This document shows positions 1 through 36,078 of a stretch of 36,078 nucleotides of DNA, piece by piece. Location: assembly GCA_017404065.1 (NCBI GenBank), contig JAFRDB010000049.1:1-36078 (forward strand), read 5' to 3'. A program made the translations under genes and the position numbers. This stretch comes from Clostridia bacterium. Lineage in GTDB: Bacteria; Bacillota; Clostridia; UBA1381. Below the pieces are notes generated by a model. It was not told the origin of the DNA and did no database searches. It saw only the letters and a program-made list of their open reading frames with translations. Each line of letters opens with the position of its first letter. Positions within the stretch are counted from its first letter, which is position 1.

Positions 1-26
1 AGAGTTTATTTTCACAAAAAGCGCAT

Positions 27-59
27 AACACCGCTGTTTTGTTATGGAACAGCGGCGTT
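27..59 (-). terminator. Stem-loop, possible minus-strand terminator
   Basis: Positions 27-38 pair with 48-59 over 12 positions with one wobble, around a 9-base loop. Read on the minus strand, a run of five T (20 to 16) follows the stem after about 6 bases, which is a rather distant T-tract. It could end a leftward transcript, or simply be a palindrome like the others in this window. Confidence 0.3.
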
Positions 60-140
60 AATATATGCTAATATGATGTTTAATTTATCAGATATTATAA
101 ATATGCTTTTGCGCGGTCTGACCGATTTGTCGACAGTCTG

Positions 141-175
141 ATGGGGCTGTAAAAACTCGCTTTTTATAGCCCCAT
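141..175 (+). terminator. 15-bp stem-loop, probable terminator
   Basis: Positions 141-155 pair with 161-175 with a single wobble around a 5-base loop. The stem has a GC-rich base (ATGGGGCT) and an A/T-rich tip. The sequence after it (TTCTGTG) is only weakly T-rich, so termination efficiency is uncertain. It would fit the end of an upstream gene outside the window. Confidence 0.4.
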
Positions 176-370
176 TTCTGTGAAAAACGATCAAAATATG
201 CACAATACTGCATATAGTCATTTATTGGTATATAATACGTTCTGTCCGCATAATATACGTCTTATATGTACAATCCTTCACATTAATGCATATAAACACA
301 TAAAAATGAATAATAGCATAAAATACTCTTGTTTTTAGTGTAAAAATATTCGTTTTCATGCATATTTTGC

Positions 371-399
371 TTGATTATATCAGATTTATGTGATATTAT
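371..399 (+). promoter_or_regulatory. Sigma-A promoter for the XRE gene
   Basis: The -35 box is TTGATT (371-376) and the -10 box is TATTAT (394-399), with a 17-base spacer and a TGA extension directly before the -10 box. Transcription should begin near 406, about 20 bases before the start codon. Confidence 0.7.
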
Positions 400-427
400 C
401 ATATCAACAAAACGGAGGGAAACGGTT

Positions 428-661
428 ATGCAAAGATCAATAGATACGATAAAATTTGTAGGTAACAGGATAAAGTATTTCAGACATTCCTGCGGCATGA
501 CGCGGGATGAAAGCGCGAGGGAGATAGGAGTTAGTCCGCGCACACTTGCAGCGTATGAGCGAGGTGAGCGGGAAATGTCACTTAATACCGCCATTTCGAT
601 CGCAAGGCTGTACAATGTGACAGTAAATATGATAACAGATGAGCATAAAATCGGCAAATAA
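428..661 (+). CDS. Small XRE-family helix-turn-helix regulator
   Basis: This is a 77-residue protein consisting of almost nothing but one Cro/C1-type helix-turn-helix (about residues 11-65). Visible features are NRIKYFRHSCGMTRDESA for the first helices and SPRTLAAYERGER for the recognition helix, a standard XRE pattern. I chose the ATG at 428 because CGGAGGGA lies 7 bases upstream; an earlier in-frame ATG at 371 falls inside the -35 box and cannot be used. There is no partner toxin or sensor domain, so the ligand and targets cannot be told. It sits just before the proC promoter in the same direction, so it could act locally or on its own promoter. No operator dyad was identified. A phage or conjugative remnant is possible, but no other mobile genes are present. 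Confidence 0.8.
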   Translation: MQRSIDTIKFVGNRIKYFRHSCGMTRDESAREIGVSPRTLAAYERGEREMSLNTAISIARLYNVTVNMITDEHKIGK

Positions 662-676
662 TTCTGATGATAACGC

Positions 677-705
677 TTGAATAATTCTCGCGGTTGTGGT
701 AAAAT
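677..705 (+). promoter_or_regulatory. Sigma-A promoter for proC-tmk-hydF
   Basis: TTGAAT (677-682) and TAAAAT (700-705) are 17 bases apart, with TGG immediately before the -10 box. Transcription should start near 712, giving an untranslated leader of about 100 bases before proC. I recognise no riboswitch in that leader. Confidence 0.65.
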
Positions 706-812
706 AAATCTTATGGAAACGCTGATCAAACAGTGATAGCGACAGACATAGTTGTTTTTCGCGTGGTACAGCTGATTTGACAGTGCTGGCTCAAGGAAAG
801 AAGGTCACAAAC

Positions 813-1610
813 GTGAGAATAGGATTTATCGGCGCCGGCAATATGGGCGGCGCAATAATAAGAGGTATTCTGGATAATAATATCGCCGAACCGGCTGATA
901 TTATCGTAACAGACGCGGATCAGAAGAAGGTAACGGAGCTTGCGGACAGATACAACATCAAGCAGGGGCTTGCGAATGAAACTGTCGCGGCGGCGGTAGA
1001 TATGCTGTTTCTGTGTGTCAAGCCGCAGGTGGTGTATCAGGTCATAGACGAGATAATGAGCAGCCTAAGAGATGAGACTGTCGTAGTATCGATAGTCGCG
1101 GGGCAGAGTATCGAAAGACTTACCGATGCGTTTGACATGGACACGATAAAACTTGTGCGGGTAATGCCGAACACGCCGGCACTTGTCGGTGAGGGAATGG
1201 CGGCAGTTGCGCCTAATGCAAATGTAACGTCAGAGCAGATTGATGAGGTAATGGCGATATTTAACGGTCTTGGCAGAGCGGATATCATAAGCGAACACCT
1301 TATGGATGCTGTGACCGGTGTAAGCGGCTCGTCTCCGGCGTATGTATTTATGCTTATCGAGGCTATGGGTGACGCTGCCGTACAGGGCGGTATGCCGCGC
1401 GATAAGGCATACATATTTGCAGCGCAGGCAGTTCTGGGAAGTGCAAAGATGGTACTGGAGAGCGGTATGCATCCGGCAGAACTGAAGGATATGGTATGCT
1501 CGCCGTCCGGCACGACTATAGAGGCGGTTTCGGTGCTTGAACAGGAAGGTATGCGCGGCGCGGTCGTGAAGGCTGTAAAAGCGTGCATAGACAAATCGAG
1601 GAGAATGTAG
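813..1610 (+). CDS. proC: Pyrroline-5-carboxylate reductase
   Basis: ProC catalyses the last step of proline synthesis, the NAD(P)H-dependent reduction of 1-pyrroline-5-carboxylate to proline, in the cytoplasm. The 265-residue product starts with the Rossmann dinucleotide motif (GFIGAGNMG, residues 4-12). It carries the family's VMPNTPA segment and the signature VSGSSPAYVF in the C-terminal dimerisation domain, and ends with the conserved SPSGTTIEA stretch. Length fits the family (260-275). I prefer the GTG at 813, preceded by AAGG 8 bases away, over the upstream TTG at 777, because 813 begins directly at the Rossmann strand. It is the first gene of a run with tmk and hydF; the pairing has no obvious metabolic logic. 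The glycyl-radical enzyme at 9438 is not a hydroxyproline dehydratase, so there is no local link to hydroxyproline use. Confidence 0.95.
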   Translation: MRIGFIGAGNMGGAIIRGILDNNIAEPADIIVTDADQKKVTELADRYNIKQGLANETVAAAVDMLFLCVKPQVVYQVIDEIMSSLRDETVVVSIVAGQSIERLTDAFDMDTIKLVRVMPNTPALVGEGMAAVAPNANVTSEQIDEVMAIFNGLGRADIISEHLMDAVTGVSGSSPAYVFMLIEAMGDAAVQGGMPRDKAYIFAAQAVLGSAKMVLESGMHPAELKDMVCSPSGTTIEAVSVLEQEGMRGAVVKAVKACIDKSRRM

Positions 1611-1617
1611 ATAATAT

Positions 1618-2247
1618 ATGAAAGGCAAATTCATAGTATTTGAGGGGATAGACGGCTCCGGCAAGAGCACGCAGATAAAACGGCTTGCAAAACGGCTTGA
1701 AGAAATGGGCGTAAGCTGCTACGAAACACGCGAGCCTACGGATTCGCCTGCCGGCTCGCTGGTACATCATATAATGATCGGCAGGACTACCGCTGATGAA
1801 CGCGTTATAGCGGCGCTCTTTATGGCGGATCGGGTAGATCATCTCACAAACCCCGTGGATGGACTTATGCTGCAGATAGATAAGGGTGTAACGGTCATAT
1901 CAGACCGCTATTATTTCTCGTCCTACGCGTATCATGGCGTAGAGCTTGATATGGACTGGATAATAAACGGTAACAGCATCAGCGCGGATATCCTGCGTCC
2001 GACAGCTACCGTTTTTCTTGATATTCCTGTTGAAACGGCGATGGAGAGGATCAACAGCAACCGTTCACGCAAGGAGCTTTACGAGAAGGCGGATCGCCTT
2101 GCAAAGGTCAGGGCAAAGTATTTTGAGGCGTTCGATAAGCTTCGTGATGTGGAAACGGTAGAGGTCGTTGACGCGAATGCGGATGCGGATACTGTTGAGG
2201 AGCGTATTTGGGCAGCGGTGTCAAAGTATTTTGAAGGAGACGAGTGA
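1618..2247 (+). CDS. tmk: Thymidylate kinase
   Basis: Tmk phosphorylates dTMP to dTDP with ATP, an essential step of dTTP synthesis. The 209-residue protein has the P-loop EGIDGSGKST at residues 9-18, the DRYYFSSYAYHG motif that binds dTMP (about 95-106), and a basic LID segment (NRSRKELYEKADR). Length matches the family (about 205-215). GAGGAG lies 14 bases before the ATG, inside the end of proC, which is longer than ideal, but no better start is visible. The stop codon lies one base before the start of hydF, so the two are translationally close. Confidence 0.95.
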   Translation: MKGKFIVFEGIDGSGKSTQIKRLAKRLEEMGVSCYETREPTDSPAGSLVHHIMIGRTTADERVIAALFMADRVDHLTNPVDGLMLQIDKGVTVISDRYYFSSYAYHGVELDMDWIINGNSISADILRPTATVFLDIPVETAMERINSNRSRKELYEKADRLAKVRAKYFEAFDKLRDVETVEVVDANADADTVEERIWAAVSKYFEGDE

Positions 2248-2248
2248 T

Positions 2249-3454
2249 ATGTCGCTTAACGAAACTGCGTCCGGAGAGCGGCTGCATATAGGCTTTTTCG
2301 GCAAACGCAACGCGGGAAAGTCAAGTCTTGTGAATGCCGTTACAAACCAGAATATGGCTGTTGTCTCGGAGGTAAAGGGCACGACCACCGATCCGGTGCG
2401 TAAGGCAATGGAACTTCTTCCGCTAGGACCGGTCGTGATCATAGACACGCCGGGCTTTGATGATGAAGGCGAGCTGGGTGCGCTGCGCGTTGAGAAAACG
2501 AACGAGATACTCGGCAGAACGGATATTGCCGTTCTCGTAGTTGACGCGGCAGCGGGAGCGGGAGAGGCTGAAAAAGAGCTGAAAGATATTTTTAAGAAGA
2601 AAAGCATACCGTATATCACAGCATATAACAAGTCGGATCTTCTAAGCGAAAGAAAAGCTCTCGGAGAAAACGAGATATATGTCAGCGCGAAAACAGGCGA
2701 GAGTATAAAGGAGCTTAAGGAACTGATAGGCGCATTTTCGGGCAAAACAAAGAGTAAGAAGAAGCTTGTTTCAGACCTGATTGGTCTCGGCGATACTGTA
2801 GTGCTTGTTATACCCATAGATGCGTCTGCGCCAAAGGGACGGCTTATCCTGCCGCAGCAGATGGTTATACGGGACGCGCTTGACTGTCACGCTTCTGTTT
2901 TGTTATGCCAACCGGAGGAGCTTTCGGAAACGCTGCGAGGTCTCACAAAACCGCCAAGGCTTGTCATAACCGATTCACAGGCGTTCGGACGCGTAGCAAG
3001 GGATGTGCCGAGTGAGGTCATGCTGACATCTTTTTCGATACTGATGGCGCGATATAAGGGAGAGCTTAAAACTCTTGTTCGCGGCGCCATGAAGCTTTCG
3101 GAGCTGCGCGACGGTGATCGGGTACTGATATCCGAGGGCTGCACGCATCACAGACAATGCGGAGATATAGGCACTGTAAAGCTTCCGGCGTGGATAGAAA
3201 AGTTCAGCGGAGCGAAACCGGAATACAGCTTTACATCCGGTGGCGGATTTCCGCAAAATCTGTCGGAGTTTAAGCTTATAATCCACTGTGGCGGGTGTAT
3301 GCTCAATGAGCGCGAGATGCAAAGCCGGATAGCCCGCGCGGCTGCGGCAGGCGTGCCGATAGTGAACTACGGCACAGCTATAGCGCAAATGCACGGAATA
3401 CTCAGCCGTAGTCTTGAGCCGTTCGATCGGCTGTTATATAAAAATAATACTTGA
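2249..3454 (+). CDS. hydF: [FeFe]-hydrogenase maturation GTPase HydF
   Basis: HydF is the GTPase scaffold on which the 2Fe subcluster of [FeFe]-hydrogenase is assembled before transfer to HydA. The 401-residue product has a GTPase domain with P-loop GKRNAGKS (18-25), DTPG (66-69) and NKSD (127-130), a middle dimerisation domain, and a C-terminal [4Fe-4S] domain. The family's cluster ligands are present: CTH at 298-300 and HCGGC at 346-350. I chose the ATG at 2249, 8 bases after GAAGGAGA; the longer frame upstream only overlaps tmk. hydE, hydG and hydA are not in this window, so they should be elsewhere. HydF is not used for the Ech [NiFe] enzyme encoded downstream, so the organism probably has both hydrogenase classes. 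Confidence 0.93.
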   Translation: MSLNETASGERLHIGFFGKRNAGKSSLVNAVTNQNMAVVSEVKGTTTDPVRKAMELLPLGPVVIIDTPGFDDEGELGALRVEKTNEILGRTDIAVLVVDAAAGAGEAEKELKDIFKKKSIPYITAYNKSDLLSERKALGENEIYVSAKTGESIKELKELIGAFSGKTKSKKKLVSDLIGLGDTVVLVIPIDASAPKGRLILPQQMVIRDALDCHASVLLCQPEELSETLRGLTKPPRLVITDSQAFGRVARDVPSEVMLTSFSILMARYKGELKTLVRGAMKLSELRDGDRVLISEGCTHHRQCGDIGTVKLPAWIEKFSGAKPEYSFTSGGGFPQNLSEFKLIIHCGGCMLNEREMQSRIARAAAAGVPIVNYGTAIAQMHGILSRSLEPFDRLLYKNNT

Positions 3455-3479
3455 CAACTGCATGGTCATGTGTTAGAAT
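3451..3479 (+). promoter_or_regulatory. Sigma-A promoter of the pheST T-box operon
   Basis: A perfect TTGACA (3451-3456) and TAGAAT (3474-3479) are 17 bases apart with a TGT extension before the -10 box. The -35 box overlaps the hydF stop codon. Transcription should start near 3486, just upstream of T-box stem I. Confidence 0.85.
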
Positions 3480-3485
3480 AACACT

Positions 3486-3755
3486 TAAAGGCTGTGAAAA
3501 GACAAAGTAGCGCGTATGGCACCTTAAGAGAGTCGTGGTCATGGGCTGTGAGCCGCGGCGGCAAGCGTGCGTGTGAAATTTCATCTTGGAGCTGTGCGGG
3601 GGAACGCATTTTGGGGGAACACATTTGCAAGTAGTTCGCATCGGGTCGCGCCGTTATACGCTTTAAGTGAGTGCCGATATTTTCGGAATATGGGTGGTAC
3701 CGCGGAGATCATTTCAGCTTCGTCCCAACTAATGTTATTTGGGATGGAGCTTTTT
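3486..3755 (+). promoter_or_regulatory. T-box riboswitch, Phe-specific
   Basis: This leader senses uncharged tRNA-Phe and decides between termination and read-through into pheST. The diagnostic T-box sequence TGGGTGGTACCGCG is at 3691-3704. An AGAGAG segment near 3527 fits the AG-rich part of stem I. The candidate specifier codon is TTC (Phe) at 3580-3582 followed by A, as usual for specifiers; I placed it by position and by the downstream gene, not by a full fold. The terminator is 3716-3755. The fit between specifier and pheS makes the assignment strong. Confidence 0.9.
3716..3755 (+). terminator. T-box terminator hairpin
   Basis: Positions 3716-3727 pair with 3740-3751 over 12 positions with two G-U wobbles, followed by five T. 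It overlaps the end of the antiterminator, so uncharged tRNA-Phe binding to the T-box sequence would prevent its formation. Confidence 0.85.
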
Positions 3756-3788
3756 AGTTTGGAAAAAAATCTCTGCGCATCTCGCACC

Positions 3789-3896
3789 TTTCTCACTGCT
3801 CGCATAGAAGCTTCTTCAGCACTTTTGACTTCGTCAAAAGTCAGCCTGACGGCTGCCCGCCCATCTTGGCGGTGCTAATAGTCTCGCAGTGAGAAA
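3789..3896. repeat. Cloverleaf-like nested palindrome between T-box and pheS
   Basis: An 11-bp perfect outer stem (3789-3799 with 3886-3896) encloses several inner hairpins: AGAAG/CTTCT near 3807-3816, a 9-bp stem (3821-3829 with 3833-3841), AGCC/GGCT (3843-3846 with 3851-3854), and CCGCC/GGCGG. A further AGCAC/GTGCT pairing joins 3818-3822 to 3872-3876. It is not part of a canonical T-box, which ends at 3755, and it lies inside the pheS leader. It contains no start codon with a good ribosome site and no reading frame of interest. It may be a mobile palindromic element or a second regulatory RNA. Confidence 0.6.
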
Positions 3897-3975
3897 AATA
3901 CGACCTGCTTTGAGCTTTTCCCCCAAACTGTTTTGTGGAAGGATTTAATGGTCATAAATTTGAAAGGAGTATAGA

Positions 3976-4995
3976 ATGAAAGACAAACTTGAACAGATAA
4001 GGGCATCCGTTGAGAGAGCGCTGCACGATGCGGATGCGATGGATGCGCTTGAGAATATCCGTATTAAATATATGGGTAAGAAGGGTGAGCTAACGGCTGT
4101 ATTAAAGGGTATGGGCAAGCTTAGTCCGGAGGAGAGACCGAAGATCGGTGCGCTCGCAAACGAGATACGCAACCGGCTTGAAAAGGAGATAGACGACCGT
4201 AAGACGGCTATTATGACGGCTTTAGAGGAAAAGAAGCTTAAGGATGAGATGATAGACGTCACAATGCCCGGCAGGAAGAATGCTGAGGGTAAGCTGCATC
4301 CCTTAACGCAGGTTAAGAATGAGCTTGCGGAGATATTCATGGGCATGGGCTTTTCAATAGCCGACGGTCCGGAGGTTGAATATGATTACTACAACTTTGA
4401 AGCGCTGAATATTCCTAAAAACCATCCGGCGCGTGATGAGCAGGACACGTTTTATATAGCTGATAATATCGTTCTGCGCACGCAGACCTCCGGTATGCAG
4501 GTAAGAGTAATGGAGAAGACCAAGCCGCCGATCAGGGTGATCGCTCCGGGTAAGGTGTATCGCAGCGATACCCAGGATGCTACGCATTCACCGGTATTTC
4601 ACCAGATAGAGGGGCTTGTTGTCGATAAAAACATAACCATGGCAGATCTCAAGGGCACGCTTGAGATGTTTGTGAAGAAGCTTTACGGTGAACAGACGCG
4701 TGTTCGGTTCCGTCCTCACCACTTCCCGTTTACCGAGCCGTCTGCCGAGATGGACTACAGCTGCTTCAACTGCGGAGGCAAGGGCTGCAGCGTATGCAAG
4801 GGCGAGGGCTGGATAGAAATACTAGGATGCGGTATGGTCCACCCGAAGGTGCTTGCAAACTGCGGTATTGATCCGGAGGAATACACGGGCTTTGCGTTCG
4901 GCATAGGTCTTGAACGTATAGCTATGGGCAAATACAGCATAAACGATCTCAGACTTTTCTTTGAGAATGATATGCGGTTCCTTAAGCAGTTCTAA
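3976..4995 (+). CDS. pheS: Phenylalanyl-tRNA synthetase alpha subunit
   Basis: PheS is the catalytic subunit of the alpha2beta2 enzyme that charges tRNA-Phe. The 339-residue product has an N-terminal coiled-coil arm (about 1-90) and a class II catalytic core. Motif 2 is visible in [12 protein letters not shown], the Phe-binding region in [10 protein letters not shown], and motif 3 in [12 protein letters not shown] near the C-terminus. [18 protein letters not shown] cysteine cluster lies before motif 3, as in many Clostridial PheS proteins. Length fits (about 340). AAAGGAG stands 7 bases before the ATG. The gene is controlled by the T-box upstream and is separated from pheT by 16 bases. Confidence 0.97.
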
Positions 4996-5011
4996 GAAGG
5001 GAGTTGATATT

Positions 5012-7393
5012 ATGAATTTACCTATGAGTTGGTTATCCGATTATACAGATATAACAGGTGTAACGCCTAAGGAGTACGCAGACAGAATAACCATGAGCGG
5101 TTCCAAGGTCGAGGGCGTAAAGAACCTCGGTGCGGATATAGATAAGGTGGTAGTGGGCAAGGTGCTATCGTGTGAGGATCACCCGGATAGCGATCATCTG
5201 CATGTATGTATGGTGGACGTTGGCGAGGAAGAGCCTATACAGATCGTGTGCGGCGCCCCTAACGTTGCATCGGGACAGAAGGTGCCGGTTGCTCTTAACG
5301 GGTCTACGCTCCCCGGAGGTATAAAGATAAAGAAGGGCAAGCTGCGCGGCGTAATGTCAAACGGTATGATCTGCGCTGCGGACGAGATGGGTATAGATTC
5401 TTCGCGCCTCGGCTACGAGCCTGAGTACGGCATACTTGTTCTGCCGGAGGAGGCGGAGATCGGCAGCGATCTTAAAGACCTGTTTGGACTTAATGAAAAT
5501 GTGGTCGAATTTGAGATAACCTCAAACCGTCCGGATTGCTTCTCAATAATAGGTCTTGCGCGGGAAACGGCGGCGACCTTCGGTAAACCGTTTAATGTCC
5601 CCAAGCCGAAATTCGAAGAAAAAGATGGGGACATAAAAGATATGATCTCCGTCAATATCAGCGATAAGGACAAGTGCAAGCGCTATACTGCAAGAGTAGT
5701 AAAGAATGTTAAAATAGCTCCGTCACCGAAATGGATGCGCGAGAGACTGGAGGCATCGGGCGTAAGAGCAATAAATAACATAGTGGATATAACCAACTAT
5801 GTTCTGCTCGAATATGGTCAGCCGATGCACGCTTTTGATATACGTGATCTGAAGGGCGCGGCGATAAACGTCAGACGCGCGGCTCCTGGTGAGGTCATAA
5901 AAACTCTTGATGAAGAGGACAGAAAGCTCACCGAAAATGATCTCGTTATAGCTGACGCGGAAAGAGCGGTAGCCATAGCCGGAGTAATGGGCGGATTTAA
6001 TTCCGAGATAAAGGACGACACCACAACAGTAGTGTTTGAGTCGGCGATGTTTGACGCAGCCTCGGTTCGTCTTACAGCGCAGCGCGTGGGACTACGCACA
6101 GAGTCCTCCGCAAGATTTGAAAAAGGACTTGACTATCATAATACTGTGCCTGCAATAAACCGCGCATGTGAGCTTGTAGAGGAGCTTTGCTGCGGTGAGA
6201 ATGTTAAGGGCATGATAGATATTATGGGCAACGTCGAGGAGCCTGTAGAGATAGAGTTCAGACCCGAAAAGATAAACGCGTTCCTCGGTACTGATATTTC
6301 CGAGGAGGAAATGATAAAAATATTTGACGCGCTTGAGATCAAGGTAGAGGGCAATAAGCTTTATCCTCCGTCATTCCGTCCGGATCTTCTTGCGGAGGCG
6401 GATATCGCGGAGGAGGTAGCGCGCTTCTACGGTTATGACAGAATACCGACAACGCTTATGAGCGGCGCTACGACCACAGGTATCAAGACGCCGGAACAGA
6501 AGACGCAGAGTGAGATCGAAGAGACGCTGCTTGCACAGGGTATGTATGAGATATATACGTACACCTTCGAAAGTCCGTCCGTTGCGGATAAGCTCGGACT
6601 GCCTGAGGAATCACCGCTCAGAAATCAGGTCAGGATCAGAAATCCGCTCGGAGAGGATACGTCCGTAATGCGCACAACGATGGCAGGCAGTATGCTCGAC
6701 ATCCTTTCGCGCAACTATAATCACCGCGCAAAGAGCGCAAGGCTTTTTGAGATAGGCAGGGTATATATCCCTACAGAGGAGGGACAGCTTCCGGATGAGA
6801 AGCCGACGCTGATGCTCGGTATGTTCGGCGGTGTGGATTTCTATGATATTAAGGGCGCGGTAGAAGAGGTATTCAAGAAGCTGCATATAGATAATGTCGA
6901 TTATGAGAGGGTAACGGATGACCCGACTTACCATCCCGGCAGAACGGCAAGAATAATCGTTAACGGCAGGTATGCCGGAATTATCGGAGAGGTACACCCG
7001 GCAGTTTTGCGGCGCTATGAGATAGGCGCGCGCGCATATATTGGCGAGCTTGATTTCAGAGTGATCCATAATGCGTCAAATAAGAGAGATATAAAATACA
7101 CGCCGCTGACACGCTTCCCTGCGGTAACGCGCGATTTCTCGATACTCATAGACAGGATAACGCCTGTAGCGGAGATCGAAAAGGTAATGAAGAAGGCGGC
7201 CGGAAAGCTGCTCACTCAGCTTGAGCTTGTGGAGGTATATACAGGCGAGCAGATAGCTGATGATAAAAAGAGCGTTATGTATAAGGCTCAGTTCCGCGCG
7301 CCTGACAGGAGCCTTACCGGCGAGGAAGCTGATAACCTCCACAGCAAGATAGTTAAAGGTCTGCTCACTCAGCTTGGCGCGGAGCTCAGATAA
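5012..7393 (+). CDS. pheT: Phenylalanyl-tRNA synthetase beta subunit
   Basis: PheT holds tRNA and edits mischarged Tyr-tRNA-Phe. The 793-residue product shows the expected order: an N-terminal segment, an EMAP-type tRNA-binding domain (about 40-150, with CEDHPDSDHLHVC), the B3/B4 editing domain, B5, the catalytic-like core, and a C-terminal FDX-ACB anticodon-binding domain (last 95 residues, beginning near RFPAVTRDFSI). The ATG at 5012 is chosen because GAAGGGAG is 8 bases upstream and the family begins MNLPMSWL; a longer frame start lies inside pheS. The stop codon overlaps the start of the next gene by one base (TAATG), suggesting translational coupling. Confidence 0.97.
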   Translation: MNLPMSWLSDYTDITGVTPKEYADRITMSGSKVEGVKNLGADIDKVVVGKVLSCEDHPDSDHLHVCMVDVGEEEPIQIVCGAPNVASGQKVPVALNGSTLPGGIKIKKGKLRGVMSNGMICAADEMGIDSSRLGYEPEYGILVLPEEAEIGSDLKDLFGLNENVVEFEITSNRPDCFSIIGLARETAATFGKPFNVPKPKFEEKDGDIKDMISVNISDKDKCKRYTARVVKNVKIAPSPKWMRERLEASGVRAINNIVDITNYVLLEYGQPMHAFDIRDLKGAAINVRRAAPGEVIKTLDEEDRKLTENDLVIADAERAVAIAGVMGGFNSEIKDDTTTVVFESAMFDAASVRLTAQRVGLRTESSARFEKGLDYHNTVPAINRACELVEELCCGENVKGMIDIMGNVEEPVEIEFRPEKINAFLGTDISEEEMIKIFDALEIKVEGNKLYPPSFRPDLLAEADIAEEVARFYGYDRIPTTLMSGATTTGIKTPEQKTQSEIEETLLAQGMYEIYTYTFESPSVADKLGLPEESPLRNQVRIRNPLGEDTSVMRTTMAGSMLDILSRNYNHRAKSARLFEIGRVYIPTEEGQLPDEKPTLMLGMFGGVDFYDIKGAVEEVFKKLHIDNVDYERVTDDPTYHPGRTARIIVNGRYAGIIGEVHPAVLRRYEIGARAYIGELDFRVIHNASNKRDIKYTPLTRFPAVTRDFSILIDRITPVAEIEKVMKKAAGKLLTQLELVEVYTGEQIADDKKSVMYKAQFRAPDRSLTGEEADNLHSKIVKGLLTQLGAELR

Positions 7394-8121
7394 TGCAGTA
7401 CGGCAGATTTGCATATATCTATGATCGCCTCATGCATGGGGATATAGACTATGATAAATGGTGCGACTATATAGAGAATATGCTTTACGTTCACGATTGT
7501 GACGCGCAGACTGTTTGTGAGCTTGCCTGCGGTACAGGCAATATGACCGCTCGGCTTATAAAGCGCGGCTACGATGTGACAGGTGTTGACGTCAGCTCTG
7601 ATATGCTCGCGGCCGCGGCGGATAAGCTTGGTAATACCGAGCTTGTGTGTATTGATATGACACGGTTCGTGCCGCAAAAAAAATATGACGCGTTCCTGTG
7701 CATGATAGACGGGATAAATTATGTTACGGTTCCTGCCGCGCTTTTACGCATGTTTAAGAACATAAAGGCGGCGCTCACAGATGGCGGTATGTTCATGTTC
7801 GACATCAGCTCTGAATATAAGCTGCGTGATGTCATCGGAAATAACACATTTATACATTCTGAATATGATGTGTTCTACGCGTGGCAGAACGAATACTATG
7901 AAAGGTATAATATAAGCGATATGCTGCTTAACTTCTTTGTTCTCGATAAAAACGGTGAGTATTCGCGGTTCGAGGAGCGGCATACCCAGCGCGGCTGGAC
8001 CGAGAAGCAGATAAGAATATTGCTTAAAAGAGCGGGCTTTACGGAGATATGCGCTTATGATGAACTGAGCTTTGAGCCGCCTGAAGAGGATAGTGAGAGA
8101 ATAGTTTTTGTTTGCAGATAA
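7393..8121 (+). CDS. Class I SAM-dependent methyltransferase, substrate unknown
   Basis: The 242-residue product has a standard Rossmann SAM-binding fold. Motif I is VCELACGTGNMT (about 38-49), the acidic end of strand 2 is VTGVDVSSDML, and motif IV is near FDAFLCMIDGINY. The frame continues with a small beta-rich insert common in this small-molecule type. The family is often annotated only as a class I SAM methyltransferase, and no substrate can be read from the sequence. Its ATG overlaps the pheT stop by one base and folE follows after 12 bases, so it lies inside the T-box operon and should respond to phenylalanine starvation. It could modify a tRNA, a protein or a small metabolite; I see nothing to decide. 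Confidence 0.85.
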   Translation: MQYGRFAYIYDRLMHGDIDYDKWCDYIENMLYVHDCDAQTVCELACGTGNMTARLIKRGYDVTGVDVSSDMLAAAADKLGNTELVCIDMTRFVPQKKYDAFLCMIDGINYVTVPAALLRMFKNIKAALTDGGMFMFDISSEYKLRDVIGNNTFIHSEYDVFYAWQNEYYERYNISDMLLNFFVLDKNGEYSRFEERHTQRGWTEKQIRILLKRAGFTEICAYDELSFEPPEEDSERIVFVCR

Positions 8122-8133
8122 CGAGGTGAAGCG

Positions 8134-8712
8134 ATGAAAAAGGAATTTGATCACGAGCGGATAAAGAATGCTATTCGTGAGCTTATAGAAGCGATAGGCG
8201 ACGATCCTGAGCGCTCGGGACTGCGCGAGACCCCTGACAGGGTGGCGCGTATGTATGATGAGATATTCGAGGGTATGCGCTACAGCAATGACGAGATCGC
8301 GCAGATGTTCGGGAAATGCTTTAAGGATATCAGCACAAACGACCTTGTGATTGTAAAGGATATTGAGGTGTTCAGCTACTGCGAGCACCATTTGGCTCTG
8401 ATGTACAATATGCGCTGTCATGTGGGATATATCCCAAAAGGTAAGGTGATAGGTCTGTCCAAGGTCGCGCGCATTTGTGACATGGTCGCAAAGCGGCTTC
8501 AGCTTCAGGAGAGGATATGCGCCGATATTGCGGAGATAATGCAGAAGGTGTGCGACACAGAGGATGTTATAGTCATAGTTGAGGGTGAGCACAGCTGTAT
8601 GACTGCGCGCTGCATTCGCTCGCATGATGCCAAAACGAGAACAGCCGCGATACGCGGTTTGTTTGACACAGATCATGAGCTGAGACAAGAGGTATACAGT
8701 CTGCTGAGATAA
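8134..8712 (+). CDS. folE: GTP cyclohydrolase I
   Basis: FolE converts GTP to 7,8-dihydroneopterin triphosphate, the entry to tetrahydrofolate synthesis. The 192-residue protein has the Zn-binding CEHH in [11 protein letters not shown] and the second ligand cysteine in [10 protein letters not shown]. It also shows the family segments [24 protein letters not shown] and GLFDTD. Length fits the 180-225 range. ACGAGGTGAA stands upstream of the ATG at 8134. It is the last gene of the pheST operon; the downstream folate genes folB-folK lie at 32566. A type I enzyme is clear because of the CEHH motif (type IB enzymes differ). Confidence 0.95.
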
Positions 8713-8732
8713 TGGAAGTATTACAGAGAAGG

Positions 8733-8747
8733 GGCTGTTGCATTTTG
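8733..8747 (+). repeat. 15-base direct repeat, copy 1
   Basis: GGCTGTTGCATTTTG occurs here and again at 8988-9002. The flanks also share some GGGGC/CAGCC-type sequence. It probably marks the edge of a small repeated module in this intergenic region. Confidence 0.6.
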
Positions 8748-8818
8748 TGCAGACCGCTTAATGGCTTAATTGATATGTTTATGAATATAACAATTAACCA
8801 ATGAACACAATCACGGTA

Positions 8819-8848
8819 GAGATTTGCTCATTTGAGCAAATCTCTTTT
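8819..8848 (+). terminator. Intrinsic terminator of the pheST-folE operon
   Basis: A perfect 11-bp stem (8819-8829 with 8834-8844), a 4-base loop and four T directly after it. It lies about 107 bases past the folE stop codon. Confidence 0.85.
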
Positions 8849-8871
8849 CATTGAATGCCATTAAGCTATGA

Positions 8872-8952
8872 ACGAAACTCCCCACTCGACGTACCATCGT
8901 ACGCCTTCGGGCAAGGTATCATGCGGCTTTGCCGCCTGACACTTCGTTTCGT
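8872..8952. repeat. Nested palindromic element
   Basis: An outer 7-bp stem (ACGAAAC at 8872-8878 with GTTTCGT at 8946-8952) encloses a CGTAC-CATC-GTACG hairpin (8890-8903), a GCC-TTC-GGC hairpin next to it, and a GCGGC-TTT-GCCGC hairpin near 8930-8943. The 17 bases 8889-8905 occur again at 9153-9169. The layout resembles the elements at 3789-3896 and 14273-14356, although the sequences differ. Confidence 0.55.
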
Positions 8953-8987
8953 CCATTCTGCATCAAAAGCCAATCAGCCCCTTTGTC

Positions 8988-9002
8988 GGCTGTTGCATTT
9001 TG
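8988..9002 (+). repeat. 15-base direct repeat, copy 2
   Basis: This is identical to 8733-8747. It stands at the right end of the nested palindrome, so the two copies flank the terminator and the palindrome. Confidence 0.6.
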
Positions 9003-9092
9003 CTACAGCCTCCAGACTGTCGACAAATTGGCCGGACCGCGCACATGATCATTCAATGAATGTGGTTCAAAAGGATATTTTCATGGATAGAG

Positions 9093-9123
9093 CAACGGCG
9101 ATCACATTGAGTAATCGCCGTTG
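9093..9123. repeat. 10-bp perfect hairpin
   Basis: CAACGGCGAT (9093-9102) pairs with ATCGCCGTTG (9114-9123) around an 11-base loop. No T-tract follows, so it is not a typical terminator. Confidence 0.6.
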
Positions 9124-9132
9124 TTGTGCGCT

Positions 9133-9190
9133 TTTGACAAAAACAAGCTCTAACGTACCATCGTACGCCGACGAGCTTGTTTTCGTCAAA
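9133..9190. repeat. 18-bp hairpin carrying the shared GTAC palindrome
   Basis: Positions 9133-9150 pair with 9173-9190 with one mismatch in 18. The loop contains the same ACGTACCATCGTACGCC (9153-9169) found at 8889-8905, itself a small hairpin. So one inner hairpin is reused inside two different outer stems. Confidence 0.65.
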
Positions 9191-9215
9191 TCCAACCTAA
9201 TTTTTCGACGTCTGC

Positions 9216-9270
9216 CAGCGTGTAGACAGGTTTGTCTACACGCTGAAGCACTCAGAAATTGAGTGCTTTT
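9216..9270 (+). terminator. Double hairpin, second one terminator-like
   Basis: A perfect 13-bp stem (9216-9228 with 9233-9245) is followed by an 8-bp stem (9247-9254 with 9260-9267) that runs into TTTTCTCT. The second could act as an intrinsic terminator and insulate the promoter at 9336 from read-through. Confidence 0.5.
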
Positions 9271-9335
9271 CTCTGTATACATATATTGGGAAGTGAATTT
9301 AGTTTTAATACAGCCCATTTTTTTTAAAAAAGGTA

Positions 9336-9364
9336 TTGAAAAAGCTTTTCAGATGTGCTATAAT
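9336..9364 (+). promoter_or_regulatory. Sigma-A promoter of the glycyl-radical enzyme operon
   Basis: TTGAAA (9336-9341) and a perfect TATAAT (9359-9364) are 17 bases apart with a TGC extension. Transcription should begin near 9371, leaving an untranslated leader of about 67 bases. No regulator gene is adjacent. Confidence 0.85.
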
Positions 9365-9437
9365 CAATATATATAGACATTTATGAAAGACAAACCGCAA
9401 TATAATGTGCGATAATAAATAAAATGGAGGTATTACC

Positions 9438-11963
9438 GTGAAGAAATTCAATACTGCCGATATTCCCAGAACGGAAAGAATAGGGAGGCTTTTACATCAC
9501 ACCTTTGAGAAAATGCCTGAGATAGAGGCGGATCGCGCTGTGCTCCTGACTGAAAGCTATAAAAAGACGGAGAACGAGCCGATGGTAAAACGCCGCGCGT
9601 TGGCGTTTGCTCATATTTTAGAGAATATCCCGATAGTTATACGACCGGACGAGCTTATTGTAGGCTCATCAACCAAGGCTCCGAGAAGCTGCCAGGTATA
9701 TCCGGAGTTCTCGTTTGAGTGGCTTGAAAGTGAATTTGACACAGTTGCCACGCGTGAGGCAGACCCGTTTTATATCTCTGATGAAACAAAGGCGACGCTT
9801 CATGAGGTATTCAAGTATTGGAAGGGCAAAACGACATCGGAGCTCGCAACGGCTTACATGGCTCCTGAGGCAATCACATCGGTCGAGCATAATATGTTTA
9901 CACCCGGCAACTATTTTTATAATGGTGTCGGACACTTTACCTGCAAGTACTGGGATGTAATAAATCTCGGACTTGAGGGTATCAAGAAGCAGGTTTGGGA
10001 TGAGCTGATGTCAATACGCCCATACGATGCGGACTATGCAACAAAGCATGAGCTTTTGGAATCAATGATAATTTCCTGTGACGCTGTGATAAATTATGCG
10101 CGCCGTTATTCTGTTCTTGCTATGGATATGGCAAAGGAGTGCCAGGATCCGGTAAGGAAGAAGGAGCTTTTGCAAATAGCAAAGAACTGCGCGAGGGTAC
10201 CGGAGCATCCGGCTGAGGATTTCTATGAGGCATGTCAGGCGTTCTGGTTCATACAGCAGCTGCTTCAGATTGAATCGAGCGGACACTCGATCTCACCCGG
10301 ACGTTTCGATCAGTATATGTACCCACTCTATGAGAAAGGGATATATAACGGAACTCTTACACGTGAGTTTGCGCAGGAGCTTCTTGATTGTATCTGGATA
10401 AAGTTCAATGATCTCAACAAGTGCCGTGATGCGGCATCTGCGGAGGGATTTGCGGGCTACAGCCTGTTCCAGAACCTTATATGCGGCGGTCAGACAAGAG
10501 AGGGAAGGGACGCGACAAACGATCTTTCATTCCTTTGTATCCAAGCGAGTATGCACACGCTGCTGCCGGCGCCGTCATTTACGGTAAGAGTTTGGAACGG
10601 CACACCGAACGAGTTCATGCTAAAGTGCGCTGAGCTTACAAGAACAGGTATAGGTCTGCCGGCATATTATAACGATGAGATAATCATTCAGTCGCTTATG
10701 TCCCGTGGTGTAACGCTTGAGGATGCCCGTGACTATAACATAATCGGCTGTGTAGAGCCGCAGGTCGGCGGCAAGACACACGGCTGGCATGACGCGGCAT
10801 TTTTCAACATGTGCCGTCCGCTTGAGCTTGTGTTCTCAAACGGCTATGATAAGGGTGTAATGGTCGGAATTGAGACGGGTGATCTCTCAGAGTTCACTAC
10901 GTTTGAAAAATTCTTTGACGCGTATAAGCGTCAGAGCAATTTCCAGGTAGCAATGCTCGTTAATGCCAATAACTCTATTGATGTTGCTCACGCGGAGCGT
11001 TGTCCGCTTCCGTTTGCGGCAGCTCTTGTTGACGACTGCATAAAGACAGGCAAGACTATGGAGCAGGGCGGAGCGCATTATAACTTCACAGGTCCGCAGG
11101 GCTTTGGTATAGCAAATATGACAGACGCGCTGCTTGCTATAAAGGAGCTTGTATATGAGAAGAAGAAGTATACTCTTGAGGAGTTCAAGGAGGCAATGGC
11201 GCTTAACTACGGCAAGGGGCTAACTCCCAAGGCTGCAAAGGCTTCGACCAATGCGGTGGTAAGCAGTCTTATCGCTGAGGGTAAAAAGGTAGATGAGAAC
11301 GTCATTGCGGGTATATTCAAGATGTTCCTTGACGGTGTCGCAACGGACGAGCAGAAGGCAAAGTTTGATAAAATGCGCGAGGATATAGACGCGGTGCCTA
11401 AGTACGGAAATGATATAGAAGAGGTTGATCTGTTCGCGCGTGAGGTGGCGTATGTGTACACCAAGGAGCTGAACAAGTATAAAAATCCGCGCGGAGGCAT
11501 ATTCCAGGCCGGTTTGTATCCGGTATCGGCAAATGTACCGCTCGGTGAGCAGACGGGCGCAACGCCGGACGGAAGGCTTGCAAACACTCCTATTGCCGAT
11601 GGTGTTGGTCCGCGAGGCGGTTATGACATATACGGTCCGACGGCTGCGGCTAACTCTGTCGCAAAGCTTGACCACGGTATAGCATCGAACGGAACGCTTT
11701 ATAACCAGAAGTTCCATCCGAGCGCGCTTGCGGGGGTTGAGGGCTTGCAGAAGTTTGTAATGTACATCAGAGGCTTCTTTGATCAGAAGGGAATGCACAT
11801 GCAGTTTAACGTAGTTGACCGTGATACTCTTCTGGACGCGCAAAAGCATCCGGAGAAGTATAAGACGCTTGTTGTACGCGTTGCGGGCTACAGCGCACTG
11901 TTTACGACACTGTCGAAGTCCTTACAGGATGATATCATAGCTCGTACTGAACAGGTCTTTTAA
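9438..11963 (+). CDS. Glycyl-radical enzyme, diol-dehydratase-like
   Basis: This is an 841-residue member of the PFL2/glycerol-dehydratase branch of oxygen-sensitive glycyl-radical enzymes. The radical glycine is in RVAGYS (Gly817) and the active-site cysteine in GCVEPQ (Cys438, Glu440). Against the known B12-independent glycerol dehydratase, the other substrate contacts also appear kept: His166 (GVGH), Ser284 (GHS) and Asp452 (GWHD). This favours dehydration of a 1,2-diol or similar substrate and argues against formate-lyase or hydroxyproline dehydratase. About 45 residues (near 597-650) are extra compared with typical 787-residue glycerol dehydratases. GTG start with TGGAGG 7 bases upstream. 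The activase follows after 11 bases. No alcohol dehydrogenase or microcompartment genes are nearby, so the substrate stays open; isethionate-lyase-like or other C-X cleaving activity cannot be excluded. Confidence 0.85.
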   Translation: MKKFNTADIPRTERIGRLLHHTFEKMPEIEADRAVLLTESYKKTENEPMVKRRALAFAHILENIPIVIRPDELIVGSSTKAPRSCQVYPEFSFEWLESEFDTVATREADPFYISDETKATLHEVFKYWKGKTTSELATAYMAPEAITSVEHNMFTPGNYFYNGVGHFTCKYWDVINLGLEGIKKQVWDELMSIRPYDADYATKHELLESMIISCDAVINYARRYSVLAMDMAKECQDPVRKKELLQIAKNCARVPEHPAEDFYEACQAFWFIQQLLQIESSGHSISPGRFDQYMYPLYEKGIYNGTLTREFAQELLDCIWIKFNDLNKCRDAASAEGFAGYSLFQNLICGGQTREGRDATNDLSFLCIQASMHTLLPAPSFTVRVWNGTPNEFMLKCAELTRTGIGLPAYYNDEIIIQSLMSRGVTLEDARDYNIIGCVEPQVGGKTHGWHDAAFFNMCRPLELVFSNGYDKGVMVGIETGDLSEFTTFEKFFDAYKRQSNFQVAMLVNANNSIDVAHAERCPLPFAAALVDDCIKTGKTMEQGGAHYNFTGPQGFGIANMTDALLAIKELVYEKKKYTLEEFKEAMALNYGKGLTPKAAKASTNAVVSSLIAEGKKVDENVIAGIFKMFLDGVATDEQKAKFDKMREDIDAVPKYGNDIEEVDLFAREVAYVYTKELNKYKNPRGGIFQAGLYPVSANVPLGEQTGATPDGRLANTPIADGVGPRGGYDIYGPTAAANSVAKLDHGIASNGTLYNQKFHPSALAGVEGLQKFVMYIRGFFDQKGMHMQFNVVDRDTLLDAQKHPEKYKTLVVRVAGYSALFTTLSKSLQDDIIARTEQVF

Positions 11964-11974
11964 CGGAGAACATA

Positions 11975-12763
11975 ATGGAAAACTACTTAAAGGCGCGAGG
12001 TCGTATATTCGACATTCAGCGATACTCGATACATGACGGCCCCGGCATAAGAACAATAGTTTTTTTAAAGGGTTGTCCGCTCCGTTGCCGCTGGTGCTGC
12101 AATCCGGAGGGTCAGGAGTGGGAGCCTGTGGAGATGCTTGTTGAAGGCAAACCAAAGCTTTACGGTGAGGATATAACCGTAGAGGAGCTTATGCCGCGGC
12201 TTATTACAGATGAATTTTACTATATGCGCAGCGGCGGCGGAATAACGCTTTCCGGCGGTGAGTGTCTTGCTCAACCGGATTTCGCACCGCATCTTTTGCA
12301 TGCGTGTAAGGATATGGGTTATACTACGGCGATAGAAACGACCGGGTATCAGAAGTGGGAGATCATTGAAAGATATCTGCCGTATCTTGATTATGTGCTT
12401 ATGGATATAAAGCATATAGACAGCGCGAAGCATAAGGCATTTACAGGCGTAAATAATGAGCTTATTCACGAGAATGCGAGAAAATTTGCCACATCAGGTG
12501 TTGATCTTACTATACGTGTGCCGGTAATACCGACGTTTAACAATACACCTGAGGAGATACGCGCTATAGCTGAATTTGCGGCTTCGCTGCCGGGTGTGGA
12601 AAAGCTGCATCTATTGCCGTATCATCGTCTGGGACAGGGTAAGTATGACGGACTTGGGCGTGAATATACGATGCGTGATATAGAGCCCATGACGCGTGAT
12701 TATATGCAGTCTCTGCTTGCGGAGGCAAAAAAAAGCGGTATATATTGCCAAATTGGAGGCTAA
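11975..12763 (+). CDS. Glycyl-radical enzyme activase (radical SAM)
   Basis: This 262-residue protein should install the glycyl radical on the enzyme encoded just upstream. The radical-SAM cluster motif CX3CX2C is at Cys34, Cys38 and Cys41 (GCPLRCRWC). The SAM-binding GGE motif is in SGGGITLSGGECL, and DIKHID is a further family segment. Most activases for dehydratase-type enzymes carry about 60 extra residues with two more [4Fe-4S] clusters after the first motif. Here the segment from 44 to 70 is short and has no cysteine, as in pyruvate formate-lyase activase (about 246 residues). CGGAGAA stands 5 bases before the ATG. Two membrane-protein genes follow directly. Confidence 0.92.
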   Translation: MENYLKARGRIFDIQRYSIHDGPGIRTIVFLKGCPLRCRWCCNPEGQEWEPVEMLVEGKPKLYGEDITVEELMPRLITDEFYYMRSGGGITLSGGECLAQPDFAPHLLHACKDMGYTTAIETTGYQKWEIIERYLPYLDYVLMDIKHIDSAKHKAFTGVNNELIHENARKFATSGVDLTIRVPVIPTFNNTPEEIRAIAEFAASLPGVEKLHLLPYHRLGQGKYDGLGREYTMRDIEPMTRDYMQSLLAEAKKSGIYCQIGG

Positions 12764-12764
12764 A

Positions 12765-13445
12765 ATGAAGGGTATTTTATTTGCGTCCGCCAGAAGATTT
12801 GTCGAAATGCTGCTGTGGATGGTCATATTATCGGCACTGATATTCGGCTTATATAAAGCTGAAGTCATAATGCCAACGACGACAGGATGCTTTGTAAGTC
12901 TGATGATCGGAGCGATTTTGTTCTGGCTCCAGAACTTCAGATGGCTATGCCGGTGTCGGGTGAGCGTTCCGAGCAGGAGGATATATCTGATAGTTAATTA
13001 TGTGCCATACGCTGTTATCATGATAATATCTTATATTATCCTTGCGTTCTATGACAGTCAAGTATATACATGGTTATTTTCAATAACAAAATTCTTGAAA
13101 TATGGAGAGGTATTGTCATTTGATACCGGAACGGCCACAACGGTTATTTCTTCTTTCGTATTCCATCTGATCACACTGCTTTTAATATGGTTTGCGCCGT
13201 ATAGTATTGAGTCGGCTTTAAAAGAGAATAATAGCTGGAGAGATGTTTTTTACACGGCAACGGATGCCGTTAAGGTAGTTACGGCTCCGGAGATCGGGTT
13301 ATCCGACGAGGTCAGACAATCGGTGCTGATAAATTTGTTTGCGGGAGCAACAGTTAATGATGTTAACCGAATGCTGGGCTTGCCGATCGTAGAAGAAGAT
13401 GAAGAAGATGAAGAGGAGGATGGATATGCCGGAGTCGGTATCTGA
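12765..13445 (+). CDS. Unknown four-helix membrane protein A
   Basis: I do not recognise this 226-residue protein. Four hydrophobic helices are visible at about 12-30, 40-58, 73-96 and 124-145. A soluble C-terminal tail follows and ends in a strongly acidic run of Glu and Asp (about 212-220). The ATG at 12765 is chosen because GGAGG lies 5 bases upstream, at the end of the activase gene; the longer open frame would overlap the activase. It resembles the next gene in layout: YTWLF before the fourth helix, a helix with an aligned His, and an N/ISW segment after it. The acidic tail is encoded by the overlap with the next gene. Being in the glycyl-radical operon suggests a link to substrate or product movement, but nothing shows it. 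Confidence 0.75.
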   Translation: MKGILFASARRFVEMLLWMVILSALIFGLYKAEVIMPTTTGCFVSLMIGAILFWLQNFRWLCRCRVSVPSRRIYLIVNYVPYAVIMIISYIILAFYDSQVYTWLFSITKFLKYGEVLSFDTGTATTVISSFVFHLITLLLIWFAPYSIESALKENNSWRDVFYTATDAVKVVTAPEIGLSDEVRQSVLINLFAGATVNDVNRMLGLPIVEEDEEDEEEDGYAGVGI

Positions 13446-14052
13446 AAACAAGACGTTGCGCTGGATAGGGATACTGCTTACAGAGATGGTATTAGCAGAA
13501 GTGCTGCTGTCATATATTGCCATTGTTGTTCTCAGAATGGGCCGCTTTGCTAATACATACGCTCCAACGTTTATAGCGCTGCTGTCCGGACTTTTTGTAT
13601 ATTTTGTTGTTACTATCATTTTCCTTAACCGATGCTGTTTTGATCTGCTGGATAAAAAGCTGTATTACAAAACTGTCGGTATAGCATACGGAATCTTTAT
13701 CGCTATAAGCGTCATTTTCAAATTTGTATGCTACATGGATACATATACATGGCTGTTCGGACTGTATAAGATATTTAATTATACTGTTTTGCCGGTGGGT
13801 AGTCTTGGTTCGGTATTTATAGTACACGCATTTATGATAATCGCCATACTGATCGTACCGCAGCATTTGTCTTATCTGCTCACGGAGGAAAGCGAAATCT
13901 CGTGGACTGATAAAGAATATAGAATAGTCGATATAGCGGAGGCTCTGAAGAAAAGCTCAGCAACAGAAGCAGAGTGCCGCAAGGTGCTTGTCGGTTTTTC
14001 CGATGAGCTTACATACGATGATATAACAGAGCTGCTCAGTAATGATAATTAA
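13426..14052 (+). CDS. Unknown four-helix membrane protein B (diverged paralogue of A)
   Basis: This 208-residue protein has four hydrophobic helices (about 12-36, 47-66, 83-103 and 124-145) and a soluble tail. It shares with the preceding protein the YTWLF segment (107-111 against 101-105), the spacing to the fourth helix (VFIVHAF against FVFHLIT) and an SW(T/R)D segment after it. I infer an old tandem duplication. The ATG at 13426 has GAGGAGG 6 bases upstream; another ATG at 13420 is possible. The gene overlaps the previous one by 20 bases in another frame, so translation is likely coupled. A terminator follows 21 bases after the stop. Function unknown. Confidence 0.75.
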   Translation: MPESVSENKTLRWIGILLTEMVLAEVLLSYIAIVVLRMGRFANTYAPTFIALLSGLFVYFVVTIIFLNRCCFDLLDKKLYYKTVGIAYGIFIAISVIFKFVCYMDTYTWLFGLYKIFNYTVLPVGSLGSVFIVHAFMIIAILIVPQHLSYLLTEESEISWTDKEYRIVDIAEALKKSSATEAECRKVLVGFSDELTYDDITELLSNDN

Positions 14053-14073
14053 AACGGAATATAATAAAAAATG

Positions 14074-14109
14074 GCGCTTAGCGGTCAGTTGATCGCTTAG
14101 CGCTTTTTT
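14074..14109 (+). terminator. Bidirectional intrinsic terminator
   Basis: Positions 14074-14083 pair with 14094-14103 over 10 positions with one mismatch, followed by six T on the plus strand. An A-run (14066-14071) precedes it, so it also works on the minus strand. It closes the glycyl-radical operon and can stop leftward transcripts from the ABC operon. Confidence 0.85.
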
Positions 14110-14141
14110 CACTTTATAAGAAATTGCTCGTTTAGTGGCTT

Positions 14142-14258
14142 TAGATAAAATCTATCTCTGCCGTAGCCCCCAACCCGCCTCGCAAGCTCGGCACCCTGCC
14201 CCGGGGCAGGGACAGCAGAGCTACACCGCAAACTTCAGCCCGACAAACTGAATTTTAT
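14142..14258 (-). repeat. Dispersed palindromic repeat, copy A
   Basis: The reverse complement of this segment matches 35877-36006 over its two outer blocks. The first runs from ATAAAAT through GTTTGCGGTGTAGCTCTGCT to the CCCTGCC/GGCAGGG hairpin, and the second from GGGTTGGGG through CGGCAGAGATAGATTT to ATCTAAA. The middle differs: about 15 bases here, about 28 in the other copy. It begins with the palindrome TAGAT-AAA-ATCTA and contains the 18-base palindrome CCCTGCCCCGGGGCAGGG. There is no open frame. Confidence 0.85.
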
Positions 14259-14272
14259 CGGACTGATAGGGG

Positions 14273-14356
14273 TGCAGGGTGAACGACACGCTTGCGTGTC
14301 GTAGGCGTGTTGCATAGCAACAAACGCCGTAGTTTGGGAACGCAGTTCCCCCTGCA
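14273..14356. repeat. Cloverleaf-like multi-hairpin element
   Basis: An outer 7-bp stem (14273-14279 with 14350-14356) encloses an 8-bp hairpin (14283-14302, ACGACACG with CGTGTCGT), a 10-bp hairpin with an AA bulge (14304-14328) and a 6-bp hairpin (14336-14350, GGGAAC with GTTCCC), which shares one base with the outer stem. It directly adjoins repeat copy A, but the second copy of that repeat at 35877 has no such neighbour. Confidence 0.5.
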
Positions 14357-14421
14357 ACTACTTACTTCTTCCCCCCAAGAATGGGGGGTCAGGGGGGTTG
14401 ATATGCCGTCAGGCATTATTT

Positions 14422-15510
14422 TCATATACCTACAGTAAATAGGTTTGTTTCATCTTCATACGTGTATTCGATATACTGTGATCTGCCTTCTACTATCATG
14501 CGTGAGATATCGTCAAGCTGGTCAAGCGGATCAAGCTTAGCTCCGCCATAGCTGAGGCAAAGCTCGGTAGTGCCGCGGCGTTCGGCGTGCTCTATAGTCA
14601 TGGTAATGTCAAGCCTTGAGACCGGACTGCGCTTCAGCCCCTGTACCACAAGCTCCTCAAATATGCTTTGCAAGTTAATAACGTTTTTCCTGTCAAGACG
14701 GAGTCTTGAGCCAAAGGTCGCTATGCGGCTGTTGATACTGAGAAAGTCAAACGTAGCAGGACAGAGAGTAACGGTCATTACCTTCAGCTGATGAACAAAT
14801 CTGCGTGTTAATTCTCTCTCAGGAGCTTCAAATATCTTTTTTGGCGTGCCTTTTTCATATATGCCGCCCTCACACATGAAAAATATACGGTTCGACACTT
14901 CTTTTGCAAGCTGTAGATCATGGGTGACGATTACCATTGTAAGTCCCTGCGCGGCAAGAGCGCGTATAACTGACTGCACCTCGCTTACCATTGCCGGATC
15001 GAGAGCAGAGGTCGGTTCATCGAAAAGTATTATCTCCGGATCCATAGAAACGGCGCGGGCGATTTCTATTCTTTGCTGTTGTCCGCCGGATAACTCGTCC
15101 GGATAGCTCATTGCTTTTTCAGTGAGTCCTACCATATCCAAAAGCTCCATCCCGCGGTCGTATGCCTCCTGCGGGCTTTTGCCGAGAAGGTCAACCGGCC
15201 CGCACATAAGGTTCTCTATTGCGGTCATGTGTGAGAAAAGATAAAATTCCTGGAACACCATTCCGATCCTGCGCCGGATAGACGGCAGATCGGTATAAGG
15301 ATCACATATATTCTGTCCGTCTATTATTATTTTTCCGCTATCCGGCTCCTCAAGTCTGTTCAGACAGCGGATGAAGGTGCTTTTGCCTGCACCGGACGGA
15401 CCTATAACGGCGATGACGTCACCCTTATTTATATCTACACTTATTTTCTTGATTGGAGTAATATCACCATAGCTTTTTTTCAGATCACGAATTTTGATCA
15501 TTGCTTCCAT
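14422..15510 (-). CDS. Polar amino-acid ABC transporter ATPase with extra C-terminal domain
   Basis: The first 245 residues are a typical GlnQ-type ATPase that powers uptake of a polar amino acid. Visible are Walker A GPSGAGKST (37-45), the Q-loop in MVFQEFYLF, the signature LSGGQQQRIEIARA, Walker B IILFDEPTSALD and the H-loop VTHD. Relatives are about 240-250 residues; this one has 362. The last 115 residues are a separate domain. They include FEELVVQGL, a run of alternating strands (ITMTIEH, TELCLSYGG) and DPLDQLDDIS, which recall the N-box and fold of GHKL/RsbW-type ATPases. AAAGGAG lies about 9 bases before the ATG. The start overlaps the end of the permease gene by 26 bases. Confidence 0.9.
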   Translation of the reverse strand: MEAMIKIRDLKKSYGDITPIKKISVDINKGDVIAVIGPSGAGKSTFIRCLNRLEEPDSGKIIIDGQNICDPYTDLPSIRRRIGMVFQEFYLFSHMTAIENLMCGPVDLLGKSPQEAYDRGMELLDMVGLTEKAMSYPDELSGGQQQRIEIARAVSMDPEIILFDEPTSALDPAMVSEVQSVIRALAAQGLTMVIVTHDLQLAKEVSNRIFFMCEGGIYEKGTPKKIFEAPERELTRRFVHQLKVMTVTLCPATFDFLSINSRIATFGSRLRLDRKNVINLQSIFEELVVQGLKRSPVSRLDITMTIEHAERRGTTELCLSYGGAKLDPLDQLDDISRMIVEGRSQYIEYTYEDETNLFTVGI

Positions 15511-17020
15511 TTGTGACCACTCCTTTCAGTTTATTTGTGCGTCGTTTAGGATCAAATTTTATCTCTATCCTGCTAAGCAGCAGTGTAAGCAGCCATGATA
15601 AAATGAAATAAATAGCGGCTGTGAGCAGCAATGGAAAGAATGCCTCGTATGTACGGCTCCGTATAACGTCCGTTGCCTTTGTCAGATCGCCGATAGCTAT
15701 GTATCCTACGATCGAGGTGGTTTTAACAAGAGATACAAAGGCGCTCTTGAGTATGGGCATGAAATGCTGTGCCGCCTGTGGCATCAGTATTTTGAAAAGA
15801 GTCTGTGAAGGTGTATAACCCATAGCCAAAGCAGCCTCGGTCTGACCGGGATGGACAGCGTTTATACTTGTGTTCATAACGGATGCGACCGTTGTTCCGA
15901 AGTTTATCGAGAATGCCGCTGCTGCCACTCCAACGGGTGGGAGAGGTGTGCGTACAAATACGATATAGAATAGTATCATTAGGAGTATGATGATCGGAAC
16001 ACCCTGAATCACCTTTATGAATGCCGTTGTGATATAGCGCAGCAGCTTATACCTGCATCTTAGCAGCATAAGCAAAAGGAAACCGAACCCTGCGCCGAAA
16101 ACAGCGGAAAGACATGATATCAAAAGCGTTATACATATACCTGACACGATTAGCTTCCAGCGATCTTCTGTGGCAAAGTTATTTTTAAGCCCCTGCGTTA
16201 TGTTAGCGATGCCAATCGTAGTCTTTGTTGCGTTTTCATCCTTTACTACTACAGATATATTTCCATGAAAATCCGGCGCTGAAAATTTTAGTTTATCCCC
16301 ACGCTCATCAGTTACGGTTATAACGTCAGCTGCGATATCTGTCTGACCGGTCTGAAATGACTGTAAAATGGATGAGAAGGGCATAGTGGAGTATTTGAAA
16401 TTATATCCGTGAGCCTTGCAGAACCTATTTAAAATATCTGCTTCATAGCCGGCAAGCTTTTCGTCTTTTTCATAAATAAACGGAGGTGTCTCGGCGTTTG
16501 ACGCAAAGCTAAGAGTTCTTGCGTCCTTGAACTCTTCAAACTCCAATTCTTTTTTTGATTCATCATAGCCAAACCATATATCGGCTATCTCGTTAAGAGT
16601 ACCGTTATTTTTTATCTGCAAGAGATATTCGTTGAATTCAGAGCACAAAGCATCGCCGTCCGGAGTATCGGCAAAAGCGAAAACATACTCTGTTTCGATC
16701 GATGTATTGCATAGAAATCGGACTCCGTCACTGTCGCGGCACATAGCGCGCGCTGTCGGCTCATCACACATGATCGCGTCAATGTTGCCGCTTTTGAGAG
16801 CAGCTAACAAATCAGAGTAGGAATTATAATACCGTTTTTGCGGATCTTCAATAACCTCGCTTATATGGCTTTCAAAGGTCTTGCCGGTAATAAATCCGAT
16901 ACGTTTACCTTTAAGATCATCAAGCGATTTTATTTCACTTGGCGCAGCCTGCGTTATAATAAAAACAATAAGAAAGACGGCAAATGATAATACCATTATC
17001 CTTTGTAAAAGCTTTTTCAT
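15485..17020 (-). CDS. Fused binding-protein/permease of a polar amino-acid ABC system
   Basis: This 511-residue protein combines solute binding and membrane transport. After a signal-anchor (about 8-25) comes a domain that looks like the second half of a family 3 binding protein (SLDDLKGKRIGF at 32, DAIMCDEPTA at 81, ending IADIWFG near 151). It is followed by the first half of such a protein (ETPPFIYEKDEKLAGYEADI near 177-196, TDIAADVITVTDER near 227-240, LKFSAPD). The order is therefore reversed compared with a normal binding protein. The permease part (about 288-490) has several helices and the EAA-type motif EAALAMGYTPSQTLFKILMPQ. Key ligand contacts such as the Arg of TDERGDK are present. 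Specificity cannot be told. GAGG lies 6-7 bases before the ATG. Confidence 0.92.
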   Translation of the reverse strand: MKKLLQRIMVLSFAVFLIVFIITQAAPSEIKSLDDLKGKRIGFITGKTFESHISEVIEDPQKRYYNSYSDLLAALKSGNIDAIMCDEPTARAMCRDSDGVRFLCNTSIETEYVFAFADTPDGDALCSEFNEYLLQIKNNGTLNEIADIWFGYDESKKELEFEEFKDARTLSFASNAETPPFIYEKDEKLAGYEADILNRFCKAHGYNFKYSTMPFSSILQSFQTGQTDIAADVITVTDERGDKLKFSAPDFHGNISVVVKDENATKTTIGIANITQGLKNNFATEDRWKLIVSGICITLLISCLSAVFGAGFGFLLLMLLRCRYKLLRYITTAFIKVIQGVPIIILLMILFYIVFVRTPLPPVGVAAAAFSINFGTTVASVMNTSINAVHPGQTEAALAMGYTPSQTLFKILMPQAAQHFMPILKSAFVSLVKTTSIVGYIAIGDLTKATDVIRSRTYEAFFPLLLTAAIYFILSWLLTLLLSRIEIKFDPKRRTNKLKGVVTNGSNDQNS

Positions 17021-17052
17021 ACGCTGCCTCTTTTCACAAAAAATATATATTC

Positions 17053-17081
17053 AGTATACCATAACAAGCTAAAACTGTCAA
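17053..17081 (-). promoter_or_regulatory. Sigma-A promoter of the amino-acid ABC operon
   Basis: On the minus strand TTGACA (17081-17076) and TATACT (17058-17053) are 17 bases apart with a TGG extension. Its -35 box is only 7 bases from the -35 box of the divergent ech promoter. Confidence 0.85.
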
Positions 17082-17088
17082 GAAATCA

Positions 17089-17117
17089 TTGACAATTTGA
17101 CAAAAAAGCGCTATAAT
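17089..17117 (+). promoter_or_regulatory. Sigma-A promoter of the ech-hyp operon
   Basis: A perfect TTGACA (17089-17094) and a perfect TATAAT (17112-17117) with a 17-base spacer. No TGn extension is present. A consensus promoter suggests strong basal expression unless a regulator binds. The leader is about 30 bases. Confidence 0.88.
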
Positions 17118-17153
17118 GTATAAGTTACTAAATCATAACAAGGAGATGAAGAT

Positions 17154-19079
17154 GTGGGATTTGCAGCATTCTTGATTCTATTCCCGTTTCTTGCGGCAGC
17201 AGTGCTCATTTTTACAAAGAATAATTCCGCAAGAAAAGCAGTTGTTTTCAGCAGCGGCATAATCATTATGGCGGCGGCGGTATTGTTTTCTGTGCGTGAG
17301 TTTCCGGGCAGCGGCAACGCCTACCTCGGTCAGTCACATCTGACGCACAGGATAGATAATATAATGCTTGCCGCGGAGCTTTTTCTGATGGCGCTCGTGG
17401 TAGTGCTCAGTGTAAAGCACAGGAAGTATTATGCGGGGCTTTTGTCGGTAATAGGCACGGCAGCGATGACATGGCTTGAGGTAAGCGGCAGAGCCGCTAC
17501 GGACGAGGCGCATATTTATTGTGACAAGCTCACGGTTATAATGTGCCTTATAATAGCCTTTATCGGTTCGCTTATTTGTATTTATGCGGTGGGGTATATG
17601 GTAGATTATCATAATCACCACACTGAGTATCGCGACAGGCGTACGTTCTTTTTCCCGATGCTGTTTGTGTTTCTCGGAGCTATGTTTGGTCTTGTGATGT
17701 CGGCAAATCTGAATTGGATATATTTCTTCTGGGAGGTAACGAGTATCTCGTCCTTCCTGCTTATCGGATACACACGCACAAAGAAGGCTATAGATAACTC
17801 CTTCCGCGCGTTGTGGATGAACCTTCTGGGCGGCTTAGGCTTTGCGGCAGCGATAATATATTCGGCAATTATGCTGGATGTTACAACGCTTTCGGGACTT
17901 GTTAACCACGGAACTCCGTCGCTTATCCTTATACCGGTGATCCTGCTTGCGTTTGCGGCTCTCACAAAATCGGCACAGCTGCCGTTTTCCAAATGGTTGC
18001 TCGGCGCGATGGTCGCGCCAACGCCGACCTCGGCGCTGCTTCACAGCGCTACCATGGTAAAGGCGGGAGTGTACCTGCTAATCCGTCTTGCTCCGGCGAT
18101 GCATGGCGAGCTTTCCGGAACCATGACCTCGCTTGTGGGAGGATTTACCTTCCTTATTGCAAGTATGCTTGCCATAACCGTCAGTGACGGTAAAAAGGTT
18201 CTTGCATACTCGACAATATCAAACCTCGGTCTCATAACCGCCTGCGCGGGTGTGGGAACAAAGGAAACTGTATGGGCGGCGGTATTACTTCTGATGTTCC
18301 ATGCAGTTTCAAAATCAATGATGTTCCAGGCTGTAGGCGCGATAGAAAACGCGACCGGCAGCAGAAATATAGAGGATATGCACGGACTGATCATGAGCGC
18401 GCCGTTTTTGGCTTTTGTCATGGTTATAGGTATTGCCGGAATGTTCCTGGCTCCGTTCGGTATGCTTATATCGAAATGGGCGGCGCTCAAGGCGTTTATA
18501 GATGCAGATAATATCGTGCTCGTTCTTTTCATCGCGTTCGGCAGCGCTACGACGATGCTGTACTGGACAAAGTGGCTGGCGAAGATACTTGTATGCAAGG
18601 CGCATTCGCATAAGGTATATCACAGGACCGCGGGCGGTGAGTGGCTGTCGCTTTTAAGCCATGCGTTTATGATGATAATGCTCTGTCTGCTTCTGCCGAC
18701 AATATCGATAGCGGTTGTTGAGCCGCTTCTTGCGCAGCTGTATAACGTAAAGAGCGTTTCGGTGCTTGCGCCTGAGGATCTGGTCATTATGGTGATCATG
18801 CTTGTCATGGTATTCGTTATCCCTGTGGTCGCAAGAGTGCTTACCAGCCGAATTAACACGACACCGAACCTTGAATACATGGGCGGTGTTAATCAGGGAG
18901 ACGACCGCCACTTTGAGGACTCGTTCGGCAATCCGAAAAATATGTACCTCTCAGGCTGGTATCTGGAGGATTATTTCGGCGAGAAAAAGATATGGCTGCC
19001 AAGCGCGGCTATTTCTGTGGTAATGATAGTCGCGTTTATAGGACTTTCGGTAGGTACGCTTTCGGGAGGTGTTATCTGA
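17154..19079 (+). CDS. echA: Ech-type hydrogenase membrane subunit A (NuoL-like)
   Basis: EchA is the large antiporter-like subunit that couples electron flow to proton or sodium movement. The 641-residue product has about 15 hydrophobic helices and the core pattern of the complex I NuoL/M/N family. Conserved segments include the ANLNWIYFFWEVTSISSFLL region and the Lys-rich helix AALTKSAQLPFSKWL, followed by APTPTSALLHSATMV. It starts at GTG 17154, 8 bases after AGGAG; an out-of-frame ATG two bases earlier opens only a short frame. Length agrees with EchA of methanogens (about 640). Its stop overlaps the start of echB. A NuoL-like subunit of other membrane hydrogenases is possible by itself, but the gene order fixes it as Ech type. 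Confidence 0.92.
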   Translation: MGFAAFLILFPFLAAAVLIFTKNNSARKAVVFSSGIIIMAAAVLFSVREFPGSGNAYLGQSHLTHRIDNIMLAAELFLMALVVVLSVKHRKYYAGLLSVIGTAAMTWLEVSGRAATDEAHIYCDKLTVIMCLIIAFIGSLICIYAVGYMVDYHNHHTEYRDRRTFFFPMLFVFLGAMFGLVMSANLNWIYFFWEVTSISSFLLIGYTRTKKAIDNSFRALWMNLLGGLGFAAAIIYSAIMLDVTTLSGLVNHGTPSLILIPVILLAFAALTKSAQLPFSKWLLGAMVAPTPTSALLHSATMVKAGVYLLIRLAPAMHGELSGTMTSLVGGFTFLIASMLAITVSDGKKVLAYSTISNLGLITACAGVGTKETVWAAVLLLMFHAVSKSMMFQAVGAIENATGSRNIEDMHGLIMSAPFLAFVMVIGIAGMFLAPFGMLISKWAALKAFIDADNIVLVLFIAFGSATTMLYWTKWLAKILVCKAHSHKVYHRTAGGEWLSLLSHAFMMIMLCLLLPTISIAVVEPLLAQLYNVKSVSVLAPEDLVIMVIMLVMVFVIPVVARVLTSRINTTPNLEYMGGVNQGDDRHFEDSFGNPKNMYLSGWYLEDYFGEKKIWLPSAAISVVMIVAFIGLSVGTLSGGVI

Positions 19080-19963
19080 TGGTTGGCTCAATGATAGGTA
19101 TAGTGTTATATCTTGTTTTTGCGCCCTTTGTCGGCGGACTGATCTCGGGTATCGACCGCAAGCTTACGGCGCGTATGCAGGGAAGAATAGGCCCTCCGCT
19201 GCTTCAGCCGTTCTATGATGTGCGCAAGCTTATAAACAAAGAGATACTTCTTATAAACAATATGCAGTTCCTGTTTGCGTGGTGCTTTGTGATCTTTATC
19301 GCGTTCACCGGCGCGCTGTTCTATGGCGGAGTAAATATACTTCTCGTTGTGTTTGTGCTTACGACCGCGGCAATGTTCCTTGTGCTGGAGGCGACAACAA
19401 CAAATTCGCCGTTCTCCGTAATGGGCGCTAACCGTGAGATGATGCAAATGCTCTCGTATGAGCCTATGGTACTGCTTACAGCTGTCGGCTTTTATGTGGC
19501 AACGGGCATTGGTCCGCATGACGGCACGTTTAATATATCTGAGATAATAACCCATTCCGATATACCGAATGTGGTATATCTGCCGGGCGTGTTCATCGGC
19601 TATTTATACATCCTCACGATAAAGCTCAGAAAATCGCCGTTTGATATCTCCATGTCGCATCACGCGCATCAGGAGATGGTAAAGGGTATTACAACCGAGC
19701 TGACCGGCGGTATGATGGCGCTTATCGAGATCTCGCACTGGTACGAGAACGTGTTCTTGTTGGGGCTTGTTGCGCTGTTCATACTCTGTTCAAAGTGGTG
19801 GAGCATACCGCTTGCGCTTATCGTATGCGCCGCAGCGTTTTTCCTGGAGGTGCTTATCGATAATACAAGCGCGCGTGTGAAGTGGGATCTGATGCTTAAA
19901 TCTGCATGGATAATAACGCTTGTATTCGGTGCGATAAATATATTTATCCTACAGATGTTTTAA
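19079..19963 (+). CDS. echB: Ech-type hydrogenase membrane subunit B (NuoH-like)
   Basis: EchB links the soluble hydrogenase arm to the membrane pump. The 294-residue product has about 8 hydrophobic helices and NuoH/HyfC motifs: the loop TARMQGRIGPPLLQPFYDV with its conserved Arg and Gly-Pro, then ATTTNSPFSVMGANREM and TELTGGMMALIEISHW. It begins at the ATG at 19079, which overlaps the echA stop by one base, with GGGAGG 9 bases upstream; the longer open frame overlaps echA and is not used. echC follows after a short gap. Confidence 0.93.
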   Translation: MVGSMIGIVLYLVFAPFVGGLISGIDRKLTARMQGRIGPPLLQPFYDVRKLINKEILLINNMQFLFAWCFVIFIAFTGALFYGGVNILLVVFVLTTAAMFLVLEATTTNSPFSVMGANREMMQMLSYEPMVLLTAVGFYVATGIGPHDGTFNISEIITHSDIPNVVYLPGVFIGYLYILTIKLRKSPFDISMSHHAHQEMVKGITTELTGGMMALIEISHWYENVFLLGLVALFILCSKWWSIPLALIVCAAAFFLEVLIDNTSARVKWDLMLKSAWIITLVFGAINIFILQMF

Positions 19964-19978
19964 TTGGAGGGTACAGAT

Positions 19979-20422
19979 ATGGCAACAAAGGTAGCAAAAT
20001 CGCCGTGGCTGCTGCATTATGACGGTTCAAGCTGTAACGGCTGCGATATTGAGGTGCTCGCGTGCCTCACTCCGATATATGATGTGGAGAGGTTCGGAAT
20101 AATAAACACAGGTAATCCAAAGCATGCTGATATACTGCTTATAACCGGCGGTATAAACACACAGAATAAGGCGGTGGTAGAGCAGCTTTATTCGCAGATG
20201 CCGGAGCCGAAGGTGGTATGCGCGGTAGGTATATGCGCCTGCAACGGCGGCGTGTTCAAGGAATGCTATAATATTATCGGCGGAGTGGACAAGGTGATAC
20301 CGGTGGATGTATATGTTCCCGGCTGCGCGGCTCGTCCGAACGCTATAATAGACGGTGTTGTAAAGGCGTTGGGTGTGCTTGAGGAAAAACGAAAAAATAT
20401 GAAGGGAGGCGCGGCAGAATGA
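19979..20422 (+). CDS. echC: Ech-type hydrogenase small subunit C (NuoB-like)
   Basis: EchC carries the proximal [4Fe-4S] cluster that takes electrons to or from the Ni-Fe site. The 147-residue protein is a short NuoB-type small subunit. Its four cysteine ligands are visible in CNGCD, AVGICACNGG and VPGCAARPNA. It lacks the long extra cluster domain and twin-arginine signal of uptake hydrogenases, as expected for a cytoplasmic group 4 enzyme. The ATG at 19979 has TTGGAGG 8 bases upstream. Its end overlaps the start of echD by 4 bases (ATGA). Confidence 0.94.
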   Translation: MATKVAKSPWLLHYDGSSCNGCDIEVLACLTPIYDVERFGIINTGNPKHADILLITGGINTQNKAVVEQLYSQMPEPKVVCAVGICACNGGVFKECYNIIGGVDKVIPVDVYVPGCAARPNAIIDGVVKALGVLEEKRKNMKGGAAE

Positions 20423-20778
20423 GAGAGGATTATGTTCTTGTAGACCTTGCTCCGGATATGCTCACATTAAAGGCTGTAAAGGCGAAGAATAATAATGCGC
20501 GTCTTGTGCAGATATGTGCGGTCAACACACCGGACGGGTATGATCTTCTGTATTCGTTCGCTGTGGATTATCATTTCGTAAACTATCGCATACCGGTAAA
20601 GAAGGGTGATCAGATAGTGAGTATATCCGATATATATCCGCCCGCTTCGCTTTATGAGAATGAGATGAGGGAGCTGTTTGGCGTAGATATACAGTTTATT
20701 AAGCTAAACTATAATGACAGGCTCTATACTATAGATGAAACAACACCGTTCAGACCCGAAGCAAAGGAGGAAAAGTAA
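20419..20778 (+). CDS. echD: Ech-type hydrogenase subunit D (NuoC-like)
   Basis: EchD is a small structural subunit, homologous to NuoC (30-kDa complex I subunit), that joins the large and small subunits. The 119-residue product shows the family end segment SISDIYPPASLYENEMRELF, followed by the short GV(D/K)-type tail. It has no metal-binding motif. It overlaps echC by 4 bases and stops one base before the ATG of echE. Identity rests partly on gene order since the family is poorly conserved. Confidence 0.9.
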   Translation: MREDYVLVDLAPDMLTLKAVKAKNNNARLVQICAVNTPDGYDLLYSFAVDYHFVNYRIPVKKGDQIVSISDIYPPASLYENEMRELFGVDIQFIKLNYNDRLYTIDETTPFRPEAKEEK

Positions 20779-20779
20779 G

Positions 20780-21859
20780 ATGGCAAACAGATCGGTAGTG
20801 CCGTTCGGACCGCAGCATCCTGTGCTGCCGGAGCCGATACATCTTGACCTTGTGCTCGAGGATGAAAAGATAGTAGAGGCGATCCCCAAGATCGGCTATG
20901 TACACCGCGGACTGGAAAAGCTCGTGGAAAAACGCGATTTCAATGATTTTGTATATATAGCGGAGCGTACCTGCGGAATATGCTCGTTCATGCACGGCAT
21001 GGGTTATGTTGAGGCAATGGAGCGTATATTTGATGCGGAAATACCGCCGCGCGCGAAGTATCTGCGTACAATATGGTGTGAGATGTCAAGGATACATTCT
21101 CATCTGCTGTGGCTTGGTCTGCTTGCGGACGGGTTTGGATTTGAGGCGCTGTTCTATCAGTGCTGGCGTATGCGCGAGAAGGTCCTCGATATGTTCGAGG
21201 AGGCGACCGGCGGCAGAGTTATATTCTCAGTCAACAAAATCGGCGGCGTGTTAAAGGACATGCCCAAAGAGATGCTTGCAAAGTTTGTTCACAACTTCAA
21301 TGAGATCGAGAAGGAGCTTAAAGACCTTACAGAGGTATTCTTAACAGACTACTCGGTCGAATCGCGTCTCAGGGGTGTCGGTATTCTCACGCGCGATGAC
21401 GCGATAAGACTTGGCGCTGCCGGACCGATGATGCGCGCGAGCGGCATAAGTATAGATACAAGGTCTATTGGCTATGCGGCATACGAGGATATAGATTTTG
21501 ATATAGTCACAAGCAACGATTGTGACAGCTACGCCCGATGCGAGGTTCGCATAAAGGAGATATTCCAGTCGATAGAGATAATCCGCCAGGCTGTGGAGAA
21601 GATCCCGGGCGGCGAGATATCAATAGATATAAAAGGTAATCCGAAGGGCGAGGCGTTCACAAGGGTCGAGCAGCCGCGCGGCGAGGCTATATACTATTGC
21701 CGCGCAAACGGAACAAAGTTCTTAGAGAGGTTCCGTATCAGGACACCAACGTTTGCAAATCTTACGCCCATGCTGTATACGTTAAAGGGCGCGGAGCTTG
21801 CCGATGTGCCGCTTCTCATTCTTACGATCGATCCATGCATCAGCTGCACAGAGAGATAA
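20780..21859 (+). CDS. echE: Ech-type [NiFe]-hydrogenase large subunit E
   Basis: EchE holds the Ni-Fe active site that makes or oxidises H2. The 359-residue product has both Ni-ligand motifs: RTCGICSFMH near residue 57 and DPCISCTER at the very C-terminus. All four cysteines are present, so this is a hydrogenase and not a NuoD-type remnant. The protein ends after CTER, without the C-terminal extension that a maturation protease removes in most [NiFe]-hydrogenases; this is known for Ech of methanogens. The ATG at 20780 is preceded by AAAGGAGG about 8 bases upstream. The longer open frame overlaps echD. Confidence 0.95.
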   Translation: MANRSVVPFGPQHPVLPEPIHLDLVLEDEKIVEAIPKIGYVHRGLEKLVEKRDFNDFVYIAERTCGICSFMHGMGYVEAMERIFDAEIPPRAKYLRTIWCEMSRIHSHLLWLGLLADGFGFEALFYQCWRMREKVLDMFEEATGGRVIFSVNKIGGVLKDMPKEMLAKFVHNFNEIEKELKDLTEVFLTDYSVESRLRGVGILTRDDAIRLGAAGPMMRASGISIDTRSIGYAAYEDIDFDIVTSNDCDSYARCEVRIKEIFQSIEIIRQAVEKIPGGEISIDIKGNPKGEAFTRVEQPRGEAIYYCRANGTKFLERFRIRTPTFANLTPMLYTLKGAELADVPLLILTIDPCISCTER

Positions 21860-21873
21860 GGGGGTAGAGCGTT

Positions 21874-22311
21874 ATGGCATCAATAATGAAATTTACAAGC
21901 TTTGCTTTAAAGAACCTGTTCTCAAAGCCCGTAACAAAGAATTATCCGGCGGAGGAGCGGGAGTATCCTGCCCGCGCGCGCGGCAGTTTGCAATGCAAAA
22001 TAGAAGATTGTATATTCTGCGGCATGTGCCAGCGCAAATGCCCGTCGGGCGCGATAACGGTTGATCGCAAGGCGCGACAGTGGTCGATTGACCGCATGGG
22101 CTGTGTTCAATGCGAGAATTGTGTAAATCATTGCCCAAAGAGCTGTCTGAAAATGGATGTGCATTATTCGGAGCCGGACTACAATAAGGTGGTTACGACA
22201 CTTGAAGGTCCGCCGGTTGCGCCGAAGCCGGAGCTTACACCGGAGAAGATAGCGGAGCTGAAGGCGGCAGCGGCGGCGAAAAAGGCAGCGGCGGCAAAAG
22301 CGAAGGAATGA
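21874..22311 (+). CDS. echF: Ech-type hydrogenase ferredoxin-like subunit F
   Basis: EchF carries two [4Fe-4S] clusters and is thought to exchange electrons with soluble ferredoxin. The 145-residue product has two full motifs: CIFCGMCQRKCP and CVQCENCVNHCPK. An N-terminal segment (1-38) fits the NuoI-type arm, and the C-terminus is a run rich in Ala and Lys (about 125-145) that is probably flexible. AGGGGG stands about 10 bases before the ATG. The stop overlaps the hypF start by 4 bases, so hydrogenase and maturation genes are translationally coupled. Confidence 0.94.
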   Translation: MASIMKFTSFALKNLFSKPVTKNYPAEEREYPARARGSLQCKIEDCIFCGMCQRKCPSGAITVDRKARQWSIDRMGCVQCENCVNHCPKSCLKMDVHYSEPDYNKVVTTLEGPPVAPKPELTPEKIAELKAAAAAKKAAAAKAKE

Positions 22312-24458
22312 AAAAATACAGGGTAACCGGATTGGTACAGGGGATAGGCTTCCGCCCGTATGTGAAGCGGCTGGCGGACAGTCTTGGTATATCCGGAACA
22401 GTCAAAAACTGCGGAGGCTTTGTGGAAATAACGGCAAGTGGGGAACCGCTTGCCGAATTTTGCATGGGACTTGCTAAGCTTCCTTACGCTCTTATAGACA
22501 GAATTACAGAGGAAGATGTGATCGATAATGAAACAGACGGATTTCATATAATCGGAAGCGCTGACGGTGAGGGCGAGCCTCCTGTTATTCCGGCGGATAT
22601 TGCTGTGTGTGACAGCTGTATCAATGAGTTTAAGGATAAGAACAACCGTCGCTACAGACACCCGTTCATAAGCTGTACCGCTTGCGGGCCAAGGTATTCG
22701 ATAATTGAAGCGTTGCCATACGATCGCGAAAACACAGTAATGAAGGATTTTGAAATGTGCGACAGCTGCGCCGCGGAATATACCGATATAGGCAATATCC
22801 GCTGTCACGCTCAAACGGTGGCATGTAACGGCTGCGGGCCGCGGCTTAAATATACGCTTGGCGGTGATCCGCTCGATGCGGCTGTCAGGACAATAAAAAA
22901 CGGCGGCATCGTGGCGGTGAAAAACGTTGGCGGATACCACCTTGTATGTGATGCTGAAAATGAAACTGCGGCAGAGCGTCTGCGCGCAATAAAGGGACGT
23001 GAGACAAAGCCGTTCGCGGTAATGTTCGCAGCAGCCCGTAATGTTCGGGAGTACGCGGAGGTATCGGAGACGGAGGAAAGAATACTGCTCTCATCCGCAA
23101 GACCTATAGTGCTGCTTAAAAAGAAACGCGACTTTGCAAGATCCGTTTGCGGGTTGAGCGAATATATCGGCGCGTTCCTGCCGTCAGATCCGATCCAGTA
23201 TTACCTTGCGCACAAGTGCGGCGCAATAGTTATGACGAGCGCGAATATATCAGGCGAGCCGATAATAACCGATAATAAAAGCATAGATGAGCTGCGTCGC
23301 GAACGCGGCGGATTTGAAATACTCAGCCATGACCGGCGCATACTCACGCCGCTTGATGATTCTGTCTGCCGCGTCATTCGCGGCAGGATGCAGATGATAC
23401 GCCGCGCGAGGGGCTATGTGCCGCTGCCGATAGAGATAGACACGGCGCGGAATACGGCAGTGCTTGCGGCGGGCGGAGACCTCAAAGCCTCGTTTTGCCT
23501 TGCGTCCGAAGGAAGAGCATATATGAGCCAGTATTTTGGCGATCTGGAGGATGCGGAGACTTTGCGGCTCTGGAAGGAGAATATAGCGCGGCTAAGGGAC
23601 TTGCTTGGTATAAGTCCTGAGATTTATGTTTCGGATATGCACCCTCTGTATTTCAGTTCAGGGTATATCGGGGGAGAGCGGCTGCAGCACCATTTTGCTC
23701 ATTTTGCATCTGTTATGGCGGAGCATAGGCTCAGCGATCCCGCACTCGGATTTGTTTTTGACGGCACCGGGTATGGCGAGGACGGATGTGTATGGGGCGG
23801 TGAGGTGATATCATACGATACCGGCTTTAGAAGGGTTGGCGGGCTTTTGTACACAGAGCTTCCGGGCGGTGACGAGTCAGCGAAAAATTCCACGCTGATC
23901 AGCGATTGCTTTCTTATTGCTGCCGGACTTGAACCGCGCGGTGCGGACGGTGATCTTATCAAGTCAGTCCTTGACAATCACATAAATACCGTGCGTTCAT
24001 CAAGTATGGGGCGGCTGTTTGATGCAATATCGGCGCTTTTGGGTATTTGCGGATATAACACCTATGAAGGTGAGAGTGCGATAATGCTTGAGGCTGCCGC
24101 GGCGCGCGCAAAAAAGCCATATCCGCTGACGATTTGCATGAGAGACGGCAGATGGGATACCGCCGCTCTTATCCGTGATATTGCGGCGGCGTATGATCGC
24201 GGCGCGGAAGGAGACGAGCTTGCGCTCGGTTTTCACTCTGCGATAGCGGAGGCTGTGGCGGCTGCGGCGCGCCGATACGGAAAAAAGACGATCATATTAT
24301 CCGGCGGAGTGTTTATGAACCGGATACTCACCGAGCTGTGCTTCGATAAGCTTGCCGGTTTTGATGTATATATAAACGAACAGGTGCCGACCAATGACGG
24401 AGGGATCGCGTTGGGGCAAGCTTGGTATGCCTTAAATCCATGCGATGCGGCGGAATAA
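22308..24458 (+). CDS. hypF: Carbamoyltransferase HypF
   Basis: HypF makes the CN ligand precursor for [NiFe]-hydrogenase by transferring a carbamoyl group to HypE. The 716-residue product shows an N-terminal acylphosphatase domain (VQGIGFRPYV at 10-19), two zinc-finger-like CX2C repeats (CDSC/CTAC and CDSC/CNGC, about 102-180), a YrdC-like domain (about 190-370, TKPFAVMF and TSANISGEPI) and a C-terminal Kae1-like domain with HHFAHFASVMAEH, DGTGYGEDG and ILSGGVFMN. All domains are intact; length is slightly below the usual 750. The gene starts within the end of echF. Confidence 0.95.
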   Translation: MKKYRVTGLVQGIGFRPYVKRLADSLGISGTVKNCGGFVEITASGEPLAEFCMGLAKLPYALIDRITEEDVIDNETDGFHIIGSADGEGEPPVIPADIAVCDSCINEFKDKNNRRYRHPFISCTACGPRYSIIEALPYDRENTVMKDFEMCDSCAAEYTDIGNIRCHAQTVACNGCGPRLKYTLGGDPLDAAVRTIKNGGIVAVKNVGGYHLVCDAENETAAERLRAIKGRETKPFAVMFAAARNVREYAEVSETEERILLSSARPIVLLKKKRDFARSVCGLSEYIGAFLPSDPIQYYLAHKCGAIVMTSANISGEPIITDNKSIDELRRERGGFEILSHDRRILTPLDDSVCRVIRGRMQMIRRARGYVPLPIEIDTARNTAVLAAGGDLKASFCLASEGRAYMSQYFGDLEDAETLRLWKENIARLRDLLGISPEIYVSDMHPLYFSSGYIGGERLQHHFAHFASVMAEHRLSDPALGFVFDGTGYGEDGCVWGGEVISYDTGFRRVGGLLYTELPGGDESAKNSTLISDCFLIAAGLEPRGADGDLIKSVLDNHINTVRSSSMGRLFDAISALLGICGYNTYEGESAIMLEAAAARAKKPYPLTICMRDGRWDTAALIRDIAAAYDRGAEGDELALGFHSAIAEAVAAAARRYGKKTIILSGGVFMNRILTELCFDKLAGFDVYINEQVPTNDGGIALGQAWYALNPCDAAE

Positions 24459-24499
24459 TTATGATGTGTTTATTTGTTATATAAGGGAGTGGATATAAA

Positions 24500-24721
24500 A
24501 TGTGTGTTGCGGCACCGGGACGAGTGATAGGAATAAAAAACAATATTGCGAGGATAGATTATAACGGCAACTGTGTTGACGCTAACGCCGGACTGGTTGA
24601 GGTGAAGGCGGGTGACTATGTGCTTGTCCACGCGGGGATGATAATACAGCGGCTCAATGAGAATGAGGCGCGTGAAATGACAGAGCTGTTCAAAACTCTG
24701 GAGGAGCTTGGCGATGCCTGA
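24500..24721 (+). CDS. hypC: Hydrogenase maturation chaperone HypC
   Basis: HypC binds HypD and the large subunit, carrying the Fe(CN)2CO unit. The 73-residue protein begins MCVAAPG, equivalent to the conserved MCLAIP, with the essential Cys2. It keeps the small beta-barrel pattern (VDANAGLVEVKAGDYVLVHAG) and ends in a helix. AAGGGAG lies 10 bases before the ATG. It overlaps hypD by 8 bases. Confidence 0.95.
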   Translation: MCVAAPGRVIGIKNNIARIDYNGNCVDANAGLVEVKAGDYVLVHAGMIIQRLNENEAREMTELFKTLEELGDA

Positions 24722-25748
24722 TTTAGACGGGATAAAACGGTATTTGAGAGAATATGACGGTGAGAGCAAAATCATAATGGAGGTTTGCGGCACGCATACC
24801 GCGTCTGTTTCCGAGAACGGGATAGCGGATATGCTTTCGCCGAAAATAAAGCTGATATCCGGCCCCGGCTGTCCGGTTTGCGTTACTGTCGCGGCATATA
24901 TAGACAGACTGATCGAGCTTGCGATGGAGGAGAACACAACGGTAATTTCCTTCGGAGATATGCTGCGCGTTACCGGATCCCGGCTGTCGCTGCGTGATGC
25001 CGCGGCGGTGGGCGGAAGCGTTAAGATAGTGTATTCTCCGTTTGAGGCGATCAGCCTTGCAAAGGCGTCACCGGAGCGAAGATTTGTGTTTGCGGCGGTT
25101 GGGTTTGAGACGACAACGCCGATATATGCGCTTATGTCGGAGCAGATAATAAATGAAGATATAAAGAATTTGCTGCTGCTGACAGCTCTCAAGACTATGC
25201 CTGCCGCGATACGCGCGGTTTCCGGCGCGAATATTACCGGATTTCTTGCGCCGGGTCATGTCGGTGTAATAACCGGACACAGGCTTTTTGAGGAGCTTGC
25301 AAGGGAGCTTGGCAAGCCGTTTGTTACGGCAGGCTTCAAGGGGGAGGAGCTGCTTGCCGCGATATACGCGCTTACAAAGCTAAAGAGCGGCGCGGCGCTT
25401 AACCTTTATCCCTCTGCGGTAACATACGAGGGCAATGTCAGGGCGAGGGAGATAACAAACAAGTATTTTGAGCCGTGTCGGGCGGCGTGGCGCGGACTGG
25501 GCATAATAGACGGTTCAGGCATGAAGCTGCGCGATGAATACAGTTTCCTTGACATCGGCAGCTCCGGACTTGTGAATGACAGCGTAAAGGATAAGGGCTG
25601 CCGTTGCGGCGATGTCATAACCGGAAGGATAAGTCCGCGCGGATGTCCGCTGTTCGGACGCGTGTGCACTCCGGATACGCCCTGCGGCGCGTGTATGGTC
25701 TCGACAGAGGGCAGCTGCTTCCATTATTATATAAACGGGAGAGTGTAG
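24714..25748 (+). CDS. hypD: Hydrogenase maturation Fe-S protein HypD
   Basis: HypD is the scaffold where Fe receives its CN and CO ligands, together with HypC. The 344-residue product has the conserved active-site segments EVCGTHT and GPGCPVCVT. The C-terminal cysteines of the [4Fe-4S] cluster are in CRCGDV, GCPLFGRVC and CGACMVSTEGSC. I take the ATG at 24714, with GAGGAG 7 bases upstream, over a TTG two codons earlier. Not to be confused with the hydroxyproline dehydratase that shares the gene name. Confidence 0.96.
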   Translation: MPDLDGIKRYLREYDGESKIIMEVCGTHTASVSENGIADMLSPKIKLISGPGCPVCVTVAAYIDRLIELAMEENTTVISFGDMLRVTGSRLSLRDAAAVGGSVKIVYSPFEAISLAKASPERRFVFAAVGFETTTPIYALMSEQIINEDIKNLLLLTALKTMPAAIRAVSGANITGFLAPGHVGVITGHRLFEELARELGKPFVTAGFKGEELLAAIYALTKLKSGAALNLYPSAVTYEGNVRAREITNKYFEPCRAAWRGLGIIDGSGMKLRDEYSFLDIGSSGLVNDSVKDKGCRCGDVITGRISPRGCPLFGRVCTPDTPCGACMVSTEGSCFHYYINGRV

Positions 25749-25757
25749 AAGAACGAT

Positions 25758-26738
25758 ATGAAGATAACAATGGCACATGGCAGCGGCGGAAGGGCAACGT
25801 CGCAGCTTATAAACGATGTTTTTAAAAACGCAAACTCAAATCCTGTCCTTGACATGATGGAGGATGCGGCTGTTGTTGCCGGCAGCGGCAGAATAGCAGT
25901 CACCACTGACAGCTTTGTTATTACGCCGCTGTTTTTTAAGGGAGGCGATATCGGCAGACTTGCGGTTTGCGGAACGGTAAATGATCTTCTTATGCGCGGC
26001 GCCATCCCTAAATATATAACGAGCGCTTATATCATCGAAGAGGGTGCGGACACAGACGATCTGCGGCGTATTGCCGAGTCTATGGCGGAAACGGCGCGCG
26101 AGGCGGGAGTTATTGTTGTCGCGGGTGACACAAAGGTAACGGAGGGCAGCGGAAATGTGTATATAAACACGACCGGTGTTGGCTTTGTGCCGGAGGACAC
26201 AGATATAAAAAGCTCCGACTGCAAACTGGGAGACGCGCTTATAGTCTCCGGCGATCTTGGCGAGCATCATGCGGCGATAATGAGCCGGAGGATGGGGATA
26301 GAAAACAATATAAAAAGCGATTGCGCACCGCTCGGCGAGATGGTAATGAATATGATAGATGCCGGTATAGAGCTGCACGCTATGCGCGATATCACGCGCG
26401 GCGGTCTCGGTACTGTTTTAAACGAGCTTGCGTCCGCGTCGGGATGCGGCTTTGAGCTGAATGAAGCGGATATCCCCGTAACGCCTGAGGTGGAGGGCTT
26501 TGCAAGGATACTCGGTCTTAATATCATGCACATGGGTAATGAAGGCAAGCTTGCGGCAGTGGTTGCGGAGCGCGATGCGGAGCGGGCGCTCGGTATAATA
26601 AAAAACAGCCGCTACGGAGCGGCTGCTGCGATCATCGGAAGAGTAACCGGCGGCGAAGGTGTAGTTATGAACACACGCCTCGGCGGAAAACGAGTTATAA
26701 CAGAGCTTTTCGGCGAGGGCTTGCCAAGGATCTGCTAA
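25758..26738 (+). CDS. hypE: Hydrogenase maturation dehydratase HypE
   Basis: HypE converts the carbamoyl group received from HypF into a thiocyanate at its C-terminal cysteine with ATP. The 326-residue protein starts with MAHGSGGRAT, has the PurM-like ATP-binding fold (DAAVV, GDTKVTEG, MRDITRGGLG) and ends in the required PRIC with Cys326 last. Its stop codon overlaps the stop codon of the convergent hypA by 4 bases in all. Codons around 26606-26625 form a hairpin that acts as terminator for the opposite strand (see separate entry). Confidence 0.96.
   Translation: MKITMAHGSGGRATSQLINDVFKNANSNPVLDMMEDAAVVAGSGRIAVTTDSFVITPLFFKGGDIGRLAVCGTVNDLLMRGAIPKYITSAYIIEEGADTDDLRRIAESMAETAREAGVIVVAGDTKVTEGSGNVYINTTGVGFVPEDTDIKSSDCKLGDALIVSGDLGEHHAAIMSRRMGIENNIKSDCAPLGEMVMNMIDAGIELHAMRDITRGGLGTVLNELASASGCGFELNEADIPVTPEVEGFARILGLNIMHMGNEGKLAAVVAERDAERALGIIKNSRYGAAAAIIGRVTGGEGVVMNTRLGGKRVITELFGEGLPRIC
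26600..26625 (-). terminator. Intrinsic terminator of hypBA, embedded in hypE
   Basis: A perfect 8-bp GC-rich stem (CAGCCGCT at 26606-26613 with AGCGGCTG at 26618-26625, loop of 4) is followed on the minus strand by six T (26605-26600). It lies about 110 bases past the hypA stop codon and inside the hypE reading frame. On the plus strand there is no T-run after it, so it should not stop hypE transcription. Confidence 0.8.
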
Positions 26739-27079
26739 TCATCAATATCAATACTCTCAACAAGAAACTCCTTGCCGGAAACTATTGTGAGCTTTTGCGA
26801 TCCGCAATGGTCACAGCGGAAACGAAAGCGTATAAGATGCGTTTCACCTCCGCAGTCAAGGCATTTTGCAATGGCTGGTATCCGCTTGAATACAAGCGCG
26901 GCACCGTGTGCTATTGTGTTCTCGCTTACAATATCAAAATATTCCTGAATATACTGAGGAACACACCCGGTCATTTCGCCGAGTGTGATCTTTATTTTAT
27001 TTACCTTTTTTGCGCCCTCATGTTCTGCGGTTTCAAGCGCGATATTTAAGATGCTCTGGGTTATGGAAAGCTCATGCAT
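26735..27079 (-). CDS. hypA: Hydrogenase nickel-insertion protein HypA
   Basis: HypA delivers Ni to the hydrogenase large subunit together with HypB. The 114-residue protein begins MHELSIT, where His2 and the N-terminus bind Ni. It has two zinc-binding CX2C pairs, CLDCGG and CDHCGS. Length fits the family (113-118). It overlaps hypB by 8 bases upstream and the hypE stop by 4 bases tail to tail. Confidence 0.96.
   Translation of the reverse strand: MHELSITQSILNIALETAEHEGAKKVNKIKITLGEMTGCVPQYIQEYFDIVSENTIAHGAALVFKRIPAIAKCLDCGGETHLIRFRFRCDHCGSQKLTIVSGKEFLVESIDIDD
26962..26998 (+). terminator. Possible terminator of the ech-hyp operon, inside hypA
   Basis: Positions 26962-26970 pair with 26979-26987 with one mismatch in 9, followed by ATCTTTATTTTAT on the plus strand. 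It lies about 225 bases past the hypE stop, antisense to hypA. The T-tract is interrupted, so this is weak. No better plus-strand terminator was found between hypE and the promoters near 27800. Confidence 0.35.
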
Positions 27080-27731
27080 TTATTTTTTCCTCTATCCTGC
27101 TCCTGAGCCACGCGTTGAAGCTGTTGAGTCCGTCGCCGCTCTTGTTTGATACGTTAAATATGCTTATATCGGGATTTATCGCTTGCGCGTTTTGCGTTAC
27201 TCTTAACTCGTCAAAGTCAAAATAGCTTATCATGTCGTATTTATTTAAAACAAGCGCATCTGTTGTCCGGAACATCAGCGGATATTTTTCAACCTTGTCA
27301 TCGCCCTCAGGTATGCTTAAAAGAGCGATACGGATGTCCTCGCCAATATTGAACTCGGCAGGACAGACAAGATTTCCGATGTTTTCGACAAAGATAACAT
27401 CGAGCTTGTCAAGGTCAAAGTCCGGCAGGATGTGCTGTATTGACATTGCCTCTATATGGCACGCGCCGTCAGTGTTGAGCTGTACTACCGGCACACCCAG
27501 CGCCTTCATTTTCTCAGCGTCGATCGCTCCCGCTATATCTCCTTCGATAACGCCTATCGAAAGCGTTTCCGACAGCTGTTTTATAACGGAAGTTATAAGA
27601 GAGGTCTTGCCTGCGCCCGGCGAGCCCATGACATTTACAAGGCAAACCCTCTTTTCTGTTAATTTCTTTTTTACCTCATCGGATACGTCCTCGTTCCATT
27701 CCATTATCTGATGAACCACCTTGATTTCCAT
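27072..27731 (-). CDS. hypB: Hydrogenase nickel-insertion GTPase HypB
   Basis: HypB is the GTPase that drives Ni insertion with HypA. The 219-residue product has the P-loop GSPGAGKTS, the metal site segment DGACHIEA, FVENIGNLVCPAEF and NKYD for guanine recognition. The N-terminal Cys/His-rich Ni-storage region seen in some relatives is missing. I take the ATG at 27731 with AAAGGAG about 8 bases upstream over the GTG three codons earlier. Confidence 0.96.
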   Translation of the reverse strand: MEIKVVHQIMEWNEDVSDEVKKKLTEKRVCLVNVMGSPGAGKTSLITSVIKQLSETLSIGVIEGDIAGAIDAEKMKALGVPVVQLNTDGACHIEAMSIQHILPDFDLDKLDVIFVENIGNLVCPAEFNIGEDIRIALLSIPEGDDKVEKYPLMFRTTDALVLNKYDMISYFDFDELRVTQNAQAINPDISIFNVSNKSGDGLNSFNAWLRSRIEEKINA

Positions 27732-27752
27732 ATATACCACTCCTTTAGCACC

Positions 27753-27781
27753 ATTATATCACAAATTGACGGATCATGCAA
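27753..27781 (-). promoter_or_regulatory. Sigma-A promoter of hypBA
   Basis: On the minus strand a perfect TATAAT (27758-27753) with TGA extension lies 17 bases from a weak -35 box TTGCAT (27781-27776). The poor -35 box suggests that the extended -10 carries much of the strength. Confidence 0.7.
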
Positions 27782-27802
27782 GACAAAAAAGAGCTTAAAA
27801 CA

Positions 27803-27831
27803 TTGACAACGAATTATTTGTGTGGTAAAAT
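27803..27831 (+). promoter_or_regulatory. Sigma-A promoter of the gdpP-rplI-dnaB cluster
   Basis: TTGACA (27803-27808) and TAAAAT (27826-27831) are 17 bases apart with TGG before the -10 box. It is divergent from the hypBA promoter with about 21 bases between the two -35 boxes. Confidence 0.85.
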
Positions 27832-27875
27832 ATTATAGGGGTTGTATCTGATAATAATTATCAGGAGGTAATAGT

Positions 27876-28178
27876 ATGAATATTTCCGGCAATCTCAAGG
27901 CGATTGACAGTATCAAGGCGGAGATTTTATCCGAAGTAGCAAATCTTTACAGGCTGCTTGCTGATTATGATGAGCTTGCTGATTACGGCAATGTGGAAAG
28001 CTCTATCGCCACCATTGTGGCTATGGACTACATACTTGCCATGCATTTAGGCATAACTTGCTCTACAATCGACAGTCGGATATGCGAGCTGCTTAAGCTG
28101 GCTGAGGAAAACGGACATTCGCTTGAAACGGATTTTGGCGATATGTCTGAGCTACATAAGTATATAAAGAAAAGATAA
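27876..28178 (+). CDS. MazG-like family protein
   Basis: This 100-residue, mainly helical protein matches the pattern of the small MazG-like proteins often found just before gdpP in Clostridia. The shared pattern is NLKAIDSIKAEILSEVANLY at the start, a middle helix with LAMHLGI, and a C-terminal segment like HSLETDFGDMSELHKYIK. The acidic EXXE metal-binding signature of true MazG pyrophosphohydrolases is not evident, so catalytic activity is doubtful. AGGAGG lies 8 bases before the ATG. It is the first gene after the promoter at 27803. The family call comes from memory of the pattern; function unknown. Confidence 0.6.
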   Translation: MNISGNLKAIDSIKAEILSEVANLYRLLADYDELADYGNVESSIATIVAMDYILAMHLGITCSTIDSRICELLKLAEENGHSLETDFGDMSELHKYIKKR

Positions 28179-28200
28179 TAAGGTATTAAAGGTCATAACT

Positions 28201-30201
28201 ATGGAGAAAAAATACAGGATGCCTGCCGAGAATATATTTTATGCGGCGGCTGCGGGAGGCGCGGCGCTCATAATAACAGCGATGATATTTGCTGTTATGG
28301 GTATGTATATTGCGGCTGTCGCCGAGCTTACGGTTGGTGTGGGAGTAACGGCATACGCTTATTTGCAGATACGTAAAGATAAGAAGAAGAAAAAAGGATA
28401 TCTGAACACCGTAAGTGAAAGCTTATCTGAGATCTCCGAGGCGAATCTTGACAGTGTGCCCATCGCACTTGCAATTTGCTCGGTGGACGGCGTAATACGG
28501 TGGCACAATGATCTGTTCCGAGAGATGGTCGGAGGCAGAGAGCTTTATGGCGAGATGCTCGAGAATTATATACAGGAGCTGAAATGGGCGAATGTTCTGA
28601 AATTCCCTAAGGGTAATACTATGCAGAGCAGGATAGGGGAGAAAGTTTTTTCTCTTACCTGGCGCATGATAAAGGATGCGCGATCTGAAACGGAGAAGTA
28701 TTCTGTATATTTTTATTTCAGAGATATCACGGCTGAAACACAGCTTATGGCTGCTTATAATAACGAGCGCATTGATGTGGCGATGATCAATATCGATAAT
28801 TATGATGACTTCCTCCAACGCGTTGATGATGATACGGTGGAGGAGGCTGCATCGAAGATGAGAGGCGTGATCGCGGCGTGGTCGCGCGAGTCTGACGCTG
28901 TCCTTAAAAAGACTGACCGCGACAGGTATTTTGCCGCGTTTGAGCATCAGTATCTTGACGGTTATATCAAAAAGGATTTTGACATAATAAAAAAGATTAC
29001 GGATGTCGCAAAGGAGTTCAAGTTCCCGCTTTCGATCAGTATCGGTATAGGTACGGGCGGAAGTATGTATGAAAATGAAAAAAGCGCGAGAAACGCGCTT
29101 GATCTTGCTCTCGGCAGAGGCGGAGGTCAGGTTTGCATCAAGGATGATATGCAATTCAAATTTTACGGCGGCAAGAGCGTGGATTACGAACGCAGCTCGC
29201 GCGTTAAAGCGCGCGCGGTCGCGTCAGCACTCTCAGAGCTGATAAGCGACAGCGACAACGTAATATTTATGGGCCATGCATCGGCGGATTTCGACTGCTT
29301 TGGCGCTGCTGTCGGTTTGCAGCGGGCAGTGCGCGTGCTCGGCAAAACTCCGTATATCATCCATGACGATATATCACCCGCGATAGACAATATGTATGCT
29401 GCCCTGGAAAAAACCGAGGAATACAGAGGAATGTTCGTAAACGGAGCGGAGGCAGCGGAGCGTGTAAGCGAAAATACGCTTCTTGTTGTGCTTGACACAC
29501 ATCGGCCGATAATGCTGCCGTGTCCGGAGCTGTTAGACCGCATTGCAAAGGTCGTGCTCATAGATCACCACAGACGTTCGACGGATTTTATAAGCCCTTG
29601 CTCGCTGATTTACCATGAGCCGTATGCTTCCTCTACCTGTGAGATGGTAACGGAGCTTCTGGAGTACATGAACGCAAGCGGGGAACTGACAAAGCTTGAA
29701 GCGGAATGTGTTTACAGCGGAATAATCCTTGACACAAAGAATTTCATGCTAAAGACAGGTGTGCGTACCTTTGAAGCGGCATCATATCTGAGACGGATGG
29801 GGCTTGATACCGTTGCGGTAAAGCGTATGTTTTCGATCGGCAAGGCTGAATATGCGATGAAGTCTGACATAGTAAAGTCCGCAAGGACAGTCGCCGGCGA
29901 GATAGCAGTAGCAAACACGTATACTTCATCCAAAAATATGCGGCAGATTGCTTCACAGGCAGCGGATGATATGCTCAATATCACTAATGTCATAGCATCC
30001 GTAGTCGTATATCCGGCTGACGGAGGTACAGGCTTCAGTGCAAGATCTATAGGCACGATAAATGTCCAGCTGATAATGGAAAAGCTCGGCGGCGGCGGAC
30101 ACTTGACCGTTGCGGGCGCGTTCATACGCGGTATAGGTGTGGATGAAGGCGTCAAACGTGCCGAGGAAGCGATAAGGTCATACGTAGAAGATACGAAATA
30201 G
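28201..30201 (+). CDS. gdpP: Cyclic-di-AMP phosphodiesterase GdpP
   Basis: GdpP degrades the second messenger c-di-AMP at the membrane. The 666-residue product has two N-terminal hydrophobic helices (about 10-56), a PAS domain (about 75-175), a degenerate GGDEF domain (about 190-305, without a clear GGDEF) and a C-terminal DHH/DHHA1 phosphodiesterase (about 335-660). The catalytic motifs are intact: MGHASADFD, VLDTHRP, LIDHHRR and GGGGH. Length fits the family (about 650-660). AAAGG lies 8 bases before the ATG. gdpP followed by rplI and dnaB is a conserved Firmicute order. Confidence 0.94.
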   Translation: MEKKYRMPAENIFYAAAAGGAALIITAMIFAVMGMYIAAVAELTVGVGVTAYAYLQIRKDKKKKKGYLNTVSESLSEISEANLDSVPIALAICSVDGVIRWHNDLFREMVGGRELYGEMLENYIQELKWANVLKFPKGNTMQSRIGEKVFSLTWRMIKDARSETEKYSVYFYFRDITAETQLMAAYNNERIDVAMINIDNYDDFLQRVDDDTVEEAASKMRGVIAAWSRESDAVLKKTDRDRYFAAFEHQYLDGYIKKDFDIIKKITDVAKEFKFPLSISIGIGTGGSMYENEKSARNALDLALGRGGGQVCIKDDMQFKFYGGKSVDYERSSRVKARAVASALSELISDSDNVIFMGHASADFDCFGAAVGLQRAVRVLGKTPYIIHDDISPAIDNMYAALEKTEEYRGMFVNGAEAAERVSENTLLVVLDTHRPIMLPCPELLDRIAKVVLIDHHRRSTDFISPCSLIYHEPYASSTCEMVTELLEYMNASGELTKLEAECVYSGIILDTKNFMLKTGVRTFEAASYLRRMGLDTVAVKRMFSIGKAEYAMKSDIVKSARTVAGEIAVANTYTSSKNMRQIASQAADDMLNITNVIASVVVYPADGGTGFSARSIGTINVQLIMEKLGGGGHLTVAGAFIRGIGVDEGVKRAEEAIRSYVEDTK

Positions 30202-30213
30202 AGGAGGAGAACA

Positions 30214-30663
30214 ATGCAGGTAATACTTACACAAGACGTAAAGGGACAGGGAAAAAAAGGACAGATGGTGAAGGTTTCAGACGGCTATGCGCGGAATTTT
30301 CTGCTGCCCAAGGGCCTCGCAAAAGAGGCAACAAAGGAAAACATAAATGTATTAAAGGGAAAGCGCGAGTCGCTTGAATATAAGGTCAGGACAGAGACCG
30401 CGGAGGCAGAGGCTATTGCAGAGCGCATGAAGAGCATCGAGCTTATTATCAAGTCAAAGTCGGGCGATAACGGCAAGCTGTTCGGTTCGGTCACATCTAA
30501 GGATGTTGCCGACGCGCTGACCGCGCAGGAGCATATAAAGCTTGATAAGAAAAAGTTTGTTATGCCTGATGGCGGCATCAAGACTCTCGGCACGACAACC
30601 TTAAAGGTGAAGCTGTATGCGGGAGTTACGGGCGAGCTGAAGGTAACGGTAGAGAAAGCATAA
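30214..30663 (+). CDS. rplI: Ribosomal protein bL9
   Basis: The 149-residue protein has the two-domain L9 form: the N-terminal rRNA-binding domain with VKGQGKKGQMVKVSDGYARNFL-type signature (about 9-30), a long connecting helix, and a C-terminal domain (about 75-149). AGAGGAGGAG is just upstream of the ATG. It lies 12 bases after gdpP. Confidence 0.97.
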   Translation: MQVILTQDVKGQGKKGQMVKVSDGYARNFLLPKGLAKEATKENINVLKGKRESLEYKVRTETAEAEAIAERMKSIELIIKSKSGDNGKLFGSVTSKDVADALTAQEHIKLDKKKFVMPDGGIKTLGTTTLKVKLYAGVTGELKVTVEKA

Positions 30664-30688
30664 GATAAAAATAAGGAGTTAACGGTTT

Positions 30689-32062
30689 ATGGATGAAGAA
30701 AACAGCTTGTCGCTTGCGGAGCTGAATGCACAAAGCGTGGCGGAGCGTGATCTTCCTTTCAATATGGAAGCTGAGCAGGCTGTTTTGGGCAGTATGCTCA
30801 CAGACCAGTCGAGCGTTTCCGATGCAGCGGAGCTTTTGCTGCCGGAGGATTTCTATTTTTCGGCGAACCGATTCATTTATGATGCGATCCTTGATCTTTT
30901 CAATGACAATAAGGCGATAGATTTCGTAACCGTATCGGAGCAACTGAAGATAAGCGGACGTCTGGACGCGGTAGGCGGGATAGACTACCTTAAAAGGATA
31001 TCCATGAGCGTTCCCACAACGCAGCATGTCAGATACTATTCAAAGATAATCAAGGAAAAATCTATACTTCGCAAACTAATAAAGAGCGCCGGTGAAATTT
31101 CGGAAATGGCATATAGCGAGGATGACAGCCTCGCGCGGATGCTTGAACGCTCAGAGCAGATAATATTTGATATTTCCGCTTCGCGCGAGCAGAGCGATAT
31201 AGTACATATAGGCGACATTCTACAGGCGAGCTATGAGCTTATCGCAAAGAACGCGGAAGCCGGCACCGGACTTACGGGACTTGACACGGGCTTTGGAGAG
31301 CTTAACAAGAACACAGGTGGTTTCCATGCCGGAGAGCTTATAATCATAGCCGGACGTCCGGGTATGGGTAAGAGCACGTTTGCCGTAAATATTGCCGAGC
31401 ATATAAGTATAGGCATGGATAAGCCGGTCGCGATATTCAATCTTGAGATGCCCAAGGAGCAGGTGGTGAACAGAATAATCTGTTCGCAGGCGCTAATCGA
31501 TAATTCAAATATACAGACCGGAAATATGCAGAAGGACGACTGGACAAAGATCATAGAGGTTGCCGACGATATTGCAAAGGCGCCTCTGTATATTGACGAT
31601 ACGCCGACTATCACCGTGTCACAGATACGCGCAAAGTGCCGCAGACTGAAGCAGACAAGCGGTCTTTCGGCTGTAGTGATAGATTATCTTCAGCTTATGC
31701 AGGGCAGCGGCAGAAGTGAAAATCGTCAGCAGGAAATTGCGGAGATATCACGTTCGCTTAAAGTGCTGGCAAAGGAGCTTGATATACCTGTTATCGCGCT
31801 GTCGCAGCTACGCCGTGAGAGTGAGAGACAGAAGGGCGGAAGACCGGCACTGTCCGACCTCAGAGAGTCGGGTGCGATAGAGCAGGATGCCGACCTTGTA
31901 ATGTTCCTGTTCAGGAACTATTACTACAGCAAGGATCCTGAGGAGAAGTATCTTGCTGAATGTATAATCGCTAAAAATCGTAACGGAGCCACAACGGATT
32001 TTAAGCTTGGTTTCCGCGGCGAGTACTCAAAGTTTCAGAATTTAGAGTATAGAGAGGAATGA
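30689..32062 (+). CDS. dnaB: Replicative DNA helicase
   Basis: DnaB (DnaC in Bacillus) is the hexameric helicase of the replication fork. The 457-residue product has the N-terminal helical domain (NMEAEQAVLGSML, about 25-37) and a RecA-like C-terminal domain. Walker A is GRPGMGKST, Walker B is VVIDYLQLM, then ALSQLRRESE and the end segment AKNRNGATTDFKLGF. No intein or extra domain is present. AAGGAG stands upstream of the ATG at 30689. Confidence 0.97.
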   Translation: MDEENSLSLAELNAQSVAERDLPFNMEAEQAVLGSMLTDQSSVSDAAELLLPEDFYFSANRFIYDAILDLFNDNKAIDFVTVSEQLKISGRLDAVGGIDYLKRISMSVPTTQHVRYYSKIIKEKSILRKLIKSAGEISEMAYSEDDSLARMLERSEQIIFDISASREQSDIVHIGDILQASYELIAKNAEAGTGLTGLDTGFGELNKNTGGFHAGELIIIAGRPGMGKSTFAVNIAEHISIGMDKPVAIFNLEMPKEQVVNRIICSQALIDNSNIQTGNMQKDDWTKIIEVADDIAKAPLYIDDTPTITVSQIRAKCRRLKQTSGLSAVVIDYLQLMQGSGRSENRQQEIAEISRSLKVLAKELDIPVIALSQLRRESERQKGGRPALSDLRESGAIEQDADLVMFLFRNYYYSKDPEEKYLAECIIAKNRNGATTDFKLGFRGEYSKFQNLEYREE

Positions 32063-32066
32063 TTTT

Positions 32067-32573
32067 ATGGCATCGGATAATGAAATAATGGTTCTCATTT
32101 ATGAGACGGTACAGAAGCAGCTCAATCAGATAAAGGATTCGCGCGTTATGATACAGTCGCTCGCAAACAGAACGGCTGAGATGGAAAGCGCGGTCAAGGC
32201 TATCAGTGAGGAGACGCAGGCGGTAACGATGCGGCTTGCAGCGCTTGAGGAGAGTGTGGCGGCGCTTACGGATAAGACCGTTACGAGTGTTGACAGAGTT
32301 AATGATACCGACGATAAGCTTCGCAGTACTGTTGACGCAATGCGTAACACCATTGATAAAGTGACAAATCCGAGCATATCGCTTATCAGCAGTAACAACA
32401 GCGCTATGAAGGAGTCTGTACGGGAGCTTGCCGGCGCGCACCGTGATATAATGGACAGGTTCGAGGGTTACGAGATACGGATGCTAAAGCTTGAGGACAA
32501 CATAGATAAGCTATTTAAAAGACAGGTGCTGATAGCCCAGCCTGAACCGAAGCAGGAGTCGGAAGATGAATAA
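32067..32573 (+). CDS. Coiled-coil protein of unknown function
   Basis: I do not recognise this 168-residue protein. It has no hydrophobic helix and no cysteine. Most of it (about 15-150) shows heptad spacing of hydrophobic residues with many Glu, Lys and Asp, so an elongated coiled coil is likely. The end is acidic. GAGAGGA lies 8 bases before the ATG, within the end of dnaB, and the gene overlaps folB-folK by 8 bases. Its place between dnaB and folate genes does not reveal a role. Confidence 0.75.
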   Translation: MASDNEIMVLIYETVQKQLNQIKDSRVMIQSLANRTAEMESAVKAISEETQAVTMRLAALEESVAALTDKTVTSVDRVNDTDDKLRSTVDAMRNTIDKVTNPSISLISSNNSAMKESVRELAGAHRDIMDRFEGYEIRMLKLEDNIDKLFKRQVLIAQPEPKQESEDE

Positions 32574-33384
32574 TGACCGTATAGTTATAAATGATCTTGT
32601 TGTGTTTGCAAATCACGGGGTCATGAAGGAAGAAAAGACAATGGGTCAGAAGTTCATGGTCTCGCTATCGCTGTACGGTGACATGAGCCGCGCGGCGGAA
32701 ACAGACGACATCGCGCACGCGCTCAATTATGCCGAGGTGTGCGCTTTTGTTACGGAGTTTACAAAAAATAATCGTTGCAGGCTTATAGAGACGGCAGCGG
32801 AGAATATTGCAAATGCGCTGCTTGTCGCGTATCCGATCCTTGAGAGAGTCGATATAACACTAAAAAAGCCATGGGCGCCGATAGGACTTCCGCTCGACAG
32901 TGTAGCGGTAGCTTTGACGCGGCGAAGAAGTGTTGCTTATATTGGTCTTGGTTCAAATATGGGTGATAAAAAGGGGTATCTCGACCGCGCGATAAAGGCG
33001 ATCGAGGAGAGCGGAGTGTGCCGTGTTCTGAAAGTGTCGGAGTACATATTGACAAAGCCGGTGGGAGATGTGGAGCAGGATGATTTTCTCAATGCCTGCG
33101 CCAAGATAGATACCGTACTGCCGCCTCAGACGCTGCTGCGGCTCCTGCATGATATAGAAAATCAGGCGGGACGCGTAAGAACGGTTCGCTGGGGTCCGCG
33201 CACGCTTGATCTGGATATACTTCTTTTTGATGATGTGATCATGGATACGCCGGAGCTGACCCTGCCGCATCCGGAGCTGGTAAAACGTGAGTTCGCGCTT
33301 GCTCCTCTTGCAGAGATCGCGCCCTATGCGTATCATCCGGTAGCGCGCGAGTATGCGGTAAATTTATTGGAGAGATTGAGATGA
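32566..33384 (+). CDS. folB-folK: Fused dihydroneopterin aldolase/HPPK
   Basis: This 272-residue protein joins two consecutive steps of folate synthesis. Residues 1-118 are dihydroneopterin aldolase, with FANHGVMKEEK, the active-site NYAEVC Tyr and the LKKPWAP Lys. Residues 122-272 are 6-hydroxymethyl-dihydropterin pyrophosphokinase, with YIGLGSNMGDK and the signature RWGPRTLDLDILLFDD. Such fusions are common in Firmicutes. The gene overlaps the coiled-coil gene by 8 bases and the following gene by 4. folP, folC and folA are not in the window; folE is at 8134. Confidence 0.94.
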   Translation: MNNDRIVINDLVVFANHGVMKEEKTMGQKFMVSLSLYGDMSRAAETDDIAHALNYAEVCAFVTEFTKNNRCRLIETAAENIANALLVAYPILERVDITLKKPWAPIGLPLDSVAVALTRRRSVAYIGLGSNMGDKKGYLDRAIKAIEESGVCRVLKVSEYILTKPVGDVEQDDFLNACAKIDTVLPPQTLLRLLHDIENQAGRVRTVRWGPRTLDLDILLFDDVIMDTPELTLPHPELVKREFALAPLAEIAPYAYHPVAREYAVNLLERLR

Positions 33385-34361
33385 TAGTTCCGGATTACTA
33401 TGAACGTTTCAGATGTATAGGAGGCGAGTGCCGTCACAACTGCTGTCGGGGCGGATGGGATATAGAGGTCGATGACGAGGCTCTTGAGCGGTTTAAAAGA
33501 ATAGAAGGCGAGTTCGGAGAACGGGTTCGCGCTGCGGTAAATGATGAGAAGGTTTTTATCCGCAAGAACGGACAGTGTCCGTTGTTAAACAGTAACGGAC
33601 TTTGCGAGATGGTACTGCATGGAGAGGAGCTGTGTATTATCTGTGACGAGTTCCCGCGGTTTACGGAGTTCTACGAGGATTATTCCGAGCGCGGCGTTTC
33701 GCTTGCCTGCGAGGCGGCGAACGTACTTATATTAGATAATACAAACAAGGTTTGCCTTCAAGGAGAAGTGATCGGGTGCGATGAGCCGATCTTTGTATTT
33801 GTAAATAAAACACGAAACGCTGTTTTTGAGATACTGCAAAACAGGGAATATGATATATTTAAACGGCTGCGCCTTGCGCTTGATTATTCTTATGCGGCGC
33901 AGGTTATGATAAACGACAATGATTACGGCGAGCTTGATTATACTCCGAAGGATACGGCGGAAGGACACGAGAGCCTTGCGCCGTTTGTCGGGCTTTTGCT
34001 GTCCCTTGAGATCCTTGAGGATGACTGGAGAGGGCTGCTAAGCAAACTGCTTACTCGCGAGAAAAGCGTGCCCGGGCATATAGCGGATGATATAAAGGGC
34101 GAGCAGCTTGCCGTATACTTTGTGTACCGATATTTTCTTAAAGGCGCGTTCGACTGCGATGTGCTTTCAAAGATGAAGCTTGTCGCTCTCAGCGTTATGA
34201 CGATAATTGCGCTTGAAAATACCATAGGAGATATATGTGAGTGCGCGAGACGGTATTCGATAGAGGTTGAGCATGATGAGGATAATATAGAAGCGATATA
34301 TGATGAGCTTTTGTTTGGAGAACAGCTTTTATATGATGATATACTGAGGATGACAGGTTAA
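33381..34361 (+). CDS. FliB-like (YkgJ-type) cysteine-cluster protein
   Basis: The 326-residue product matches proteins named flagellin lysine-N-methylase (FliB). The N-terminal half has the family's cysteine pattern (CRHNCCRGGWD, CPLLNSNGLC, ELCIICDEFPRF, SLACE), which probably binds a metal or Fe-S cluster. The C-terminal half is helical and less conserved. There are no flagellar genes in this window, and this branch is widespread in non-flagellated Clostridia, so the substrate may be another protein. It overlaps folB-folK by 4 bases (ATGA). The name FliB should be used with care. Confidence 0.75.
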   Translation: MIVPDYYERFRCIGGECRHNCCRGGWDIEVDDEALERFKRIEGEFGERVRAAVNDEKVFIRKNGQCPLLNSNGLCEMVLHGEELCIICDEFPRFTEFYEDYSERGVSLACEAANVLILDNTNKVCLQGEVIGCDEPIFVFVNKTRNAVFEILQNREYDIFKRLRLALDYSYAAQVMINDNDYGELDYTPKDTAEGHESLAPFVGLLLSLEILEDDWRGLLSKLLTREKSVPGHIADDIKGEQLAVYFVYRYFLKGAFDCDVLSKMKLVALSVMTIIALENTIGDICECARRYSIEVEHDEDNIEAIYDELLFGEQLLYDDILRMTG

Positions 34362-34376
34362 AGGAGATGTATATAC

Positions 34377-35051
34377 ATGGCAGAGGTTTACGGAGTTAAG
34401 CCTAAGATGTTTACTAAAGAGTGGTGGCCGTATTTTTGGATGTATTATAAGGTGCATACCATTTTGATTGGATTTTTCTCTTTGAGTGCTATAATGTTTG
34501 TTACGGAATGTGCTACGAAGGTACATTACGATCTGAATGTGGTCTATGCCGGAAGTGGCTATTATGATTCAAAGGTCACTGATGCGCTTGCCGGAAGAAT
34601 TGCCGAGGTTGCGACGGATGCGGACGACAACGGAAAGATCAATGTATGGGTGGAACAGATCAATTTCAGCAAGGGCGGCACGAATAATGAGCTTGATATG
34701 AATATGCAGGTAAAGCATGACGTTGAAATGTCGGTAGAAACATACAGGCTTTATCTTTATGATAAGGCTGAAGCTGAGACTATGCTTGCCCGTGATCAAA
34801 GCGGGCTTATGTACACTCCCGTGGAGGAATGGGCAGAGGTCATGCCCGGGGCGGACAAGCTTCTTTGCGATGCCGATGAAGGTGTGCCGTACATGGTCGA
34901 TCTCAAGGACAGCGCCGTGCTTGCGGAGATAGGCATGGATGATTCGGATATTTATGTTGCGGTCTGCCAAACCACGTCTCAAGAGAAGCTGGCGCAAAAC
35001 GCGTACAAGAGTGCTGTAGCGGCAGCAAATATGTTAGTGAGCGGTAAGTGA
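34377..35051 (+). CDS. Membrane-anchored protein of unknown function
   Basis: I do not recognise this 224-residue protein. A single hydrophobic helix (about 27-45) follows a short, basic and aromatic N-terminus (KEWWPYFWMYYKVHT). The rest is a soluble domain that probably lies outside the cell, with repeated acidic and polar segments. There is no signal peptidase or lipoprotein site. AAGGAG lies 10 bases before the ATG. It stands directly before the sigma factor gene, after 10 bases. A role as an anti-sigma factor is only a guess: nothing in the sequence resembles a known anti-sigma domain. Confidence 0.75.
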   Translation: MAEVYGVKPKMFTKEWWPYFWMYYKVHTILIGFFSLSAIMFVTECATKVHYDLNVVYAGSGYYDSKVTDALAGRIAEVATDADDNGKINVWVEQINFSKGGTNNELDMNMQVKHDVEMSVETYRLYLYDKAEAETMLARDQSGLMYTPVEEWAEVMPGADKLLCDADEGVPYMVDLKDSAVLAEIGMDDSDIYVAVCQTTSQEKLAQNAYKSAVAAANMLVSGK

Positions 35052-35061
35052 GGTATCGGCG

Positions 35062-35811
35062 GTGGAAGAAACAGTCTTAAGGGACGAGCGGGAGCTGTTT
35101 GAGGAATACAAAAGAACAGGCAACACAGCCGTACGCGATGAGATTGTGGAGCGGTATGTGTATATTCCCGAGATAGTAGCAAAGAAATTTTCAAGGAACA
35201 ACCGTTCGTATAACAACGGTATGGATTATGACGATATTTTTCAGGTCGCGTGTCTGGGGCTTATATATGCGGCAGACAGGTACGAGCCGGATAAGGGTGT
35301 AAAGTTCGCGTCATTTGCGACTCCGACCATAATAGGGGAGGTGCGCCGTTTTTTTCGTGACAAGGGCTTTATAATGAAGGTGCCGAGCCGATTGTATGAG
35401 ATATTCAGAAAAGCGGAGCTGATAAAGCGTTCAGAGAGCGAGACCACAGTGGCGGAGGTCGCGCGCAGACTTGGTGTAAGCGAAAGTGCGGTGCAAGAGG
35501 CATATAAGATGGGTGACGCCGCATTTGTGAGATCCATTGAGAGCGAGCTCTCCGGCGAGGACGACAATATAGCCGTGACGGATACGCTCGGCCGCGAGGA
35601 TACGGGCTATCTCGTAATAGAGAACAGTGATTTCATAAGCTACTGCGAAAAGCATCTGACGAACGAGGAGCTGAGCTTTGTACGCTTGCGTTATTATGAG
35701 GAGCTGAGTCAGAAAAAAGTCGGCGAGAAGCTCGGCATGAGCCAGATGCAGGTATCACGCGTGGAGAAAAGGGTGCTTAAAAAGCTGCGTTCGCTGTATT
35801 TTGGCGATTAG
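35062..35811 (+). CDS. Sigma-70 family factor, SigB/SigF/SigG type
   Basis: This 249-residue protein is an alternative sigma factor lacking region 1. Region 2 includes the core-binding and -10 recognition part (DYDDIFQVACLGLIYAADRY, FATPTIIGEVRRFFRDKG), followed by a region 3 helix-turn-helix (TVAEVARRLGVSESAV) and a region 4 helix-turn-helix (LSQKKVGEKLGMSQMQVSRVEK). The EVRRFFRDKG segment is characteristic of the SigB/F/G group used in stress or sporulation. It starts at GTG with GAGG 8 bases upstream. No spoIIAA-spoIIAB or rsbW-type partner is next to it, so which of the three roles it has cannot be decided. Confidence 0.9.
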   Translation: MEETVLRDERELFEEYKRTGNTAVRDEIVERYVYIPEIVAKKFSRNNRSYNNGMDYDDIFQVACLGLIYAADRYEPDKGVKFASFATPTIIGEVRRFFRDKGFIMKVPSRLYEIFRKAELIKRSESETTVAEVARRLGVSESAVQEAYKMGDAAFVRSIESELSGEDDNIAVTDTLGREDTGYLVIENSDFISYCEKHLTNEELSFVRLRYYEELSQKKVGEKLGMSQMQVSRVEKRVLKKLRSLYFGD

Positions 35812-36078
35812 GTCACAAATACTGATTATTTGCGTTTTAGCTTTAACCGGCTGCCGGACGTGTTTATTTGTAGGGAATAAAATGCAGTTTATCGGGTTGA
35901 TGTTTGCGGTGTAGCTCTGCTGTCCCTGCCTTGGGGCAGGGTGGGCTTTTCAAGCTTTGCTTGAAAAGGTCGGGTTGGGGTACGGCAGAGATAGATTTCA
36001 TCTAAAACCGCTAATTTATCATATTTTTTAGCGTCGTTAACCCCAATCCGTCACGGCTCCTATCGTCGCCGCGCCACC
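35812..36078. other. Intergenic end of window
   Basis: No gene is visible. After the sigma factor gene there is no clear terminator up to 35876, then repeat copy B (35877-36006). The last 70 bases show no open frame that I can call a gene. Confidence 0.6.
35877..36006 (+). repeat. Dispersed palindromic repeat, copy B
   Basis: This matches the reverse complement of 14142-14258 in its outer blocks, including GTTTGCGGTGTAGCTCTGCT and CGGCAGAGATAGATTT, with a few substitutions. The middle holds a different hairpin, CTTTTCAAGC-TTT-GCTTGAAAAG (35946-35968), which is absent in copy A. The CCCTGCC/GGCAGGG hairpin is at 35924-35941. Confidence 0.85.

Follow-up and report, generated by a model that had tools for sequence, protein, structure and literature searches.

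The question raised by this locus is what the extra C-terminal domain of an ABC importer ATPase is, and what it does there. The window, by which we mean the whole stretch of 36,078 nucleotides that was analysed, carries on the minus strand, at 14422–15510, the open reading frame of a 362-residue GlnQ-type ABC ATPase with a C-terminal pseudo-RsbW (GHKL) domain. An alternative start, the ATG at 15499–15501, may be the true one, since relatives begin with MIK or MIE. The nucleotide-binding domain (NBD), residues 1–239 (14794–15510, minus strand), is supported by its GlnQ match, its motifs and structure comparison. All its ABC motifs are intact, the Walker A GPSGAGKST, the signature LSGGQ, the Walker B with DEPTSALD and the VTH switch. 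Residues 4–240 match the NCBIfam GlnQ model (E 4e-83) with 278 bits, which falls below the equivalog cut-off of 379 bits, and the ATPase is by its sequence GlnQ-like, with no particular substrate assigned. The AlphaFold2 model of the whole protein (pLDDT 95.7, pTM 0.89) has its structural matches over the NBD among amino-acid importer ATPases, and the best Foldseek match is 4yms_A (rmsd 0.9 Å over 238 columns, 48% identity).

The start of the ATPase gene overlaps the end of the upstream gene (15485–17020, minus strand), which encodes a GlnP-like protein of 511 residues, with substrate-binding module(s) fused to the permease (SBP_bac_3 and BPD_transp_1), as in the GlnP of GlnPQ importers. Such an SBP-permease gene stands directly before the ATPase gene in most related loci (52 by clustering, position -1). 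The protein is best explained as the ATPase of an amino-acid importer of the GlnPQ type. The GlnPQ of Lactococcus lactis has tandem substrate-binding domains on the permease together with the GlnQ ATPase. In both systems a GlnQ-type NBD comes after an SBP-permease fusion (PMC8025302), but the GlnQ model stops at about residue 240, without such a C-terminal domain. Elsewhere in the window, two adjoining membrane-protein frames without family matches (12696–14052, plus strand) are alike in layout and share a YTWLF motif, and may be tandem paralogues. Judged from sequence, there are also a glycyl-radical enzyme of 841 residues adjoining its radical-SAM activating enzyme (9438–12763, plus strand), and a membrane-bound [NiFe] hydrogenase with group 4-like subunits and the maturation genes HypF, HypD, HypE and HypB (17154–27740).

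The tail, residues 240–362 (14425–14793, minus strand), was assigned by fold, profiles and alignment as a degenerate HATPase_c_2 domain. The original prediction spoke of 115 extra residues; the extension is real, but its length is about 122 residues. The landmarks that it named, FEEL (284–287), YGG (321–323) and DPLDQLDDIS, all lie where it had placed them. Among the matches listed for the ATPase in Pfam and NCBIfam, no family extends beyond residue 275 or so, into the last 100 residues approximately, and the tail of the window alone gave nothing usable against Pfam, NCBIfam and PDB sequences. Matches of the tail to Fic, catenin and HPr (E 0.05–1) were dismissed, and a plasmid search gave no match.

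At least 92 other loci have the same tail behind an NBD of this kind, and two glutamates in the tail are invariant, so it is not a chance extension of the reading frame. The homologous tails, at least 93 of them and mostly from gut and rumen anaerobes, are 21–35% identical to that of the window in the aligned set. When 95 genomes of the same order were searched with the tail only, it was present in nine, each time behind a GlnQ-like NBD, and in a sample across the phylum the ABC tail occurred in 9 of 398 genomes. When linker and tail were run against 85,000 species genomes, 80 loci were kept. Most are from Lachnospiraceae, Oscillospiraceae and other Clostridia of the rumen and gut, and some carry the labels Synergistales, Anaerolineaceae/Chloroflexi or Selenomonadaceae. 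Oribacterium sp. P6A1 and C9 (L087, L089), whose records have strain titles and are not MAGs, also have the family. The genome of the window has a paralogue of the tailed ATPase on another contig (G000:C148), and in several relatives the SBPs, permease, NBD and tail form a single protein of about 1150 residues. One further ABC-tail gene (locus L025, G109:C1 near 1986400) lies in two frames, the NBD at 725–1498 and the tail at 1441–1869, owing to a frameshift or an assembly error.

The AlphaFold2 model of the tail, built with 68 family sequences, is confident (pLDDT 92.3, pTM 0.84), and its elements follow in the order beta-alpha-alpha (N box)-beta-beta-short alpha-alpha-beta-beta. When this model was compared with the PDB by Foldseek, the best 20 matches were all SpoIIAB, UsfX or RsbW chains, with E-values down to 1e-6. 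VIA-align gave the highest score to UsfX (8ih8_C; Z 13.9, rmsd 2.6 Å, 120 residues), a chain taken from the complex with the STAS protein RsfB, followed by SpoIIAB (1tid_A) and RsbW (6m37_C), both Z 13.0, the RsbW domain of Rv1364c (12.7) and SiaB (12.3). These anti-sigma-factor and serine-kinase domains align with the tail over 100–120 residues at Z 12–14, as against Z 7.8 and below for histidine kinases. Neither ACT, CBS nor NIL folds were among the listed matches from Foldseek and VIA-align against the PDB. The predicted fold of the tail is thus of the GHKL/RsbW type, as had been proposed from the sequence alone, and FEEL does occupy the position of the N-box glutamate. With SpoIIAB, RsbW and UsfX the tail has in common the fold of the whole domain, the N-box helix with its Glu-Glu pair, the FDP after the D box and the C-terminal hairpin. 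It differs from them in being fused to an ABC ATPase and in having lost the Asn, Asp and G boxes and the ATP lid.

The kinship can also be followed in the sequences. The tail of the window is too divergent to match Pfam HATPase_c_2, but this family is by far the commonest Pfam match of the tails, with weak matches in 16 of 68 (best 9.8e-4); another set, of eight, gave a match at 1.4e-4. With a profile of the tails, two intact RsbW-like proteins are reached, one that stands alone at 5.7e-8 and one fused to a MATE transporter at 3.7e-7; these two match HATPase_c_2 at 2.7e-14 and 2.7e-19. Conversely, an HMM of RsbW from whose building the ABC tails had been left out recovers tails, at best with 1.5e-5. 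The hhalign comparison of the tail profile with an alignment made up mostly of SpoIIAB gave a weak result (P 0.003, probability 10%). In the domain tree SpoIIAB lies on a remote branch, and it was the closer intact relatives that gave clear E-values. Reciprocal profiles accordingly place the tails and RsbW in one family, and by computation the tail descends from the RsbW/SpoIIAB (HATPase_c_2, GHKL) family of serine kinases and anti-sigma factors. In the domain tree the ABC tails fall on one side of a branch with 100/99 support, together with two long-branched rows of SDF-fused domains, a grouping which we set aside as probable long-branch attraction. The tree is compatible with a single fusion of the domain to the ABC ATPase.

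What has become of the ATP site was counted in an alignment of 93 tails and intact relatives. The N-box equivalent, FEELVVQG (residues 284–291; 14638–14661, minus strand), keeps its pair of glutamates in all 93 tails, but the Mg-binding Asn remains in only 6 and is replaced by Gln in 73, the window included. The adenine-binding Asp of the D box, in the window YGGAKLDP (residues 321–328; 14527–14550, minus strand), is found in none, and Tyr stands in its place in 81, again including the window. The ATP lid and G box are deleted at LDQLDD (14509–14526, minus strand): six residues are left here, as in 86 of the 93 tails, compared with 19 in all seven intact stand-alone relatives. The GGLG box is absent from the tail, which has no Gly-Gly. 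Since the Asn, Asp and G boxes and the lid are lost, no ATP binding or kinase activity is to be expected, and we rejected an active GHKL ATPase or kinase. The family has lost the site uniformly and has kept the fold and the Glu pair, which has the look of a pseudokinase retained for another job. The original prediction had allowed that the domain might sense a nucleotide and had suggested examining whether the ATP-lid residues are kept in homologues; in 86 of the 93 tails they are not, and with the site so systematically destroyed nucleotide sensing is unlikely.

It is conceivable that the former nucleotide pocket has been reshaped, around the invariant Glu-Glu pair, a Tyr and a Gly, to bind a small molecule, such as the amino acid that is imported or some other metabolite, and that this would cause trans-inhibition as in MetN and ModC. 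Among 68 tails E56 and E57 (residues 285 and 286 of the protein) are invariant and D26, Y37, Y92, G94 and N127 nearly so, and E56, E57, Y92, G94 and N127 lie in the former N box, the former D box and the C-terminal hairpin. Trans-inhibition through C-terminal domains of different folds is already known (PMC10710835). However, the conserved residues may be structural, and the operons described below favour a protein partner, so that we regard a ligand pocket as improbable.

The gene neighbourhoods of the relatives point to such a partner, the second of the two roles, beside nucleotide sensing, that had originally been foreseen for the domain. In the most complete locus, L138, the genes follow one another on one strand: an SBP-permease gene (2140–4389), the NBD-pseudo-RsbW gene (4389–5477), a STAS gene (5505–5798), a gene for a SpoIIE-type phosphatase (5824–7659) and an RsbW gene ending at 8066. 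The STAS gene starts 28 bp after the ATPase frame, and Pfam confirms every part except the pseudo-RsbW domain itself. In L095 a protein of 1405 residues, SBP-permease-NBD-pseudo-RsbW, is followed by a STAS protein of 98 residues, and parts of the STAS/SpoIIE/RsbW module are present in L063, L060, L117, L131 and L017; in L060/L061 the frame of the STAS gene appears to be cut short. The neighbouring STAS and SpoIIE genes are all on the strand of the ATPase and nearly all downstream of it. Within 776 kb there are six independent loci with a STAS gene close to the ATPase gene, and eight with an RsbW-like protein or domain, where 0.5–1.6 would be expected (Poisson p 4e-8 to 5e-3) from densities that were taken from family searches, about 2 per Mb in the genome of the window and 0.6–0.9 per Mb in the other sampled genomes, and not from matched control loci. 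Three loci show an unusual STAS-kinase fusion, in which STAS is joined to an APH-type phosphotransferase (L215:2134–3309, L117:7294–8472 and L063:7648–9210), the last of them also to an intact RsbW.

STAS or SpoIIE/RsbW module genes are close by in only about 7 of 89 loci, and none adjoins the gene of the window or its paralogue on C148. Any STAS partner of these two would therefore have to act in trans; the genome of the window has six STAS domains. That most loci have no such gene nearby is what would be expected if the tail were a homodimerisation clamp only, paired pseudo-RsbW domains holding the two NBDs together in the manner of SpoIIAB, without any switching partner, and comparable to the C-terminal regions of MalK, MetN or MlaF. 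SpoIIAB and RsbW are dimers, which agrees with such a clamp. Dimerising C-terminal domains are found on MetN and ModC (PMC10710835). A clamp would nevertheless leave the same-strand STAS-SpoIIE-RsbW operons unexplained, as well as the related domains on MATE and SDF transporters, which have another topology and some of which have intact ATP motifs, and we consider it rather unlikely.

The reading that we prefer, and to which we give an even chance of being right, is that the pseudo-RsbW tail acts as a docking and regulatory pseudokinase domain by which a STAS protein would gate the amino-acid importer. An intact RsbW kinase and a SpoIIE-type phosphatase would set the phosphorylation of the STAS protein, which is RsbV/SpoIIAA-like. 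The STAS protein would dock on the pseudo-RsbW domain, where it would take the role that a sigma factor has as the bound partner, and the docking would alter the opening and closing of the two NBDs and in this way gate the uptake of amino acids. It is a further step, which we take more tentatively and hold to be somewhat short of an even prospect, that STAS protein, SpoIIE phosphatase and RsbW kinase form a partner-switching circuit with an ABC nutrient importer as its output, and not a sigma factor, by way of the pseudokinase RsbW fused to the NBD.

There is a precedent in the STAS protein MlaB, which controls the ABC ATPase MlaF (PMC7367683). E. coli MlaFB resembles the proposed system in that regulation of an ABC ATPase runs through a STAS protein and through an extension at the C-terminus of the ATPase (PMC7367683), but MlaB binds directly to the NBD, the tail of MlaF is short and has no GHKL domain, and no kinase/phosphatase switch is involved. 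Canonical partner switching has been reviewed and classically ends in gene regulation (PMC8256260). The flow could for that reason be the reverse, with the transporter as a sensor whose transport state captures or frees the STAS protein, which would then act on a sigma factor or some other output. The genes and the predicted contact would be the same. In L138, however, the genes of the module line up with those of the importer and include none for a sigma factor or another output, which makes this direction of flow very unlikely in our opinion.

Importers are not the only transporters with domains of this kind. In the genome of the window four MATE transporters (L053, L054, L056 and L058) have C-terminal RsbW-like domains and an SDF symporter (L046/L219:346–1932) has an N-terminal one; the ATP motifs of such MATE- and SDF-fused domains range from intact to degenerate. 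A MATE exporter with a C-terminal RsbW-like domain is followed in the same genome by a STAS gene and a gene for a SpoIIE phosphatase that has an RsbW-like domain of its own (L214:2462–6433, G000:C60), which makes up a partner-switching module that includes a transporter. At L218:1294–3449 (G000:C20) genes for a degenerate RsbW-like protein of 199 residues, a STAS protein and an MFS transporter lie on one strand; the first has an AEEL...AYGN stretch and no Pfam match, its likeness to RsbW being judged by eye. Together with the fused MATE and SDF domains, these two loci imply that transporters with RsbW-type domains near STAS and SpoIIE genes recur. If STAS docking does gate the importer, its circuit would belong to a wider group of transporters (ABC, MATE and SDF) with RsbW-type domains in anaerobes.

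To our knowledge, the C-terminal regulatory domains of importer ATPases have so far had ACT/NIL, OB-type (TOBE) or CBS folds, to which a degenerate anti-sigma-kinase domain would add a further kind. The pseudo-RsbW tail has the same place on a type I importer ATPase as the C2/NIL domain of MetN and the regulatory domain of ModC (PMC10710835), whereas these have different folds and bind the substrate directly. Transporters with fused regulatory domains are a recognised theme, and a review from 2023 mentions no GHKL domain (PMC10710835); our literature search of open-licence PMC papers found no earlier description of an ABC ATPase with one. The gene neighbourhoods of the relatives suggest that bacteria use the partner switch for nutrient uptake and not only for gene expression. 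This would tie partner switching, the best-studied bacterial protein switch, to the direct control of nutrient uptake, and since importer, STAS protein, phosphatase and kinase are all encoded at L138, the idea is testable with one operon.

Follow-up and report, generated by a model that had tools for sequence, protein, structure and literature searches.

A candidate intrinsic terminator of the hypBA unit within the convergent hypE gene of a Clostridia bacterium

Results

Convergent hydrogenase maturation genes with overlapping stop codons

The window analysed here, 36,078 nucleotides long, is one whole contig (C2) of a 3.06-Mb draft genome that comprises 148 contigs. In the collection of species genomes the named relatives are mostly metagenome-assembled Clostridia, several of them from rumen or gut. 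On the plus strand, the genes hypF, hypD and hypE follow each other in this order, and the genes upstream of hypF read like hydrogenase subunits when judged by eye. The last gene of this series, hypE, occupies positions 25758-26738 and encodes a protein of 326 amino acids, with its TAA stop codon at 26736-26738 (NCBIfam TIGR02124, 389.3 bits, cut-off 251.6). Two genes on the minus strand, hypB and hypA, converge on it. The gene hypA (26735-27079) encodes 114 amino acids and ends with a TAG stop codon at 26737-26735 (TIGR00100, 93.5 bits, cut-off 88.1). Its start is overlapped by hypB (27072-27731), which encodes 219 amino acids when read from the ATG at 27731, or 222 from an alternative in-frame GTG at 27740; the match to TIGR00073 (243.1 bits, cut-off 121.2) was obtained with the version that starts at 27740. 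A candidate extended -10 promoter element, TGATATAAT, was seen by eye on the minus strand at 27753-27761, and is absent from the list of sigma-70 matches; a promoter belonging to hypBA itself is plausible on this basis. Past hypA, no gene was called on the minus strand before position 17020.

The first-pass annotation of this DNA had described hypE and hypA as convergent genes with overlapping stop codons and no spacer, and the letters bear this out. The two genes have the four nucleotides CTAA (26735-26738) in common on the two strands, and the TAA of hypE and the TAG of hypA share positions 26736-26737. Because the stop codons overlap, there is no spacer between the two genes.

A perfect hairpin followed by a T tract on the strand opposite hypE

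The minus strand reads AGCAGCCGCTCCGTAGCGGCTGTTTTTT from 26627 to 26600. It consists of a left arm CAGCCGCT, a CCGT loop and a right arm AGCGGCTG, followed by TTTTTTATTATA. The core of the hairpin (26606-26625, minus strand) has eight perfect pairs, formed between 26606-26613 and 26618-26625, around the 4-nt loop, and a tract of six T (26600-26605) comes directly after the 8-bp stem. The perfect GC stem and the six T reported earlier are thus present, with all eight pairs formed. The fold of minimum energy pairs the first two T as well, one in a G-U and the next in an A-U pair, which extends the stem to 10 bp (26604-26627) and leaves four T. The energy of the 8-bp core is -13.2 kcal/mol, and -16.4 kcal/mol with the outer pairs; the RNA of the 37-nt site also folds at -16.4 kcal/mol, which none of 200 shuffles equalled (z = -3.9). 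The hairpin lies 109 nt beyond the hypA stop codon on the same strand, and it combines the usual features of an intrinsic terminator, namely a stable GC-rich hairpin, a U tract directly after the stem, and a position downstream of a gene on the same strand. Past the stem, the plus strand reads CTGCGATCATCGG (CTGCGATC). The hypE mRNA would have no U tract after the hairpin, so that the signal is confined to one strand.

Within hypE, the hairpin corresponds to Asn-Ser-Arg-Tyr-Gly-Ala-Ala (residues 283-289 in a protein of 326), and codon 290 contains the end of the stem. Its placement in the last codons of hypE, as first described, was inexact, as codons 283-290 lie about 36 codons ahead of the stop.

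A search of the genome for the palindrome with up to one mismatch returned two matches, which are the same place read on the two strands. The palindrome is therefore unique in the genome, and a dispersed repeat or mobile element was rejected as its origin. A known RNA family was likewise rejected as the identity of the hairpin, since the sole Rfam match in the window at gathering thresholds is a T-box leader elsewhere. This leader (RF00230, 104.3 bits, gathering threshold 93) lies on the plus strand at 3485-3730, upstream of genes at 3976 and 5024, which, from their size, could be pheS and pheT.

Score of the site and odds against chance

Candidate sites were ranked by a score d that combines the hairpin energy per length with a weighted T tract, using a formula of the d'Aubenton Carafa type. 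The site within hypE has d = 35.9, the highest value on either strand of the window; the runner-up (d = 25.8) is intergenic. No plus-strand site with d of at least -30 appears at the hairpin in the d-score list of the window. A second terminator-like site antisense to hypE (26317-26331, minus strand), located about 290 nt further on, is weak (d = -4.0), and no site in the hypBA direction stronger than the main hairpin was found further along hypE. The third-ranking site of the window (29084-29098, minus strand, d = 19.5) is an antisense site that lies inside the gene at 28201-30201 and is not preceded by any minus-strand gene, which indicates that fair scores do arise by chance. Two other elements of the window carry terminator-like hairpins. 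One of these follows the T-box leader (3717-3750, d = 8.9), and the other is a palindrome, with tails like those of a terminator, in the gap that precedes the gene at 9438 (9144-9179; d = 3.9 on the minus strand and -21.2 on the plus strand).

When the last 100 codons of hypE, stop included, were recoded with the codon usage of the genome sample, a value of d of at least 35.8 was reached anywhere in this segment in 5 of 10,000 trials. Shuffling the gene's own synonymous codons over the same segment gave such a value in 19 of 10,000 trials. Both odds are somewhat flattering because the site was picked from the whole window. The hypE antisense site exceeds chance. A simple terminator scan of 18000-36078 returned 20 sites compared with 16.1 (s.d. 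4.7) in shuffles, so that weak matches there mean little, and the stronger d score was relied on instead.

Antisense sites are enriched past convergent stop codons

To set this site in context, the organism's own genome (G000) was sampled in 101 pieces that amount to 1.39 Mb of the 3.06 Mb and include the window. A home-made dicodon caller supplied the genes of this and the other genome samples; in L005 it overlooked a hypA that tblastn shows. Antisense terminator-like sites within genes are rare, and they are enriched within 300 nt past convergent stop codons. Outside the 300 nt that follow a same-strand stop codon, 1,123 kb of coding sequence in the G000 sample hold 60 antisense sites with d of at least 0, 16 with d of at least 10, and a single one with d of at least 30. 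Inside this zone (20.9 kb, hypE-hypA pair included), there are eight sites with d of at least 0 compared with 1.11 expected, and four with d of at least 10 compared with 0.30 expected. The hypE-hypA pair supplies two of the eight. Without it, six and three sites remain, with P values of 0.001 and 0.0035, respectively, from a Poisson calculation that treats sites as independent.

In 413 kb of the congener G001, five such near-stop sites with d of at least 0 compare with 0.63 expected, while the 320-kb sample of a second congener, G006, has one compared with 0.42 expected, which is not significant. This lone G006 site has a d of 33.7, and its host, a gene of 72 amino acids, has no Pfam match. 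Taken together, the three genomes without the hypE-hypA pair yield 12 sites compared with 2.18 expected at d of at least 0 (P = 3e-6), and six compared with 0.45 at d of at least 10 (P = 8e-6), again with sites treated as independent. Since the hypE-hypA pair was left out, this enrichment is free of the bias that comes from picking the site.

The enrichment is not specific to overlapping genes, because it is also seen in convergent pairs that are at least 300 nt apart (27.1 sites per 100 kb at d of at least 0). Pairs 60-300 nt apart have 26.5 sites per 100 kb, and pairs less than 60 nt apart have five sites in 12.3 kb (40.7 per 100 kb), including the two of hypE-hypA. The 3' ends of genes without a convergent neighbour served as a control and stayed at background, with 15 antisense sites of d of at least 0 (6.2 per 100 kb) over a total of 242.1 kb. 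Among pairs with no more than 15 nt between their stop codons in the G000 sample, 3 of 12 have an in-gene site with d of at least 0, in either direction, within 300 nt. Given this fraction and the lack of a special link to overlaps, an embedded site is one solution among several for ending such pairs.

Ten of the 12 near-stop sites outside the hypE-hypA pair were checked for Pfam matches of their host genes, leaving aside two with small or low-scoring hosts (L088 and L160); matches were obtained for eight of the ten hosts, all except L161 and L168. In three cases the hairpin lies within the Pfam domain of its host and the stop codons overlap or are 1 nt apart. They comprise a HAD hydrolase gene facing an aquaporin-type gene (gap of 1 nt, d = 0.4), a histidine kinase gene facing an HTH_3 gene (overlap of 20 nt, d = 17.4) and, in G001, an AraC-family gene facing spoIIIAH, with an overlap of 4 nt as in hypE-hypA (d = 17.1; L155, 10165-10188, minus strand). 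The last of these sites is located about 160 nt past the spoIIIAH stop codon.

A separate observation concerns contig C7 of the same genome, where an in-gene antisense site on the plus strand (L095, 4837-4858) has a d of 34.7. It is the only antisense in-gene site with d of at least 30 in the G000 sample that lies at least 600 nt past any same-strand stop codon, and it may point to an antisense RNA that is missing from the annotation.

Relatives with the same gene order lack the stem

The genus comprises 16 genomes. A true hypE is present in six of them, and hypA lies tail to tail beside it in four. The 4-nt overlap is identical in G000, G009 and G005 (for the latter two based on tblastn and the letters), and G001 has a spacer of 78 nt. 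If the stem were maintained with this gene order, it should recur in these genomes. All eight pairs are formed in G000, six in G001, four in G005 and only two in G009, despite the identical overlap in the latter two; in the 21 relatives other than G001, the number ranges from zero to four. The expectation that relatives with the same gene order keep the stem was not borne out. Its loss in G009 and G005 refutes conservation, not function in this lineage. No further strains of the same species were found.

The relatives differ in what they have in place of the stem. A long hairpin lies in the spacer of G001; read in the hypE direction it has a d of 24.5, compared with -8.2 for the hypBA direction. 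Within the final 300 nt of the G001 hypE, no hypBA-direction site occurs. The best such site of G001 (d = 6.6) lies about 400 nt before the end of hypE, at the same place as the weak site at 26317-26331 described above. In G005 the only hypBA-direction hairpin in hypE (d = -5.6), 404 nt before the end, is also found at this place. The hypE hairpin of G009 is not the same one; it is situated 81 nt from the end of the gene and its T tract is poor (d = -2.3). As none of these three genomes has a strong hypBA-direction site near the stop codon, a strong hypBA terminator at this position is not a general need of the gene order.

A weak terminator-like site for the opposite transcript, that of hypE, lies inside hypA (26955-26994, plus strand, d = 1.1) in the codons for LGEMTGCVP. 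Its counterpart has a d of 17.8 in G005 and -20.1 in G009; in G001 the site is disrupted, with none at d of at least -25 there and the spacer hairpin instead. A reciprocal hypE terminator inside hypA is suggestive only, judging by these scores. This plus-strand hairpin inside hypA is also located at L061 821-846. Turnover offers the most economical reading of these comparisons, in that each lineage would have arrived at a stop of its own or would still lack one.

The stem depends in part on an unusual residue of HypE

The right arm of the stem is formed by the codons of Gly287-Ala288-Ala289-Ala290. Position 288 was compared in 22 related HypEs, one of them encoded by a partial gene that starts at residue 130 (L010); duplicates (L022, L023, L026, and L007, which equals L024), the other piece of the G005 gene (L021) and weak paralogues (L012-L020) were left out of this set. 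The residue is Glu in 17, Lys in three, Thr in one and Leu in one, and never Ala. Three solved HypEs, when aligned, have Lys, Glu and Lys at this position. The neighbouring residue 289 is Asn in 15 of the 22, Asp in four, Ala in two (G001 and G005) and Tyr in one. A Glu or Lys codon at 288 would place an A at its second base, and the C-G pair between 26620 and 26611 would be lost. This pair depends on the Ala288 codon, and the stem therefore rests partly on an amino-acid change and not on codon choice alone.

Discussion

We propose that the hairpin and T tract at 26600-26625 form a Rho-independent (intrinsic) terminator that serves the two genes of the hypBA unit from within the opposing hypE gene, a reading to which we assign a probability of roughly 75%. 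The terminator would lie inside hypE because hypE and hypA overlap at their stop codons. A polymerase leaving hypA on the minus strand would continue for about 110 nt into hypE, at which point the RNA hairpin would form with the U run behind it, and transcription would end near 26598. The predicted hypBA 3' UTR, delimited by the hypA stop codon and the T tract (26598-26734, minus strand), would measure about 137 nt and lie entirely antisense to hypE, opposite its last 46 codons; the transcript from the candidate promoter to this end would be about 1.15 kb long. The rest of hypE, as well as hypD and hypF, would thereby be spared antisense transcription. Any effect on hypE would be a further step, and regulation of this gene by the short overlap is not part of our proposal. 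The first-pass annotation had already proposed a hypBA terminator hidden in hypE. What stands of it is a strong signal in one direction at the expected place, of a kind that is enriched past convergent stop codons; the stem itself is lost in G009 and G005.

The same loss, in two congeners with an identical overlap, would also be compatible with a chance hairpin that arises from the coding of HypE, with hypBA ending by Rho, by polymerase collision or diffusely. The residues Ile-Ile-Lys-Asn give the A tract and Tyr-Gly-x-x-Ala-Ala favours GC palindromes, and four distant HypEs (L027, L028, L031 and L038), beside which the next gene called is one other than hypA, have weak hairpins in this position (d from -14.8 to 0.7). 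Two others without an adjacent hypA, L036 (d = 4.1) and L039 (d = 5.2), show weak antisense sites at other points of the final 300 nt, and the site at 29084-29098 reaches a d of 19.5 with no minus-strand gene ahead of it. Convergent genes without a defined, site-specific end have moreover been described in Rickettsia, in a report (PMC3027695) that we cite for this point. Such an origin is nevertheless unlikely in our view, as so few recodings of HypE reach the score, comparably strong antisense sites are almost absent away from stop codons in the G000 sample, and the hairpin sits where a terminator is expected. The stability of the GC hairpin, together with the additional weak site some 290 nt beyond it, could alternatively point to a structure that mainly shields the 3' end of the hypBA RNA, or of an antisense RNA generated by processing, from exonucleases, with the real stop further on. 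A T tract placed directly after the hairpin is, however, the arrangement of an intrinsic terminator, and hypE offers no stronger site downstream, which makes a mainly protective role highly improbable.

Two further functions of the stem were rejected and retain next to no probability. As a perfect palindrome on both strands, it might be taken for a bidirectional terminator common to both operons, but the U tract follows the stem on one strand only. A programmed -1 frameshift in hypE would be suggested by the heptamer A AAA AAC, which is in the right frame and is followed by the stem. The spacer of such signals is usually 5-9 nt, whereas here the stem starts at the last base of the heptamer, so that the ribosome would have unwound it by then. 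The shifted frame would furthermore run for 147 codons to a stop and drop the C-terminal PRIC motif, which ends the three solved HypEs in the alignment and the Cys of which is needed for HypE function.

The intrinsic terminator proposed for hypBA has much in common with known examples, namely a GC-rich perfect stem, a 4-nt loop, a T tract directly after it and a location downstream of the last stop codon of the unit. It differs in two respects, as it lies 109 nt past this stop codon, compared with 25-75 nt for most sites of the E. coli set in a Term-seq study (PMC12207403), and is embedded in the coding sequence of a gene on the other strand. Earlier work has already described termination sites within a convergent neighbour, and hypE/hypA would be a further example. 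They have been reported as often falling within the coding sequence of a neighbour (PMC7154746), and the classes of termination sites distinguished in Zymomonas include in-gene sites and sites between convergent genes (PMC7566282). Three predicted terminators of convergent pairs in Bacillus cereus were placed inside the second gene and set aside; terminator stems of this species are described in the same report as highly conserved between strains in general (PMC5381666). These cases are likewise in-gene, and the hypBA stem differs in not being conserved between species.

Overlapping 3' UTRs of convergent genes are reported to be widely distributed (PMC7821165), and 160 putative convergent excludons have been listed for Dickeya (PMC9239193). 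The present locus has the convergent gene geometry of such units and would share with them a 3' end that lies within, and antisense to, the neighbouring gene. In contrast to an excludon, hypE and hypA serve one pathway and not opposing functions, and the hypBA end would come from a strong terminator in the neighbour instead of from a missing terminator or read-through. As both units consist of hydrogenase maturation genes according to NCBIfam, opposing functions are unlikely, and we have not filed the locus as an excludon. In the literature searched, in which subscription journals were partly covered, we found no closer published case with the same arrangement or with hyp genes.

The interest of this locus comes mainly from the measured enrichment and from the amino-acid change that coincides with the stem. 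The signal may have driven the change at residue 288, or the change may have enabled the signal. A more far-reaching possibility, which we consider doubtful, is that a selected terminator on the opposite strand made HypE exchange a charged residue 288 for Ala, and that convergent genes of this genus repeatedly grow embedded terminators in either gene, in hypE here and in hypA in G005. Ala288 at the stem may serve as a testable case of an RNA signal that constrains a protein. If the terminator is real, the same bases would encode a segment of an enzyme and stop the opposing polymerase, and such ends would escape an annotation that confines its search for terminators to the gaps between genes. 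In compact genomes, transcription can end where two genes leave no room for a separate terminator, and close relatives would differ in the solution that they have adopted.
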